Part shown: positions 1-57,135 of the stretch, piece after piece | Layout: every line of letters begins with the position of its first letter | Position numbering within the stretch: the first letter of the stretch is position 1 | NCBI GenBank assembly: GCA_023664605.1 | Contig: JAMPFF010000001.1 | Coordinates: forward strand, 234,426 to 291,560 | Length of the DNA stretch: 57,135 nucleotides | DNA from: Clostridium sp. | GTDB taxonomy: Bacteria; Bacillota; Clostridia; Lachnospirales; Lachnospiraceae | Direction: 5' to 3' | Made by a program: the position numbers and the translations under genes | Notes under the pieces: model-generated | Database searches by the model: none | What the model was told of the DNA's origin: nothing | The model's input: only the letters and a program-made list of their open reading frames with translations

Positions 1-1004
1 CAGTCGTATGTATGGTATTTACATGGGTAAAATATGGAAAACCCGATGTTTCCATGTGTTTGAACGCCTCTTTAGCAGGTTTGGTTGCGATTACGGCGCC
101 GTGTGATGTTACGGATGTAACGGGCGCATTGATTATCGGTGCAGTTGCCGGACTGTTGGTTGTATTTGGCGTCTGGTTTTTGGATTACAAACTGCATATT
201 GACGACCCGGTAGGCGCGGTAGCGGTTCATTGCTTGAACGGTATCTGGGGTACGATTGCAGTCGGACTTTTTGCAACGACGTCCGCACCGGGAAATGACA
301 GTATTGTCGGATTATTTTACGGCGGCGGTTTTGCACAGTTAGGAAAACAGTTAATCGGTTTTGCTGCGGTAGCGGCATGGACGGCGGTTACGATTACGAT
401 TGCTTTCTTTATCATCAAGGCGCTTGTGGGACTGCGCGTCAGTGAGGAAGAGGAAATTGTAGGTCTGGATTCCTGTGAGCATGGTCTGGCGTCGGCTTAT
501 TCAGGATTCAGCATTATGGATATTTCTAATACAATGACGATGGATATTAATGAAAATACCAGCCTCGGCACGGATGATTATGAAGCGGCTTCCGCGGCAC
601 AAAAAGATGCGGCAGTACCGGTTATCGCGGAATATCCGGCGGCGGAATCAGGAATGTACAAAGTCGTTATTATTGCGAAATTATCCCGTTATGACCATTT
701 GAAGAAGGCCATGAATGACCTTGGCGTGACCGGCATGACGGTAACGCAGGTTATGGGATGCGGTATCCAGAAAGGCGCGGGCGATGTATACCGCGGCGTT
801 GAGATAGACGCTACGCTTCTTCCGAAAGTTAAGGTTGAAATCATTGTCAGCAAGATTCCTGTTGCAGACGTTATCGCTGCGGCTAAGAAAGCGCTTTATA
901 CCGGCAATATCGGCGATGGTAAGATATTCGTCTACAACGTGGCAAAAGTAGTAAAAGTCCGTACAGGAGAAGAGGACTTTGCGGCATTACAGGATGTAGA
1001 ATAA
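1..1004 (+). CDS. amt: Ammonium transporter Amt fused to a P-II (GlnB/GlnK) domain, 5' partial
   Basis: Imports ammonium across the cytoplasmic membrane; the fused P-II domain would gate the channel by nitrogen and energy status. The gene is cut by the window start: the open frame runs to base 3 and the first readable residues already belong to the Amt core (NASLAGLVAITAPCDV, then IGAVAG and CLNGIWGT). After the Amt C-terminal EHG..AYSGF motif comes a variable linker, then a P-II domain starting at MYKVVIIAKL with the PKVKVEIIV and YTGNIGDGKIFV segments. In the T-loop the residue aligned with the uridylylated Tyr51 (RGAEY in GlnK) is Ile (RGVEI), so uridylylation at that site looks impossible. 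A strong terminator follows, so it probably ends its operon. Amt identity is sure; the regulatory role is family knowledge. Confidence 0.95.
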   Translation, partial: VVCMVFTWVKYGKPDVSMCLNASLAGLVAITAPCDVTDVTGALIIGAVAGLLVVFGVWFLDYKLHIDDPVGAVAVHCLNGIWGTIAVGLFATTSAPGNDSIVGLFYGGGFAQLGKQLIGFAAVAAWTAVTITIAFFIIKALVGLRVSEEEEIVGLDSCEHGLASAYSGFSIMDISNTMTMDINENTSLGTDDYEAASAAQKDAAVPVIAEYPAAESGMYKVVIIAKLSRYDHLKKAMNDLGVTGMTVTQVMGCGIQKGAGDVYRGVEIDATLLPKVKVEIIVSKIPVADVIAAAKKALYTGNIGDGKIFVYNVAKVVKVRTGEEDFAALQDVE

Positions 1005-1060
1005 ATTTTATAACATAAAAATGCCATTCACTTAAATCCCTTAGTTTGTATATATGCAGA

Positions 1061-1095
1061 CTCCCCGGTGCTTCCACCACCGGGGAGTTTGTGTT
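1061..1095 (+). terminator. Rho-independent terminator after amt
   Basis: A perfect 10-bp stem (CTCCCCGGTG with CACCGGGGAG) closes a 7-base loop and is followed by a T-rich tail (tttgtgttt). It lies 57 bases after the amt stop and before the pyruvate kinase promoter. Confidence 0.9.
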
Positions 1096-1160
1096 TGTCC
1101 TCTGTAAAATACAATAAATCCTTTTTCATATAAATAATATAAGTAACAAATTTGTGGATA

Positions 1161-1169
1161 TGCTATAAT
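1161..1169 (+). promoter_or_regulatory. Extended -10 promoter element of pyk
   Basis: TGCTATAAT is a consensus -10 hexamer with the TGn extension, 37 bases before the pyk start. No good -35 hexamer sits 17 bases upstream, which fits an extended -10 promoter. AAGGAG at 1190-1196 is the ribosome binding site. Confidence 0.6.
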
Positions 1170-1205
1170 AAGAACATCGCAGAGTAAGAAAGGAGCAGCT
1201 TAAAT

Positions 1206-2621
1206 ATGAGAAAGACTAAAATCGTATGTACATTAGGACCATCAACGGATAATGAGGATGTGTTAAAACAGTTGATGTTAGAGGGCATGAACGTCGCAAG
1301 GTGCAACTTTTCCCACGGCGTTTATGAGGAACATAAGAAGCGGATGGATATGGTAAAAAAACTCCGCAAGGAAGTGAAAAAACCGATAGCGATTTTACTT
1401 GACACCAAAGGACCGGAAGTCAGGGTGAAACAATTTAAGGACGGAAAAGTTACCTTAAAGGAAGGGCAGTTATTTACGCTGACCTCCGAGGAGGTGGAGG
1501 GAACGCAGGACAAAGTTTCCGTTACCTATAACCGCCTTTATGAAGATTTGGAAGTAGGAATGAAAGTTCTAATTGACGACGGACTGATTGAGATGCGCGT
1601 GGAAAAGGTAGAGCAGACGAGTATCGTGTGCCGTGTTTTAAACGGCGGTACGGTTTCCAATAACAAGGGAATCAATGTGCCGGACGTCAATTTGTCAATG
1701 CCGTATGTAAGCGAAAAAGACAGAGAGGACATTCTTTTCGGCATCAGTCAGGACGTGGATTTTATAGCGGCTTCTTTTGTACAGAATAAAGAGGATATTT
1801 TGCAGCTGCGCAGACTGCTTGATAAAAACGGCGGCGAGGACATTAAAATCATCGCCAAGATTGAGAATGCACAAGGCGTGGAAAACATTGACGAAATTAT
1901 AGAAGTATCCGACGGCATCATGATAGCAAGAGGCGATATGGGCGTAGAAATACCATATGAAGAAGTGCCGGTCATCCAAAAAATGATTATCAAAAAAGTA
2001 TATCAGTTGGGAAAGCAGGTTATTACCGCAACACAGATGTTGGAATCCATGGTAAAAAATCCAAGACCGACCAGAGCGGAGGCAACGGATATTGCAAATG
2101 CAGTCTATGACGGCACAAGCGCGATTATGCTTTCGGGCGAAACAGCGGCAGGCGCATATCCTGTGGAAGCGGTCAAAACCATGGTAAGGATTGCGGAACG
2201 TACCGAGCAGGATGTAGATTATAGAAAGCGGTTTTTTAATCATGACAGAAAAGCAAATCCTGATATTACGGATGCTATCTGCCATGCAACCTGTACGACG
2301 GCGCATGATTTGAATGCAAAGGCGATTGTCACTGTTACCAAATCTGGGCGTTCAGCAAGAATGATTTCCGGCTACAGACCGGCAAACGGCATTATCGGCT
2401 GCGCGACTTCCGAAAAAGTCTGTCGGCAGATTAATCTTGCCTGGGGCGTTACGCCGATATTAATTAAAGAGGAAAAAGACGTCTATGATTTATTCGACAA
2501 CGCGCTCGTGGCGGCGGAGAAGATGCACCTATTGGAGAAAGGCGATTTGACGGTCATTACATCGGGCGTGCCGATTGGCATATCCGGCACGACGAATATG
2601 ATTAAGGTGCAGAATGTGTAA
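1206..2621 (+). CDS. pyk: Pyruvate kinase
   Basis: Converts phosphoenolpyruvate and ADP to pyruvate and ATP, the last step of glycolysis. The 471-residue protein opens with RKTKIVCTLGPS, has the RCNFSHG segment, the IAKIENAQGVENIDEI active-site block, the IMIARGDMGVEIP motif and the catalytic TQMLESM and PTRAEATDIANAV stretches. Length matches the short bacterial form: there is no C-terminal PEP-utiliser domain such as that of Bacillus pyruvate kinase. The start is set by a good ribosome binding site (AGGAGCAGCTTAAAT then ATG). The next gene is convergent and ends only 3 bases away, with no obvious terminator between them. Confidence 0.97.
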   Translation: MRKTKIVCTLGPSTDNEDVLKQLMLEGMNVARCNFSHGVYEEHKKRMDMVKKLRKEVKKPIAILLDTKGPEVRVKQFKDGKVTLKEGQLFTLTSEEVEGTQDKVSVTYNRLYEDLEVGMKVLIDDGLIEMRVEKVEQTSIVCRVLNGGTVSNNKGINVPDVNLSMPYVSEKDREDILFGISQDVDFIAASFVQNKEDILQLRRLLDKNGGEDIKIIAKIENAQGVENIDEIIEVSDGIMIARGDMGVEIPYEEVPVIQKMIIKKVYQLGKQVITATQMLESMVKNPRPTRAEATDIANAVYDGTSAIMLSGETAAGAYPVEAVKTMVRIAERTEQDVDYRKRFFNHDRKANPDITDAICHATCTTAHDLNAKAIVTVTKSGRSARMISGYRPANGIIGCATSEKVCRQINLAWGVTPILIKEEKDVYDLFDNALVAAEKMHLLEKGDLTVITSGVPIGISGTTNMIKVQNV

Positions 2622-2624
2622 ATG

Positions 2625-3572
2625 TTACGCAATAAACACCGCCACCAGCGGAATTGTCGCCAGACTTAAAATCGTTGTCAGAATAATTCCCTGCGAAATG
2701 GTGGATTCATCTACATGGAGCTGCTTTGAGAGCATAAGCGGCATATTCCCGGCAGGGACGGCAAGCATGAGAGCGGCGGAATTGACAATAAGCGGCTTAT
2801 GGACAAACAGACCGATTACCAGCGTGAAACCAATCGGCAGCAGTATCTGCCTGATAAGCGTAAACGCATAGAGCTTCGGATGGGAAAAAATCTCTTTCGG
2901 AGCCATTTGCGCTACGGAAACACCAAGTACAAGCATGGATAAAAAGGTGGTTGTCCGTCCGGCATAAGATAAGGATGAGGATATGATTGTCGGTACGTTA
3001 AAGTTGCCAAGATAAAATATAATCGTCAATACCGCGGAAACAGTTCCGGCATTAATAAGTTTATGCGCCAAAGATTCCGAGGAACCGTCCTGCGTTATGG
3101 AATGCTGCTCGACGGCTGCTTTTTTTAAAGTGGCAATCCCGTAAGTATATACAAGAACATTATATACGAGATTATTTAACGATACAAAAATAAGCGCGCC
3201 GGAGCCTAATACGGCGGACACGAGCGGAATGCCGATAAACCCCACGTTGCCGAATATTGTCAGCATACGGTAGGAGTAGCGTCCGGGCTGCGGTACTCTT
3301 AATATCAGCGGAATCAAATATGCAAACAGCAGTAAAACCGCATAGGAAACCAGCACGACGCACAGACCGACGCCCAGTTCGGAAAGAGACACTTTCGGGG
3401 AATCGTCAAAAGCGGAACAAATTAATACGGCGGGATTTGTAACGTTTACAATTAATCCTGACAGTTGTCTGGAGGTATCTTCAGACAACATTTTTTTGCG
3501 AAAAAGAAAGATGCCGACTATAATTAAAATCATAATAATTATCATTTGTTCCAATACGACTGAAATGCTCAT
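2625..3572 (-). CDS. AEC family transporter
   Basis: Auxin-efflux-carrier/malate-permease type integral membrane protein, 315 residues with about ten hydrophobic segments. Family members export or import small organic anions; the substrate cannot be told here. Typical features are the N-terminal helix followed by RKKMLSEDTSRQLSGLIVNVTNPAVLICS, the NVGFIGIPL motif near residue 110, and the C-terminal MLAVPAGNMPLMLSKQL segment. The start follows AAAAGGAGTCAGCATT on the minus strand. It is monocistronic and convergent with pyk. Its leader carries two stem-loops, described separately. Confidence 0.88.
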   Translation of the reverse strand: MSISVVLEQMIIIMILIIVGIFLFRKKMLSEDTSRQLSGLIVNVTNPAVLICSAFDDSPKVSLSELGVGLCVVLVSYAVLLLFAYLIPLILRVPQPGRYSYRMLTIFGNVGFIGIPLVSAVLGSGALIFVSLNNLVYNVLVYTYGIATLKKAAVEQHSITQDGSSESLAHKLINAGTVSAVLTIIFYLGNFNVPTIISSSLSYAGRTTTFLSMLVLGVSVAQMAPKEIFSHPKLYAFTLIRQILLPIGFTLVIGLFVHKPLIVNSAALMLAVPAGNMPLMLSKQLHVDESTISQGIILTTILSLATIPLVAVFIA

Positions 3573-3600
3573 AATGCTGACTCCTTTTTTTAGTTGGCAG

Positions 3601-3672
3601 AGCAGATTCGCTCTATCAAAATATCAGATGACAAAATCATCTGCAAGCAGTTGTTTTGTCATTTGATATTTT
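3601..3672 (-). other. Two-hairpin leader upstream of the AEC transporter
   Basis: Read on the minus strand, a 19-base arm at 3654-3672 pairs with 3618-3636 with a single G-U pair around a 17-base loop, then a short hairpin AGAGC-gaatct-GCTCT (3601-3616) follows before the ribosome binding site. Neither has a long T tail, so they need not be terminators. The arrangement resembles the other two-hairpin leaders in this window. Function unknown. Confidence 0.55.
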
Positions 3673-3764
3673 TGCACTGCCCATTGCCTACGCGAATATT
3701 GTATCATATTTTAAAAAAATAGGAAGAGGCTTAACAGGAGAAAAAAAATATTATATAATAATAT

Positions 3765-5400
<1,636 letters not shown>

Positions 5401-5448
5401 TATCATAAGCTGAGAAAATGTAAGCGTAAGAAAAGGCAGGTAAGAAAT

Positions 5449-6636
5449 ATGATAGTACAGCAATATAAAGATATGTTAAAGGGAAAATCCGTTATCAGGC
5501 AGTTATCGGAGTTTGCCACGGAAAGAGGAACCCAAATAGGATATGAAAACGTATTTGATTACAGTCTGGGGAACCCGTCGGTTCCCGTTCCGCAGAAGTT
5601 TACGGATATCATGATTGATATGTTGCAAAGCCGCGACCCGATGGAATTGCACGGCTACAGCCAGAGCCTTGGTATTCCGTCCGTGCGGGAAAAGGTGGCA
5701 AAGTCTTTGAATGAGCGTTTCGGCATGAATTACACCGGCAGCCATATTTTTATGACGACGGGAGCGGCAGGCGCTATTGCGCACGCTATCCGCTGCGTAA
5801 CGAAAGCCGGAGACGAGATTCTTACGTTTGCGCCGTATTTCCCGGAGTATCAGCCCTATGTAAATTTAAGCGGCGCCAGATTGAAAGTAGTGCCGGCGGA
5901 TATAAAAGATTTTCAGATTAATTTTGAAGCGTTTGAAGAAATGCTGACAAAAGACGTCATGGCGGTTTTGATTAATACGCCGAATAATCCGTCCGGCGTG
6001 GTTTATACGACGCAGACGATAAAGAAACTGACAGAGATTATGGCGGCGAAAGAAAAAGAGTACGGACACGATATTTTCCTGATTTCGGACGAACCGTACA
6101 GGGAAATTGTATTTGAGGGTACGGACGCGCCCTATCCGTCTTTATTTTATCCAAATTCATTATCCTGTTATTCATTTTCCAAGTCGTTGTCGCTGCCCGG
6201 AGAACGAATTGGTTATGTCGCGGTCAATCCGGCGTGTACCGATGCGGAATATATTACAAATATGTGCGGTCAGATTTCGAGAGGAACCGGACATAACTGT
6301 CCGCCCTCCATCATTCAGCTTGCCGTAGCGGAAGTGTTGGATTTAACGGCGGATTTATCCGTGTATGAAACCAATATGAATATATTATATAAAGAGCTTA
6401 CTGCTCTTGGATTTTCGTGTGTGAAACCGGGAGGCACTTTTTATATGTTCCCGAAAGCCTTAGAGGATGATGCGGTTAGTTTCTGCCAGAAAGCAAAGAA
6501 ATATGATTTGATTTTAGTGCCGAGCGATACGTTTGGCGTACCAGGGTATTTCAGGATTGCTTATTGTATTGCTACGGAAAAAGTAGAGCGTTCTCTGGAA
6601 GCGTTTAGAAAATTTGTACAAAACGAATATAGATAG
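5449..6636 (+). CDS. Pyridoxal-phosphate aminotransferase, class I/II
   Basis: Fold-type I PLP enzyme of 395 residues, probably an amino acid transaminase of the AspC family; the substrate is not clear. Landmarks are FDYSLGNPSVPVP, GYSQSLGIPSVREKVA, TTGAAGAIAHAI for cofactor phosphate binding, NTPNNPSGVVY, the LISDEPYREIVF strand with the pyridine-binding Asp, and SFSKSLSLPGERIGY, whose Lys forms the Schiff base. The start has GCAGGTAAGAAAT upstream. It lies 48 bases after glpK and 15 bases before the patatin gene, so co-transcription with the latter is likely. Confidence 0.9.
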   Translation: MIVQQYKDMLKGKSVIRQLSEFATERGTQIGYENVFDYSLGNPSVPVPQKFTDIMIDMLQSRDPMELHGYSQSLGIPSVREKVAKSLNERFGMNYTGSHIFMTTGAAGAIAHAIRCVTKAGDEILTFAPYFPEYQPYVNLSGARLKVVPADIKDFQINFEAFEEMLTKDVMAVLINTPNNPSGVVYTTQTIKKLTEIMAAKEKEYGHDIFLISDEPYREIVFEGTDAPYPSLFYPNSLSCYSFSKSLSLPGERIGYVAVNPACTDAEYITNMCGQISRGTGHNCPPSIIQLAVAEVLDLTADLSVYETNMNILYKELTALGFSCVKPGGTFYMFPKALEDDAVSFCQKAKKYDLILVPSDTFGVPGYFRIAYCIATEKVERSLEAFRKFVQNEYR

Positions 6637-6651
6637 AAAGAAGGAATATAT

Positions 6652-7500
6652 ATGTATCAGGCGGGACTTGTTTTAGAGGGCGGCGCGATGAAGGGCATCT
6701 ATACTGCCGGCGTATTGGATTTTTTTCTGGATAAGGAAATAGAGTTTTCAAGCTGCTACGGCGTATCGGCGGGCGCGTGCTGTTTGTGCAGTTATCTGTC
6801 GAAGCAGCGCGGGAGGGCATATCATGTCAATGTCGATTATCTGGGGCAGAAAGCGTATTGCAGTGTCGAAAGCCTCATAAAGACCGGCGATTTATTCGGG
6901 GCGGATATGTGTTACAGTTTGATTCCCGATTATCTTGACCCTTACGATTATGATATGTTTGACCGCTATCAGGGAAAAGCGTATGCGGTTGTTACCAATA
7001 TCAAAACGGGGGAAACGGAGTATATGCAGTTAAAAGATATGCGTAAGGATACCATTGCCGTGCGCGCTTCCAGTTCCATGCCGTTAGTCTCCAGAAATGT
7101 AAAAATTGACGGGGAACTTTATCTGGATGGGGGCATCTCTGATTCTATTCCCATCAGGCGTTCCATGAAAGACGGGAACCAAAAGAACGTGATTATCCTG
7201 ACAAAGGAGGAGGGATATGTCAGACAGCCCGCGGGAGCGGAACTGGCGCTTGTAAAGGCAAGATATCTGCGCTATCCTAAAGTATACGAGCTTATGAGGC
7301 AGAGACATCTTTCCTATAATAGTACGATGCAGTATATTGAGGAAATGCGTGAGAAAGGAAAGGTGTTCGTTATCCGTCCGAAACAGAAAAGCGGCGTAGG
7401 AAGAATAGAGAAGGATAGAGCCAAGCTGGATGCGCTCTATGAAGAGGGATATCGCGACGCAGAAAATTGTTACCTTGAATTATTGGAGTATTTAAGCTGA
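6652..7500 (+). CDS. Patatin-like phospholipase
   Basis: Probable cytoplasmic lipid acyl hydrolase of 282 residues. The oxyanion-hole motif is GGAMKGIYTAG (residues 10-20), the nucleophile elbow is GVSAG with Ser39, and the catalytic Asp lies in YLDGGISDSIP at about residue 159, completing the Ser-Asp dyad. This layout matches the YlbK/RssA-like patatins common in Firmicutes. A ribosome binding site (AGAAAGAAGG) lies in the 15-base gap after the aminotransferase, and uppP begins 22 bases downstream. The lipid substrate is unknown. Confidence 0.88.
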   Translation: MYQAGLVLEGGAMKGIYTAGVLDFFLDKEIEFSSCYGVSAGACCLCSYLSKQRGRAYHVNVDYLGQKAYCSVESLIKTGDLFGADMCYSLIPDYLDPYDYDMFDRYQGKAYAVVTNIKTGETEYMQLKDMRKDTIAVRASSSMPLVSRNVKIDGELYLDGGISDSIPIRRSMKDGNQKNVIILTKEEGYVRQPAGAELALVKARYLRYPKVYELMRQRHLSYNSTMQYIEEMREKGKVFVIRPKQKSGVGRIEKDRAKLDALYEEGYRDAENCYLELLEYLS

Positions 7501-7522
7501 GAAAGGAGCATAGGGTAATCGT

Positions 7523-8365
7523 ATGTGGGAAATTTTAAAAGCGGTACTGTTCGGTATCGTAGAGGGTATTACGGAGTGGCTGCCTATCAGCAGCACCGGT
7601 CATATGATTCTGCTGGGCGAGTTCGTGAAACTGGATGTATCGGAGGAATTTTGGGAGATGTTTCTGGTGGTGATACAGTTGGGAGCAATCTTAGCGGTCG
7701 TGCTGCTTTTCTGGAATCAGATTTTTCCCTTTGGCGTCAGAAACTATGACAAAAAATTATTTGTAAAAAAAGACATCTTCATTCTCTGGTTTAAAATTCT
7801 GGCGGCGTGTATTCCGGCGGCGGTTATCGGGCTTGCTTTTGATGATGTATTTGACGCCCTGTTCTATAACCCGTGGTGCGTCGCCATTGCTTTGATTGTA
7901 TTTGGCGTGGCGTTTATCGTCATTGAAGAACGTAATAAAAAGATGAATCCCCGCATTACCACGTTAGGGCAGATGACCTATAAAATTGCCCTGTTAATCG
8001 GCGTTTTTCAGTTGATAGCGGCGATTTTTCCCGGCACGTCCCGTTCCGGCGCAACGATTGTAGGCGCGCTTTTACTTGGCGTTTCGAGAACCGTAGCGGC
8101 GGAGTTTACATTTTTTCTGGCGATTCCGGTTATGCTGGGCGCGAGCCTGTTAAAAATTGTAAAATTCGGTTTTTCTTTTACAAGTATGGAACTTACAATT
8201 CTATTTGTGGGCATGATAGTCGCGTTCCTCGTATCCGTATTTGTGATTCGTTTTTTGATGGGATATATCAAAAAACATGATTTCAAAGTTTTCGGCTGGT
8301 ATCGTATTATTTTGGGAATTATTGTCCTATTGTACTTTATTGTATGTGATATGAAATTGCTGTAA
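7523..8365 (+). CDS. uppP: Undecaprenyl-diphosphate phosphatase UppP (BacA)
   Basis: Dephosphorylates undecaprenyl pyrophosphate to recycle the lipid carrier of peptidoglycan and wall polymers; overproduction gives bacitracin resistance in known members. The 280-residue polytopic membrane protein carries motif I, EGITEWLPISSTGHM, with Glu14, Glu18 and His27, and motif II, PGTSRSGATI, with the catalytic Arg. Length and about eight membrane segments match the family. GAAAGGAG lies upstream of the ATG. A terminator follows, so it ends the unit started by the aminotransferase or patatin gene. Confidence 0.96.
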   Translation: MWEILKAVLFGIVEGITEWLPISSTGHMILLGEFVKLDVSEEFWEMFLVVIQLGAILAVVLLFWNQIFPFGVRNYDKKLFVKKDIFILWFKILAACIPAAVIGLAFDDVFDALFYNPWCVAIALIVFGVAFIVIEERNKKMNPRITTLGQMTYKIALLIGVFQLIAAIFPGTSRSGATIVGALLLGVSRTVAAEFTFFLAIPVMLGASLLKIVKFGFSFTSMELTILFVGMIVAFLVSVFVIRFLMGYIKKHDFKVFGWYRIILGIIVLLYFIVCDMKLL

Positions 8366-8408
8366 TCGTAGTGGGGTTCAAGCAAGAATTTACGCAGTAA
8401 ATTTTTGG

Positions 8409-8438
8409 AGCGCAAGCCACTGAGGTTGCGCTTTTTTA
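8409..8438 (+). terminator. Rho-independent terminator after uppP
   Basis: AGCGCAA..CC pairs with GG.TTGCGCT around a short loop, with one bulged base, followed by six T. It lies 44 bases after uppP. Confidence 0.85.
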
Positions 8439-8495
8439 TAGCATTTCGCATATATACTGTGCCGAAATAATGAAAGATTTGTGACAGTTTGTCAG

Positions 8496-8524
8496 TTGAC
8501 AAGACTCTAAGCTTAGGTTAGAAT
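8496..8524 (+). promoter_or_regulatory. Strong sigma-A-type promoter of the DUF6465 gene
   Basis: TTGACA (8496-8501), 17-base spacer, TAGAAT (8519-8524). The near-consensus promoter with a strong GGGAGG ribosome binding site at 8620-8625 suggests high expression. Confidence 0.8.
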
Positions 8525-8632
8525 ATGCTGTATAATCGAACGATAGTGATAATCTGTAGATTATGATATATTAAGCTAGATGATTGTTGCGTATAAATTT
8601 TTAAAGGATGAATACATGGGAGGAGATTATTC

Positions 8633-9076
8633 ATGGCAGAAGTAAAGAAACCGGCAGCTAAACCAGTAGCTGCAAAAGCAGCGGAAGTAAAGAAAGAAGA
8701 AGTAAAGGCAGAGGCTGTAACGCCTGTTGTAAAGGAAGCAACGGTAAAAGAGGCACCTAAGGCGGCAAAGAAAACGACAGCTAAAAAGACAACAAAGACA
8801 GCAGCTAAGAAAACAACGACAAAAACAACAAAAGCAAAAGCAGCGACAGCAAAGACACCGGGCAGAAAAGCAGCGGCTAAAGCAGTTGTTCATGTACAGT
8901 TTTCAGGTAAATCATACACACCGGATGATTTGGTAAAGAGCGCTAAAGATGTATGGCAGTATGATTTGAACCGTAAACCGGAAGACTTTAAGTCAGTTGA
9001 ACTTTATGTAAAACCGGAAGAGCAGAAAGCATATTATGTGATTAACGGTGAAGTAACCGGAGATTTTAATATTTAA
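8633..9076 (+). CDS. DUF6465 family protein with histone-like Lys/Ala/Thr-rich N-terminus
   Basis: Unknown function, 147 residues. The first 85 or so residues are a low-complexity basic tail of repeated KKTT, AKKTT and KAAAKA units like those of histone H1 and HU tails, implying nucleic acid or polyanion binding. The rest, from VHVQFSGKSYTPDDLVK to the VINGEVTGDFNI end, is a compact domain I recognise as DUF6465, common in Lachnospiraceae. It stands alone between a consensus promoter and a strong terminator. The DNA-binding idea is inference from composition. Confidence 0.85.
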   Translation: MAEVKKPAAKPVAAKAAEVKKEEVKAEAVTPVVKEATVKEAPKAAKKTTAKKTTKTAAKKTTTKTTKAKAATAKTPGRKAAAKAVVHVQFSGKSYTPDDLVKSAKDVWQYDLNRKPEDFKSVELYVKPEEQKAYYVINGEVTGDFNI

Positions 9077-9107
9077 TCTGCAAAAATCAAGTATCTTACA
9101 AGAATGA

Positions 9108-9150
9108 AAAGCAGTTAGCCTGCGGTTTTCCGTGGCTGATTGCTTTTTTA
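9108..9150 (+). terminator. Rho-independent terminator after the DUF6465 gene
   Basis: A 13-bp stem (AAAGCAGTTAGCC with GGCTGATTGCTTT, two G-U pairs), a 13-base loop and a T tail, 31 bases after the stop codon. Confidence 0.9.
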
Positions 9151-9195
9151 TTATCGTTTTTTATATTTTTTTCATAATTTTTTTTCACAGATATG

Positions 9196-9224
9196 TTGAC
9201 AATTAAATAATGAAGTGATAACTT
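9196..9224 (+). promoter_or_regulatory. hrcA operon promoter
   Basis: TTGACA (9196-9201), 17-base spacer, TAACTT (9219-9224). It lies just upstream of the CIRCE operator, so transcription would start in or beside the operator. Confidence 0.7.
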
Positions 9225-9238
9225 AACACTAGAAGGTG

Positions 9239-9265
9239 TTAGCACTCTAATGAGTCGAGTGCTAA
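9239..9265 (+). promoter_or_regulatory. CIRCE operator (HrcA binding site)
   Basis: TTAGCACTC, nine-base spacer, GAGTGCTAA: an exact match to the CIRCE consensus inverted repeat. HrcA bound here represses the heat-shock operon, GroEL helping HrcA fold in known systems. It lies 57 bases before hrcA. Confidence 0.98.
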
Positions 9266-9321
9266 CAAAACACAATAAGAAGCCAAAGTAGCTGCCTGAT
9301 GAAACGATAGGAGAAAAGGGT

Positions 9322-10344
9322 ATGCAGTTGGATGATAGAAAATATAAAATATTGCAAGCCATTATCCGGAACTATCTGGAGACCGGAGAACCGGTAGGAA
9401 GCAGAACGATTTCCAAGTATGCCGATTTAAACCTCAGTTCCGCGACCATTCGTAATGAGATGGCGGACTTGGAGGAATTGGGATATATTTTACAGCCTCA
9501 CACATCGGCCGGGCGGATACCGTCCGATAAGGGATACCGCTTATATGTAGATAAGATGATGGAGGAAAAAGAGCGGGAAGTCGAAGAGATGAAGGAAATG
9601 CTCTTGGAAAAAGAGGATAAAATGGATCATCTTTTAAAACAGGCGGCAAAACTTTTGGCAAATAATACGGAATATGCGGCCATGGTATCCGCTCCGCAGT
9701 ACCGCCGCAATAAGTTAAAATTCATTCAGCTTTCCCGTGTGGATGCGAATCAGCTTCTTGCAGTTATCGTGGTGGAAGGTAATGTAATTAAAAATTCCAT
9801 CTTGACGGTTTCAGAGGATTTGGACGAAGAGACAATACTCAAACTGAATATTTTGCTGAATACGCACTTAAACGGACTGACGATGGAAGAGATTAATCTG
9901 GGCATGATAGCCGCTATGAAACAGCAGGCGGGGATTCATAGCGAAATTGTAGCCGGTGTGATAGATGCTGTAGCGGAAGCCATTAAGGCAGATGAGGATT
10001 TGGAAATTTATACAAGCGGTACGAAAAACTTTTTCAAATATCCGGAACTCTCCGACCACCAAAGGGCAAGCGAGTTAATTACCACTTTTGAGGAAAAGCA
10101 GATTTTACACGAACTTGTGCAGGAGAATCTTTCCGATGAAAATACCGGCATTCAGGTCTATATCGGAAACGAAACGCCGATTCAGGGAATGAAAGACTGC
10201 AGCGTCGTAACCGCCACGTATGAACTGGATGAGGGTATGAAAGGAACCATTGGCATTATCGGTCCGAAGCGGATGGATTATGAAAAAGTAGTAAATAATT
10301 TAAAAATGCTGAAAAACCAGTTGGATGATTTTTATAAAAAATAG
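9322..10344 (+). CDS. hrcA: Heat-inducible transcription repressor HrcA
   Basis: Represses class I heat-shock genes by binding CIRCE, which is present just upstream. The 340-residue protein has the N-terminal winged helix (RKYKILQAIIRNYLETGEPVG.., then SSATIRNEMADLEELGY, then QPHTSAGRIPSDKGYRLYVD) and a C-terminal ligand/dimerisation domain ending in TIGIIGPKRMDYEKVV. Length is normal. The start follows GATAGGAGAAAAGGGT. It is the first gene of hrcA-grpE-dnaK-dnaJ and so should be autoregulated. Confidence 0.98.
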   Translation: MQLDDRKYKILQAIIRNYLETGEPVGSRTISKYADLNLSSATIRNEMADLEELGYILQPHTSAGRIPSDKGYRLYVDKMMEEKEREVEEMKEMLLEKEDKMDHLLKQAAKLLANNTEYAAMVSAPQYRRNKLKFIQLSRVDANQLLAVIVVEGNVIKNSILTVSEDLDEETILKLNILLNTHLNGLTMEEINLGMIAAMKQQAGIHSEIVAGVIDAVAEAIKADEDLEIYTSGTKNFFKYPELSDHQRASELITTFEEKQILHELVQENLSDENTGIQVYIGNETPIQGMKDCSVVTATYELDEGMKGTIGIIGPKRMDYEKVVNNLKMLKNQLDDFYKK

Positions 10345-10389
10345 CCAGCCGGGGAATGACATAGAACTCATAAGAAAGGGATGAAAGTC

Positions 10390-11022
10390 GTGGCAGAGCA
10401 GGAAACTAATAAGGAAAACATGGATGACATGAATGAAAAAGAAAAGGAACAGGAAGTGTTACAGGATGAAACGGTAGAGACAGAAGCATCTTTTGAAGAG
10501 ACGGACGAACAGGAGTCGTCGGAAGAATTATCCAAGGCGGCGAAGAAAGAAAAAAAGAAAAAAGAAAAAGCAGATAAGAAACAGGATGTATTAAAAGAAA
10601 AGATTGATGAACTGGAAGACAGGGTCAAACGCCAGATGGCTGAATTTGATAATTTCCGTAAACGTACGGAAAAAGAAAAAACGACGATGTTTGAGACAGG
10701 CGCAAAAAGCGTGATTGAAAAGATTCTTCCGGTCGTTGATAATTTTGAAAGAGGGCTGGCGGCCGTTCCGGAGAGCGAAAAGGGCGGTGCATTTGCACAG
10801 GGAATGGAAATGATTTACAAACAGTTTTTAACGGAACTTGAGGCGATTGACGTAAAGCCGATTGAGGCGGTCGGACAGGAATTTAATCCGGAATTTCACA
10901 ATGCAGTCATGCAGGTGGAGAGCGAGGAATACGAATCCGGCGTTATCGCGCAGGAGTTACAGAAAGGATACACATACCGCGACAGCGTGGTGCGGCATAG
11001 TATGGTAGCGGTAGTACAATAG
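10390..11022 (+). CDS. grpE: Nucleotide exchange factor GrpE
   Basis: Releases ADP from DnaK in the chaperone cycle. An acidic and basic low-complexity N-terminal tail (about 70 residues) leads into the long coiled-coil dimerisation helix (KEKIDELEDRVKRQMAEFDNFRKRTEKEK) and the C-terminal beta domain with EFNPEFHNAVMQVE and GYTYRDSVVRHSMVAV. Two starts are possible: ATG 10381 abuts the AAAGGG element with no spacing, whereas GTG 10390 lies nine bases from it, so GTG is preferred (210 residues). hrcA ends 45 bases upstream. Confidence 0.95.
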   Translation: MAEQETNKENMDDMNEKEKEQEVLQDETVETEASFEETDEQESSEELSKAAKKEKKKKEKADKKQDVLKEKIDELEDRVKRQMAEFDNFRKRTEKEKTTMFETGAKSVIEKILPVVDNFERGLAAVPESEKGGAFAQGMEMIYKQFLTELEAIDVKPIEAVGQEFNPEFHNAVMQVESEEYESGVIAQELQKGYTYRDSVVRHSMVAVVQ

Positions 11023-11061
11023 TAAACTAAAAAGAATTTCTAAGACATAATAAGTTTAGCA

Positions 11062-11094
11062 GACAAAATGACCGCGGGCGCGAGACATTTTGTC
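11062..11094 (+). other. Stem-loop in the grpE-dnaK intergenic region
   Basis: GACAAAATG (11062-11070) pairs perfectly with CATTTTGTC (11086-11094) around a GC-rich loop containing CGCGGGCGCGAG. No T tract follows, so it may be an mRNA-processing or stability element that lets dnaK be produced in excess of grpE. That role is inference. Confidence 0.5.
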
Positions 11095-11147
11095 GTAAGC
11101 AGTATAAGAATATATAAACAATATAAATTTAAGATATTCATAAATAG

Positions 11148-13034
<1,887 letters not shown>

Positions 13035-13137
13035 GGCGAAAAGAAGTTCTAAGACGTTGCACTAAAGGGTGCAACGCCTAAGAACTTCTATAGTTTCGCC
13101 TACAAGAATGCCTTAATCGGCATTCTTGCGGGTTGAG
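13035..13137 (+). repeat. Two-hairpin element between dnaK and dnaJ
   Basis: The first stem-loop, right after the dnaK stop, pairs GGCGAAA/TTTCGCC, AGAAGTTCT/AGAACTTCT and CGTTGCAC/GTGCAACG in series (13035-13100). The second pairs CAAGAATGCC with GGCATTCTTG (13103-13128) and is followed directly by CGGGTTGAG. No T tract follows the first stem, so partial termination or message processing are both possible. The layout and the 3' CGGGTTGAG match other elements in this window. Confidence 0.65.
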
Positions 13138-13160
13138 ATATAATGTGGAGGATTAGGAGC

Positions 13161-14318
13161 ATGGCGGAACAGAAAAGGGATTATTATGAAGTTCTCGGCG
13201 TGGATAAGAACGCGGATGATGCGGCGCTCAAGAAAGCATATAGAGTTCTGGCGAAAAAATATCACCCTGATATGAATCCGGGAGATGCGGAAGCTGAGAA
13301 AAAATTTAAAGAAGCATCGGAAGCCTATGCAGTCTTAAGCGACCCGGAAAAGAGACGGCAGTACGACCAGTATGGTCATGCGGCATTTGAGCCGGGAGCG
13401 GGCGGCGGCTTTGGCGGTTTCGATTTCAACAGCATGGATTTCAGCGATATCTTTGGAGATATTTTTGGAGATTTCTTTGGCGGAGGACGCCGCGGCGGCA
13501 GAAGTAACGGGCCTATGAAAGGAGCGAATATCCGCACCAGCGTACGGATTACTTTTGAAGAGGCTATTTTCGGCGTTGAAAAAGAAATTGAACTGACATT
13601 AAAGGATGAATGTACGACCTGTCACGGCAGCGGCGCAAAGCCCGGAACCAGTCCGGAGACCTGCTCCAAGTGCGGCGGAAAAGGTCAGGTAGTATTTACA
13701 CAGCAGTCTTTCTTCGGTACGGTCAGAAATGTGCAGACCTGTCCTGACTGCCATGGCACAGGAAAGGTGATTAAGGAGAAATGTCCTGACTGCCGTGGAA
13801 CGGGATATATTGCGAATAAAAAGACAATTCAGGTATCTATTCCGGCAGGTATTGATAACGGACAGAGCGTAAGAATCAGAGACAAAGGAGAACCGGGAAC
13901 GAATGGAGGACCAAGAGGCGATTTACTGGTAGAGGTTATCGTAGGGCGTCATCCGATTTTCCAGAGACAGGAATACAATATTTATTCCACTGTTCCGATG
14001 TCCTTTGCGGTAGCCGCGCTTGGCGGTGAGATTATGATTGATACCGTTGACGGCAAGGTCATTTATGACGTGAAACCGGGAACGCAGACAGATACGAAAG
14101 TACGCCTGAAAGGAAAGGGCGTACCGTCGCTTAGAAATAAGGATGTACGCGGCGACCACTATGTAACGCTGGTGGTACAGGTTCCGGATAAATTGTCCAG
14201 AGAGGCAAAAGACCTTTTAAAGCAGTTTGACGAACAGAGCGGCGATACCTTAAACGCCACGAAACAGACCGCTTCCGGAGGAGAGGAACCGAAAGGGAAA
14301 AAGAGATTTCGGAAATAG
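13161..14318 (+). CDS. dnaJ: Co-chaperone DnaJ (Hsp40)
   Basis: Delivers substrates to DnaK and stimulates its ATPase. The 385-residue protein has an N-terminal J domain ([14 protein letters not shown], with HPD at residues 35-37), a Gly/Phe-rich linker ([28 protein letters not shown]), four CxxCxGxG zinc repeats ([32 protein letters not shown]) and the C-terminal substrate domain. ATG 13161 is chosen: GGAGGATTAGGAGC lies directly upstream, whereas the in-frame ATG 13143 has no ribosome binding site. It is the last gene of the heat-shock operon. Confidence 0.98.
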
Positions 14319-14329
14319 GAAAAGTGCAA

Positions 14330-14361
14330 AAGGGCAGAACCGGTTTTTCGGCTCTGCCCTT
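14330..14361 (+). terminator. Terminator of the hrcA-grpE-dnaK-dnaJ operon
   Basis: AAGGGCAGA..CCG pairs with CGG.TCTGCCCTT around a T-rich loop, 12 bases after dnaJ. The tail is only moderately T-rich (tgtct), but the stem is strong. Confidence 0.8.
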
Positions 14362-14531
14362 GTCTGCATTATACAGGGATTTTTACATATGTCAATCAGA
14401 CACGGAGAAAATCCCCCCTTTACAGATTACTTCCGGAAGGGCGTTCCTCAAAATATATTTCCAGTTGGGAATGAATCTGCATTCAGTTATGGCGGTGTCC
14501 TGTCCATTTATTGAGCGTCTGCGCAATCAGA

Positions 14532-14810
14532 TTAGGGAACTATTTCCCAATCACCAATCCAGCATTGATTTCTGAGGTCATAAAGACGACGGTAAGTTAT
14601 ACCGTTTATAGTTTTATAAATCCATTGGGTTTTTGCGGAAAATGGCTCGATATTGCTATTGGCTGTTACACTTTCACTTGATAAAAATGATATCTCAATA
14701 GATGAAGTAATATTGCTATTTGAGATTGGTTTGGCTTGAGAGGTAAAACCTCCCATATTAAACAAAATAGCTGCACATAATATGGATACAAGAACTTTTG
14801 CATTTTTCAT
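14532..14810 (-). CDS. Small secreted peptide of the BlaI/BlaR1-like operon
   Basis: Unnamed 92-residue protein with a signal peptide (MKNAKVLVSILCAAILFNMGG, cleavage probably after SQA) and a mature part ending NGITYRRLYDLRNQCWIGDWEIVP. Short secreted proteins with this aromatic, basic TQW..Y...NG..YRRLYD....WIGDW ending are familiar in Clostridia, but I know no function. The ATG overlaps the stop of the upstream M56 gene (ATGA), so the two are translationally coupled; AAAGGAG lies in the end of the M56 gene. Placement suggests a secreted partner, bait or ligand of the M56 sensor, which is inference. Confidence 0.75.
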   Translation of the reverse strand: MKNAKVLVSILCAAILFNMGGFTSQAKPISNSNITSSIEISFLSSESVTANSNIEPFSAKTQWIYKTINGITYRRLYDLRNQCWIGDWEIVP

Positions 14811-15961
14811 TGGATTAATTCTCCTTTCGTATTCATGATAGGTAAAGTGTTGTCAAAAATCGTAGTGACAGTCGAAAAATATTCATTATTGATATAAATA
14901 TCGTATCTCCCATCTTCCCTTAGGACAAGACAGCCATTGTCTTTGTCAATGCAGACTGCATCCTCTAAAATTTCTTCTGGTATTTCACCACAAGGTTCCA
15001 ATATAAATAAATTAGGTAGAAATAATGTACATATAATCAATATCACAGCTAAGGCAGAAGCAACAGACCGATGCAGTTGAGGCGAAGCGGCTGTTTCGGA
15101 AAAGTCCAGAAGAGCTGTAATTCGCTTTCGGATTTTGGTATTGCTTTGAAATGCGGCAACACGATTATCTGCTTTTGTGGGCTGTTGTTTTGCTATCTTA
15201 ATCAGACATTGAATGTATTCCAGCTGTTGTAATTTGTCTGCAAACTGGACAACTGCTACATCGGCGTAAAATTCTTGAAATCTGATAATCTGGTTTCGCA
15301 GGACATATATGAACGGGTTCCACCAATAAATAATCTGTAATAATTCACATACAAAGCGTAGCCATAAATCTTTATGATAATAATGATAAATCTCGTGTTT
15401 TAATATGTAATACCATTCAATTTCTGATAGTTGTATGTCAGGCAGTACAATGATTGGTTTATAAAGACCGAATAGATATGGTGTCATCTGGCTCGGATTT
15501 TTAACAGCGCGAAAGCGCTTTTTACCTCCAAGTTCATGATTTATTTTATTGACTAATTCCGTTATGATATGAATCTCTACAGGCTCATATCTGTTTATAG
15601 ACCAGGTAGTGACAATATAAAATAATAATAACCTGCAAAAATATATTATACTGCCGATGATAGACAGTGCCGCCGCAACAAATAAGAGAGAATACTCTTT
15701 TCCAGCGTATGAAATCGTGGCATTGATAAAAGAAACATAGAGATCAGGATAGATTTTGGTAATATATAGGTTATGCTGGCAAGGCAATTCTATGGGAAGA
15801 AAAAGGCGTATCATGAGTATGAGCAATATAGACAACACAAACGGTCTTTTTCTAGCTATCCCGGGTGGTGTGCCTAATTTATTTGCCATGCAATAAAGCA
15901 GTAATATCGCCATGGAGCTAAAGCATAAAGTATTAACAACTGAAACGATGCTTAAATCCAT
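14807..15961 (-). CDS. BlaR1-like membrane-embedded M56 metallopeptidase, sensor
   Basis: Integral membrane zinc protease of 384 residues. By analogy with BlaR1/MecR1 it would sense an extracellular signal and inactivate the cytoplasmic repressor encoded next to it. N-terminal membrane helices lie at about 8-26, 41-56 and 91-118; the zinc motif is HEIYH at 189-193 inside LKHEIYHYYHKDLW, with FQEFYADVAVV downstream supplying the third ligand. After a final helix (AVILIICTLFLPNLFIL) only some 60 extracellular residues follow. The roughly 250-residue penicillin-binding sensor domain of true BlaR1 is absent, so the signal is not expected to be a beta-lactam. It starts 14 bases after blaI. Confidence 0.88.
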   Translation of the reverse strand: MDLSIVSVVNTLCFSSMAILLLYCMANKLGTPPGIARKRPFVLSILLILMIRLFLPIELPCQHNLYITKIYPDLYVSFINATISYAGKEYSLLFVAAALSIIGSIIYFCRLLLFYIVTTWSINRYEPVEIHIITELVNKINHELGGKKRFRAVKNPSQMTPYLFGLYKPIIVLPDIQLSEIEWYYILKHEIYHYYHKDLWLRFVCELLQIIYWWNPFIYVLRNQIIRFQEFYADVAVVQFADKLQQLEYIQCLIKIAKQQPTKADNRVAAFQSNTKIRKRITALLDFSETAASPQLHRSVASALAVILIICTLFLPNLFILEPCGEIPEEILEDAVCIDKDNGCLVLREDGRYDIYINNEYFSTVTTIFDNTLPIMNTKGELIQ

Positions 15962-15975
15962 AAGTGAGTTCCTCC

Positions 15976-16413
15976 TTATTTTTCATCTGGTTTGTCAGAG
16001 GCTTGGCGTTGGTTTTGAAGGAGTTGCGTTTTCCTTGCACGGATGATTTCTTCCAATTGATTAAGTTCTTCCAGAGTCTTATCATCATTATCAGTTGGAA
16101 GAAGTGCGGCAATCAAATGAGAGGCCGCAATATTCTTGTTGGCCAGACCGCTGAATATTTCCTGTATGGCATTGATTTCTATGCTTTCTATACTGACTAA
16201 AGGTTTAAATGTCCGCCCTAGTGCTTTCTTGTTGTATGCAATGCCATCTATGGCAACCATGTTTTTCTTGATAAGGTTTTGTACAATTCGCTGTACACTG
16301 TAGATAGTTCCATTTTTATCTTTCTGTACAATCTCAGATACCATAAGGGAGCGATCGGCTTCACATAGTATTCGCATAACGGCCAGTTCTCGGTTTGTAA
16401 GTTTCATTTTCAA
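15976..16413 (-). CDS. BlaI/MecI/CopY-family transcriptional repressor
   Basis: Winged-helix repressor of 145 residues, KMKLTNRELAVMRILCEADRSLMVSEIVQ followed by the recognition-helix region TIYSVQRIVQNLIKKNMVAIDG, then a C-terminal dimerisation region with SHLIAALLP and ELNQLEEIIRARKTQL. In known family members the paired M56 protease cuts the repressor and frees the promoter. It heads the minus-strand operon with the M56 gene and a small secreted peptide. An inverted repeat sits between the -35 and -10 of its own promoter, implying autorepression, and a related palindrome lies at the divergent promoter. The start follows GAGGAGAATTAAAATTGAAA. Confidence 0.93.
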   Translation of the reverse strand: MKMKLTNRELAVMRILCEADRSLMVSEIVQKDKNGTIYSVQRIVQNLIKKNMVAIDGIAYNKKALGRTFKPLVSIESIEINAIQEIFSGLANKNIAASHLIAALLPTDNDDKTLEELNQLEEIIRARKTQLLQNQRQASDKPDEK

Positions 16414-16476
16414 TTTTAATTCTCCTCGGAATATGCTAGATGATTATATACTAAATTTGTAATAATAAGTATAAAA

Positions 16477-16506
16477 ATTATATCAGACAACCATTGTCTA
16501 TGTCAA
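16477..16506 (-). promoter_or_regulatory. Promoter and probable operator of the blaI-like operon
   Basis: On the minus strand TTGACA (16506-16501), an 18-base spacer and TATAAT (16482-16477) form an almost perfect promoter. The spacer holds an inverted repeat AGACAA-N3-TTGTCT (16485-16499), so bound repressor would cover both hexamers. The half-site is the same as that of the palindrome at 16636-16655. Confidence 0.82.
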
Positions 16507-16604
16507 CAACATTATACAGCATAATACAAAAATATGTTTTGTTATTGAATTGATGATTAATCTATCGCGAAGATATTACTAAATATTGCATTGCAGTATA
16601 AATA

Positions 16605-16655
16605 TTGACAATGCCGCAAAATTGTGATAGCCTAATATTGTCTAATTAGACAATA
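16605..16655 (+). promoter_or_regulatory. Promoter and probable operator of the secreted-protein/ABC operon
   Basis: TTGACA (16605-16610), 17-base spacer and a weak -10 TAGCCT (16628-16633). Immediately after it lies the perfect 20-base palindrome TATTGTCTAATTAGACAATA (16636-16655), over the expected transcription start. It is made of TTGTCT-N4-AGACAA, the half-site found in the divergent blaI promoter, so the BlaI-like repressor very probably controls both operons. Confidence 0.75.
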
Positions 16656-16703
16656 GTTGTGTTGCGCGACAATTATAAATAAAAAAGGAAGGAGGTAATA
16701 TTT

Positions 16704-17111
16704 ATGCAAAAGGGATTTTTTAAGAAGAAAGTGGCTATGTGTGCTGCGATGACTCTAATTGGTTGTATGCTTTTGGGAACAACAGCAATGGCGGCTGACC
16801 CATCATACTCTTTTAGCGTTAAGAAAGGGGAGTATGGGTACAGCGGTTCCGGTAAGAAGACAAAATCCGGGCAAACCTTTAAAATCGATGTAAAGAAGTA
16901 CGATGCTGATGGATATTTCTTCATTTGTCCGCTTGAAGGAAATAAACAGGTAGGAACGGATGTAACGGTCACGGGTACAGGAACATATGATAATGGAACC
17001 TATTACGAAACAGCATATACCGGTCATACATATCAATTGATGGGCTTTTATGACGACTTGCAGAGTCCTGTAAGCAGTAAGTGCAGTTGTAGCGGAACAT
17101 GGACTCCGTAA
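16704..17111 (+). CDS. Secreted protein of the BlaI-controlled operon (possible DUF2712/bacteriocin-like)
   Basis: Unknown function. The 135-residue precursor has a clear Sec signal peptide (FKKKVAMCAAMTLIGCMLL, cleavage after AMA). The mature part of about 103 residues is polar and rich in Gly, Tyr and Thr, with three cysteines (FFICPL and KCSCSGTWTP at the C-terminus). Small exported proteins ending in a similar SG.W.P motif and lying beside ABC genes have been grouped as DUF2712; that assignment is from memory and weak. It has the best ribosome binding site of the region (GGAAGGAGG) and is followed by a hairpin before the lipoprotein gene, the usual layout for an abundant product with an export or immunity set. 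Confidence 0.7.
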   Translation: MQKGFFKKKVAMCAAMTLIGCMLLGTTAMAADPSYSFSVKKGEYGYSGSGKKTKSGQTFKIDVKKYDADGYFFICPLEGNKQVGTDVTVTGTGTYDNGTYYETAYTGHTYQLMGFYDDLQSPVSSKCSCSGTWTP

Positions 17112-17176
17112 TATTATGAAATTCATAATAATAGATTGTGAGTTCAATTTTTCGGTGCTGGTGATGGAGTAACTTT

Positions 17177-17212
17177 TAGGAGTTCTGGAATTAAATAGTG
17201 ACAGAACTCCTA
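17177..17212 (+). terminator. Stem-loop, probable partial terminator after the secreted-protein gene
   Basis: TAGGAGTTCTG and CAGAACTCCTA form a perfect 11-bp stem around a 14-base loop, followed by an A-rich rather than T-rich tail. It may lower expression of the lipoprotein/ABC genes relative to the secreted protein, or stabilise the short message. Confidence 0.55.
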
Positions 17213-17271
17213 TTAGAAAAAATTAACAAAAGGCAATACTTTTGGATGACTGTAATAAAAGGAAATAAAAT

Positions 17272-18462
17272 ATGGAAAACATAAACAGAAAACGGGTAAA
17301 AATAATCACATATATAACGCTTTGTGTTTTTATGTTATCAGCATGCAGTCAAAGCAAAATGAAGACTGTAGATATTAAGAACAGCGAAGGAAATTCCACG
17401 CATAAATCACAGGAAAACATGGAAAGTGTATGGCAAAATACAGAGAATGAAGTGCGCACTATTCCGCCCCGAGTTTCTGCACAGAGTGATTTGTTGTCAG
17501 TACAGGCAGAAGTATATGTGGCAGAAGGTATAAACTTAAATGCAGTGCCTTTAGGAAAAGCAGAGGTACATTTGATGGATACAGACAAGATATGTGAGGA
17601 TCTGTCCTATGGAGTGGATGTGAATGATAAAGTAGAGTATGAGAAAGACGGAAATGAAGACCTGGATTCTTTTATTTCCAGAACATTCTATTATGAAGAT
17701 GGACGGGTCCTTGTCATAGAACCTCTCTATCTTTCCTATATTACGCCGAGATTAAGTTTTATTGATAATAGGGTTATGTGGGAAGAGGAGGGTGTTGACC
17801 TTTATAATATGGAAGTATACAAAGATACGGAATTACCTTTTGCGAAATCGGAGGATGTTTATGAAGAGGTGAAGTGCGCTCTGGAACAATGGGGCGTTCT
17901 AATCGGAGAAGAGTATGAACTTTTTGGATTGGATCATAAAACGATGAAAGAGCAGGAGTATGTAACTAATGAGGCGGGCGAATACGATGCTTCTTTAAAA
18001 AAGGAGAGCTGGACAGAGGAAGATGATTGCTATTATTTCCGATGTACGCAGGAATTTCATGGAATGCCTATTTATTATTACGGCTATGGTGTGCTTCGAG
18101 GGTATCATAATATAGGTTCGGCTTTTAAGGTAAAATATGATAAGGATGGCTTTGTAGAGATTACGATAGAGAGACCTTATGATGTGCGGGATATGGGTAA
18201 GACAGTGAGTATTATTTCGGCAGAAGATGCAGTGGATTGTCTAATCCGGAAATTTAATAATATCATAATGACGGATCCAGTTGTAGTGGATAAACTCAGT
18301 CTTCAGATGCTTCCACAGCGGATAACGCCAGGCAGTTATGAACTGATTCCGGTGTGGATTTTTGAGGGCAAGGAATATTGGACACTTGATGACGGAACGG
18401 AGAAAGCCGTCAGCGATAAATATATGTTTAATGCGGAGACGGGAAAGGAAATCATACTCTGA
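17272..18462 (+). CDS. Lipoprotein of the BlaI-controlled ABC operon
   Basis: Unrecognised 396-residue lipoprotein. A type II signal peptide with lipobox LSAC (cysteine at about residue 25) anchors it outside the membrane. The rest is acidic and soluble, with Tyr- and Asp-rich stretches and a late segment PGSYELIPVWIFEGKEYW.. near the end like those of extracytoplasmic regulatory or substrate-handling proteins. The stop overlaps the start of the next membrane gene by one base, so it is coupled to the permeases. A role in binding the secreted protein or a toxic peptide outside the cell is inference. Confidence 0.72.
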   Translation: MENINRKRVKIITYITLCVFMLSACSQSKMKTVDIKNSEGNSTHKSQENMESVWQNTENEVRTIPPRVSAQSDLLSVQAEVYVAEGINLNAVPLGKAEVHLMDTDKICEDLSYGVDVNDKVEYEKDGNEDLDSFISRTFYYEDGRVLVIEPLYLSYITPRLSFIDNRVMWEEEGVDLYNMEVYKDTELPFAKSEDVYEEVKCALEQWGVLIGEEYELFGLDHKTMKEQEYVTNEAGEYDASLKKESWTEEDDCYYFRCTQEFHGMPIYYYGYGVLRGYHNIGSAFKVKYDKDGFVEITIERPYDVRDMGKTVSIISAEDAVDCLIRKFNNIIMTDPVVVDKLSLQMLPQRITPGSYELIPVWIFEGKEYWTLDDGTEKAVSDKYMFNAETGKEIIL

Positions 18463-19247
18463 TGTATACAATATTAAGAAACGATTTACGCAGAACATTT
18501 TTGGCATGGCGTTTTGTGATTGCTATGGCTGGTGTTATTGCCGCCGTGATTGCGACCAGAATGCAGATGGTATATATTTATGATGTATTGTATGCATTTG
18601 AGGGAATTCATATCCGAAGTATGATTTTAATGACGTTTGTATTTTGTGCTTATCCAAGTGTCAGTATGTTGCTTGATGAGATTAGAAACAGATATTGGAT
18701 TCAGATGGTACTCAGAAGTGGCATTAGGAGATATGCCATATCTAAAATAGTTGTCTGTATTTTGTCTGCACAGATTACAATGTTTGCAGGTAAAGGGATT
18801 TATATTTTAATTTTGCGGTTGAAATATCCGTTGATTGATTATGAGGGTAGCGCCTATCAAAATATGATAGCACATGGAAATTATATGATGTTGTCAGGCA
18901 AACATCCGCGGATGTTTTTCTTCTGCGCTATTTTGGTGACGGCTCTACTGGCGGCAATATTATCGCTTTGCAGTATGCTGTGTATTTTATGTGTTAAGAT
19001 TAATTGTATCACGGCACTCAGCGTTCCAATCGTCTTATTTTATTTTATCAATACATATTTGATACGTATTATGAAGTTGCCAAATCAGTTTAATATTGCA
19101 TCAATTTTTAGTATTTTTTATAATGTGTTGGATAATGATGCTAAAAGTGTTCTGTACGCCTTGGGATTTGCGGGTGTCTGTTTTGTGCTTTTGGGATTTA
19201 TCATTGTGAAGGTGCTGACAAAAAGAGTACGAAGAGGGGAATTCTAG
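18462..19247 (+). CDS. Membrane protein, probable ABC permease subunit A
   Basis: A 261-residue protein with about six hydrophobic segments (for instance FVIAMAGVIAAVI, ILMTFVFCAYPSVSMLL, FFCAILVTALLAAILSL, ALSVPIVLFYFI and GFAGVCFVLLGFIIV). I do not recognise a named family, but size, topology and the adjacent ATPase fit the ABC-2-like permeases of peptide export or immunity systems. The ATG overlaps the lipoprotein stop (TGATG) and its own stop overlaps the next start, so expression is tightly coupled. Confidence 0.72.
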   Translation: MYTILRNDLRRTFLAWRFVIAMAGVIAAVIATRMQMVYIYDVLYAFEGIHIRSMILMTFVFCAYPSVSMLLDEIRNRYWIQMVLRSGIRRYAISKIVVCILSAQITMFAGKGIYILILRLKYPLIDYEGSAYQNMIAHGNYMMLSGKHPRMFFFCAILVTALLAAILSLCSMLCILCVKINCITALSVPIVLFYFINTYLIRIMKLPNQFNIASIFSIFYNVLDNDAKSVLYALGFAGVCFVLLGFIIVKVLTKRVRRGEF

Positions 19248-20086
19248 TGATTATACGAATAGTGAAATATAAATGGAGAGCGCAACTTTCAATGAGCCGA
19301 TTTTATGTGGCTTTGCTTTTAATAATCTTTTTTTTGGATATTTATATTGCACCAGTACGGTATTTTTGTAAAGCGGTGGGTGAAAAGATATCTCCGTTCT
19401 TATATCCCTGCCTGATTACGGATAATAGCCTTCTTCTGCTTTTGCTTTTATGCTTTCTTTTTTTGATTGCAGATGTTCCGTTTTTAGATCAGTCGATGAC
19501 GTATATTATGATTAGGAGCGGTAAAAAGACATGGCTGAAAGCGCAAATGATTTATTTGCTTACTGTCAGTATTTTTTTTATGGGATTCATCTATCTTAGC
19601 AGTATTTTATTGTGTCTGCCGCATTTGCAGATGATGAACGGATGGGGGAGGATCATCGGAACATTGGCACAGACGGATGCAGGTACTATTTTTGATGTCA
19701 ATATTTTTCCGTCCTATGAAATGATGTTGGATTACGCACCAATAGAGGCGGTGTTGGCTACATTGCTCGCAGGGGTTCTGGTGGTTTATATGTTTTGTTT
19801 AGCGTTGTTCTGGATTAGTTTGTACTTCTCAAGGATGCTTGGAATATGCATCGTAACAGGAGAGATTCTGATTGTGACTACGGCATGGAGATTGGGGCTA
19901 TGGGGTACTTATGTTTTTCCAGTTACATGGATGCAGTTGACTACTGTGACTAAAAATAGCGCGAACAGCCGTCCACTGCTATGGATAACATGGGGAGTTT
20001 TGTTGCTTTTGATTGGTGTGTTCCGATTTATGATCTTAAAAATGAGCGGGCGACTGGAAGCGATTACTGCAATAGAACAGGAATAA
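19247..20086 (+). CDS. Membrane protein, probable ABC permease subunit B
   Basis: A 279-residue polytopic protein starting at GTG, which overlaps the previous stop (TAGTG). Hydrophobic segments include FYVALLLIIFFLDIYI, LLLLLLLCFLFLIADV, YLLTVSIFFMGFIYLSSILL, VLATLLAGVLVVYMFCLALFWI and LLWITWGVLLLLIGVFRFMIL. With subunit A it probably forms the heterodimeric membrane part of the transporter; no specific family is recognised. The ATPase gene begins 39 bases downstream. Confidence 0.7.
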   Translation: MIIRIVKYKWRAQLSMSRFYVALLLIIFFLDIYIAPVRYFCKAVGEKISPFLYPCLITDNSLLLLLLLCFLFLIADVPFLDQSMTYIMIRSGKKTWLKAQMIYLLTVSIFFMGFIYLSSILLCLPHLQMMNGWGRIIGTLAQTDAGTIFDVNIFPSYEMMLDYAPIEAVLATLLAGVLVVYMFCLALFWISLYFSRMLGICIVTGEILIVTTAWRLGLWGTYVFPVTWMQLTTVTKNSANSRPLLWITWGVLLLLIGVFRFMILKMSGRLEAITAIEQE

Positions 20087-20125
20087 GAATTGCAGCGCGG
20101 CAGAGAAAGTATAGGGAGGTAGAAA

Positions 20126-20770
20126 ATGGGCGAAATTGTCATAAAAGTAGAACATTTAAGTAAGGCATTTCGTGAGCAGATGGTTCTCAGGGATGTAAAT
20201 GCAGTGTTTGAAAAAGGCAATATTTATGGGATTATAGGAAGAAACGGTTCAGGGAAGAGTATGCTGTTTAAATGTATCTGCGGATTCATTCGTCCTACGG
20301 AGGGAAAGGTTCAGATTTATGGAATGGAAATTGGAAAAGACATTGACATGGCTCCATGTACAGGAATGCTGATAGAAGGTACAGGATTTTTGGCAAATTA
20401 TAGTGCGTATCATAACCTGGAGTTTTTGGTCAATATCAAGAAAAAGGTGGGAAAACAGAAGATATTAGATGTACTGAAAACAGTAGGACTTGAGGATGCG
20501 GGTGCCAAAAAGGTAGGTAAATTCTCAATGGGGATGAAACAGCGTCTTGGAATTGCTCAAGCTATTGTAGAAGAGCAGGAGATTCTCATTTTAGATGAGC
20601 CGATGAATGGATTGGACCATCAAGGTGTAAAGGAAATGAGGAACTTGCTTTTGGATTTAAAAGATAAACAATGCACAATTCTTGTAGCAAGTCATAACAA
20701 AGAGGATATAGAGATTTTATGCGATAAAGTATACGAGATGGACGATGGGATTTTGACGGCATGTCCATAA
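20126..20770 (+). CDS. ABC transporter ATP-binding protein
   Basis: Cytoplasmic ATPase of 214 residues powering the two upstream membrane proteins. Walker A is GRNGSGKSM (about residues 38-46; the usual Thr after GKS is Met), signature FSMGMKQRLGIAQAI, Walker B ILILDEPMNGLD and switch His VASHNKED. The short single-domain form without C-terminal extension resembles the BcrA/NatA and lantibiotic-immunity group. ATG follows AGGGAGGTAGAAA. It ends the BlaI-controlled operon. Confidence 0.92.
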   Translation: MGEIVIKVEHLSKAFREQMVLRDVNAVFEKGNIYGIIGRNGSGKSMLFKCICGFIRPTEGKVQIYGMEIGKDIDMAPCTGMLIEGTGFLANYSAYHNLEFLVNIKKKVGKQKILDVLKTVGLEDAGAKKVGKFSMGMKQRLGIAQAIVEEQEILILDEPMNGLDHQGVKEMRNLLLDLKDKQCTILVASHNKEDIEILCDKVYEMDDGILTACP

Positions 20771-20822
20771 CAGCAATTAAAATTCAACATTCATTCTTAT
20801 GACGCTTGCTTATATATGTCAT

Positions 20823-20855
20823 AAGGGAAAACATCCGATTTGGTGTTTTCCCTTT
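20823..20855. terminator. Bidirectional terminator between the ABC operon and the DUF3048 gene
   Basis: AAGGGAAAACA pairs perfectly with TGTTTTCCCTT around a ten-base loop. A T-rich run lies on both strands, so it can end the ABC operon (plus) and the DUF3048 gene (minus). Confidence 0.88.
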
Positions 20856-20862
20856 GCTGTTT

Positions 20863-22038
20863 TTATTTCCACTCCACAAACTCGCCATAGTCATCCCAGA
20901 TATTGCATATCCAGGTCTTGCCCTGATTCATGACAATTTCCTCGCCGTTTTCATCTAAATACTTTGCAGGTGTAAAATCCCCGTCGTGGCGCTGCCAGGT
21001 TCCCTTGATAACCTTGCCGTTTGTAAAGACAATGGCATCGCCATCCCCATGAACGCCGAAAGCGAGATAGTCATGGTCATCCCTGACCTCGCCGTGGCAG
21101 TACTGAAAAATAATATTGCTGACGGCTATCTGCTCGTTATTATATTCGTCTATCTGTTCTTTTCCGTCCTGATAACGGTAATATAAATGGTCATCCTCAT
21201 GATATTCAAAATAAGGATGATAAGTACCGTATCCGCCGGAATTGCTACCGGATTCCCCGCCGGGATAAATGAGAACGGCGTCTTCATTTTCGGCATATTC
21301 GGCAGTTACGCCATCGGCAGCAAACAGAAACGGCCGCACATAGTTTTCATCATAATTCCAGTCATATCCGAGACGGTCTACGGCTTTCATTAAGCCGTCA
21401 ATCATCAGATAACCGGTAAACTCTGTTGCGTAGCCCGGACGGCTGACCCTGTCAAACGCTTCGTCGGCAGGATTGTGAATGCCGACTACGGCGGCGCTGA
21501 CATTATAAACCGTATCACGGTTAATTAATTCTTCCACATAAGGAACGGCGAGACCCCAGTTACAGTAAATGGCCTCATAACCGGTTGCCATATAAACGAA
21601 ATAATCTCTGGAACTTCTGACGGGGCCGATTCTTTCCAAATCGTCGAAATTTTCAAAAACGGCCATTAATCTGGTAATACGCCCCTCTACGGGAGCTTCA
21701 TATATAATGCCGGCCTGGGAAAGCCCGTATTGCGGCATAGCCGGCCTGTTATTGGGAATCATTACCGCAATCGGTCGTCTTAAGGCAATTTCTTCATCCG
21801 TCCATTCTCCGGTCAGATAACTTTGGATTTGACCGTTTACGGACTTCCTTTCTTCAATCACCAAGCTTGTTGGAGCCTCTTCTTCGACTTCTTCCGGTTC
21901 TTCTTTTTTTTCCTCAGGTTCGAGCTGGATTATTTCCGGTTCAGGTATCTTCGGAACGGGTTCGGAACCGCATCCGGACAGACAGGAAAAGATGAACAGG
22001 AAAGAGGCGGCTGATAAAGCAAATTTTTTCTTATGCAT
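20863..22038 (-). CDS. DUF3048 (YerB-like) lipoprotein
   Basis: Surface lipoprotein of 391 residues, function unknown. Lipobox LSGC follows the signal peptide, then an acidic Pro/Glu-rich tether (PEPEIIQLEPEEKKEEPEEVEEE, about residues 32-54). The globular part shows the DUF3048 marks: RPIAVMIPNNRPAMPQYGLSQAGIIYEAPVEG, TRLMAVFENFDDLERIGPVRSSRDYFVYMA and a C-terminal domain with GKVIKGTWQRHD and NQGKTWICNIWDD. The family is widespread in Firmicutes. ATG 22038 follows AATGGAGAAGAAACG on the minus strand. It is monocistronic. Confidence 0.9.
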   Translation of the reverse strand: MHKKKFALSAASFLFIFSCLSGCGSEPVPKIPEPEIIQLEPEEKKEEPEEVEEEAPTSLVIEERKSVNGQIQSYLTGEWTDEEIALRRPIAVMIPNNRPAMPQYGLSQAGIIYEAPVEGRITRLMAVFENFDDLERIGPVRSSRDYFVYMATGYEAIYCNWGLAVPYVEELINRDTVYNVSAAVVGIHNPADEAFDRVSRPGYATEFTGYLMIDGLMKAVDRLGYDWNYDENYVRPFLFAADGVTAEYAENEDAVLIYPGGESGSNSGGYGTYHPYFEYHEDDHLYYRYQDGKEQIDEYNNEQIAVSNIIFQYCHGEVRDDHDYLAFGVHGDGDAIVFTNGKVIKGTWQRHDGDFTPAKYLDENGEEIVMNQGKTWICNIWDDYGEFVEWK

Positions 22039-22260
22039 CGTTTCTTCTCCATTCTTGTTCTTTCAAATGTTTTGACAGTTTCTTTTGTTCTTTTCCATTA
22101 TACCCGAAAAATGATTGGCTGTATACTGGCGAAAACGCTGAAATACTTTCCAGATGAAGCAAAAAATAAGAGAAAGGTTTTACGCGGCGGATATATGTGA
22201 TACAATCAGAACATGGGAGAAATTTACAATTTCCGATGCTAAAAAAAGGAGACGAAAACA

Positions 22261-23256
22261 ATGTATATTCCAAACGAAAACAGATATGATAATATGATTT
22301 ATAACAGATGCGGGCAAAGCGGACTCAAACTGCCGGCATTGTCGTTAGGTATGTGGCATAATTTTGGTTCTGTCAACAATCTGGAAAATATGAAAAAAAT
22401 TTTATTTACCGCATTTGACAACGGTATCACGCATTTTGATTTAGCCAATAATTACGGGCCTGTCTATGGCAGTGCGGAGAGCAGCATGGGGCAGATTTTA
22501 AAATCCGATTTGATGTCATACCGTGACGAGATGATTATTTCTACCAAGGCAGGCTATGATATGTGGAAAGGCCCGTACGGCGACGGCGGCTCTAAAAAGT
22601 ATCTGATTGCAAGTTTGGACCAGTCGTTGAAACGCCTTGGCTTGGATTATGTTGATATTTTTTATCATCACCGCCCTGACGCCGAGACGCCGATAGAAGA
22701 GACAATGCTTGCCCTAGACCAAATTGTGCGTTCCGGTAAGGCTCTTTATGTGGGAATTTCCAATTATAAAAAAGAGCAGGCGCAGAAAGCGTATCAGATT
22801 TTAAAGGAATTAAAGACACCGTTTATTATTCACCAACCGTCTTATTCTATTCTGAACAGGTGGATAGAAGAGGATGGTTTAAAAGATTTCCTGTATGAAA
22901 ACGGAATCGGCTGTATTGCATTCAGCCCGCTGCAGCAGGGCATTCTGACAGGAAAATACTTAAACGGCATTCCGAAAGATTCCCGCATTGGCACAGGGAA
23001 AAGCCCTTATCTGCATGAGGATGCACTGAAGCCGGAACTGTTGGAAAAAGTAAGACAACTGAATGAAATTGCAGAAAAGAGAGGGCAGACTCTGGCGCAG
23101 ATGGCTCTTGCATGGATTTTAAAAGATGGAAAGGTGACGTCCGTTTTAATCGGCGCAAGCAGACCGGAACAGATTTTGGATAATATAAAGGCGTTGGATA
23201 ATATTACTTTCAGCGAGGAGGAACTTCGCCGGATTGACGAAATTCAGAGAAGCTAA
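22261..23256 (+). CDS. Aldo/keto reductase (YghZ/Kv-beta type)
   Basis: NADPH-dependent oxidoreductase of 331 residues, close in sequence style to L-glyceraldehyde 3-phosphate reductases. The catalytic tetrad is visible as Asp and Tyr in THFDLANNYGP, Lys in ISTKAGYDMW and His in DIFYHHRPD. The N-terminal MYIPNENRYDNMIYNRCGQSGLKLPALSLGMW and the coenzyme site near SVLIGASRPEQI are typical. A possible promoter is TTTACG-N16-TACAAT (22179-22206), and AAAGGAG lies before the ATG. prmA follows after 17 bases, so it may head that operon. Confidence 0.93.
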   Translation: MYIPNENRYDNMIYNRCGQSGLKLPALSLGMWHNFGSVNNLENMKKILFTAFDNGITHFDLANNYGPVYGSAESSMGQILKSDLMSYRDEMIISTKAGYDMWKGPYGDGGSKKYLIASLDQSLKRLGLDYVDIFYHHRPDAETPIEETMLALDQIVRSGKALYVGISNYKKEQAQKAYQILKELKTPFIIHQPSYSILNRWIEEDGLKDFLYENGIGCIAFSPLQQGILTGKYLNGIPKDSRIGTGKSPYLHEDALKPELLEKVRQLNEIAEKRGQTLAQMALAWILKDGKVTSVLIGASRPEQILDNIKALDNITFSEEELRRIDEIQRS

Positions 23257-23273
23257 AAAGGACAGGGATAACT

Positions 23274-24260
23274 ATGAAGTGGATGAAATTTAAGGTAAAA
23301 ACATTGACGCAGGCGGAGGATATCATTATCAGTACGCTGTATGATATCGGATTGGAGGGTGCGCAGATTGAAGATAAAGTACCGCTTACCGCTTGGGAAA
23401 AAGAGCAGATGTTTGTTGACATTCCACCTGTCGGCATGGAGGATGACGGCGTGGCCTATCTTAGTTTTTTCGTGGAGGAAAAGGAAGACGGCTTGTTGGA
23501 ATTGAACGGGGAAATAACGAATAAAGAAAGCATTTTAAAACAGGTGCAGAAAGAACTGGATGATTTGCGCGTTTTTATGGATATCGGAGAGGGAACGATT
23601 ACGATAGAAGAGACGGAGGATATCGACTGGATTAATAACTGGAAAGAATATTTCCATCAATTCTATATTGATGATTTATTGGTTATTCCCTCCTGGGAGG
23701 ATGTAAAAAAAGAGGATAAGGATAAAAAAATCCTGCACATCGACCCCGGTACGGCATTTGGAACCGGAATGCACGAGACAACGCAGCTTTGCATCCGCCA
23801 GATTAAAAAGTTTGTAACGCCCGAGACAACGCTTTTAGACGTGGGAAGCGGCAGCGGGATTCTTGCCATCATAGCGTTGATGTACGGGGCAAAAAAAGCG
23901 GTCGGAACAGACCTTGACCCATGCGCTTTGGAAGCGGTAAAACAGAACATGGAGGCAAACAACATCCGCGAAGAAGATTTTACAATGATGATAGGCAATA
24001 TCATTACGGAAAAAGAAATACAGGACAAAGTCGGATATCTGTGCTATGATATCGTAGTGGCGAATATTTTGGCGGACGTGCTGGTAATGCTTACGCCGGT
24101 GATTACCGCGCAGATGAAAAAGGGCGGTATTTATATTACGTCGGGTATCATTAATGAGAAAGAAGAGACAGTCGTAAAAGCAGTCAAAGAAGCGGGACTG
24201 GAAGTAGTAGAGATTACTTATCAGGGCGAGTGGGTGTCAGTAACGGCTCGTAAGGTATAA
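23274..24260 (+). CDS. prmA: Ribosomal protein L11 methyltransferase
   Basis: Methylates ribosomal protein L11 using S-adenosylmethionine. The 328-residue protein has the N-terminal L11-recognition domain (MKWMKFKVKTLTQAEDIIISTLYDIG), the DIDWINNWKEYFHQFYI stretch, the IDPGTAFGTGMHETTQLC motif and the cofactor-binding LDVGSGSGILAI with Asp of TDLDPCA. The VVANILADVL motif holds the NPPF-equivalent site of PrmA. The last A of its stop is shared with the ATG of the next gene. Confidence 0.96.
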   Translation: MKWMKFKVKTLTQAEDIIISTLYDIGLEGAQIEDKVPLTAWEKEQMFVDIPPVGMEDDGVAYLSFFVEEKEDGLLELNGEITNKESILKQVQKELDDLRVFMDIGEGTITIEETEDIDWINNWKEYFHQFYIDDLLVIPSWEDVKKEDKDKKILHIDPGTAFGTGMHETTQLCIRQIKKFVTPETTLLDVGSGSGILAIIALMYGAKKAVGTDLDPCALEAVKQNMEANNIREEDFTMMIGNIITEKEIQDKVGYLCYDIVVANILADVLVMLTPVITAQMKKGGIYITSGIINEKEETVVKAVKEAGLEVVEITYQGEWVSVTARKV

Positions 24261-24763
24261 TGGACAGGATTAGAACAATCGCAGGTGTGCTTGCCCTGCT
24301 TTGGATGTGCGTTATTTTTGCGTTTTCGGCACAGGAAAAGGACGAGTCCAGCGCGGTAAGCGAGGCATTTAGTTACCGGGTGGTAAATTCCACCGGCATT
24401 TTATTCCATCTGCATCTGGATGAAGAGGAACTGCGGCGGATAGCGGCGGCGATTGAAAGCACCGTTAGAAAAGCGGCGCATATGACGGAGTTTGGGATTT
24501 TATCTATTCTGCTCTATGTATGGCTGGGGAAATGGCAGATGACGACAGGTGCGAAAATAGCGCTGGCCGCCGTAATTTCCACACTTTATGCGGCGAGCGA
24601 TGAGTTTCACCAGTTGTTTGTACCGGGGCGTGCGGGCAGTATCGGAGACGTTATGATTGACAGCGCCGGAGCTATACTTGGCGTAGGTATTTTTGTAGGA
24701 GTTAAAAAATGTATCAGTTTTTTGTGGAACCGTCACAAATCCAAGGCAATACAATCACCATAA
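24260..24763 (+). CDS. VanZ family membrane protein
   Basis: Small polytopic protein of 167 residues, role unknown in general; the founding member gives low-level teicoplanin resistance. It has the family order: N-terminal helix VLALLWMCVIFAFSAQEKDES, KAAHMTEFGILSILLYVW, AVISTLYAASDEFHQLFVPGRAGSIGDVMIDSAGAILG. It overlaps prmA by one base and runs 55 bases into rsmE in another frame. The overlap is long but both starts and both families are convincing. Confidence 0.9.
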   Translation: MDRIRTIAGVLALLWMCVIFAFSAQEKDESSAVSEAFSYRVVNSTGILFHLHLDEEELRRIAAAIESTVRKAAHMTEFGILSILLYVWLGKWQMTTGAKIALAAVISTLYAASDEFHQLFVPGRAGSIGDVMIDSAGAILGVGIFVGVKKCISFLWNRHKSKAIQSP

Positions 24764-25464
24764 CGGGAAGCGATGTCAATCATATTAGAAACGTGCTGCG
24801 GATGAAAGTTGGAGAGGAAATCGCCATCAGTAACGGCATAGACGGGAAAGAATACCGCTGCGGCATTACGCAATTTCGGGATGGGGAAATTCTTTGTACG
24901 CTGCGTTTCATAAAGGAAGACGGCGTGGAACTGCCCTCGAAAATATATTTGTTCCAGGGGCTGCCCAAGGCGGATAAGATGGAATTTATTATACAAAAAG
25001 CGGTAGAACTTGGCGTGTATGAAATTATTCCGGTTTCCGTGAAAAGGGCAGTGGTAAAACTGGATGAGAAAAAAGCGCGGGCGAAGCAGGAAAGATGGCA
25101 GGGCATTGCGGAGGCGGCGGCAAAGCAGAGTAAAAGAGGAATCATACCGAAGGTAAAAGATGTTATGAGTATGAAAGAAGCGATTGCCTATGCAGAGACA
25201 ATGGATATCAGGCTGATTCCTTATGAACTGGCGGGTGATATGGCAAAAACCAAAAAAATCATAAGCGCCGTAGAGCCGGGAAAGTCCATAGCGGTTTTTA
25301 TCGGGCCGGAGGGCGGATTTGAGGAAAGTGAAATACAGCAGGCAATGGAGAAGGGCATTCTTCCGATAACGTTAGGGAAAAGAATTTTACGGACAGAAAC
25401 GGCGGGCTTGACCGTATTGGCATGGTTAATGTATCATTTGGAAGATGATGAAAAAGAAGACTGA
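24709..25464 (+). CDS. rsmE: 16S rRNA (uracil-1498-N3)-methyltransferase RsmE
   Basis: Methylates U1498 of 16S rRNA near the decoding site. SPOUT-fold protein of 251 residues: N-terminal PUA-like part (MYQFFVEPSQIQ..ITGSDVNHIRNVLRMKVGEEI), then IYLFQGLPKADKMEFIIQKAVELGV, SVKRAVVKL, RWQGIAEAAAKQSKRG, and the knot region IGPEGGFEESEI with LGKRILRTETAGLTVL. ATG 24709 follows GTAGGAGTTAAAA; the start lies inside the vanZ-like gene. prmA-rsmE adjacency is usual in Firmicutes. Confidence 0.96.
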   Translation: MYQFFVEPSQIQGNTITITGSDVNHIRNVLRMKVGEEIAISNGIDGKEYRCGITQFRDGEILCTLRFIKEDGVELPSKIYLFQGLPKADKMEFIIQKAVELGVYEIIPVSVKRAVVKLDEKKARAKQERWQGIAEAAAKQSKRGIIPKVKDVMSMKEAIAYAETMDIRLIPYELAGDMAKTKKIISAVEPGKSIAVFIGPEGGFEESEIQQAMEKGILPITLGKRILRTETAGLTVLAWLMYHLEDDEKED

Positions 25465-25542
25465 TACTGTCAAAGGGCATAAAGATATCATATATTAGAT
25501 TATGAGATACAAAGAGAAAATATGATAAAATAGGAGCTGTTT

Positions 25543-26697
25543 ATGGAAGTATATTTGGATAACTCGGCTACAACCAGATGCTTTGACGAAGTCGCGCAGC
25601 TTATGATGAATATTATGTGTAAGGACTACGGGAATCCCTCCAGTCTGCATCATAAAGGCGTTGAGGCGGAGCATTATTTACGATATGCGAGAGAAACCAT
25701 TGCAAAAATACTCAAGGTAAATGAAAAAGAGATACTGTTTACATCAGGCGGAACCGAGGCGGACAACATTGCGTTAATCGGTACGGCGATGGCAAATCAC
25801 CGCATGGGCCGTCATTTGATAACAACACAGATAGAACATGCGGCAATTATACAGCCTATGAAATATCTGGAGGAGCAGGGATTTAGAGTGACTTATCTGC
25901 CGGTAGACAAACAGGGGAAAGTCCATCTGGAGGATTTGCAGAAAGCAATTTCCAAAGATACCATTTTAGTATCCATTATGCATACGAATAATGAAATCGG
26001 CACATTAGAGCCGATTGCGGAAGCAGGGGAAATGATTAAGCAGATTAACCCCAGAACCCTTTTTCATGTGGATGCGGTACAGGGATTTGGTAAATTCCGG
26101 ATTTATCCGTCCAGAATGAAGATAGATTTGCTTTCGGTCAGCGCACATAAGATTCACGGCCCAAAAGGAGCGGGATTCTTGTATAAAAGCGATAAAGCGA
26201 AGGTCAGTCCGATTATCTATGGCGGCGGGCAGCAGAAAGGAATGCGTTCCGGCACGGAAAATGTTCCGGGCATTGCCGGACTTGCCAAAGCGGCCGAACT
26301 GATGTATGAAAATCTGGATGCTGATATGGAGCGGCTTTATCATTTACGGGAACTGTTTATACAGGGCGTTTCACAGATAAAAGACGTGAGAATAAACGGT
26401 TGTATGGGGCGTGAGAGCGCGGCACATATCGTAAGCCTGTCCGTTAGAGGAGTAAGAAGCGAAGTCCTATTGCATGCACTGGAAGACAGGGGCATCTATG
26501 TATCCGCCGGAAGCGCATGTTCATCCAATAAACCGCAGCCATCGGCGACGTTAAGAGCAATCGGCGTAGCGAGGGAACTGCTGGATTCGACGATACGTTT
26601 CAGCTTTTCCGTTTTTACAACGGAAGAGGAAATCCGCTATACGGTGCAGACGTTATATGATATGATACCGGAACTGAGAAGATATACAAGACATTGA
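25543..26697 (+). CDS. Cysteine desulfurase (NifS/IscS-like)
   Basis: PLP enzyme that takes sulfur from cysteine as a persulfide, here probably for ThiI encoded next door. The 384-residue protein begins EVYLDNSATTRC, has TSGGTEADN, the cofactor Lys in SVSAHKIHGPKGAGFLY, GGGQQKGMRSGTEN and the catalytic Cys in SAGSACSSNKPQPSATL near residue 326. TAGGAGCTGTTT precedes the ATG. The pairing with thiI matches the NifZ-ThiI pair of Bacillus, so 4-thiouridine and thiazole sulfur supply is the likely role. Confidence 0.94.
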   Translation: MEVYLDNSATTRCFDEVAQLMMNIMCKDYGNPSSLHHKGVEAEHYLRYARETIAKILKVNEKEILFTSGGTEADNIALIGTAMANHRMGRHLITTQIEHAAIIQPMKYLEEQGFRVTYLPVDKQGKVHLEDLQKAISKDTILVSIMHTNNEIGTLEPIAEAGEMIKQINPRTLFHVDAVQGFGKFRIYPSRMKIDLLSVSAHKIHGPKGAGFLYKSDKAKVSPIIYGGGQQKGMRSGTENVPGIAGLAKAAELMYENLDADMERLYHLRELFIQGVSQIKDVRINGCMGRESAAHIVSLSVRGVRSEVLLHALEDRGIYVSAGSACSSNKPQPSATLRAIGVARELLDSTIRFSFSVFTTEEEIRYTVQTLYDMIPELRRYTRH

Positions 26698-26712
26698 AAA
26701 AAGGAAATAAGC

Positions 26713-26764
26713 GAAATGAACAGAATACGGGGCAGGAAACGTAAGCCCTGTTTTTGTTCATTTC
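26713..26764 (+). other. Nested stem-loop upstream of thiI
   Basis: GAAATGAACA (26713-26722) pairs perfectly with TGTTCATTTC (26755-26764); an inner GGGC/GCCC stem lies inside. No T tract follows the closing arm. It occupies most of the cysteine desulfurase-thiI gap and could be a processing or regulatory element; no known riboswitch was recognised. Confidence 0.5.
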
Positions 26765-26788
26765 CGTAAAAGTGGAACGGGAGAAAAT

Positions 26789-27967
26789 ATGTTTACTTCA
26801 TTTTTAATTAAATATGCGGAAATCGGCGTAAAGGGAAAGAATAGATATCTTTTTGAAGATGCGCTGGTAAAACAGATTAAACATGCTTTGAAAAAGTGTG
26901 ACGGAGATTTTACCGTGCGGAAGACGGACGGAAGAATTTATGTGGATGCAGTGTCCGAGTTTGATTATGAAGAAACGGTCGCACATTTACAGAAAGTATT
27001 CGGTATTTCCGGTATTTGTCCGGTTGTTTGTGTGGAAGACGAAGGGTTTGAAAAGCTGGGGGAAAGAGTCGTTCAGTATTTGGACGAAATATATCCGGAC
27101 AAGCATAGAACCTTTAAAGTGGCGGCGAGAAGAGCCAGAAAAAATTATCCGTTAAATTCCATGGAAATTAATATGGAGATGGGCGGCATTATTCTGGACG
27201 CCTATCCGGAGATGTCCGTGGATGTACACGAGCCGGATATCATGCTGCATATTGAAATACGGGATAAAATATATATCTATTCGGAAATCATTCCGGGTCC
27301 GGGAGGTATGCCGGTCGGCACGGGCGGAAAGGCGATGCTTTTATTATCCGGAGGAATTGACTCTCCGGTGGCGGGTTATATGATTGCCAAGCGCGGGGTT
27401 AAAATCGATGCGGTTTATTTTCATGCGCCGCCCTATACAAGCGAGCGCGCCAAACAGAAAGTCGTCGATTTAGCAAAGAAAGTCGCGCAGTATACGGGGG
27501 CGATTTATCTGCACGTCATTAACTTTACGGATATTCAGATGTATATTTATGATAAATGCCCGCATGATGAATTGACGATTATCATGCGCCGTTATATGAT
27601 GCGGATTGCGGAACATATCGCCAAAGAGTCGGAATGCCTGGGGTTGATTACCGGCGAGAGCATCGGACAGGTGGCTTCCCAGACGATGAACAGCCTGCTG
27701 GTGACAAATGAAGTGTGCGAACTGCCGGTCTACAGGCCTCTAATCGGTTTTGATAAAATGGAGATTGTCGATATATCCGAAAAAATTGATACGTACGAGA
27801 CTTCCATTCTGCCTTATGAGGACTGCTGTACCATATTTGTGGCAAAGCACCCCGTTACGAAACCGAGTTTGAAAATTATCAAAAGGCATGAGCAGAATTT
27901 GGCGGAAAAAATAGACGAGCTGGTGCAGACTGCACTGGAAACGGATGAGGTGATTATTGTACAATAA
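26789..27967 (+). CDS. thiI: tRNA 4-thiouridine synthetase / thiamine thiazole protein ThiI
   Basis: Adenylates U8 of tRNA and inserts sulfur. The 392-residue protein shows the ferredoxin-like plus THUMP N-terminal region (LIKYAEIGVKGKNRYLFEDAL, RVYVD-type strands), and the PP-loop ATP site LLLSGGIDSPVAGY at about residue 182. ITGESIGQVASQTMNSL and CTIFVAKHPVTKP near the end match Firmicutes ThiI. The rhodanese domain of enterobacterial ThiI is absent, as usual for this group, so the desulfurase upstream is the probable sulfur donor. Confidence 0.96.
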   Translation: MFTSFLIKYAEIGVKGKNRYLFEDALVKQIKHALKKCDGDFTVRKTDGRIYVDAVSEFDYEETVAHLQKVFGISGICPVVCVEDEGFEKLGERVVQYLDEIYPDKHRTFKVAARRARKNYPLNSMEINMEMGGIILDAYPEMSVDVHEPDIMLHIEIRDKIYIYSEIIPGPGGMPVGTGGKAMLLLSGGIDSPVAGYMIAKRGVKIDAVYFHAPPYTSERAKQKVVDLAKKVAQYTGAIYLHVINFTDIQMYIYDKCPHDELTIIMRRYMMRIAEHIAKESECLGLITGESIGQVASQTMNSLLVTNEVCELPVYRPLIGFDKMEIVDISEKIDTYETSILPYEDCCTIFVAKHPVTKPSLKIIKRHEQNLAEKIDELVQTALETDEVIIVQ

Positions 27968-28002
27968 TAGAAGTGTCAGCAATGGTTGCCACATCTAAAA
28001 AA

Positions 28003-28026
28003 CGCAAGCTGTTAGGCTTGCGCTTT
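28003..28026 (+). terminator. Terminator after thiI
   Basis: CGCAAGC pairs with GCTTGCG around a six-base loop, flanked by an A run upstream and CTTTAA downstream, 36 bases after the thiI stop. Confidence 0.75.
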
Positions 28027-28063
28027 AAGATATGTTCTTGTATGGAAAAATCTTTAATACAAC

Positions 28064-28107
28064 GGAAGAATGCGAAGCATTCTTCCCAAGATAATTGCGA
28101 AGCAATT
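28064..28107 (-). terminator. Two tandem hairpins with GCGAAGC caps, downstream of the HPr-like gene
   Basis: GGAAGAATGC-gaa-GCATTCTTCC (28064-28086) and AATTGC-gaa-GCAATT (28093-28107) are perfect stems capped by the same GC-GAA-GC triloop on the plus strand (GC-TTC-GC on the minus strand). They follow the HPr-like stop on the minus strand and may act as its terminator, although no strong T tract is present. Confidence 0.5.
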
Positions 28108-28113
28108 TTCTTG

Positions 28114-28344
28114 TTACATCAGATAAGGTTTCAACGCTTCCATGATTTCATCGGCGCCGTCCTCTGTATGGATGTTCAAATCAATCGGTTTTGATAAATC
28201 CAGACTGAAGATACCCATGATAGATTTGGCATCGATAACATATCTGCCGGATACTAAGTCGAAATCATAATCAAATTTTGTAATATCATTTACAAAAGAT
28301 TTAACCTTATCAATAGAGTTTAAAGATATTTGAACCGTCTTCAT
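28114..28344 (-). CDS. HPr-like (Crh-like) protein lacking the phosphocarrier histidine
   Basis: A 76-residue protein with the HPr fold. The serine site of HPr kinase is kept: KSIMGIFSL, Ser41 here aligning with Ser46 of HPr. The GxHARPA loop is gone: the region reads NSIDKVKSF, with no His at the position of His15. It therefore cannot carry phosphate in the PTS but could still be seryl-phosphorylated, the situation of Bacillus Crh, which co-activates CcpA. Ribosome binding site AAGGAGGCAATTC lies before the ATG. It is monocistronic and convergent with thiI. The carbon-regulation role is inference. Confidence 0.85.
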   Translation of the reverse strand: MKTVQISLNSIDKVKSFVNDITKFDYDFDLVSGRYVIDAKSIMGIFSLDLSKPIDLNIHTEDGADEIMEALKPYLM

Positions 28345-28450
28345 AAAGAATTGCCTCCTTCAACTTTATTTACATACTATTAGCTATAATACTAAATGTT
28401 GATGGGATAAAAGTCAATGATAAAACATTACAAAAAATGCGGGGATTACT

Positions 28451-29824
28451 ATGAAAAGTATAGCATTACATAATCTTGGCTGTAAAGTAAACGGTTATGA
28501 AATGGACGTTATGCAACAAATATTGAAAGAAAACGGGTATAAAATTGTATCTTTTGATGAGATTGCCGATATTTATATTATTAATACCTGTACGGTAACA
28601 AATATCGCCGACCAGAAGAGTAGACAGATGCTGCACCGTGCGAAAAAGAAGAACCCGGACGCGGTCGTGGTGGCTGTAGGCTGTTATGTACAGACGGGTG
28701 AAGATAAAATCGCCGCAGACCCGGCGGTTGATTTGGCTATCGGTAATAACCGCAAAAAAGATATCGCGGCGATTCTGGAACAATATATGGCGCAGAGGGA
28801 GAAATCCAATGCCGGTACGCAGGATAAAACATTACAGAATACGACGGTAATCGATATTAACCATACCAAAGAATATGAGGAAATAACCCGGCCGGTAGCG
28901 GCGTCGGCATGGACAAGGGAACATACGAGGGCCTATGTGAAAATTCAGGACGGCTGTAATCAGTTCTGCTCCTACTGCATCATTCCCTATGCCAGAGGAC
29001 GGGTGAGAAGCCGGAAAGAAGAAGATATTCTGGCGGAGGTATCGGGCATTGTAGAAATGGGCTGTCAGGAGATTGTTTTAACGGGTATCCATATCAGCTC
29101 TTACGGCGTGGACAGAGGAAAGGCACAGTTGCTGCCGTTGCTGGAAAAATTAAATGAAGTGAAAGGACTGCGGCGGATTCGTTTGGGGTCTCTGGAACCG
29201 GCTATTATCACAGAGGAATTTGCACAAAGAATCAGCGCGTTAGAAAAGCTGTGTCCGCATTTTCATATGTCTTTACAAAGCGGCTGTGACGAGACGCTTA
29301 GGCGGATGAATAGACACTATACGACACGGGAATACTTGGGAAAAGTAGAAGTGTTACGGCGTTATTTTGACAGACCGGCTATTACAACCGATGTGATTGT
29401 CGGCTTTCCCGGAGAGACGGAAGAAGAATTTCTGCATACGGAAGCTTTCTTACAAAAGGTTCATTTTTATGAGATGCACATTTTTAAATATTCCAAAAGA
29501 CAGGGAACGAGGGCGGCCGTTATGGACAATCAGGTTCCTGACAATATAAAGACGCAGAGAAGCAACAGGCTGATGCAGTTGGAGCGGCGGATGTCCAAAG
29601 AGTATAGGCAGTCTTTTATGGGGGAAGAAGTGGAAGCGTTGTTTGAGGAATGCAAAGAAATTGACGGACGGGTTTATCAAATCGGGCATACGAAACAGTA
29701 TATAAAGACAGCGTTGGAAACCCGGCAGGATATGCGTAACTGTATGGTGACGGGGCCGCTTACGGAATTTTTAAAAGATGATATCATGAAAATGGGAAGC
29801 TTAAAATTTATGGAGATTGATTGA
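28451..29824 (+). CDS. mtaB: tRNA t6A37 methylthiotransferase MtaB
   Basis: Radical-SAM enzyme that turns t6A37 of tRNA into ms2t6A37. The 457-residue protein has the N-terminal UPF0004 domain starting [16 protein letters not shown] with cluster cysteines (LGCKVN, NTCTVTN, VGCYVQ), the radical-SAM motif CNQFCSYC in [30 protein letters not shown], and a C-terminal TRAM domain. The NxCTVT and LGCKVN signatures favour MtaB over MiaB or RimO. IreB and RuvX follow closely, probably in one transcript. Confidence 0.94.
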
Positions 29825-29882
29825 ATTTTATTTCCAGATAGAGTATGATAATAAGAACATAAGAAAGGGGCATGGTTACGAG

Positions 29883-30146
29883 ATGCAGGATTTGGGGAAT
29901 ACACAATATTTTAAAGTAGAGACGGAACCGGAAACAGGCGTAAAGCTTGTTCTTTCGACAGTCTATGAAGCGTTGACGGAGAAAGGCTATAATCCTGTCA
30001 ATCAAATCGTGGGCTATATTATGTCGGGAGACCCTACTTACATTACCAGCCATAAGAGCGCGAGAAGCCTTATCATGAAGGTGGAGCGGGATGAACTGGT
30101 AGAGGAAATGTTGAAAGAGTACATTAAAAATTCATTACACAAATAG
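29883..30146 (+). CDS. ireB: IreB family regulatory phosphoprotein (UPF0297)
   Basis: Small cytoplasmic protein of 87 residues; in Enterococcus IreB is phosphorylated by the Ser/Thr kinase IreK and affects cephalosporin resistance. The sequence from [11 protein letters not shown] through [19 protein letters not shown] and [30 protein letters not shown] is the textbook family. ATG 29883 is used, with GAAAGGGG about a dozen bases upstream; earlier in-frame TTG codons lie in non-family sequence. It starts the conserved ireB-ruvX-DUF1292 trio. The typical Thr residues near the N-terminus are reduced to one (NTQYF). Confidence 0.96.
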
Positions 30147-30155
30147 GAACGGCTT

Positions 30156-30590
30156 ATGAGAATCATGGGGTTGGACTTCGGCTCTAAGACGGTGGGGGTG
30201 GCTGTCAGCGACCCGCTCCTTATTACGGCGCAGGGCATTGAAATTATCAGAAGACAGGATGAAAATAAATTACGAAGGACATTAGCGCGTATTGAAGAGC
30301 TGATTGTAGAGTATGAAGTGACAGAGATTGTTTTAGGGCTGCCGAAAAATATGAACGATACTATCGGAGAACGAGCGGAACTTTCTTTGGAATTTAAGGA
30401 CAAGCTGGAGCGCAGAAGCGGACTTCCTGTAACAATGTGGGATGAAAGATTGACGACGGTAGCGGCAGATAAGGTGATGATGGAGGCCGGCATCAGACGA
30501 GAACACCGGAAAGAATATGTGGATAAGATTGCGGCGGTCTTTATTTTACAGGGATATCTGGATTACTTAAAGAATGGAAAAGAGTCTTAA
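30156..30590 (+). CDS. ruvX: Holliday junction resolvase-like protein RuvX (YqgF)
   Basis: RNase H-fold nuclease of 144 residues linked to 16S rRNA 5' maturation and Holliday-junction resolution. It begins [20 protein letters not shown] with the first catalytic Asp, has [19 protein letters not shown] with the catalytic Glu region, and [14 protein letters not shown] followed by the late Asp in [15 protein letters not shown]. The start is 9 bases after ireB, so they are co-transcribed. Confidence 0.96.
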
Positions 30591-30620
30591 ACTGCCGGGA
30601 TGAGAGGTAGACAGCTATTT

Positions 30621-30875
30621 ATGGAGAAAATTATTTTTCAGACAGAGGCGGGAGAGGCCGCAGAGTTTTACGTGTTAGAACAGACGAGAATCGGCGGTAT
30701 CGATTATATTCTGGTAACGGACACGCAAGAGGATGACGGGGAAGCCCTAATCTTACGGGATAAGTCACAGCCCGGCGAAGAGGAAGCTCTTTATGAGATA
30801 GTGGCGGATGATGAGGAATTGAACGCAGTTGCGGCTGTGTTTGAAAATATGTTAGAGGATATTGAGTTATCTTAA
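30621..30875 (+). CDS. DUF1292 domain protein (YrzB-like)
   Basis: Acidic 84-residue protein of unknown function with the DUF1292 pattern: EKIIFQTEAGEAAEFYVLEQTRIGGIDYILVTD, then EALILRDK and EALYEIVADDEELNAVAAVFENML. The order ireB-ruvX-DUF1292 is conserved across Firmicutes. ATG 30621 is preferred, with GAGAGGT 12 bases upstream; an in-frame ATG at 30600 has no ribosome binding site. Confidence 0.9.
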   Translation: MEKIIFQTEAGEAAEFYVLEQTRIGGIDYILVTDTQEDDGEALILRDKSQPGEEEALYEIVADDEELNAVAAVFENMLEDIELS

Positions 30876-31047
30876 AAATATGCAGTACATATAGCGTGAC
30901 GTAAGGCTGTTTTTAGCATCGGGGCGGGATGACAGATAGAAGCGGTGCGGAAAATGTGAAGTGCAAGGGATACCCGGAAAACTGTCCGGACTACAAAACA
31001 GACGGCGGAACACTATGTCGATTGCAGAGAATATGGAGGAAAATTTT

Positions 31048-32721
31048 TTGAAAAAAAATGAACAGGAACAGGCTTCCGGACTGAAAGTAATACCTTTGGG
31101 CGGTCTGGAGCAGATTGGGCTTAACATTACTGCCTTTGAGTATGAGGACAGTATTATTGTCGTGGATTGCGGTTTGTCATTTCCGGAGGATGAGATGCTT
31201 GGCATCGATTTAGTAATTCCGGATATTACTTATCTGCGCGACAATATCGACAAGGTAAAGGGATTTATGATTACGCACGGTCATGAGGACCATATCGGGG
31301 CGCTGCCCTATGTACTAAAAGAAATCAATGTGCCGGTCTATGCGACGAAACTGACAATGGGCATTATTGAGAACAAGTTGAAAGAACATGACTTGATGAA
31401 TACGACTAAGCGTAAGGTTGTGAAATTCGGGCAGTCCATTAATCTGGGGAAATTCCGGATAGAGTTTATCAAGACAAATCATAGTATTGTAGACGCGGCC
31501 GCGCTGGCAATTTATTCTCCGGCGGGTATCATTGTGCATACGGGAGATTTTAAGGTGGATTATACGCCAGTATTCGGTGATGCCATTGACTTACAGCGTT
31601 TTGCGGAAATCGGAAAAAAGGGCGTTCTTGCCCTGATGTGCGACAGTACGAATGCGGAACGGCATGGATTTACGCCGTCTGAAAAAACGGTGGGCAAGAC
31701 CTTTGATTCGCTCTTTTCGGAACATAGCGATACGAGAATTATTATTGCGACATTTGCTTCTAATGTGGACAGAGTGCAGCAGATTATTAATTCGGCGGAC
31801 AAATTTGGCAGAAAGGTTGTCGTCGAGGGCAGAAGTATGGTGAATATCATTGAGACGGCTTCTACGCTGGGATATTTGAACATTCCGGACAATACGTTGA
31901 TTGATATAGAGCAGTTGAAGAATTATCCGAGCGAAAAGACCGTTATTATCACGACGGGAAGCCAGGGCGAAAGCATGGCGGCCTTAAGCCGTATGGCGAG
32001 CAGCACGCACCGTAAAATTTCCATTGTGCCGGGCGATACCGTTATTTTTTCATCCAATCCGATACCGGGTAATGAAAAGGCGGTCACAAACGTTATTAAT
32101 GAACTTTTGATGAAAGGCGCAGACGTTATTTTTCAGGATGTTCATGTGTCAGGACATGCCTGCCAGGAAGAAATCAAGCTGATTTATACGCTGCTGCATC
32201 CCAAATACGCAATACCTGTGCATGGAGAATATAAGCATTTAAAGGCACAGGCGAAAATTGCAAGGGAACTCGGCATAGAAAAAGAAAATATTTTTATCCT
32301 GCATTCGGGGGATGTGCTGGAATTTCACGGCGAACAGGCCGCAGTGACCGGTAAAGTTCCGGTAGGCGCGATTCTGGTAGACGGACTTGGTGTGGGTGAC
32401 GTAGGAAATGTTGTTTTAAGAGACAGGCAGCATCTTGCTGAGGACGGCATTTTGATTGTTGTTTTGGCATTGGATTCCTATTCCAGCCAGCTTGTGTCCG
32501 GACCGGATATTGTGTCCCGTGGTTTCGTTTATGTCAGAGAGTCAGATGAACTGTTGGAAGAAGCAAGGCTTTTGGTGGACAGCGCAGTTATGGGCTGTCT
32601 GGATAAAGGACAAACCGATTGGGGGAAACTGAAATCCACCATTAAAGACGTATTGAGTGATTTTGTATGGAAAAAGACGAAAAGACGCCCGATGATACTT
32701 CCGATTATTATGGAGGTATAA
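31048..32721 (+). CDS. rnj: Ribonuclease J
   Basis: Metallo-beta-lactamase-fold RNase with endonuclease and 5' exonuclease activity, central to mRNA decay and rRNA processing. Motifs: LGGLEQIGLNITAFEYED, VDCGLSFPEDEMLGIDLVIPD, zinc site THGHEDHIGALPYV, HTGDFKVD, CDSTNAERHGFTPSE, SGHACQEEIKL and the beta-CASP HGEYKHLKAQAKIA. The TTG at 31048 is chosen: GGAGG lies eight bases upstream and the resulting 557 residues equal the family length; ATG 31015 is possible but has a poorer site. YlbF, a partner of RNase Y in Bacillus, is encoded next. Confidence 0.95.
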   Translation: MKKNEQEQASGLKVIPLGGLEQIGLNITAFEYEDSIIVVDCGLSFPEDEMLGIDLVIPDITYLRDNIDKVKGFMITHGHEDHIGALPYVLKEINVPVYATKLTMGIIENKLKEHDLMNTTKRKVVKFGQSINLGKFRIEFIKTNHSIVDAAALAIYSPAGIIVHTGDFKVDYTPVFGDAIDLQRFAEIGKKGVLALMCDSTNAERHGFTPSEKTVGKTFDSLFSEHSDTRIIIATFASNVDRVQQIINSADKFGRKVVVEGRSMVNIIETASTLGYLNIPDNTLIDIEQLKNYPSEKTVIITTGSQGESMAALSRMASSTHRKISIVPGDTVIFSSNPIPGNEKAVTNVINELLMKGADVIFQDVHVSGHACQEEIKLIYTLLHPKYAIPVHGEYKHLKAQAKIARELGIEKENIFILHSGDVLEFHGEQAAVTGKVPVGAILVDGLGVGDVGNVVLRDRQHLAEDGILIVVLALDSYSSQLVSGPDIVSRGFVYVRESDELLEEARLLVDSAVMGCLDKGQTDWGKLKSTIKDVLSDFVWKKTKRRPMILPIIMEV

Positions 32722-32722
32722 A

Positions 32723-32781
32723 GGTTGAAAATTAGAAATTTTCAACCGCAAGTTTGCGCTTACGCTCAAACTCGCAGGTTA
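32723..32781 (+). repeat. Two-hairpin intergenic element upstream of ylbF
   Basis: First stem GGTTGAAAATT-aga-AATTTTCAACC (32723-32747), perfect. Second stem GCAAGTTTG (32748-32756) with CAAACTCGC (32767-32775), the same arms as in the glpK leader, then AGGTTAAG. It begins two bases after the RNase J stop and sits in the ylbF leader. Confidence 0.65.
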
Positions 32782-32813
32782 AGAAAGAGTATATTTACAA
32801 AAGGGAGGACTGC

Positions 32814-33146
32814 ATGATGGACAGCATTGTAAAAAAAGCAACGGATTATTTTGTGGAGGAAATCAGAAAATCCGATATTTACAAAGAGTATAATATCCAA
32901 AAAGAGAAGCTGAAAAAACAGCCGGATTTGTTTGCCAGGGTAGCCGAATACCGGCAGAAGAATTTTGACTTGCAGGCAAACGCGCAGGGGGATGATTTGT
33001 TTGAAAGGCTGGATGCTTTTGAAAAAGAATATGAAGAATTTCGTGCAAACCCGCTGGTGGATGACTTTTTGCGGGCGGAACTTGCTTTCTGCCGTATGAT
33101 ACAGGAAGTCAATGTATGGATTACTGCGCAACTGGATTTTGAGTAA
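32814..33146 (+). CDS. YlbF family regulator
   Basis: All-helical 110-residue protein of the YlbF/YmcA (DUF964) group, which in Bacillus joins RicT and YmcA to influence RNase Y, competence and biofilm genes. The pattern is KKATDYFVEEIRKSDIYKEYNIQKEKLKKQPDLFARVAEYRQKNFDLQ with later DDFLRAELAFCRMIQEVN. GGGAGG lies 5 bases before ATG 32814 (an ATG at 32817 is equally possible). It follows RNase J, so an RNA-decay link is sensible. Confidence 0.88.
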   Translation: MMDSIVKKATDYFVEEIRKSDIYKEYNIQKEKLKKQPDLFARVAEYRQKNFDLQANAQGDDLFERLDAFEKEYEEFRANPLVDDFLRAELAFCRMIQEVNVWITAQLDFE

Positions 33147-33172
33147 TATTTTGACTCTATGATGGGAGGATA

Positions 33173-33295
33173 GATTGGAAAATAAGCTTGATAGCTTATT
33201 TTTCAATCGGCAATTTGTGCCGGAGCGTCACAAATATGCCTTGATGGCAGACGCAAATTGGAGATTTGCGTCGCCCCGTCGCGAGAACGCTCCGG
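33173..33295 (+). repeat. Two-hairpin element upstream of the MltG-like gene
   Basis: A 15-bp stem at 33173-33208 (GATTGGAAAATAAGC with its complement, one G-U) is followed by CGGCA-atttg-TGCCG and by a long stem-loop whose outer arms CCGGAGCGT (33220-33228) and ACGCTCCGG (33287-33295) are perfect and enclose GACGCAAAT-tggag-ATTTGCGTC (33250-33272). The mltG-like start lies 14 bases beyond. Its first-stem/second-stem order matches the elements at 3765, 32723 and 41971. Confidence 0.65.
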
Positions 33296-33308
33296 AATGG
33301 AGATTAGA

Positions 33309-33821
33309 ATGGACATAAAGCAGTTAATAGCTTCTGCCGTGGAAACAGTTATCAAGATAGCGGTTGTCGTTTTCCTTGTCACTTTTGTTTATGATGCCGC
33401 CATTAAGGCGTATGATTACGGCTATCGTGTCTTTGCGGAAGAGCCGGTGAGCGTCGGAGACGGCAGGACAATCAGCATCAGTGTGGAAGCAAGCGATTCC
33501 GTAAGGGATATCGGAAAGAATCTGGAAGACAAGGGTCTGATTCGAGACGCGAATTTATTTTTTGTACAGGAACTTTTGTCGGAATATCACGGAGAACTTA
33601 AGCCGGGCATTTATGATTTGAATACATCTATGACAACGGATGAAATGATGGAAATTATGTCTGCGGAACCGAAAGAAGAGGAAGAAGAAGCCGGAGCGTC
33701 AACCGATAATGTACCGATAGGGGAAGTGGAAGGAAACGAAGAAGGCACGGAGAACGAAGACGCCGCAGGGGATGCCGATGGAGCGGAAGGCACAGAGGGT
33801 GTGGGAAATGATAATGGATGA
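33309..33821 (+). CDS. MltG-like membrane protein, N-terminal part only
   Basis: A 170-residue protein with one N-terminal membrane helix (TVIKIAVVVFLVTFVYDAAI) and an extracellular LysM-like domain, SISVEASDSVRDIGKNLEDKGLIRDANLFFVQELLSEYHGELKPGIYDLNTSMTTDEMMEIM, as in the N-terminal half of MltG/YceG. The catalytic lytic transglycosylase domain is missing; an acidic low-complexity tail (EEEEEAGAS to the C-terminus) takes its place. Its position before trmR matches Bacillus mltG (yrrL). So it is either a non-catalytic family branch or a trimmed copy. ATG 33309 follows TGGAGATTAGA. Its end overlaps the next gene. Confidence 0.85.
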   Translation: MDIKQLIASAVETVIKIAVVVFLVTFVYDAAIKAYDYGYRVFAEEPVSVGDGRTISISVEASDSVRDIGKNLEDKGLIRDANLFFVQELLSEYHGELKPGIYDLNTSMTTDEMMEIMSAEPKEEEEEAGASTDNVPIGEVEGNEEGTENEDAAGDADGAEGTEGVGNDNG

Positions 33822-34455
33822 GCGTACGGTCGCGTTTATCAATTCTCTTGAACAGGAGATACCGCCTGTTTTGAGCGCAATAGAAAAAGAGGCAAAAAAA
33901 ACCGATGTGCCGATTATCCGGACGCAGACACAGGGGCTTATAAGGGTGTTATTGGCCATGAAAAAACCTGTGTCGATTCTGGAAGTGGGTTGCGCCATTG
34001 GTTTTTCTGCGTTATTCATGAGTGAATATGCGCCGGAGGGATGTAGGATAACGACGATTGAAAAATATGAAAAAAGGATTCCCGTCGCCAGAGAAAATTT
34101 TAAGCGCGCGGGAAAAGAGGACATCATCACGCTGTTAGAAGGAGACGCCGCGGACTGGTTAAAAAAGCTGGACGGCACATATGATTTTATCTTTATGGAT
34201 GCGGCTAAGGGGCAGTATATTCATTTTCTGCCGGATATTCTGCGTCTGATGCCGGAGGGCGGGCTTCTTTTATCCGATAATGTATTACAGGACGGCGATA
34301 TCATTCAATCGCGCTATGCGGTGACAAGAAGAAACCGCACGATACATTCCCGTATGCGGGATTATCTATATGAATTAAAACATCATCCACAGTTGGAAAC
34401 GGTAATTTTGCCGGTTGGGGATGGCGTTACTTTGAGCGTCAAAAATGCAAAATGA
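33808..34455 (+). CDS. trmR: tRNA 5-hydroxyuridine O-methyltransferase TrmR (class I O-methyltransferase)
   Basis: SAM-dependent enzyme of 215 residues; the Bacillus homologue YrrM/TrmR methylates 5-hydroxyuridine at tRNA position 34. Motifs: VSILEVGCAIGFSALFMSEY, TTIEKYEKRIPVARENFKRAG, EGDAADWLKKLDGTYDFIFMDAAKGQY and LLSDNVLQDG with the metal site. ATG 33808 (or 33814) overlaps the end of the MltG-like gene. The U32 protein that makes the hydroxyuridine substrate in Bacillus is encoded next, which supports this specific function over a generic catechol O-methyltransferase. Confidence 0.9.
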   Translation: MIMDERTVAFINSLEQEIPPVLSAIEKEAKKTDVPIIRTQTQGLIRVLLAMKKPVSILEVGCAIGFSALFMSEYAPEGCRITTIEKYEKRIPVARENFKRAGKEDIITLLEGDAADWLKKLDGTYDFIFMDAAKGQYIHFLPDILRLMPEGGLLLSDNVLQDGDIIQSRYAVTRRNRTIHSRMRDYLYELKHHPQLETVILPVGDGVTLSVKNAK

Positions 34456-34465
34456 GGAGTTATGT

Positions 34466-35689
34466 ATGAAAAAACCTGAATTATTGATTCCCGCAAGCAG
34501 TCTGGAAGTATTGAAAACGGCGGTTATCTTCGGAGCTGATGCGGTCTATATCGGCGGGGAGGCTTTCGGGCTGCGTGCCAAGGCAAAAAACTTCACAAAG
34601 GAAGAGATGGAGCAGGGAATTGCCTTTGCACATGCGCATGGCGTGCGTGTACATGTGACGGCCAATATTCTGGCGCATAATTATGATTTAGAGGGCGCGG
34701 CGCAGTATTTTCAGGAATTAAAAGAAATGAAGCCGGACGCGCTGATTATTGCAGACCCCGGTATGTTTACACTGGCAAGGGAAATCTGCCCGGAAATAGA
34801 TATCCATATCTCTACACAGGCGAATAATACAAACTATATGACGTATCTGTTCTGGCATAAACAGGGTGCGAAAAGAGTAGTATCGGCAAGGGAGTTATCG
34901 CTGTGTGAAATCAAGGAAATTCGGGAAAAAATACCGGCTGATTTAGAAATAGAAAGCTTTATCCACGGGGCAATGTGCATCTCCTATTCGGGACGCTGCC
35001 TGCTTAGCAGCTATTTTACCGGAAGAGACGCCAATCATGGCGCATGTACGCACCCGTGCCGTTGGAAATATGCGGTAGTGGAGGAAAAAAGACCGGGAGA
35101 GTATCTTCCCGTCTATGAAAACGAGCGGGGAACGTATATTTTTAACTCCAAGGACTTATGTATGATAGAGCATATTCCGGAGATGATAGACGCCGGAATC
35201 GACAGTTTCAAAATCGAGGGGAGGATGAAAACCGCCCTCTATGTCGCTGCGGTTGCGCGTACTTATCGGAAAGCGATAGACGACTGTTTGGAATCGGAGG
35301 AAAAATACCGTGCCAATATGAAATGGTATCAGGAAGAGATTGCAAAGTGTACCTACCGCCAGTTTACGACAGGATTTTATTTTGGCAGACCGGACGAGAC
35401 GACGCAGATTTATGATAATAATACCTATATAAACGAGTATGTCTATCTGGGAATCATCGGCGCCGTGGACGAGGCAGGGTGCGCGTATATCGAGCAGCGT
35501 AATAAATTCAGCACGGGCGATGAGATTGAGATTATGAAGCCGGATGGGAGGAATATTCCGGTCAAAGTGCTGCATATGTATGATGAGGACGGGCAGGAGG
35601 TCGAAAGCTGCCCGCATTCTAAACAAAAAATCGCGGTGGAGTTATCGCAGATTCCGGCGCAGTATGATATTTTGCGGGTGAAAAATTAA
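34466..35689 (+). CDS. trhP: U32 family protein, probable tRNA uridine-34 hydroxylase TrhP
   Basis: Peptidase-U32-fold protein of 408 residues. TrhP homologues (YegQ, YrrO) contain an iron-sulfur cluster and hydroxylate U34 of tRNA with prephenate. Seen here: KPELLIPASSLEVLKTAVIFGADAVYIGG, ISTQANNTNY, the cysteine-rich HGAMCISYSGRCLLSSYFTGRDANHGACTHPCRW block, and SFKIEGRMKTALYVAAVARTYRKAID. ATG 34466 lies 5 bases after GAGGAGT. It is 10 bases after trmR, completing a hydroxylation-methylation pair for mo5U34. Bacillus has two such genes; only one is here. Confidence 0.9.
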   Translation: MKKPELLIPASSLEVLKTAVIFGADAVYIGGEAFGLRAKAKNFTKEEMEQGIAFAHAHGVRVHVTANILAHNYDLEGAAQYFQELKEMKPDALIIADPGMFTLAREICPEIDIHISTQANNTNYMTYLFWHKQGAKRVVSARELSLCEIKEIREKIPADLEIESFIHGAMCISYSGRCLLSSYFTGRDANHGACTHPCRWKYAVVEEKRPGEYLPVYENERGTYIFNSKDLCMIEHIPEMIDAGIDSFKIEGRMKTALYVAAVARTYRKAIDDCLESEEKYRANMKWYQEEIAKCTYRQFTTGFYFGRPDETTQIYDNNTYINEYVYLGIIGAVDEAGCAYIEQRNKFSTGDEIEIMKPDGRNIPVKVLHMYDEDGQEVESCPHSKQKIAVELSQIPAQYDILRVKN

Positions 35690-35780
35690 AGGACTGATAA
35701 GGTAATTTGTATAATATGAACAGCAATTTCTTTCAAATCACTTCTTTTTCTGCAAAATCCACAAAATTTTATTCCGGGTA

Positions 35781-35809
35781 TTGCATTTTAAAAGAAAAGA
35801 GAGTATTTT
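35781..35809 (+). promoter_or_regulatory. Probable glnA promoter
   Basis: TTGCAT (35781-35786), 17-base spacer, TATTTT (35804-35809). It would give a leader of about 155 bases that includes the attenuator below. Confidence 0.55.
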
Positions 35810-35855
35810 ATAAAAAGAGGTTGCAAAACCATTATGATAAAATATAAGGTATCTT

Positions 35856-35899
35856 GAACGAGGATGTTCCAAAAAGATTTATTTTTGGAGCATTTTTTT
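35856..35899 (+). promoter_or_regulatory. Putative transcription attenuator in the glnA leader
   Basis: A classic terminator, TGTTCCAAAAA (35865-35875) with TTTTTGGAGCA (35882-35892, one G-U) followed by seven T, lies between the promoter and glnA. A competing short hairpin GAAC-gaggat-GTTC (35856-35869) uses the 5' arm of the terminator and could act as an antiterminator. A further hairpin CATCTCT/AGAGATG follows downstream. The hexaloop does not fit the ANTAR A1/G4 rule well. The control signal is unknown; nitrogen status is the obvious guess. Confidence 0.65.
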
Positions 35900-35971
35900 A
35901 TACATCTCTCACAGAGATGTAAAACTGAGGGGGTTCGGGTAGCCGGATATGAGAAAAGGAGAGGAAGCAAA

Positions 35972-38083
35972 ATGAGCGAAACATTTAACGTGGAAGAAAT
36001 TTTTGGACAGAACTTATTTACACTTGGAAAAATGAAAGAGCGTCTGCCTAAAAATGTATACAAGGAAGTAGTGAAAGTCATGAATCAGGGCGGCGAACTT
36101 TCCATGGATGCAGCTAATGTTGTGGCAAAGGCCATGAAAGACTGGGCAGTGGAGCGCGGCGCAACGCATTATACGCATTGGTTCCAGCCGCTTACCGGCA
36201 TTACCGCCGAAAAGCATGACGCATTCGTTGCACATCCGGACGAATCTGGGAAGATGCTGACGGAATTTTCCGGTAAGGAGTTGATAAAAGGAGAGCCGGA
36301 CGCTTCTTCTTTCCCGTCAGGCGGACTGCGCGCAACGTTTGAGGCAAGAGGCTATACGGCATGGGATATTACATCCCCGGCATTCTTAAAAGAGTCGGCA
36401 TGTGGAGCGATTCTTTGTATTCCTACCGCATTCTGCTCCTATACGGGAGAAGCGCTGGATAAAAAGACGCCGCTTCTGCGTTCCATGGAAGCATTAAGCG
36501 AGCAGGCTCTTAGAATCGTCCGTTTATTTGGCAATACGGAGGCAACGAAAGTAGTAGCGTCCGTAGGACCGGAACAGGAATATTTCTTAGTTGATGAAGA
36601 CTTATTTATGAAAAGAACCGACCTGATGTTTGCTGGACGTACATTGTTCGGCGCACCCGCGCCCAAGGGTCAGGAAATGGAAGACCATTACTTTGGCGTT
36701 ATCAGGGAGCGCGTCGGCGCATACATGAAAGATTTGAATGAAGAACTCTGGAAACTGGGCGTTACCGCTAAAACACAGCATAATGAGGTTGCTCCTGCAC
36801 AGCACGAGCTGGCGCCGATTTATGAAACAGCCAATATTGCGGTAGACCACAACCAGATTGTCATGGAAACAATGAAGCGGGTAGCGATAAAACACGGCAT
36901 GAGATGTCTTTTACATGAAAAACCGTACGCGGGCGTCAATGGTTCCGGTAAACACGATAACTGGTCGATTACGACGGATAATGGAGTAAACTTGTTAGAC
37001 CCGGGTGAAACGCCGAATGAAAACGTACAGTTCTTATTAGTTTTGGCTTGTATTATGAAAGCCGTAGATACACATGCTGACTTACTCCGTCAGTCTGCTT
37101 CCGACGTTGGTAACGATCACCGTTTAGGAGCAAACGAAGCGCCTCCGGCTATTATCTCTATTTTCCTGGGAGAGCAGCTTGAGGATGTTGTAAGCCAGTT
37201 GATTGAAACAGGTTCGGCGACTTCCGTCAAAGAGGGCGGACTTTTGTTGACAGGCGTTAAGACGCTGCCTGATTTTGAAAAGGATGCTACCGATAGAAAC
37301 AGGACTTCGCCGTTTGCCTTTACGGGAAATAAGTTTGAGTTCCGTATGGTAGGTTCTGCTGATTCCATCGCCAGCCCGAATACAACGCTGAACGCCATTG
37401 TTGCAGAGGCATTTTGCGAAGCGGCGGACAGATTGGAGAAAGCGGAAAATCTGGAAGTTGCGATTCATGATTTGATTAAAGAATATATGACGCAGCATCG
37501 GAGAATTATCTTTAACGGAAACGGATATTCCGATGAATGGGTGGAAGAAGCGGAAAAGAGAGGCCTTCCGAACATTAAGTCCATGATTGAGGCAGCAGGT
37601 ACGATTACAACGGATAAAGCGGTAAAATTATTTGAAAAATTTGGTATTTTCACCAAGGTTGAATTGGAATCCCGCGAAGAAATTATTTATGAGACTTATG
37701 CAAAGTCAATCAATATTGAAGCGCTTACCATGATTGATATGGCCGGCAAACAGATTATACCGGCAGTCGTTAAGTATACAAAGATGCTCGCCGATACCAT
37801 CAATGCGGTAAAAGAGGCGGGAGCCGACGCATCCATGCAGACAGAACTTCTAAAATCAGTCAGCGAGAAATTATCTGCTATGCAGGCGGCGCTTACAGAG
37901 CTGAAGAAAGTAGAAGCGCAGGCCTCCGCAATGGAAGATGTGAAAGCGCAGGCCTTCTTCTATAAAGATACGGTAAAGACCGTTATGGAAAATCTGCGTA
38001 AGCCTGCCGATGAATTGGAAATGATAGTCGATAAGAATATCTGGCCGATTCCGACATATGGCGAATTGATGTTTGAGATTTAA
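35972..38083 (+). CDS. glnA: Glutamine synthetase type III
   Basis: Makes glutamine from glutamate, ammonia and ATP. At 703 residues it is the type III (GlnN) enzyme, far longer than type I. It starts [32 protein letters not shown] and has the conserved [64 protein letters not shown] and [16 protein letters not shown] motifs. ATG 35972 follows AAAGGAGAGGAAGCAAA. Transcription appears to pass an attenuator upstream. The Amt-P-II fusion at the window start belongs to the same nitrogen-assimilation physiology but is 36 kb away. Confidence 0.97.
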
Positions 38084-38207
38084 TCTTTGGAACGTAATTA
38101 AAAAACGGGGCTGTCGTATTAACGAATAAAAATTCGTGAAGCGATGGCTTCGTCTTTTAAGGGAAAAATGCTTCGCTGGCAAAATTAAAAAAATTTTAAT
38201 TTAGGGC

Positions 38208-38236
38208 TTGCAAATTGATAAAAGATACTGTATAAT
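38208..38236 (+). promoter_or_regulatory. tRNA-Gln promoter
   Basis: TTGCAA (38208-38213), 17-base spacer, TATAAT (38231-38236), 18 bases before the tRNA. Confidence 0.85.
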
Positions 38237-38254
38237 TCCAAGTTGTAACGCTGA

Positions 38255-38326
38255 TGGGCTATCGCCAAACGGTAAGGCAACGGACTCTGACTCCGTCATT
38301 TCAAGGTTCGAATCCTTGTAGCCCAG
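38255..38326 (+). tRNA. tRNA-Gln (anticodon CUG)
   Basis: Acceptor arms TGGGCTA and TAGCCCA pair fully, with discriminator G. The D-arm region is GCCAAACGGTAAGGC, the anticodon arm ACGGA-CTCTGAC-TCCGT gives anticodon CTG reading CAG, and the T arm is CAAGG-TTCGAAT-CCTTG. CCA is not encoded. It is a single tRNA gene with its own promoter and terminator. Confidence 0.97.
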
Positions 38327-38331
38327 CTTCT

Positions 38332-38363
38332 AACCCGGTGAAAATCCTTTCATCGGGTTTTTT
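38332..38363 (+). terminator. Terminator after tRNA-Gln
   Basis: AACCCGGTGAAA pairs with TTTCATCGGGTT (one G-U) around a four-base loop, followed by a T run, six bases after the tRNA. Confidence 0.93.
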
Positions 38364-38472
38364 AGTAGATATAAACTTTTTGAGATGTTTCCTATGGAAA
38401 AGTATAAAAGTATGGTATATTAAAAATAAGCGTTGCATTAACTAAGAAAATTTGGTACAGAGGAGTTTGATT

Positions 38473-38919
38473 TTGAAAATATATATGGATAATTGCTGCT
38501 ACAACAGACCATTTGATGATAGGACGAATATTAAAAACTATCTGGAAAGGGAAGCTGTGTTGCTGGTTTTTGAATTGGCATATACAGGGCAGGTTATGAT
38601 AACAGGGAGCGAAGTATTGCAAAAAGAAATAGCGGTCATGAGTAATTCTTATAGAAGAAAACAGGTACAATTTATTTATGATAATCTTATATCAAATAAT
38701 ATAAAACTTGATGCAGATATTATAAAACGGGCAAAAGAGATAGCGCATAATACGGGCGCAACGCCTTTTGATAGTCTGCATTTGGTGTCGGCAGAGGGAA
38801 ATGTTGATATTTTTTTGACAACAGATATGAAACTAATAAAAGCAAGTAAACGGGCAGATTTGCCATTTAAAGTAGTAAATCCTATAGAATTTGTAATGGA
38901 GGTGGAAAATAATGAGTAA
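38473..38919 (+). CDS. PIN domain protein, probable toxin-like RNase
   Basis: A 148-residue protein with PIN-nuclease layout: KIYMDNCCYNRPFDD at the N-terminus with the first acidic residue, a central MITGSEVLQKEIAVM helix, TPFDSLHLVSAEGNVDIFLTTDMKLIKAS carrying the later Asp residues, and VVNPIEF at the end. TTG 38473 is chosen because AGAGGAG lies eight bases before it. Its stop overlaps a 63-residue gene by 8 bases, so the two are co-translated, a toxin-antitoxin-like arrangement with the toxin first. Toxicity is not shown by the sequence. Confidence 0.82.
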   Translation: MKIYMDNCCYNRPFDDRTNIKNYLEREAVLLVFELAYTGQVMITGSEVLQKEIAVMSNSYRRKQVQFIYDNLISNNIKLDADIIKRAKEIAHNTGATPFDSLHLVSAEGNVDIFLTTDMKLIKASKRADLPFKVVNPIEFVMEVENNE

Positions 38920-39103
38920 TACAGTAAGGTATATGAATCCGGAAATGATACAGAAGCAGGGAACGAAAGCCCTGATTAAAGAACTGGGAGTTGCTGGAAT
39001 GCTTCGCTATTTAGAGCCATACGATAATGGAGGCAGCGGTGATTATACAAAAGAAAAATATGAAGTAGAGGAACTGTCTATTGACGAGATAGCAGATTTA
39101 TAG
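38912..39103 (+). CDS. Small acidic protein, partner of the PIN protein
   Basis: Unrecognised 63-residue protein, SNTVRYMNPEMIQKQGTKALIKELGVAGMLRYLEPYD followed by a Gly/Ser linker and an acidic tail ELSIDEIADL. It overlaps the PIN gene and has GGAGGTGG upstream. Size, charge and coupling suggest an antitoxin or folding partner for the PIN domain; it lacks an obvious DNA-binding motif. Start at ATG 38912. Confidence 0.75.
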   Translation: MSNTVRYMNPEMIQKQGTKALIKELGVAGMLRYLEPYDNGGSGDYTKEKYEVEELSIDEIADL

Positions 39104-39119
39104 AAAGAAGGCACACATT

Positions 39120-39836
39120 ATGTATACTTTTCAAAGCAGAATACGCTACAGTGAAGTTGGGGTAGACGGTAATTTGACATTGGAATCATTACTGGATTAT
39201 TTTCAGGACTGCTCCACATTTCATTCGGAAGACCTCGGACTGGGCGTTGACTATTTGCAAAAGAGACGCCTGGCATGGGTGCTGTCCTCGTGGCAGATTG
39301 TGGTGGAACGTTATCCGCATTTATGCGAAAATGTAACAATCGGAACTTCCCCCTATGACTTTAAAGGATTTCTTGGCTATCGTAATTTTTTAATGGAAAC
39401 GACAGAGGGGGAACGCCTTGCCTGCGCCAATTCTATTTGGACGTTAATGGATATGGAGAAAATGATTCCGGCGAAACCACCAATAGAAATGGTCGAGGGA
39501 TATGTGATATCGGATAGAATTCCGATGGATTACGCACCGAGGAAAATAGCCATACCGTCCGGCGGAGCAACGCAGGAAATGATTCAGGTCAGACCGCATC
39601 ATTTGGATACAAACGGCCATGTGAATAATGGACAACATGTACGGATTGCCATGGAATATATCCCGAATAATTTCCAAATCAGGCAGTTGCGCGCAGAATA
39701 TAAAAAGCAGGCGGTTTTATATGATAAAATAATTCCGAATGTAGCAGTGAATGAAGATAAAACGCTTTATACCATTTCATTAAACGGGGAAGATAAAACC
39801 CCATACAGTATTGTAGAACTTACAGGAGCCAGTTAA
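39120..39836 (+). CDS. Acyl-ACP thioesterase (FatA family)
   Basis: Hydrolyses acyl-ACP to release free fatty acids in the cytoplasm. Double hot-dog protein of 238 residues: N-terminal IRYSEVGVDGNLTLESLLDYFQDCSTFHSEDLG, SSWQIVVERYPHLCENVTI, WTLMDMEKMIPAKPP, and the second hot-dog with HHLDTNGHVNNGQHVRIAMEYI, where Asp, Asn and His are the usual catalytic set. Length is normal for bacterial members. It begins 16 bases after the PIN partner gene. Confidence 0.9.
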   Translation: MYTFQSRIRYSEVGVDGNLTLESLLDYFQDCSTFHSEDLGLGVDYLQKRRLAWVLSSWQIVVERYPHLCENVTIGTSPYDFKGFLGYRNFLMETTEGERLACANSIWTLMDMEKMIPAKPPIEMVEGYVISDRIPMDYAPRKIAIPSGGATQEMIQVRPHHLDTNGHVNNGQHVRIAMEYIPNNFQIRQLRAEYKKQAVLYDKIIPNVAVNEDKTLYTISLNGEDKTPYSIVELTGAS

Positions 39837-39870
39837 ACTCGCAGGCCGAGAGAGGAGCAAGGTTATATCA

Positions 39871-40710
39871 GTGATAGCATTAGGTGAGATACAGACATTA
39901 GTTATTATAAAAAAAGTGGATTTCGGCGTGTATCTGGCGTCAAAGGACGATACGGCGCAGACAGAAAAAGTTCTCTTGCCCGGAAAGCAGGTTCCACAGG
40001 GCTGTGGTATAGGCGATGAGGTGGAAGTGTTTATTTATCGTGATTCCAAGGACCGTCTGATTGCGACGACAAATAAGCCGAAATTGACGCTTGGCGGCGT
40101 CGCCAGACTACAGGTTGTACAGACCGGGCAAATCGGCGCTTTTTTGGATTGGGGTCTGGAAAAGGATTTGCTGCTGCCTTTTAAAGAGCAGAAAAAGAAA
40201 GTGCGGGAAAATGAAGACTGCCTTGTCGCGCTCTATATTGATAAAAGCGGCAGGCTGTGCGCTACCATGAATGTCTATCCGTATTTAAAGCAGGACAGTC
40301 CATACGGGAAAGATGATAAAGTCACCGGAACCGTTTATGAAATAAGCGATAATTTTGGTGCGTTTGTAGCGGTGGACGATATCTATTCCGCGTTGATTCC
40401 CAAAAAGGAATTATATGGAGAAGTGCAGATAGGACATAAGATTACAGCAAGGGTGACCGATGTCAAAGAGGATGGCAGGCTGAATTTGAGCATCCGGGAA
40501 AAAGCGTATTTGCAGATTGAGAAAGATGCGGAGAAAATAATGCAGATTATTGACAGTTATGACGGCGTGCTGCCTTTTACGGATAAGGCTTCCCCGGAAA
40601 CCATTAAACGGGAAACCCAGATGAGTAAGAATGAATTTAAAAGGGCGGTAGGGCATCTTTTGAAAGAAAATAGAATCATCATTGGAGAAAGAGCTATCAG
40701 GAGGCAGTAA
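39871..40710 (+). CDS. S1-like RNA-binding protein of the CvfB/YitL family
   Basis: A 279-residue protein with three S1-type beta barrels (IKKVDFGVYLASKDD.., then VVQTGQIGAFLDWGLEKDLLLPFKEQ, then VYEISDNFGAFVAVDDIYSALIPKKELYGEVQIGHKITARVTDVKEDGRLNLSIR) and a C-terminal winged helix (SPETIKRETQMSKNEFKRAVGHLLKENRI). CvfB affects virulence and RNA biology in Staphylococcus. The start is GTG 39871 preceded by GAGAGGAGCAAGG. An AAACTCGCAGG remnant of the hairpin repeat lies just upstream. Confidence 0.92.
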   Translation: MIALGEIQTLVIIKKVDFGVYLASKDDTAQTEKVLLPGKQVPQGCGIGDEVEVFIYRDSKDRLIATTNKPKLTLGGVARLQVVQTGQIGAFLDWGLEKDLLLPFKEQKKKVRENEDCLVALYIDKSGRLCATMNVYPYLKQDSPYGKDDKVTGTVYEISDNFGAFVAVDDIYSALIPKKELYGEVQIGHKITARVTDVKEDGRLNLSIREKAYLQIEKDAEKIMQIIDSYDGVLPFTDKASPETIKRETQMSKNEFKRAVGHLLKENRIIIGERAIRRQ

Positions 40711-40743
40711 CTGCTTCCGCTTATGAAGAAAGGTTATACACAG

Positions 40744-41700
40744 ATGAATAGTAAGAGAGTAAATTGGCTGTTTTTATGTCTTATTCTGGCAAATATTATG
40801 ATATCGGCAATGTCGTTTGTATATTATATACTCACCGGAAAATATATTGATATTCCGATTGCCGTAAGTCTTATGATAAGCCAGGGGATCATTATGATTC
40901 CGTCACTGATTTTTATACGGGAATCAAGGACAAGGACTGTGACGGGAGATTTGAATGAATTATTGGGATATCGGACAATAAAAGTGTCTTCTTTTTTTAT
41001 GATTCTTTTGTTTACCTTTTTGATTATGCCGATGGCAAATGCGCTTAATGCAATTTCCATGCTTTTCGTGGAGAATACGGTGAATGAAATGAGTGGGGAA
41101 GTTGTGCAGATGCCGTTTGTGGTAATGCTGTTTTTGATAGGAATGTTCGGGCCGTTTTGTGAGGAGTTTGTCTTTCGCGGTGTAATATTCCGGGGATATA
41201 AAACTTCAGGTTCCGTTTTTCGGGCAGTTTGCTGGTCCGCGTTATTGTTTGGGCTGATGCACTTAAACTTTAATCAGGCGGCTTATGCCATTGCGCTTGG
41301 CATTATGTTGGCACTGCTGGTAGAAGCGACGGGCAGTCTGTGGTCTTCGACTATTGCGCATATGTTTTTCAATGCACAGCAGGTATGCCTTATGTATTTG
41401 TCAAATTATCTGCCGGAATCTGCTGCATCTGATACGTTGACGCAGGAAATGCTAATCAGCGCAATAGGCCTCTATTTAATAATAGCGGCAGTGGCAACGC
41501 CGATAGCGGTTTGCGTATTGGCCTGGCTGGCGAAAAATGAAAACAGAGAAATTGAGTGGAGAAATATATGGATACGCCAAAGAGAAAAAGGAACTCTGAT
41601 TGTCAGTATTCCATTGGTAATCGCCATTGTCATAAGCCTTGCGCTTATGAGTCTGGAATGGATTTTAAAATGGATTTTAGAATTAATAGCCGGCATGTAA
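40744..41700 (+). CDS. CPBP family intramembrane metalloprotease
   Basis: Abi/CAAX-protease-like membrane protein of 318 residues. The catalytic motif CEEFVFRGVIFRG (EExxxR) sits near residue 140 and the second motif is LLFGLMHLNFNQ, followed by HMFFNAQQ. About eight membrane helices are seen. Relatives process bacteriocins, confer self-immunity or act in Rce1-like cleavage; the substrate here is unknown. ATG 40744 is preferred, AAGAAAGG lying upstream; ATG 40723 has no ribosome binding site. Confidence 0.9.
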   Translation: MNSKRVNWLFLCLILANIMISAMSFVYYILTGKYIDIPIAVSLMISQGIIMIPSLIFIRESRTRTVTGDLNELLGYRTIKVSSFFMILLFTFLIMPMANALNAISMLFVENTVNEMSGEVVQMPFVVMLFLIGMFGPFCEEFVFRGVIFRGYKTSGSVFRAVCWSALLFGLMHLNFNQAAYAIALGIMLALLVEATGSLWSSTIAHMFFNAQQVCLMYLSNYLPESAASDTLTQEMLISAIGLYLIIAAVATPIAVCVLAWLAKNENREIEWRNIWIRQREKGTLIVSIPLVIAIVISLALMSLEWILKWILELIAGM

Positions 41701-41701
41701 C

Positions 41702-41738
41702 AAAAACGCCACTGTTTACTTTAAAACAGTGACGTTTT
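41702..41738. terminator. Bidirectional terminator between the CPBP and YjfB genes
   Basis: AAAACG.CACTGTTT pairs with AAACAGTG.CGTTTT with one C-A mismatch, flanked by A and T runs, so it can work for both convergent genes. Confidence 0.85.
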
Positions 41739-41750
41739 ATGTTGTAGCGA

Positions 41751-41942
41751 TTATACATACATGTCAAAGTTGGCGCCGACTCCCGGATTAACAGAGCGCT
41801 CCATTGCGGCAGCGTCCATCATAGAAGTAATCTGGCTTCCGGTGTCAGCAACGGCATCCAGTGATTTACTGAGCATTGCCACACCAAAGGCGGATTGAAC
41901 CTGAGATGCCGACATTGCCATAGATAATCCTGCAATATCCAT
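41751..41942 (-). CDS. YjfB family protein
   Basis: A 63-residue protein MDIAGLSMAMSASQVQSAFGVAMLSKSLDAV.. ending in NPGVGANFDMYV, the pattern of the YjfB family, which is often near motility genes though its role is unknown. No flagellar gene is in this window. The start ATG is at 41942, with GGAAGGAG nine bases upstream on the minus strand. A two-hairpin leader precedes it. Confidence 0.9.
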   Translation of the reverse strand: MDIAGLSMAMSASQVQSAFGVAMLSKSLDAVADTGSQITSMMDAAAMERSVNPGVGANFDMYV

Positions 41943-41970
41943 ATAACCTCGCTCCTTCCTTGTGTGCGAT

Positions 41971-42017
41971 GTTTGCATACGCAAACTCGCGGTTGAAAGA
42001 ATATTATTCTTTCAACC
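41971..42017 (-). repeat. Two-hairpin leader upstream of the YjfB gene
   Basis: On the minus strand GGTTGAAAGAAT-aat-ATTCTTTCAACC (42017-41991, perfect 12 bp) is followed at once by GCGAGTTTGC and the hairpin GTTTGC-gtat-GCAAAC (41986-41971). Order, sequence style and distance to the start match the ylbF leader at 32723. Confidence 0.65.
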
Positions 42018-42263
42018 TATAAAAAGTATACCATATATTTCTTTTTTTGTATAGTTTGTCTAAAGGGATTTTATGGAAGAAAATGACAAATTAATTGAAA
42101 AATACACAAATATTTCATGATTTGAGGTAGATTTTTTTGTTAAAATAGATTAAAATAGAATGCAAATGTTGCATTTTGCAAAAGAAACGCTATTGGCATG
42201 TTGTACAAATTGCTAAATGACATTGAGAGAGGGTTATGAATACGGTAGAGGGGTGGACAAGAG

Positions 42264-43352
42264 ATGATTTCAAATCAAATTCTACAGAATACGATAGAGG
42301 GGTTAAAGACGATTGCCAGGGTAGAACTGTGCGTTATGGATATTGATGGAAAAACGGTAGCCACAACGACTGAAGAAATGGAGAGGAGTGGAAAGCTGGC
42401 GGCGGAATTTGCCAAGTCTCCGGCGGATTCGCAGGAAATACAGGGCAGCCAGTTTTTTAAGATATTTGACGAACAGCAGTTGGAATATATTCTCATTGTC
42501 GGAGGCGTCGGAGAAGATATTTATATGATAGGTAAAATGTCGGCGTTTCAGATTCAGAATCTGTTAGTGGCATATAAGGAAAGGTTTGATAAGGACAACT
42601 TTATCAAGAACCTGTTGCTGGACAATCTTTTGCTGGTGGATATTTACAGCCGCGCTAAAAAACTGCATATTCAGACGGATAATAAGAGAGTGGCGCTGAT
42701 TATCGAAACAGACAATACAAAAGAAAGCAATGTCCTGGAAGTTATGAGGACATATTTTAGCGGCAACAGCAAAGACTTTATTACGGCGGTTGATGAAAAT
42801 AATGTTATCGTGGTAAAGGATTTATCAGAGGGCGACAGCAGCAAAGAGATTGAAAAGACGGCGTCGGGCATCGAGCATTTTCTGGAAAAAGAACATATGA
42901 AAAATGTCAGAATCGCATACGGAACCATCGTTAATGAAATCAAAGAAGTAAGCCGTTCTTTTAAAGAGGCTAAAATGGCGTTGGATGTCGGCAAAATTTT
43001 CTTCAGTGAGAGAAATATTATTGCTTACAGTGAACTCGGTATCGGCCGTTTGATTTACCAACTGCCGATTCCGCTTTGTAAAATGTTTATCAAAGAGATT
43101 TTTGACGGCAAAAGTCCGGACGAATTTGACGAAGAGACATTGACGACTATCAATAAGTTTTTTGAAAACAGCTTGAATGTTTCGGAGACGTCCAGACAGC
43201 TTTTCATTCACAGGAATACGCTGGTCTATCGTTTGGATAAGCTGCAAAAAAGCACCGGGCTGGATTTAAGGGTCTTCGAGGATGCCATTACGTTTAAAAT
43301 CGCGTTGATGGTTGTTAAATATATGAAGTACATGGAGAATTTTGAGTATTAA
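42264..43352 (+). CDS. CdaR/PucR-type transcriptional regulator
   Basis: A 362-residue cytoplasmic regulator. The N-terminus (ISNQILQNTIEGLKTIARVELCVMDIDGKTVATT) resembles the sugar-diacid recognition domain, the middle has a GGDEF-like CdaR region, and the C-terminus is the PucR-type helix-turn-helix FENSLNVSETSRQLFIHRNTLVYRLDKLQKSTGLDLR. The ligand is unknown. It stands just before ftsE-ftsX with a 81-base gap, so it could be the first gene of that unit. A short inverted repeat AATGCAA-atg-TTGCATT (42159-42175) lies in its promoter region. Confidence 0.88.
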   Translation: MISNQILQNTIEGLKTIARVELCVMDIDGKTVATTTEEMERSGKLAAEFAKSPADSQEIQGSQFFKIFDEQQLEYILIVGGVGEDIYMIGKMSAFQIQNLLVAYKERFDKDNFIKNLLLDNLLLVDIYSRAKKLHIQTDNKRVALIIETDNTKESNVLEVMRTYFSGNSKDFITAVDENNVIVVKDLSEGDSSKEIEKTASGIEHFLEKEHMKNVRIAYGTIVNEIKEVSRSFKEAKMALDVGKIFFSERNIIAYSELGIGRLIYQLPIPLCKMFIKEIFDGKSPDEFDEETLTTINKFFENSLNVSETSRQLFIHRNTLVYRLDKLQKSTGLDLRVFEDAITFKIALMVVKYMKYMENFEY

Positions 43353-43433
43353 GAGGAAACTCCGACAGACGTAAGAAGAAAGGCATGGTTTATTGTAGTG
43401 GGAGAGAAAAAAAGTAATTACAGAGGTGATAAA

Positions 43434-44174
43434 ATGGCTGCGGCTCCAAAAGGAAAACGAAAAAGAACAGTATCGGAAAGCAATGAGATTATTACATTGA
43501 CGAATGTCTGCAAAGCTTATTCAACGGGAGCGCCGGCGCTAAAAGATGTGAATCTTCATATCAACAAAGGGGAATTCGTATTTATCGTTGGCGACAGCGG
43601 CTCAGGTAAATCGACGTTGATTAAACTGCTTTTACGGGAATTGACGATAACAAGCGGTTATATTAATGTCATGGGATATGACCTGAGTAAAATCAAGCAT
43701 CGCAGAATACCGAAATTCAGGCGTAATATCGGTATTGTCTTTCAAGACTTCCGTCTGTTAAAGGACAGGAATGTTTATGAAAATGTGGCATTCGCGCAGA
43801 GAATCATACAAAAATCGAATAAGGAAATTAAGAAAAATGTGCCGAGCATCCTCGCGATTGTGGGATTAGCCGGTAAATATAAGGCAAAGCCGAAGCAGCT
43901 TTCCGGTGGTGAGCAGCAAAGGGTTGCGCTGGCGAGGGCGTTAGTAAATAAGCCTGCCGTTTTGCTTGCCGATGAGCCGACAGGTAACCTTGACCCTAAA
44001 AATTCATGGGAAATTATGAAATTGTTAGAGCAGATTAATGAAAACGGCACGACGGTTTTGGTTGTTACGCATAACAGGGAGATTGTCAATGCCATGCAGA
44101 AAAGGGTTATTACCTTGAAAAAAGGCGTAATTGTCAGCGACGAGGAAAAGGGAGGATATATCGATGAGGATTAA
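43434..44174 (+). CDS. ftsE: Cell division ATP-binding protein FtsE
   Basis: ATPase of the FtsEX complex that activates peptidoglycan hydrolases at division or elongation sites. The 246-residue protein shows Walker A GDSGSGKST, Q-loop FQDFRLLKDRNVYENVAF typical of FtsE, signature LSGGEQQRVALARA, Walker B VLLADEPTGNLDP and the switch His in VVTHN. A basic N-terminal extension (PKGKRKRT) precedes the domain. ATG 43434 follows AGAGGTGATAAA. It overlaps ftsX by 11 bases. Confidence 0.96.
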   Translation: MAAAPKGKRKRTVSESNEIITLTNVCKAYSTGAPALKDVNLHINKGEFVFIVGDSGSGKSTLIKLLLRELTITSGYINVMGYDLSKIKHRRIPKFRRNIGIVFQDFRLLKDRNVYENVAFAQRIIQKSNKEIKKNVPSILAIVGLAGKYKAKPKQLSGGEQQRVALARALVNKPAVLLADEPTGNLDPKNSWEIMKLLEQINENGTTVLVVTHNREIVNAMQKRVITLKKGVIVSDEEKGGYIDED

Positions 44175-45060
44175 TACGTTGTTTTATACGCTTCGTCAGG
44201 GCATTCGGAATATATTCCGGAATAAATGGTTTACGCTTGCGTCCATTGCAACGATAAGCGCCTGCCTTTTTCTGTTCGGTTTGTTTTATACCATTGTCAG
44301 CAATTTTCAAAATATTGTAAAAACTGCGGAGCAGGGCGTGTCGGTCACGGTATTTTTTGACGCGGGGTTAGAAGACAGCAGAATACAGGAAATCGGTGAA
44401 ATGATTGCCAGACGGACGGAAGTATCGAACGTTCATTTTGTATCCGCGGAAGAAGCATGGGAAAGTTTTAAGACGGAGTATCTGGGGGAATATGCGGACG
44501 GCTTTACGGAGAACCCGCTTGCCGATTCCGCAAACTATCAGATTTATTTAAATGACGTTTCCATGCAGTCGGCGCTGGTAACCTATTTAGAGTCCATATC
44601 CGGCGTCAGGCAGGTAAACCGCTCCGAGATAACGGCGACTACCCTGACGGGGGTCAATGCACTGGTAGCCTATGTCTCCGTAGGTATTATTGCGATTCTG
44701 CTGGCGGTATCTATTTTCCTGATTAGCAATACGGTTATGATAGGTATTTCCGTTAGAAAAGAAGAAATTAACATTATGAAATATATTGGTGCGACTGATT
44801 TTTTTGTCAGGTCGCCGTTTGTCATAGAGGGCATGTTAATCGGTCTGATTGGGGCGGCTATTCCTTTGGGCATTATTTATGTTTTATATAACGTGGTTAT
44901 GGAATATATATTGGAAAGGTTCTCTATGCTTACACAGCTTTTAAGTTTCCTGACGGTAGGGGAAATTTTTCATGTGCTGATTCCGGTTTCATTGGGAATT
45001 GGCGTGGGAATCGGTTTTTTGGGAAGCGTCAGCACGGTTAGAAAACATCTTCGCGTTTAG
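44164..45060 (+). CDS. ftsX: Cell division protein FtsX
   Basis: Membrane partner of FtsE, 298 residues with four helices: the first in WFTLASIATISACLFLFGLFYTIV, then an extracellular domain that contacts the hydrolase (VSVTVFFDAGLEDSRIQEIGEMIA.., FVSAEEAWESFKTEYLG), then three C-terminal helices around VAYVSVGIIAILLAVSIFLISNTV. ATG 44164 follows GGGAGGATATATCG inside the end of ftsE. The M23 hydrolase downstream is the likely extracellular target. Confidence 0.95.
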   Translation: MRINTLFYTLRQGIRNIFRNKWFTLASIATISACLFLFGLFYTIVSNFQNIVKTAEQGVSVTVFFDAGLEDSRIQEIGEMIARRTEVSNVHFVSAEEAWESFKTEYLGEYADGFTENPLADSANYQIYLNDVSMQSALVTYLESISGVRQVNRSEITATTLTGVNALVAYVSVGIIAILLAVSIFLISNTVMIGISVRKEEINIMKYIGATDFFVRSPFVIEGMLIGLIGAAIPLGIIYVLYNVVMEYILERFSMLTQLLSFLTVGEIFHVLIPVSLGIGVGIGFLGSVSTVRKHLRV

Positions 45061-45082
45061 ATGTGAGAAAGGCAGCAGATAA

Positions 45083-46291
45083 ATGAAATTCTGGAAAAAA
45101 TTATTGTGCGTCATTATTTGCATAAGCGTCGTATTCTTATTTCCAACCGAGACTGCCCGGGCAACGACGAACGACAGTATCCGGGAAAAAGAGGCGGAAA
45201 TTGCGGAGGCGAAAAAAGAGGTTGCGACATTAAAATCCAGCCTGACCGACGTGGAAAAACTGAAAAAAGAACTGGAACAGTCCAAACATGACTTGGATGC
45301 CTATGTCACGCAGTTAGATACGCAGCTTACTGATATTCAGACGAAAATTGACGAGTATAATAATCTGATTGCGGAAAAAGAACATGAGATTGAAGTAACG
45401 ACAGAGGAATTGAATGACGCAATCGCCAGACAGGAAGAACAATATGAAGCAATGAAAGAGCGTATTAAGTTTATGTATGAAAAAGGCGATACGCTTTATA
45501 TGGAACTTATATTTACATCCAGCAGTTTATCAGATACGATAAATAAAGCAGACTACATTGAAGCGTTATCCGCCTATGACAGGGCGCAGCTTGACGAATA
45601 TGTCAAAACGAGGGAACTGATAGCGCTTTGTAAAGAGGAGCTGGAAAGTGAAAAAGAGGTGCTGGACGAGGCAAAACTCGCTGTAGAGGCGGAGGAAACG
45701 GCAGTCAGCGCTTTAATTTCGGAAAAAGAAGCGCAGATTGCTTCCGTATCATCCGATATTTCTTCCAAGGAAGCGGCAATCAAAGAATATGAGGATATGA
45801 TTGACCAGGAAAACGCAGAGATTGCAGCGTTGGAAAAAGCGGTAGCGGAAGAAAAGGCCAGACTGGCGGCGCAAAACGCCAATGCCAGAGTATATGACGG
45901 CGGTATGTTTGCATGGCCGTGTCCCGGATATAAAAGAATTTCGGATGAATATGGAAACCGTATGCATCCCACGCTCGGTATCGAGAAATTCCATAATGGC
46001 ATCGACCTGGCGGCGGCTTCGGGAACATCAATTCTTGCGGCATATGACGGAGATGTAGTGGCGGCCGATTACAGTTCGTCCATGGGCAATTATATTATGA
46101 TAAATCATGGTGACGGTTTGTATACAATCTATATGCACGCTTCCGCATTATATGTATCAAAAGGACAGTCGGTTTATAAAGGGCAGACGATTGCCGCGGT
46201 AGGAAGCACCGGACGTTCTACAGGGCCTCACTTACATTTCAGCGTGCGTCTAAACGGCAATTATGTAAGTCCTTGGAATTATTTAAAATAA
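45083..46291 (+). CDS. EnvC-like murein hydrolase activator / M23 peptidase
   Basis: Secreted 402-residue protein: signal peptide (FWKKLLCVIICISVVFLF..), a long two-part coiled coil from residue 35 to about 270 and a C-terminal LytM/M23 domain with HNGIDLAAASGTSILAAYDGDVV, the GLYTIYMHAS segment and GPHLHFSVRLNGNYVSPWNYL. The zinc ligands H..D, H and HxH are all present, so it should be an active endopeptidase. The coiled coil plus the position right after ftsEX (22 bases) match hydrolases controlled by FtsEX, such as PcsB and CwlO. Confidence 0.94.
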   Translation: MKFWKKLLCVIICISVVFLFPTETARATTNDSIREKEAEIAEAKKEVATLKSSLTDVEKLKKELEQSKHDLDAYVTQLDTQLTDIQTKIDEYNNLIAEKEHEIEVTTEELNDAIARQEEQYEAMKERIKFMYEKGDTLYMELIFTSSSLSDTINKADYIEALSAYDRAQLDEYVKTRELIALCKEELESEKEVLDEAKLAVEAEETAVSALISEKEAQIASVSSDISSKEAAIKEYEDMIDQENAEIAALEKAVAEEKARLAAQNANARVYDGGMFAWPCPGYKRISDEYGNRMHPTLGIEKFHNGIDLAAASGTSILAAYDGDVVAADYSSSMGNYIMINHGDGLYTIYMHASALYVSKGQSVYKGQTIAAVGSTGRSTGPHLHFSVRLNGNYVSPWNYLK

Positions 46292-46301
46292 ATGGAGATG
46301 A

Positions 46302-47633
46302 ATGATTTTGGATAATTATGGATATAGTAATAATAACGAAATGAATCAGGGAGCGGCGGATGATTTGAATCCTTACAGAAGGATGCAGCAGGACTCAAAA
46401 CAAACAAAAAGAACATTTCTGGTCGGTCTTTTAACCGGCGTTTTGTTAAGCACGCTTATGGCGAGCTGCATATATGTGGGCGTACGTTTTAACGGATTGA
46501 TGAATGCAGGAAGAGTAAAGCTGACAAGCGCAAAGGGAGCCGTTGCGGAAAGCATTGTCAATGATGATTCCATTACGAAGCTGGAAGCGATAGAGGATGT
46601 TATTGACGAGTATTATTACAAAGAAGAAGATATCCATACGGATGAAATGATAGAAGGTATGTATGCGGGTATGGTGGCGTCTTTGGGAGATCCTTATTCC
46701 GTGTACTATACAGCGGAGGAATGGCAGACGCTGATGCAGGATACGGAGGGGATTTATTTTGGCATCGGCGCATATATATCACTGGATAAAACGACCGGAT
46801 TTGGTAAGATTAACGGTGTCATAGACAACACGCCGGCACAGGAAGTCGGTCTGCGGGAAGACGATATTATATACATGATAGACGGCGAGATTGCGCAGGG
46901 ATTGGAACTGTCGGAAATTGTAGCCAGAATCAAGGGCGAAGAAGGAACGACGGTGCATCTGACGATATATAGGGATGGCGAGGACGATTATCTGGAAATG
47001 GATGTTGTCCGGAAACAGATCGAGTCGCCTACCGTTAATTATGAGATGTATGATAACGGCATCGGCTATATCCAGATTACTGAATTTGATGATGTGACCG
47101 TAGACCAGTTTACAGAGGCGATGGCGGTTGTAAAAGGCTCCGGCGCGGCGGGCCTGATTCTTGACTTGCGGAGCAATCCGGGCGGAAGCTTGTCCGCTGT
47201 CGTGGATATTGCAAGACAGATACTGCCGGAGGGATTGATTGTTTATACGGAGGACAGAGCCGGTAAACGGGTGGAATATACATGCAGCGGAGAGAATGAA
47301 TGGAAACTGCCGTTAATCGTGTTGGTAAATGGAAACTCGGCAAGCGCATCGGAAATACTGGCGGGTGCGATTAAAGACTATGGTATCGGAACGCTTATGG
47401 GTACCAAGACATTCGGCAAAGGAATTGTGCAGCGCATCCTGCCGCTTACCGACGGAACGGCATTAAAACTGACAGTCAGCGCCTACTATACGCCGAAAGG
47501 GAATAATATCCATAATATCGGCATCGAGCCGGATATCGAGTGCGAATATGACAGAGACGCCTATTATGATGAGGGCATTGACAATCAGTTAGAGCAGGCA
47601 AAAGAAGAAATGGGAAAGATGATTGTGAAATAG
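46302..47633 (+). CDS. S41 family C-terminal processing peptidase
   Basis: Membrane-anchored or secreted serine protease of 443 residues. A hydrophobic helix (TFLVGLLTGVLLSTLMASCIYVGV) follows a short cytoplasmic tail; then come the N-terminal S41 region with VASLGDPYSVYYTAEEW, a PDZ domain (GIGAYISLDKTTGFGKINGVIDNTPAQEVGLREDDIIYMIDG) and the catalytic domain with LDLRSNPGGSLSAVV, the Ser in GNSASASEILAGAIKD and the Lys in TKTFGKGIVQ. It lies 10 bases after the M23 gene. A copy of its last 20 codons recurs after the next gene. Confidence 0.94.
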   Translation: MILDNYGYSNNNEMNQGAADDLNPYRRMQQDSKQTKRTFLVGLLTGVLLSTLMASCIYVGVRFNGLMNAGRVKLTSAKGAVAESIVNDDSITKLEAIEDVIDEYYYKEEDIHTDEMIEGMYAGMVASLGDPYSVYYTAEEWQTLMQDTEGIYFGIGAYISLDKTTGFGKINGVIDNTPAQEVGLREDDIIYMIDGEIAQGLELSEIVARIKGEEGTTVHLTIYRDGEDDYLEMDVVRKQIESPTVNYEMYDNGIGYIQITEFDDVTVDQFTEAMAVVKGSGAAGLILDLRSNPGGSLSAVVDIARQILPEGLIVYTEDRAGKRVEYTCSGENEWKLPLIVLVNGNSASASEILAGAIKDYGIGTLMGTKTFGKGIVQRILPLTDGTALKLTVSAYYTPKGNNIHNIGIEPDIECEYDRDAYYDEGIDNQLEQAKEEMGKMIVK

Positions 47634-47660
47634 ACGGAGCATTGGGGAGGAACATGAAGA

Positions 47661-48113
47661 ATGCAGGTCATAGATTATGATAACTGCAAGCGGCCGGATT
47701 ATTGGCTGAGTCAAATAAAGAAAAGCGACTGGGGAGCAGGACAATATTTATATCAACTGTTAAGTGAAGATGAATTTAAAAATGCTGTTGGAGAAAATTC
47801 AAAAGTGTTGATGCTTACGGATGGGGATAACCTTATTTCGTTTTGTACATATGCCGAAAAAGATGATATACAGCCGACAGAATTAACTCCATGGATAGGA
47901 TTTGTGTATACTTTTCCCGAGTATAGAGGACATCGTTATGCAGGGGAATTGTTCTTGGAGATTGAGAAACTTGCTAAAGCTGAAAATGTACATGACGTCT
48001 TTATATCAACAAATCATATCGGATTATATGAAAAATACGGATGCGAATTTTATCAGATGATGAACGATATGGACGGTGAACCGTCCAGAGTATATAGGAA
48101 GCATATAGATTGA
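47661..48113 (+). CDS. GNAT family N-acetyltransferase
   Basis: A 150-residue acetyltransferase. The acetyl-CoA loop is in FVYTFPEYRGHRYAGELFLEIEKLAKAENV, and ISTNHIGLYEKYGCEFYQ is the usual C-terminal strand. The substrate is unknown. GGGGAGG precedes the ATG. It sits between the true end of the S41 protease gene and a duplicated fossil of that end, so it looks inserted relative to the neighbours. Confidence 0.88.
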   Translation: MQVIDYDNCKRPDYWLSQIKKSDWGAGQYLYQLLSEDEFKNAVGENSKVLMLTDGDNLISFCTYAEKDDIQPTELTPWIGFVYTFPEYRGHRYAGELFLEIEKLAKAENVHDVFISTNHIGLYEKYGCEFYQMMNDMDGEPSRVYRKHID

Positions 48114-48174
48114 GGAAGTTGACAGCCGGTTGGAGAAAGCGAAAGAAGAAATGAAGAAGATGATTGCGAAATAG
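48112..48174 (+). pseudogene. Fossil of an S41 peptidase C-terminus
   Basis: Twenty codons reading EEVDSRLEKAKEEMKKMIAK and a stop correspond to EGIDNQLEQAKEEMGKMIVK at the end of the S41 peptidase (47571-47633), 12 of 20 identical, and the likeness goes on into the following TAGACGGAGC and the next ribosome binding site. There is no start or body, so it is a remnant of a second or recombined protease gene. Confidence 0.85.
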
Positions 48175-48201
48175 ACGGAGCGGGAAAACGGGAGGATTTA
48201 G

Positions 48202-48696
48202 ATGCTGCACATATTGCCGCGTATAAAATATAGTATCACTTCGCCGAAGTCGCCGGAGGATATCAAGGCTGCTCTGGAGGCGGCAACAGTTTCCGAAAAG
48301 ACTTTTGGAGTAGATACTTTGCGTTGCGCCGGGGGTGAATTTATCGGGGAAGTGAATTTGTCGGATTTTAAGATTGTTAAAAAGCCCAGATATTTCAGGA
48401 GCAGCTTTTGGCCTGTGATAGTGGGGACTGTCAGGACAGAAAACGGGACGTCTGTTATTGATATCAAAATGCGTCTGCTTTTATTTACATACATACTTTG
48501 TATTATTGTTTTTGGTATGTTGGGGCTTCTTGTTTTGCTTATGTTTCTTTCTTGTCTTATAGACAGGACATGGGAGAGTGTGAAAGAATTACTGGGTATT
48601 GCCGCGGGGCTTGGTCTTTTCTGGCTTATGGTGAACGGTGGATTTTATATACCGGCGAAAAGTCATTTAAAGAGATTAGAGGAATTAATCGGATGA
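48202..48696 (+). CDS. Hypothetical membrane protein
   Basis: Unrecognised 164-residue protein. The N-terminal 95 residues are soluble (KYSITSPKSPEDIKAALEAATVSEK, with FRSSFWPVIVGTV), and two C-terminal helices follow (LLLFTYILCIIVFGMLGLLVLLMFL and LLGIAAGLGLFWLMVNGGFYI). GGGAGGATTTAG precedes the ATG. Its stop overlaps the next start (ATGA), so it is coupled to the HAD phosphatase gene. Confidence 0.75.
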   Translation: MLHILPRIKYSITSPKSPEDIKAALEAATVSEKTFGVDTLRCAGGEFIGEVNLSDFKIVKKPRYFRSSFWPVIVGTVRTENGTSVIDIKMRLLLFTYILCIIVFGMLGLLVLLMFLSCLIDRTWESVKELLGIAAGLGLFWLMVNGGFYIPAKSHLKRLEELIG

Positions 48697-49481
48697 AGAA
48701 AGCGCATTACAAATTACTTTTGTTTGATTTGGACGGAACGCTGCTTCGCAGTGATAAGACCATTTCACAGACGACATTACAAGCCTTGCAAAAATGCAGA
48801 GAAAAAGGCGTGTTAATCGGCGTGTCTACATCCAGAGGGGAACAAAATGCACTGTCTTTTATAGAAAAGTTACAACCGGATATCTTAATTGCAAGCGGCG
48901 GAGCTTTGGTAAAATATCATGGCGAATACATATACCGCGCTGAATTTTCCAAGGAAGAGACGCGGCGGATGATAGCCGTTGCCAGAGAAGTCTGCGGCAT
49001 GGATTGCGAGATAACGATTGATACGCTGGACGCTCACTACTGGAATTACAAAATTGACCCTAAGAAGCAGGACCGTAGCTGGGGAGATAGTATTTATACG
49101 GATTTTACAAATTTTGACAAGAGTTCCCTGAAAATGTGCGTAGAAATTTTTGAAAAGAGCCAGGCGGAGCAGCTTCAAAAATTGCTGGACGAGTGCGACT
49201 GTATGCGTTTCTCGGATGGATACTGGTATAAATTCACCAAAAAGACCGCAACAAAAGAAAATGCTATCATGTATATCTGTTCCGTATGTGGGATAAATGT
49301 GGAAGAAATAATCGCTTTTGGCGACGATTATGCAGATATCGGAATGCTAAAATTATGTGGAATGGGTATTGCCATGGGGAATGCCATTGATGAAGTCAAA
49401 GAAAAAGCGGATTTGGTAATCGCGAGCAATGATGAGGATGGTATTGCGGGGTATTTGATTGAACATCCAATGATTCCGTGA
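48693..49481 (+). CDS. Cof-type HAD phosphatase
   Basis: Haloacid dehalogenase-superfamily sugar or nucleotide phosphatase of 262 residues with a C2 cap. Motif I LLLFDLDGTLLRSDKTIS, motif II GVSTSRGE, Lys in TKENAIMYICSVCGI and motif IV IAFGDDYADIGMLKLCGMGIAMGNAIDEVKEKAD. The substrate is unknown. ATG 48693 is chosen because the family starts there and it overlaps the upstream stop; the open frame extends 65 codons further upstream without similarity. Confidence 0.92.
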   Translation: MKKAHYKLLLFDLDGTLLRSDKTISQTTLQALQKCREKGVLIGVSTSRGEQNALSFIEKLQPDILIASGGALVKYHGEYIYRAEFSKEETRRMIAVAREVCGMDCEITIDTLDAHYWNYKIDPKKQDRSWGDSIYTDFTNFDKSSLKMCVEIFEKSQAEQLQKLLDECDCMRFSDGYWYKFTKKTATKENAIMYICSVCGINVEEIIAFGDDYADIGMLKLCGMGIAMGNAIDEVKEKADLVIASNDEDGIAGYLIEHPMIP

Positions 49482-49544
49482 TAGAATATGAAAAAATCAA
49501 GATACAATAACAATACAGTTATGATGAAAAAGGAGTGAGTCATT

Positions 49545-49763
49545 ATGACTAGAATTGATAATGTATTAAATATGCAGATAACGATTGCGAACTGCATGAA
49601 GCAGGAATGGAATATTGATTTTAGTAAGGTCAGTGACCTTTTAGATAAATATGATTTGCTTTCTTATATTGATACTTGTTATGAGGCATACAATTCTATG
49701 GGAATAAAGGGTATTTTGCAGGATTTGAAGTCGTATATTGATGCAATGGAGGGAGAGATTTAG
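49545..49763 (+). CDS. DUF3791-like small protein
   Basis: A 72-residue protein, NMQITIANCMKQEWNIDFSKVSDLLDKYDLLSYIDTCYEAYNSMGIKGILQDLKSYID, resembling DUF3791, small helical proteins that accompany DUF3990 genes. AAAGGAGTGAGTCATT precedes the ATG. The next gene starts one base after its stop, so they are coupled. A partner or antitoxin role for the DUF3990 protein is inference. Confidence 0.8.
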   Translation: MTRIDNVLNMQITIANCMKQEWNIDFSKVSDLLDKYDLLSYIDTCYEAYNSMGIKGILQDLKSYIDAMEGEI

Positions 49764-49764
49764 A

Positions 49765-50334
49765 GTGAAAGATTTGTTCCATGGAACAACCTATGACTTC
49801 AATGAAATTGACGTGACAATGGGTAGGGGATATAAGGATTTTGGAAAAGGATTTTATGCTACATCAGTAAAAAGCCATGCAGAAAGTATTGCCAGAAGAA
49901 ATAAGCGCATACTGGAAGCAAGAGAGGCTAAGATATGGCAAAGAAATCCTCAATACAGAACAAGAATATTTCAGGCATATAGATATAATTTAGAATTTGA
50001 CGATAGCTGTATTGATAATCCGGGAAATTTGAAGATAAAGGTATTTACGGAAGCAGACAGAGAGTGGGTGCGATTTGTCGTGAAAAATCGGGGTTCAGAT
50101 AGAACTGTTCATAATTATGATATTGTGATTGGACCGACCGCAGATGAAAATACGGTTACTATTCTTAACTCATATAAAGAAGAATTAATTGTAACAAATT
50201 ATTCAGATGAAGTACTGGATAATTTAATAAAGGAGTTGGAACCGGAGAATTTACCTAAACAGTATTTTTTTGGAACAAGCGCTGCAATTCAAAAACTTCA
50301 ATTTAAGGAAATGAGAAAGGAAATTGTAGGATGA
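49765..50334 (+). CDS. DUF3990 protein, probable ADP-ribosyltransferase-like
   Basis: A 189-residue protein with the DUF3990 pattern: KDLFHGTTYDFNEIDVTMGRGYKDFGKGFYATSVKSHAESIARR, then VRFVVKNRG and YDIVIGPTADE. HGT near the N-terminus and the Tyr of GFYAT are positioned like the His and Tyr of the PARP/diphtheria-type NAD-binding site, suggesting an ADP-ribosyltransferase fold. GTG 49765 is chosen because GGAGGGAGAG lies seven bases upstream. It is flanked and coupled on both sides by small genes, as expected for a toxin-antitoxin or effector module. Activity is not proven. Confidence 0.82.
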   Translation: MKDLFHGTTYDFNEIDVTMGRGYKDFGKGFYATSVKSHAESIARRNKRILEAREAKIWQRNPQYRTRIFQAYRYNLEFDDSCIDNPGNLKIKVFTEADREWVRFVVKNRGSDRTVHNYDIVIGPTADENTVTILNSYKEELIVTNYSDEVLDNLIKELEPENLPKQYFFGTSAAIQKLQFKEMRKEIVG

Positions 50335-50573
50335 AAGCATCAAGTGTTAATATTAATAAATCGATGCAGGCGATATCTCTTTATTTGGTACATCGTATAA
50401 GTGAAGAAGAAAATTGTTCCAATGAAGCTGCCCTGAAAAAATTGTTAAAAACCATGACTTATGAATTATTGCAGGATAGAGAATCCGAGTTATATGCAGA
50501 GTCGCCAGAACATATATGGAGTATGCTCAATGATGAGAAAACTGGAAATATGGAAATGTGGGTAAAGGAATGA
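50331..50573 (+). CDS. Small protein of the DUF3990 module
   Basis: Unrecognised 80-residue protein whose ATG overlaps the DUF3990 stop (ATGA). It is helical by composition: KSMQAISLYLVHRISEEENCSNEAALKKLLKTMTYELLQDRESELYAESPEHIW. Small DUF3791-type proteins often stand on one or both sides of DUF3990 genes, so it may be a second such partner, although the sequence likeness is weak. Confidence 0.72.
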   Translation: MKASSVNINKSMQAISLYLVHRISEEENCSNEAALKKLLKTMTYELLQDRESELYAESPEHIWSMLNDEKTGNMEMWVKE

Positions 50574-50635
50574 AACACTTGAAAGTCGAAAAAGGGTTTT
50601 GCGACATAAGTATGGACTAAGAGGATAGAAGAAAG

Positions 50636-51070
50636 ATGATACGGACAGCCTCAAAAGATGATGTAGGGATAATAGCCAATTTAGCTGCTTTTATGTGGAA
50701 TGCCGATTCTGTTGAGGAGTTGGCGGATGGAATTTTAGAGACTCTTTCCAAAGAGGATGCTCGAATATTTTTACAATATGAAAACGATATTCCTATCGGT
50801 TTTGCACAGTGTCAATTACGGCACGATTATGTGGAGGGAACGAAAACGACGCCCGTTGGATATTTAGAGGGCATTTTTATTATGGAAAACTACCGCCGCA
50901 AAGGATATGCCAAAGAGTTATTAAACGAGTGCGAGATATGGGCAAAAGCCAAAGGATGTAAAGAATTTGCCAGTGATTGTGAAATTGGCAATGACAATAG
51001 TTTTCAATTTCATCGGGCTATGAATTTTACGGAAGCCAATAGAATTATATGCTTTATTAAAAAGTTATAA
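50636..51070 (+). CDS. AAC(6')-I-like aminoglycoside N-acetyltransferase (GNAT)
   Basis: A 144-residue GNAT protein with the hallmarks of aminoglycoside 6'-N-acetyltransferases: IGFAQCQLRHDYVEGTKTTPVGYLEGIFIMENYRRKGYAKELLNECEIWAKAKGCKEFASDCEIGNDNSFQFHRAMNFTEANRIICFIKKL. The DYVEG..T.PVGYLEGI and EFASD....N..S..FH..M.F.E..RI.CF.K pattern is shared with that class. Known enzymes transfer acetyl from acetyl-CoA to the 6' amino group of kanamycin- and tobramycin-like drugs. Whether this one does so cannot be told. ATG follows AGAGGATAGAAAG. Confidence 0.87.
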   Translation: MIRTASKDDVGIIANLAAFMWNADSVEELADGILETLSKEDARIFLQYENDIPIGFAQCQLRHDYVEGTKTTPVGYLEGIFIMENYRRKGYAKELLNECEIWAKAKGCKEFASDCEIGNDNSFQFHRAMNFTEANRIICFIKKL

Positions 51071-51117
51071 TTTTGTTGGTGAGATTGCGGAAGTGAAATG
51101 TAACGAGGCGCATCATT

Positions 51118-51735
51118 ATGATAGAAAATATAAAATGGATATTTTTTGATATCGGCTCAACCCTTGCCGATGAAAGTGTAGTTTATGAAAACAGGATGAG
51201 AAAAATTGCGAACCTAGCCAATGTAACGTATGAATATGTTTATGAAACGGCGGTTAAGTTTTATAAAGAAAATAAAAAAGGCGATTTAGAAGTTATAAAG
51301 CTGTTCAATGTGGAAACGCCTGAATGGCATCCGGAAGATGAAATGTTATATGGCGATGCAGAAGAATGTTTAAAGATAATGCATCGTAAATATAAAATTG
51401 GAGTTATTGCAAATCAAGTGATCGGAACGGCAAAACGCCTGGAAAATTTCGGAATATTAAAATATATTGACTTGGTTGTCGCATCGGCAGAGGAGGGCGT
51501 TGCAAAACCGGATAAAAGAATTTTTGAAATTGCGCTGCATAGAGTAAACTGCGAACCCCGACAGGCTGTTATGATTGGCGACAGGATAGATAACGATATT
51601 GTTCCGGCGAAGAAGCTGGGAATGTATACTATATGGGTAAAACAGGGATTTGGCAGATATTGGAATATAACGAGCGAAGAGGAAAAAGCCGATTATGAAG
51701 TTAATAGTTTGATGGAGATTTGTGGTATTGTATAG
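51118..51735 (+). CDS. HAD family hydrolase
   Basis: A 205-residue phosphatase with a helical C1 cap, resembling YjjG/PpaX-like enzymes. Motif I is IFFDIGSTLADES (nucleophile Asp with the common Gly-Ser variant), motif II IGVIANQV, Lys in VGVAKPDKRIFEIAL-like GVAKPDKRIF, and motif IV MIGDRIDNDIVPAKKLGMYTIWV. The substrate is unknown. The SRPBCC gene follows after 14 bases. Confidence 0.9.
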   Translation: MIENIKWIFFDIGSTLADESVVYENRMRKIANLANVTYEYVYETAVKFYKENKKGDLEVIKLFNVETPEWHPEDEMLYGDAEECLKIMHRKYKIGVIANQVIGTAKRLENFGILKYIDLVVASAEEGVAKPDKRIFEIALHRVNCEPRQAVMIGDRIDNDIVPAKKLGMYTIWVKQGFGRYWNITSEEEKADYEVNSLMEICGIV

Positions 51736-51749
51736 AGGGAGTAATAGGG

Positions 51750-52145
51750 ATGGCAGCTTCAAATATAAAAGCAACGATTAATAGTGATATTCATAAAGTC
51801 TGGGAAACTGTTTTAGCTGTTGATAAGTACAGTACATGGCGAAGTGATTTGAGTAAAACAGAAACAGTCAATGAAAAAGAATTTGTCGAATATACGAAAG
51901 AGGGATACGCTACTATGTTTACGGTTACTGCTTTGGAACCATATAAACGATGGGAGTTTGATATGGAAAACAGTAACATGAGAGGACATTGGATTGGTAT
52001 TTTTATTTCAAAAGGTAATGAAACAGAAATAGATTTTACAGAGGACGTAACAGTTAAAAAGTTTTTCATGAAGCCATTTATAAAATCCTATTTAAAGAGG
52101 CAGCAGGCACAATTCATTACGGATTTAAAGAAAGCGTTGGAGTGA
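51750..52145 (+). CDS. SRPBCC (START-like) family protein
   Basis: A 131-residue helix-grip protein that probably binds a lipid or other hydrophobic ligand. The pattern ASNIKATINSDIHKVWETVLAVDKYSTWRSDLSKTE with later FIKSYLKRQQAQFITDLKKAL is typical. ATG 51750 follows AGAGGGAGTAATAGGG; the frame is open ten codons further without support. Its stop touches the start of the NUDIX gene. Confidence 0.88.
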   Translation: MAASNIKATINSDIHKVWETVLAVDKYSTWRSDLSKTETVNEKEFVEYTKEGYATMFTVTALEPYKRWEFDMENSNMRGHWIGIFISKGNETEIDFTEDVTVKKFFMKPFIKSYLKRQQAQFITDLKKALE

Positions 52146-53074
52146 TGAGTAAAAAGAGAAATATAGTTCATTTTGTAAAGGAGACGTCATCCGCACCAAG
52201 CTGGAAGAATAAAAATATGGAAAAATGGGATTTGTATACAAAATATAGAGAAAAGACAGGGAAAGAACAGATTCGGGGAGAAAAAATCCCAAAAGGTTTC
52301 TATCATTTGGTGGTATCTGTATGGATACGAAATAGCAAAGGGGAGTATCTTCTTGCCCAGCGGTCGGCTGGCAGACCGACATTTCCGCTTATGTGGGAGT
52401 GCGTAGGAGGCTCTGTTTTGATGGGAGAAAGCAGTATTGACGGAGCGGTTAGAGAAGTAAAAGAAGAAGTGGGCCTGCATTTAAAACCCGAAACCGGAAA
52501 ACTTCTTTTTACTAAAATACGAGGCACTGATGCAAAATATGAGTGCAAAGAATTTAATGATATTATGGATGTATGGCTTTTTGAATATGATGGAGAACTG
52601 CATTTGGAAGATGCAGATACGGATGAAGTGGCTGACTGCAGATGGATGACGGTTTCTGAAATTAGAAAGTTATATGAGGAGAATAAAATGGTGCAGACAT
52701 TGGACTATTTTTTCTACGTTATGGAAGCGGATGTGCCGGACTACAGCCATATTATTGGAAAAACGGTAAGCGGAATCGTTGACAGACCATTAGGAACTTC
52801 TCATCCCCGTCATCCGGAAATGATTTATCCAATTAATTATGGATATGTCAATAATGTACTTGCCGGTGATGGGGCAGAACAGGATGTTTATTTATTTGGA
52901 ACAGATGAACCGCTGAAAGATTTTCGGGGGAAAGTAGTTGCAGTATGGCACCGTTTTGATGACGTGGAAGATAAATGGATTGTGTCTTTGAATGGAGAAG
53001 ATATTGCGGATGAAAAGATAATAGGCGACATTTCATTTCAGGAACAGTTTTTTTATGGGAAATTGTATAAATAA
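52145..53074 (+). CDS. NUDIX hydrolase fused to a pyrophosphatase-like domain
   Basis: A 309-residue two-domain protein. The NUDIX box GGSVLMGESSIDGAVREVKEEVGL fits GX5EX7REUXEEXGU. From about residue 205 a second domain reads IGKTVSGIVDRPLGTSHPRHP..IYPINYGYVNNVLAGDGAEQDVYLFG, matching the core of family I inorganic pyrophosphatases (P.NYGY....A.DG...D). The fusion would couple release of pyrophosphate from a nucleotide with its hydrolysis; that is inference. The true start may be ATG 52217 (MEKWDLYTKYREK), where NUDIX family proteins usually begin, since the site at 52145 has little spacing. Confidence 0.88.
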   Translation: MSKKRNIVHFVKETSSAPSWKNKNMEKWDLYTKYREKTGKEQIRGEKIPKGFYHLVVSVWIRNSKGEYLLAQRSAGRPTFPLMWECVGGSVLMGESSIDGAVREVKEEVGLHLKPETGKLLFTKIRGTDAKYECKEFNDIMDVWLFEYDGELHLEDADTDEVADCRWMTVSEIRKLYEENKMVQTLDYFFYVMEADVPDYSHIIGKTVSGIVDRPLGTSHPRHPEMIYPINYGYVNNVLAGDGAEQDVYLFGTDEPLKDFRGKVVAVWHRFDDVEDKWIVSLNGEDIADEKIIGDISFQEQFFYGKLYK

Positions 53075-53173
53075 TCGTGGAATCATATTTGTTGATAAAT
53101 ATTATATGGCAAAATTTTGATAAAGCTTGATTTTCGTGAAAGCAGATAAAAAATAAATAGTAAGCGGAGGAAG

Positions 53174-53704
53174 ATGTTATTGGATAGAAATATCAATATC
53201 ATAACAGATTTAAACGGAAATAAGATTGTCTTAATTAATGACATTATTTTTAAAGGAAAGAGGTCAGTGGATTGGGATGATGTAAAAGCATATTTGAAAA
53301 CTTATGTAGGAGAGTTTTATGAAATTGCCGATACAAAGGATATTATTTATATTGGAAAGGAATTACCGGATGAGTATACTGGTTCCAGATATACACATAC
53401 GTTGAAAGGCGCAAAGGCGAAAGCAAAAGCAAATGCCTCACAGGGAATACCAGAATTACTGGAAATTGCAACAGGAAAATATTTTCGGGAAAATATGGGA
53501 GAAAAGCATCATAGAAATGCGGCAAATGGTTGGTATAGGTATGATTCTCGTTTTGCATTGCCTGTTTATGATGATAGCGGTGAAGTAGAAAGATATAACG
53601 TATTCCACGCGTCCATGTTAATTCGGCATGATGCAGATAGGAAAATGTATCTTTATGATATTATGGATATAAAAAAAGAAACGAGCAACCCTTTCGAACC
53701 ATAA
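53174..53704 (+). CDS. Hypothetical protein of an accessory-genome family
   Basis: A 176-residue soluble protein: NINIITDLNGNKIVLINDIIFKGKRSVDWDDVKAYLKTYVGEFYEIADTKDIIYIG, a Lys/Ala-rich KGAKAKAKANASQGIPEL, then HHRNAANGWYRYDSRFALPV and RYNVFHASMLIRHDADRKMYLYDIMDIKKETS. I have the impression of a common Lachnospiraceae family linked to phage-type nuclease-like (PBECR) domains, but cannot confirm it. GCGGAGGAAG precedes the ATG. It stands alone. Confidence 0.72.
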   Translation: MLLDRNINIITDLNGNKIVLINDIIFKGKRSVDWDDVKAYLKTYVGEFYEIADTKDIIYIGKELPDEYTGSRYTHTLKGAKAKAKANASQGIPELLEIATGKYFRENMGEKHHRNAANGWYRYDSRFALPVYDDSGEVERYNVFHASMLIRHDADRKMYLYDIMDIKKETSNPFEP

Positions 53705-53819
53705 GGTTTTACTTGGCAAAAAACCCATTTCTTTTTCTATAGTATAAGATATATGAAAATGGCTGTCAAGGGAAATTAAGATTTTGGATAGCGCATATTA
53801 ACCGGAGGAGGGAACATTG

Positions 53820-54104
53820 ATGCAAAAAGTGAATTGGAAAATAGTAAATCTGTCATTCTGGATAGAAGTTATTTTATCCTATTTATTACCGTTTAAAGTA
53901 ATGGATAATTTTCGCTATCAAGTAGGATTTCCGATACCGTATCTATCCGTGTATGATGAAACCCCCGGTGTAAATCCGTTTATGTCAATGCATTTTAATC
54001 CGCTGTCATTGCTTTTTAATGTCATTATTATTTATATGATGGTGATAGTTTGTATCAAGGCATATCGAAGAATTTCCAGGAGGAAGAAAGATGTTGGAAT
54101 TTAA
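53820..54104 (+). CDS. Small membrane protein
   Basis: Unrecognised 94-residue protein with two hydrophobic stretches (LSFWIEVILSYLLPF and FNPLSLLFNVIIIYMMVIVCIKA) and a basic tail RRISRRKKD. GGAGGAGGG lies seven bases before ATG 53820. Its last 14 bases overlap the next gene. Confidence 0.65.
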   Translation: MQKVNWKIVNLSFWIEVILSYLLPFKVMDNFRYQVGFPIPYLSVYDETPGVNPFMSMHFNPLSLLFNVIIIYMMVIVCIKAYRRISRRKKDVGI

Positions 54105-54342
54105 GTATGACACGCAGTTATTAATTGAAGGGAAAAATCTGGATGAAGATGTTATTAGTGAATACTTCGCGAATAACTTTAAAGGCGACTGCCTTTTAGC
54201 GGTGGGTGATGATGAATTGATAAAGATACATTTTCATACGAACGAGCCGTGGAAAGTGCTTGAATATTGCTCGTCGCTGGGCGAAATATATGACATTGTC
54301 GTAGAGGATATGGACAGGCAGGCAAGAGGTTTGCAAGGATAA
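54091..54342 (+). CDS. Free-standing FakA C-terminal (DAK1-like) domain
   Basis: An 83-residue protein, EFKYDTQLLIEGKNLDEDVISEYFANNFKGDCLLAVGDDELIKIHFHTNEPWKVLEYCSSLGEIYDIVVEDM, which matches only the last domain of the fatty acid kinase FakA (YloV), including the KIHFHTNEPW histidine motif. The N-terminal DAK2 kinase domain is absent. It could be a regulatory stand-alone domain or a remnant, but it has its own ribosome binding site (CCAGGAGGAAG) and an intact start and stop. Confidence 0.83.
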   Translation: MLEFKYDTQLLIEGKNLDEDVISEYFANNFKGDCLLAVGDDELIKIHFHTNEPWKVLEYCSSLGEIYDIVVEDMDRQARGLQG

Positions 54343-54368
54343 AAATCAAGGTTGATGGAGGCGGTAGC

Positions 54369-54821
54369 ATGGCGGTTGCATATAGAAAACTTGCCGAGTC
54401 GGATTTGGATATTTTTATGGATATGAGAATACGGCAGTTACAGGAGGAAGGAGCGGAAGCGACATTCGATTTAAAACCGCATCTTCAAGATTATTATAAA
54501 AGACATTTGAACGATAATACTTTTGTATCATGGCTGGCGGTTGACGGGGATAAAATCGTAGGAACAAGCGGGATGTCGTTTGTGGAAAAGCCGCCTTATT
54601 ATGGCTGCCCGTCCGGTAAAATCGGGCTACTGTCAAGTATGTATGTTGTTAAGGAATACAGGAGGCAGGGCATAGCTAAGTTTTTGCTTGATAAAGTAGT
54701 AACGGAAGCCAGAGATTACGGCTGTTCTACCGTACAGATAACCGCGTCTGATATGGGAGTGCTGCTGTATACCGATTATGGGTTTAAGAAAAATAGCAAT
54801 TTTATGTATTATAATTTTTAG
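54369..54821 (+). CDS. GNAT family N-acetyltransferase
   Basis: A 150-residue acetyltransferase: VAYRKLAESDLDIFMDMRIRQLQEEGA at the start, KIGLLSSMYVVKEYRRQGIAKFLLDKVVTEARDYGCSTVQI with the acetyl-CoA R-x-x-G-x-A loop, and LLYTDYGFKKNSNFMYYNF at the end. The substrate is unknown. GGAGGCGGTAGC precedes the ATG. Confidence 0.9.
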   Translation: MAVAYRKLAESDLDIFMDMRIRQLQEEGAEATFDLKPHLQDYYKRHLNDNTFVSWLAVDGDKIVGTSGMSFVEKPPYYGCPSGKIGLLSSMYVVKEYRRQGIAKFLLDKVVTEARDYGCSTVQITASDMGVLLYTDYGFKKNSNFMYYNF

Positions 54822-54919
54822 TTTTTGAGAGCAGAATGCTTTGCTTGGATGAACATTGAAAAGGCAGAATAGATACAGTATAATAAATGTGGATAAACGG
54901 GATTTTAGGAGTACCAGAA

Positions 54920-55375
54920 ATGAAAGAAAGAACAAATATAAACCTGGAACAGTTTGTTATGTCTGCTACAGAGCGTGGACAGTATGCAGATGATTATATA
55001 AGGGAGTTAAGGGATAATACACAAATGTTGAACTGTCATATTAAATCATTATATTTATGTGTAAAGAATATGGAGAGAGCAATTTGTTTTTATGAGAATT
55101 TCTTTGAAAAAGAGGTTACTATTAAAGACGAAGTATATAGTGTTTTTGATATAAACGGATTTCGCTTGGGGTTATTCGCCTATGAAAAAGTGAACGAAAA
55201 GCACAGTTTTGGAACTAATTGCCTGCCCAGTATTGACGTTGCAAATCTGGACATTCTTAAAAGAAAAATTAAAAATTTAGAACTATGTTTTCCTCTGACA
55301 CAAATAAACACTAATTGGGTAGTAGAGTTTGTTGATTCTGAAGGCAATCATATTGAATTAACATCTCCTATTTAA
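54920..55375 (+). CDS. VOC family (glyoxalase/bleomycin-resistance-like) protein
   Basis: A 151-residue protein with one VOC module after a 35-residue helical N-terminus: CHIKSLYLCVKNMERAICFYENFFEKEV, FDINGFRLGLFAYEK and the closing WVVEFVDSEGNHIELTSPI. The terminal Glu is the usual metal ligand, while the first-strand ligand is His (HIKSLYLCV). The substrate is unknown. ATG 54920 is chosen because TTAGGAG lies eight bases before it; the frame stays open eleven codons upstream. Confidence 0.85.
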   Translation: MKERTNINLEQFVMSATERGQYADDYIRELRDNTQMLNCHIKSLYLCVKNMERAICFYENFFEKEVTIKDEVYSVFDINGFRLGLFAYEKVNEKHSFGTNCLPSIDVANLDILKRKIKNLELCFPLTQINTNWVVEFVDSEGNHIELTSPI

Positions 55376-55568
55376 CAAATTGGAACTGCAGCTATAGTAT
55401 GTCTGAAATGTGGAAATGAAAAAAAGAATAGAATCTGTTATTGCCACATATCTGTTATGTCAGAAATTCCAGATAGAACAAATTGCATTATTGCATTATT
55501 TTTTAGAATTAGCAGAAAACGGGAAATGGGTAGTATATTTATGTCGTAGTAAACTTTTGAAAATTGAA

Positions 55569-55597
55569 TTGACATATTTGAACTTGATTTGTATAAT
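55569..55597 (+). promoter_or_regulatory. Consensus promoter of a putative type III antitoxin RNA
   Basis: TTGACA (55569-55574), exactly 17 bases, TATAAT (55592-55597). It is the only perfect consensus promoter in the window. It drives about 105 bases without a convincing protein, ending at a terminator just before a ToxN/AbiQ-like gene. Confidence 0.85.
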
Positions 55598-55603
55598 CAT
55601 AAT

Positions 55604-55714
55604 ACAGATGAGTAATCATCAGGTGAGTCCTACCAAATTAAGTGGAAACGATAAGAGAGTATTTCCGTTGCGACGGATGCTACCGAAAGGCTATGCTTTG
55701 GCGTAGCCTTTTGT
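55604..55714 (+). ncRNA. Putative ToxI-like antitoxin RNA of a type III toxin-antitoxin locus
   Basis: Type III systems encode a structured RNA between a strong promoter and a leaky terminator, directly before the ToxN-type gene; this stretch has exactly that layout. Local pairings are GGAAA/TTTCC and CCGT-tgcg-ACGG. CTACC recurs exactly 50 bases apart (55630 and 55680), perhaps a relic of two repeats, but no clear tandem repeats are visible. The RNA ends at the stem 55687-55710. Function is inferred from layout and the neighbour. Confidence 0.6.
55687..55714 (+). terminator. Terminator between the putative antitoxin RNA and toN-like remnant (ToxN-like gene)
   Basis: AAGGCTATGC pairs with GCGTAGCCTT (one G-U) around a TTTG loop, followed by TTGTGTT. 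It ends 11 bases before the AAGGAG ribosome binding site region of the ToxN-like gene. Confidence 0.88.
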
Positions 55715-55737
55715 GTTACTAAGGAGTGAAAGTTGTT

Positions 55738-56046
55738 GTGAGTAAGCGGTTAAAACTATATAATGTAAACTTGAAATATATAAGGAATCTACATAACATA
55801 GATAGCCATGTTCCGTCTATATCCCCACAGATTGGGAAACAAAATAGACCTTTTCTTGGAGTAATTTTCATGGTAAATGGCGCTAAGTATTGTATTCCTC
55901 TTTCTTCAAATTCTGATAAAAAGAATAAGAATCTTGATTTGATGAATGAAAATATTACTTTTCGTAAGATACGGGATAAGAACGGGAAAATTTGTTTAAA
56001 CTTTCCCGCATTAGAGAGAGAATGTAATAAGGAGTATACAAAATGA
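55738..56046 (+). pseudogene. Truncated ToxN/AbiQ-family endoribonuclease toxin
   Basis: The frame reads KRLKLYNVNLKYIRNLHNIDSHVPSISPQIGKQNRPFLGVIFMVNGAKYCIPLSSNSDKKNK, the N-terminal half of ToxN/AbiQ toxins (KFYTVS.KYI..L...D..V....RP.IGIV....G.KY..PLSSPK.K). It then stops being alignable after GKICLNF and ends at about 102 residues, where ToxN has about 170. The PLSSPK active-site segment reads PLSSNSDK, so the key Lys is displaced. It is probably inactive, or a much-shortened variant. GTG 55738 (or TTG 55735) follows AAGGAG. Its stop overlaps the methyltransferase start. Confidence 0.8.
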
Positions 56047-56714
56047 ATATAGAAAACCAGTTTAATTTAATTGCCAAAGAGTATGACGGCAACCGCAGAA
56101 AGTTTATTCCCTGCTTTGATGATTTTTATAGGAGTACGACAGATTTTATCATTTCTAATATAGATACGCCGAAGCGTATTCTTGATTTAGGAGCGGGAAC
56201 GGGTTTGTTGACTTATTTTTGGTATCAACAATGTCCGGATGCGGCATATGTGCTTGTGGATATTGCAGAGGAGATGCTGGATGTTGCCCGGAAAAGATTT
56301 GCGGGGATAGAGAATATATCATATCAGGTAGATAATTATATTCATCATCTGCCTGATATTTTTTGGGATGTGATTATTTCCGCGTTATCGATTCATCATT
56401 TGGAGGATAGTGAAAAAGCGGAATTATTTGCGAAGATATACGATAAACTGCCGGACGGCGGTGTGTTTGTCAATTACGACCAGTTCTGCGCGGCGCATCC
56501 GAAAACGGATAACTGGTTTAATTCTTATTGGGAAAAGCATATTGCAGACAGCGGGCTGACGGATAAAGATATAGAGTTATGGAAAGAACGTAGAAAGTTA
56601 GATAAGGAATGTTCTGTGGAACGGGAAATGGATATGCTAAAAGGCTGTGGATTTAAAGTGGTTGAATGCGTTTATTCCTATCAGAAATTCTCTGTAATTA
56701 CGGCTGTTAAGTAA
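56043..56714 (+). CDS. Class I SAM-dependent methyltransferase
   Basis: A 223-residue methyltransferase: FNLIAKEYDGNRRKFIPCFDDFY, cofactor motif ILDLGAGTGLLTYFW, motif II YVLVDIAEEMLDVARKRF, IISALSIHHLEDSEKAELFAKIYDKLPDGGVFVNYDQF. Small-molecule methyltransferases of this type are common; the substrate is unknown. ATG overlaps the stop of the ToxN-like frame, with AAGGAGTATACAAA upstream, so it is now co-transcribed with that remnant. Confidence 0.9.
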   Translation: MNIENQFNLIAKEYDGNRRKFIPCFDDFYRSTTDFIISNIDTPKRILDLGAGTGLLTYFWYQQCPDAAYVLVDIAEEMLDVARKRFAGIENISYQVDNYIHHLPDIFWDVIISALSIHHLEDSEKAELFAKIYDKLPDGGVFVNYDQFCAAHPKTDNWFNSYWEKHIADSGLTDKDIELWKERRKLDKECSVEREMDMLKGCGFKVVECVYSYQKFSVITAVK

Positions 56715-56860
56715 TTTTTTTACTCCCTTTTCGGAAAAGTGTTCCCGGTGCTATTATCAGAGAATTTAGTGAATATTCATACATTTCTTGGCTTTTCACG
56801 GAACTTAGGGAACTGCATTTTGAATTTTACTTACTGAATATTAGGTCTGGGAATTGAGAA

Positions 56861-56892
56861 AAGGCTATCCGTTTGATTGGGTAGCCTCTTTA
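56861..56892. terminator. Terminator between the methyltransferase and chloramphenicol acetyltransferase genes
   Basis: AAGGCTATCC pairs with GGGTAGCCT around an eight-base loop, followed by CTTTAT. It lies 147 bases after the methyltransferase and before the convergent cat gene; the 56715-56860 stretch holds nothing else I recognise. Confidence 0.75.
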
Positions 56893-56939
56893 TCACTGCT
56901 CAAAAAAGTATCGCTGCTAACAATTCTGCAAACTGGAAT

Positions 56940-57135
56940 TTAACATTTATCAAAAAAGCATTGAAGTTTATTTACAAACTGTCCAATATGTATGCCATCA
57001 ACAAAAGAATGGTGTGCCTGCACTGATATTGGAATTACTATTTTACCATCCTTCTCATAGTACTTTCCCCAATCAAATAAAGGAGTTGCATTATCTTTTT
57101 TCCCCGAATTGGTATGAGAAATATGCGTGTATGTT
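56940..57135 (-). CDS. Chloramphenicol O-acetyltransferase-like protein, C-terminal part
   Basis: Only the last 65 codons lie in the window. Translated on the minus strand they read YTHISHTNSGKKDNATPLFDWGKYYEKDG, then KIVIPISVQAHHSFVDGIHIGQFVNKLQCFF and a stop. The QAHHSFVDGIHIGQF segment is the catalytic HHxxxDGxH motif of trimeric CatA-type acetyltransferases, which acetylate the 3-hydroxyl of chloramphenicol. Related xenobiotic acetyltransferases share the motif, so the drug specificity is not certain. The gene is cut by the window end. Confidence 0.88.
   Translation of the reverse strand, partial: TYTHISHTNSGKKDNATPLFDWGKYYEKDGKIVIPISVQAHHSFVDGIHIGQFVNKLQCFFDKC

Follow-up and report, generated by a model that had tools for sequence, protein, structure and literature searches.

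A BlaI/M56 pair with a conserved secreted-peptide gene lies divergent to a LanFEG-like transporter operon in Clostridium sp. and may form a proteolytic switch

BlaR1/BlaI is a beta-lactam sensor, and in this system and in MecR1/MecI the operators are located in a divergent intergenic region, as at the locus described here. LanFEG and LanI (NisFEG/NisI type) confer lantibiotic self-protection, and LytTR/GHKL two-component systems of the Agr or Blp type sense peptides. Excerpts of PMC9834060 report that BlaR1 directly cleaves BlaI. Here, we analyzed a 57,135-nucleotide stretch of a Clostridium sp. genome, hereafter the window, in which a BlaI/M56 pair followed by a secreted-peptide gene (pep) faces an ABC transporter operon. 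Among the best 12 to 25 records per query of open PubMed Central (for example, the best 12 of 1,533 and the best 12 of 145), a collection that preprints and most subscription papers fall outside, no title or abstract dealt with such an M56-BlaI-peptide system, and no paper on DUF6034 was found in the same collection.

The list of open reading frames and their translations confirmed that eight ORFs occupy the positions claimed in the original prediction. On the minus strand, a BlaI-type repressor of 145 residues (16413 to 15976; PF03965), with a TTG start or an ATG two codons downstream, is followed by a BlaR1-type M56 membrane metalloprotease of 384 residues with four hydrophobic segments (15961 to 14807; PF05569) and by pep (14810 to 14532), which shares 4 bases with the M56 gene, start codon over stop codon. 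The plus strand encodes a 135-residue secreted protein (16704 to 17111) with an N-terminal hydrophobic segment by hydropathy and a G-T-W-T-P C-terminus, a 396-residue lipoprotein (17272 to 18462) with an LSAC lipobox in its sequence, two ABC permease-like membrane proteins (perm1, 18462 to 19247, which starts within the end of the lipoprotein gene, and perm2, 19247 to 20086, with a GTG start) and an ABC ATPase (20126 to 20770; PF00005), followed by a terminator-like hairpin (20823 to 20854, plus strand). Rfam at the gathering threshold returned nothing in the window except one tRNA. PHROGs and PADLOC, searched with every protein of the eight but the ATPase, gave just weak matches to a regulator, to M56 and to one family of unknown function.

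The ATPase is nearest to the LanF/gallidermin-protection type, its best NCBIfam match being TIGR03740 (lantibiotic protection) at 183.6 bits, below the cut-off of 309.75. Hydropathy revealed five hydrophobic segments in perm1 and six or seven in perm2 (two of the seven listed overlap); in Pfam and NCBIfam, perm1 had zero family matches and perm2 no convincing one. The lipoprotein had no direct match to DUF6034 (PF19499), but profile-profile comparison by hhalign related the two with 97% probability over 136 C-terminal columns. The 135-residue protein has one clear relative, at locus L187 of the same genus (67% identity), and weak matches at L101 and L169; a sequence search against the PDB gave nothing below E 0.1. 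Two further matches in 200 genomes of the host's family were discarded: one falls inside an 844-residue frame, and the other belongs to a 456-residue frame with a match to M56 as well.

The BlaI-M56-pep operon is preceded by a predicted sigma-70-type promoter matching at 12 of 12 positions (16477 to 16506, minus strand; TTGACA, an 18-base spacer, TATAAT), and putative operator 1 (AGACAA-3-TTGTCT, 16485 to 16499) sits within its spacer. Putative operator 2, composed of TTGTCTAATTAGACAA and AGACAA-3-TTGTGT (16638 to 16662), lies 5' of the secreted-protein gene, where no plus-strand promoter is clearly recognizable (best candidate, 9 of 12). The pattern AGACAANNNTTGTNT has 3 matches in the window at two places, all in the shared intergenic region, where shuffled sequences would give 0.04, and TTGTCTANNTAGACAA with one mismatch allowed has 1 match, also in this region (expected, 0.00). 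The paired related operators that had been claimed at both promoters are therefore above chance in the window. Across the 3.59-Mb genome, AGACAANNNTTGTNT occurs 4 times, at 3 places of which this locus supplies two; since the reversed control pattern gives 3 matches genome-wide, that count is not by itself above chance. Furthermore, alignment with the L187 intergenic region showed wide divergence except in both operator blocks, with one base changed in operator 1, and in the ribosome-binding site. Putative dyad operators lie 5' of BlaI's own operon and of a target operon, as for BlaI/MecI repressors. BlaI probably controls both operons, as originally proposed, given operators at both and their conservation in L187.

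Both regulators belong to the expected families, with 91.9 bits for M56 (PF05569, cut-off 31) and 25.4 bits for BlaI (PF03965, cut-off 22.6). The M56 protein carries HEIYH (189-193), E230/D234, D198, Y249 and R280, residues whose roles were taken from excerpts of PMC9834060. The active-site residues are invariant across 41 aligned M56 proteins, and this conservation supports predicted catalytic competence; at L036, the M56 frame is missing part of the active-site region. The M56 profile covers residues 6-329 of the 602 of BlaR1, i.e. the protease part only, and profile alignment to BlaR1 revealed no C-terminal penicillin-binding sensor domain. Instead, the last membrane segment is followed by a C-terminal tail of about 60 residues, which is predicted to be an extracellular domain in place of the penicillin sensor. 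Lacking such a sensor, the M56 protein probably responds to something other than a beta-lactam, in agreement with the original prediction.

The original prediction had recognized the 92-residue secreted peptide but missed its role as a conserved partner of M56. Pep consists of a hydrophobic N-terminal (signal) segment, a variable linker and a conserved core (W.YK..NG..Y+RLY......W.GDW). Zero Pfam matches were found in the 15 members scanned, and a PDB sequence search with the pep profile gave nothing up to E 10. This profile detected members in 33 of 397 sampled genomes of the host's family at E<1e-6 and in 46 at E<=0.01. Pep is immediately 3' of the M56 gene at 45 of 47 untruncated loci, where BlaI usually comes first (BlaI, M56, peptide); at the remaining two it lies in the same cluster. 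The mechanical ORFs of M56 and pep overlap at 37 of those 45 loci, by exactly 4 bases at 15. All four new strong matches from genomes outside profile building also lie behind BlaI-M56. In the M56 tree, which leaves out frames of <300 residues (L089, L097, L102), all 43 pep-linked proteins fall in one clade (support, 100/99) alongside 12 others without pep directly behind, two of which are at rearranged loci (L103, L106). Alignment A5 comprises unsplit pep-linked M56 frames of 340-470 residues, leaving out L036, L041, L089, L097 and L102. Beyond the host family's own order, the four weak pep matches that were examined, out of seven (L276, L278, L280, L281), have no adjacent M56 gene. Inspection of another weak-match place, L113, found no pep. 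The weak match at L057 is preceded by M56-like frames and may be real. Because pep is a conserved partner of M56, the signal may be encoded within the operon itself.

Peptide and protease also co-vary. Within M56, residues 330-384 show the strongest co-variation with the pep core (partial r 0.317), against 0.15 or less for every segment ending before residue 356, and the pep linker barely co-varies with residues 330-384 (0.043). In a separate test, the partial r between the core and the M56 ectodomain was 0.356. For the core and the N-terminal region of M56, the partial r was 0.22, a value that none of 2000 permutations reached, and the core is correlated with BlaI when M56 is controlled for (0.32), hence part of the co-variation reflects shared history; with BlaI controlled for as well, pep and the ectodomain retain 0.285, which 3 of 1000 permutations reached. 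In comparisons of the window with L187 or L164, identity is 71-72% for BlaI, 47-49% for M56 and 35-41% for the peptide. Charge complementarity between pep and the ectodomain was discarded: their mean charges are opposite, but the tails of control M56 proteins proved just as acidic, and no correlation links the two charges. From linkage and co-variation we infer that the peptide and M56 interact.

We observed that the two operons are linked at several other loci, but the eight genes, originally described as one module, do not form one fixed system. The BlaI-M56-pep triad and the lipoprotein-permease cassette are divergent at five other loci (L187, L194, L033, L112 and L169; L194 without the secreted-protein gene) and lie on one strand at L101 and L107. 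However, triad and cassette are each found without the other in most cases: of the 39 triad loci in the pep-profile set, 35 have no lipoprotein/permease cassette, and BlaI/M56 genes are missing from 19 of the 20 additional DUF6034 cassettes inspected. Pfam identified a two-component system at four cassettes, which were chosen for suggestive neighbour-gene sizes; similar cassettes adjoin OmpR-type systems at L145, L146 and L163, and at L197, of the same genus, genes for a LytTR regulator and a GHKL kinase adjoin a related lipoprotein-permease-ATPase cassette. Triads are found near radical-SAM or lanthipeptide-synthetase genes (L090, L092, L094, L027) and near ABC exporters that contain a C39 peptidase domain (L028, L034). 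Another triad, L167, comes from the cultivable Lacrimispora algidixylanolytica.

With moderate confidence, we favor a BlaR1/BlaI-type proteolytic switch in which the co-encoded secreted peptide serves the M56 ectodomain as a signal or as a gate, leading to derepression of both operons. BlaI bound to the two related operators would repress its own operon and the divergent one; this predicted operator control is the best-supported step of the switch. The M56 active site would face the cytoplasm, by analogy with BlaR1, and the secreted peptide would be either the cognate ligand or a detachable sensory subunit of the short extracellular tail that replaces the penicillin sensor. Accumulation of the peptide, or its displacement or capture by an envelope signal, would then cause M56 to cleave BlaI. 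Derepression would yield more peptide and receptor, a feedback, along with the secreted protein, the lipoprotein and the LanFEG-like transporter. The latter three would most likely be a secreted factor and a set for its export or for self-protection. The role of the peptide, the source of the signal and its sign, and the function of the divergent operon are inferred here, and an outside antimicrobial peptide is a possible inducer.

Such an inducer is central to another explanation, in which the peptide acts as a passive or inhibitory subunit, capping the M56 ectodomain so that the protease stays off until an outside envelope-active compound (antimicrobial peptide or cell-wall damage) displaces the cap, and the plus-strand operon serves LanFEG/LanI-kind detoxification. 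The LanF-like ATPase with a lipoprotein and two permeases fits this explanation, as do the cassettes beside OmpR-type systems, and the strongly conserved pep core, which argues against a highly specific pheromone, suits a subunit better. However, four triads lie by radical-SAM/lanthipeptide-synthetase genes and two by C39-domain exporters, suggesting that production, beyond protection alone, may be controlled there, and we consider the cap rather unlikely. It is improbable that pep acts as an antimicrobial or toxin-like product in its own right, with M56/BlaI merely regulating it and an immunity transporter. Pep is small and secreted with a basic, tryptophan-rich core, and it weakly matches the lactococcin 972 profile (E 0.037), yet nearly all the peptides have an M56 partner while 35 of 39 triad loci lack a nearby cassette. 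Assignment to lactococcin 972 (TIGR01653) was rejected, as the match, at 14.3 bits, falls short of the cut-off (32.1) and spans residues 1-37, mostly the signal segment. Finally, the locus might be an ordinary BlaRI pair that responds to beta-lactams and by chance adjoins an unrelated ABC operon, with which the presence of the same two protein families agrees. The missing penicillin-binding domain, a score of 90.8 bits against 400 for NF000326, the operator blocks kept 5' of both operons in L187 and the divergent layout at five other loci make this very improbable.

For the favored proteolytic switch, what matters is that one M56 clade without the beta-lactam sensor domain is accompanied by a conserved secreted peptide. 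Should this peptide be the input, gut Firmicutes would have a peptide-sensing pathway that acts by repressor cutting, and the genes it controls, transporters and some RiPP clusters, would become predictable and testable. More tentatively, and we regard this as doubtful, the system could represent a new class of cell-cell signaling, in which a Sec-exported, released peptide is read by its cognate M56, which cuts BlaI. Quorum sensing would then work through regulated proteolysis rather than through a histidine kinase or cytoplasmic receptor, and RiPP, bacteriocin and transporter operons across Lachnospiraceae would share a portable input module.

BlaI/M56 genes are also carried by Clostridioides difficile plasmids (pCD6, ECE4 and ECE6 families). 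In pCD6, the M56 gene is followed by a gene for a small protein with a peptidoglycan-binding domain, not by this peptide, and in another C. difficile plasmid BlaI precedes M56; excerpts of PMC6807378 leave the role of these genes unexplained. As in LytTR/GHKL systems, a related cassette is found beside such genes (L197), but the regulator here is a repressor with a membrane protease and no kinase. The plus-strand operon resembles LanFEG/LanI in combining a TIGR03740-nearest ATPase, two membrane proteins and a lipoprotein, and differs in that the ATPase falls under the family cut-off, the permeases match no model, the lipoprotein is DUF6034-like and none of the eight genes is a lanthipeptide biosynthesis gene by Pfam or NCBIfam. 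Like BlaR1/BlaI and MecR1/MecI of Staphylococcus aureus, the locus pairs an M56 protein bearing HExxH and ExxxD with a BlaI-family repressor. Unlike BlaR1 and MecR1, its M56 protein has a short ectodomain and a separate secreted-peptide gene in place of a penicillin-binding sensor domain, and the target operon is a transporter operon instead of a beta-lactamase or PBP2a gene.

All eight open reading frames of the original prediction were found as claimed upon inspection of the window. The genes of a BlaI-type repressor (16413-15976; PF03965, 25.4 bits), an M56 protease (15961-14807; PF05569, 91.9 bits) and a 92-residue secreted peptide (14810-14532) form a single minus-strand operon, with a four-base overlap between the M56 stop and the start of the peptide gene. 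The plus strand carries the gene of a 135-residue secreted protein, then those of a lipoprotein of 396 residues, two membrane proteins and, last, an ABC ATPase. The latter matches ABC_tran in Pfam (100.4 bits), and its top NCBIfam model is of the lantibiotic-protection type, with a score under the model cut-off. The whole module (14532-20770) appears to be an insertion, with dnaJ on one side and a DUF3048 gene on the other. Horizontal acquisition is suggested by its G+C content of 37.3%, below that of the 10-kb flanks (44.7% and 44.1%), and by the fact that dnaJ and DUF3048 were not found in the sequence retrieved for six related loci.

In a search with a profile built from 15 relatives of the peptide, 46 of 397 genomes in the window's family had a match at E ≤ 0.01, and 33 of these reached E < 1e-6; across the phylum, 4 of 299 genomes matched, including the window's own. 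Pfam gave no match at E ≤ 0.1 for any of the 15. The peptides have a hydrophobic segment at the N-terminus, then a linker of variable sequence and the conserved core W.YK..NG..Y+RLYN.....W..DW; in alignment A6, 13 of 46 peptides have a cysteine at the last or second-last position. Besides the window's own, 51 peptide ORFs were present in the loci fetched, four of them cut by contig ends. M56 lay immediately upstream of the peptide at 45 of the 47 untruncated loci, and at 43 BlaI was encoded no more than 3.2 kb away on the same strand; both exceptions to the upstream position of M56 (L103 and L106) have all three genes in a different order. Eight of the 51 ORFs (L164, L165, L166, L167, L169, L171, L187 and L194) came from M56 or lipoprotein searches, and without them the count was 37 of 39. 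A broader profile revealed four new strong matches in genomes unused for building (three in G1015, one in G936), all preceded by BlaI and M56, while no M56 adjoined the four examined of its seven weak matches.

The alignment of the M56 profile with Staphylococcus aureus BlaR1 was limited to BlaR1 residues 6-329, and about 60 residues lie beyond the last membrane segment of M56. Across 41 aligned proteins, H189, E190, H193, E230, D234, Y249 and R280 were invariant and D198 nearly so; five odd-length or split frames were left out, including that of L036, in which part of the active-site region is missing. By our reading of the alignment, these positions are equivalent to residues of BlaR1 that a published account (PMC9834060) calls catalytic or near strictly conserved. 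Maximum-likelihood analysis of 92 M56 proteins placed all 43 that are linked to a peptide in one clade (support 100/99), together with seven from peptide- or M56-search loci without a peptide directly behind and five controls. The 41 control proteins came from 40 short-frame M56 loci picked from 60 genomes, excluding known peptide loci (G000 C11, G051 C21, G027 C22) and some others. At none of the 40 control loci was a peptide of this family found behind M56, a result that gives no estimate of frequency because these loci were hand-chosen and known peptide loci removed. At four controls (L237, L239, L256 and L266), the gene directly behind M56 encodes a small, unrelated protein whose start, as judged by eye, resembles a signal segment. 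M56 sensors may more generally have co-encoded secreted partners.

Distances between peptide cores were correlated with those between M56 ectodomains when the protease domain was controlled for (partial r 0.356, 41 pairs; a value reached in 0 of 2000 permutations). The peptide core also correlated with the M56 N-terminal region (0.22, likewise 0 of 2000). Along M56, two sliding windows at the C-terminal end gave 0.285 and 0.317, and all windows ending before residue 356 gave 0.15 or less; the peptide linker and M56 tail gave 0.043. Common history was incompletely removed, since peptide and BlaI remained correlated with M56 controlled (0.32, 37 pairs). With BlaI also controlled, peptide and ectodomain still gave 0.285 (3 of 1000 permutations as high), the value being 0.39 in the more distant half of pairs and 0.17 in the nearer half; ectodomain and BlaI gave 0.05. 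Identity between the window and L187 or L164 is 71-72% for BlaI, against 49% (L187) and 47% (L164) for M56 and 41% (L187) and 35% (L164) for the peptide; therefore, the M56-peptide pair diverges faster than the repressor. A sensor and its matched ligand would be expected to diverge in this way, but so would two proteins under loose constraint.

The BlaI promoter has a perfect -35/-10 pair with AGACAA-3-TTGTCT within its spacer (putative operator 1, 16485-16499), and putative operator 2 sequences, TTGTCTAATTAGACAA and AGACAA-3-TTGTGT, lie 5' of the plus-strand operon (16638-16662), for which no clear promoter was found (top candidate 9/12). Chance expectations for the patterns within the window were 0.04 and 0.00, and two of the three places of the first pattern in the genome fall in this module; genome-wide, this pattern was about as common as its reverse (4 matches vs 3). 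In the same-genus locus L187, the operator blocks are kept, with one base differing in operator 1, and much of the intervening sequence has diverged. The in-window excess and this conservation bear out the predicted related operators at both operons, and control of both by BlaI, as read from sequence, would be the best-supported step of the scheme.

Linkage of the two operons was recovered in part. The divergent layout recurs at L187 and L194 (same genus), L169 (a Clostridiales MAG), and L033 and L112 (other genera), L194 being without the secreted-protein gene, and L101 and L107 carry colinear versions; at L101 (2830-12400), one M56-peptide pair lies between two lipoprotein-permease-ATPase cassettes. 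However, among the 39 peptide-profile triads, only four (L033, L101, L107 and L112) had a cassette within about 5.5 kb, versus none of the 40 controls. Radical-SAM or lanthipeptide-synthetase genes occurred within the same distance at four triads (L027, L090, L092 and L094) versus no control, and a C39-type ABC exporter profile matched at four (L028, L030, L034 and L094) versus two; this enrichment is a lead rather than a test, as the categories were picked after inspection and triad loci had supplied the sequences for the radical-SAM and RamC profiles. Single ABC ATPases were not commoner near triads (9/39 vs 10/40), and 28 of the 39 triads had none of the cassette, radical-SAM/lanthipeptide-synthetase or C39-type neighbours.

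The secreted protein varies by locus. That of L187 is 67% identical to the window's; those of L169, L112 and L101 have little in common with it beyond a G-x-[WY]-x-P ending (17097-17111 in the window), which L187 shares and which is absent from the small secreted proteins of L033 and L155. The L033 secreted protein belongs to another family, with a peptidoglycan-binding domain, and the lipoprotein of that locus is a DUF6034 protein (152 bits), a family to which the window's 396-residue lipoprotein is related as judged from sequence. Of 200 genomes from the window's family, 33 had a DUF6034 match above cut-off. BlaI/M56 genes lay beside one of 20 further DUF6034 loci fetched, L155, where one strand (2383-10000) carries a DUF6034 cassette together with the genes of BlaI, an M56 protein of 459 residues and two different small proteins of 186 and 175 aa, both with signal-like starts; L033 is the other such case among the DUF6034 matches looked at. 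Two-component systems adjoin the cassette at four loci that were selected by the sizes of their genes: three are OmpR-type (L145, L146 and L163), and at same-genus L197 (3642-9391) genes for a LytTR regulator and a GHKL kinase face the cassette.

These observations would be consistent with a switch resembling that of BlaR1, with a short ectodomain and a separately secreted peptide in place of the sensor domain. The peptide is encoded directly downstream of M56, at the point where BlaR1 would continue into its sensor domain. An action of the peptide on M56 seems to us somewhat more likely than not; the peptide could either be released as a signal or serve as a cap or sensor subunit that can detach. 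The plus-strand operon would most resemble a secreted factor with LanFEG/LanI-like partners. Among the matches listed, no description of an M56-BlaI-peptide system was found in the open literature; the nearest printed observation found concerns BlaR1/BlaI-like genes of unclear role on Clostridioides difficile plasmids (PMC6807378). On one plasmid, pCD6 (L285, NC_005326.1; 374-2053), the M56 gene is followed by that of a peptidoglycan-binding-domain protein, unlike the neighbour in the triad. Compared with BlaR1, the M56 protein described here matches the protease part only (BlaR1 residues 6-329), has a short ectodomain and is co-encoded with a separate peptide.
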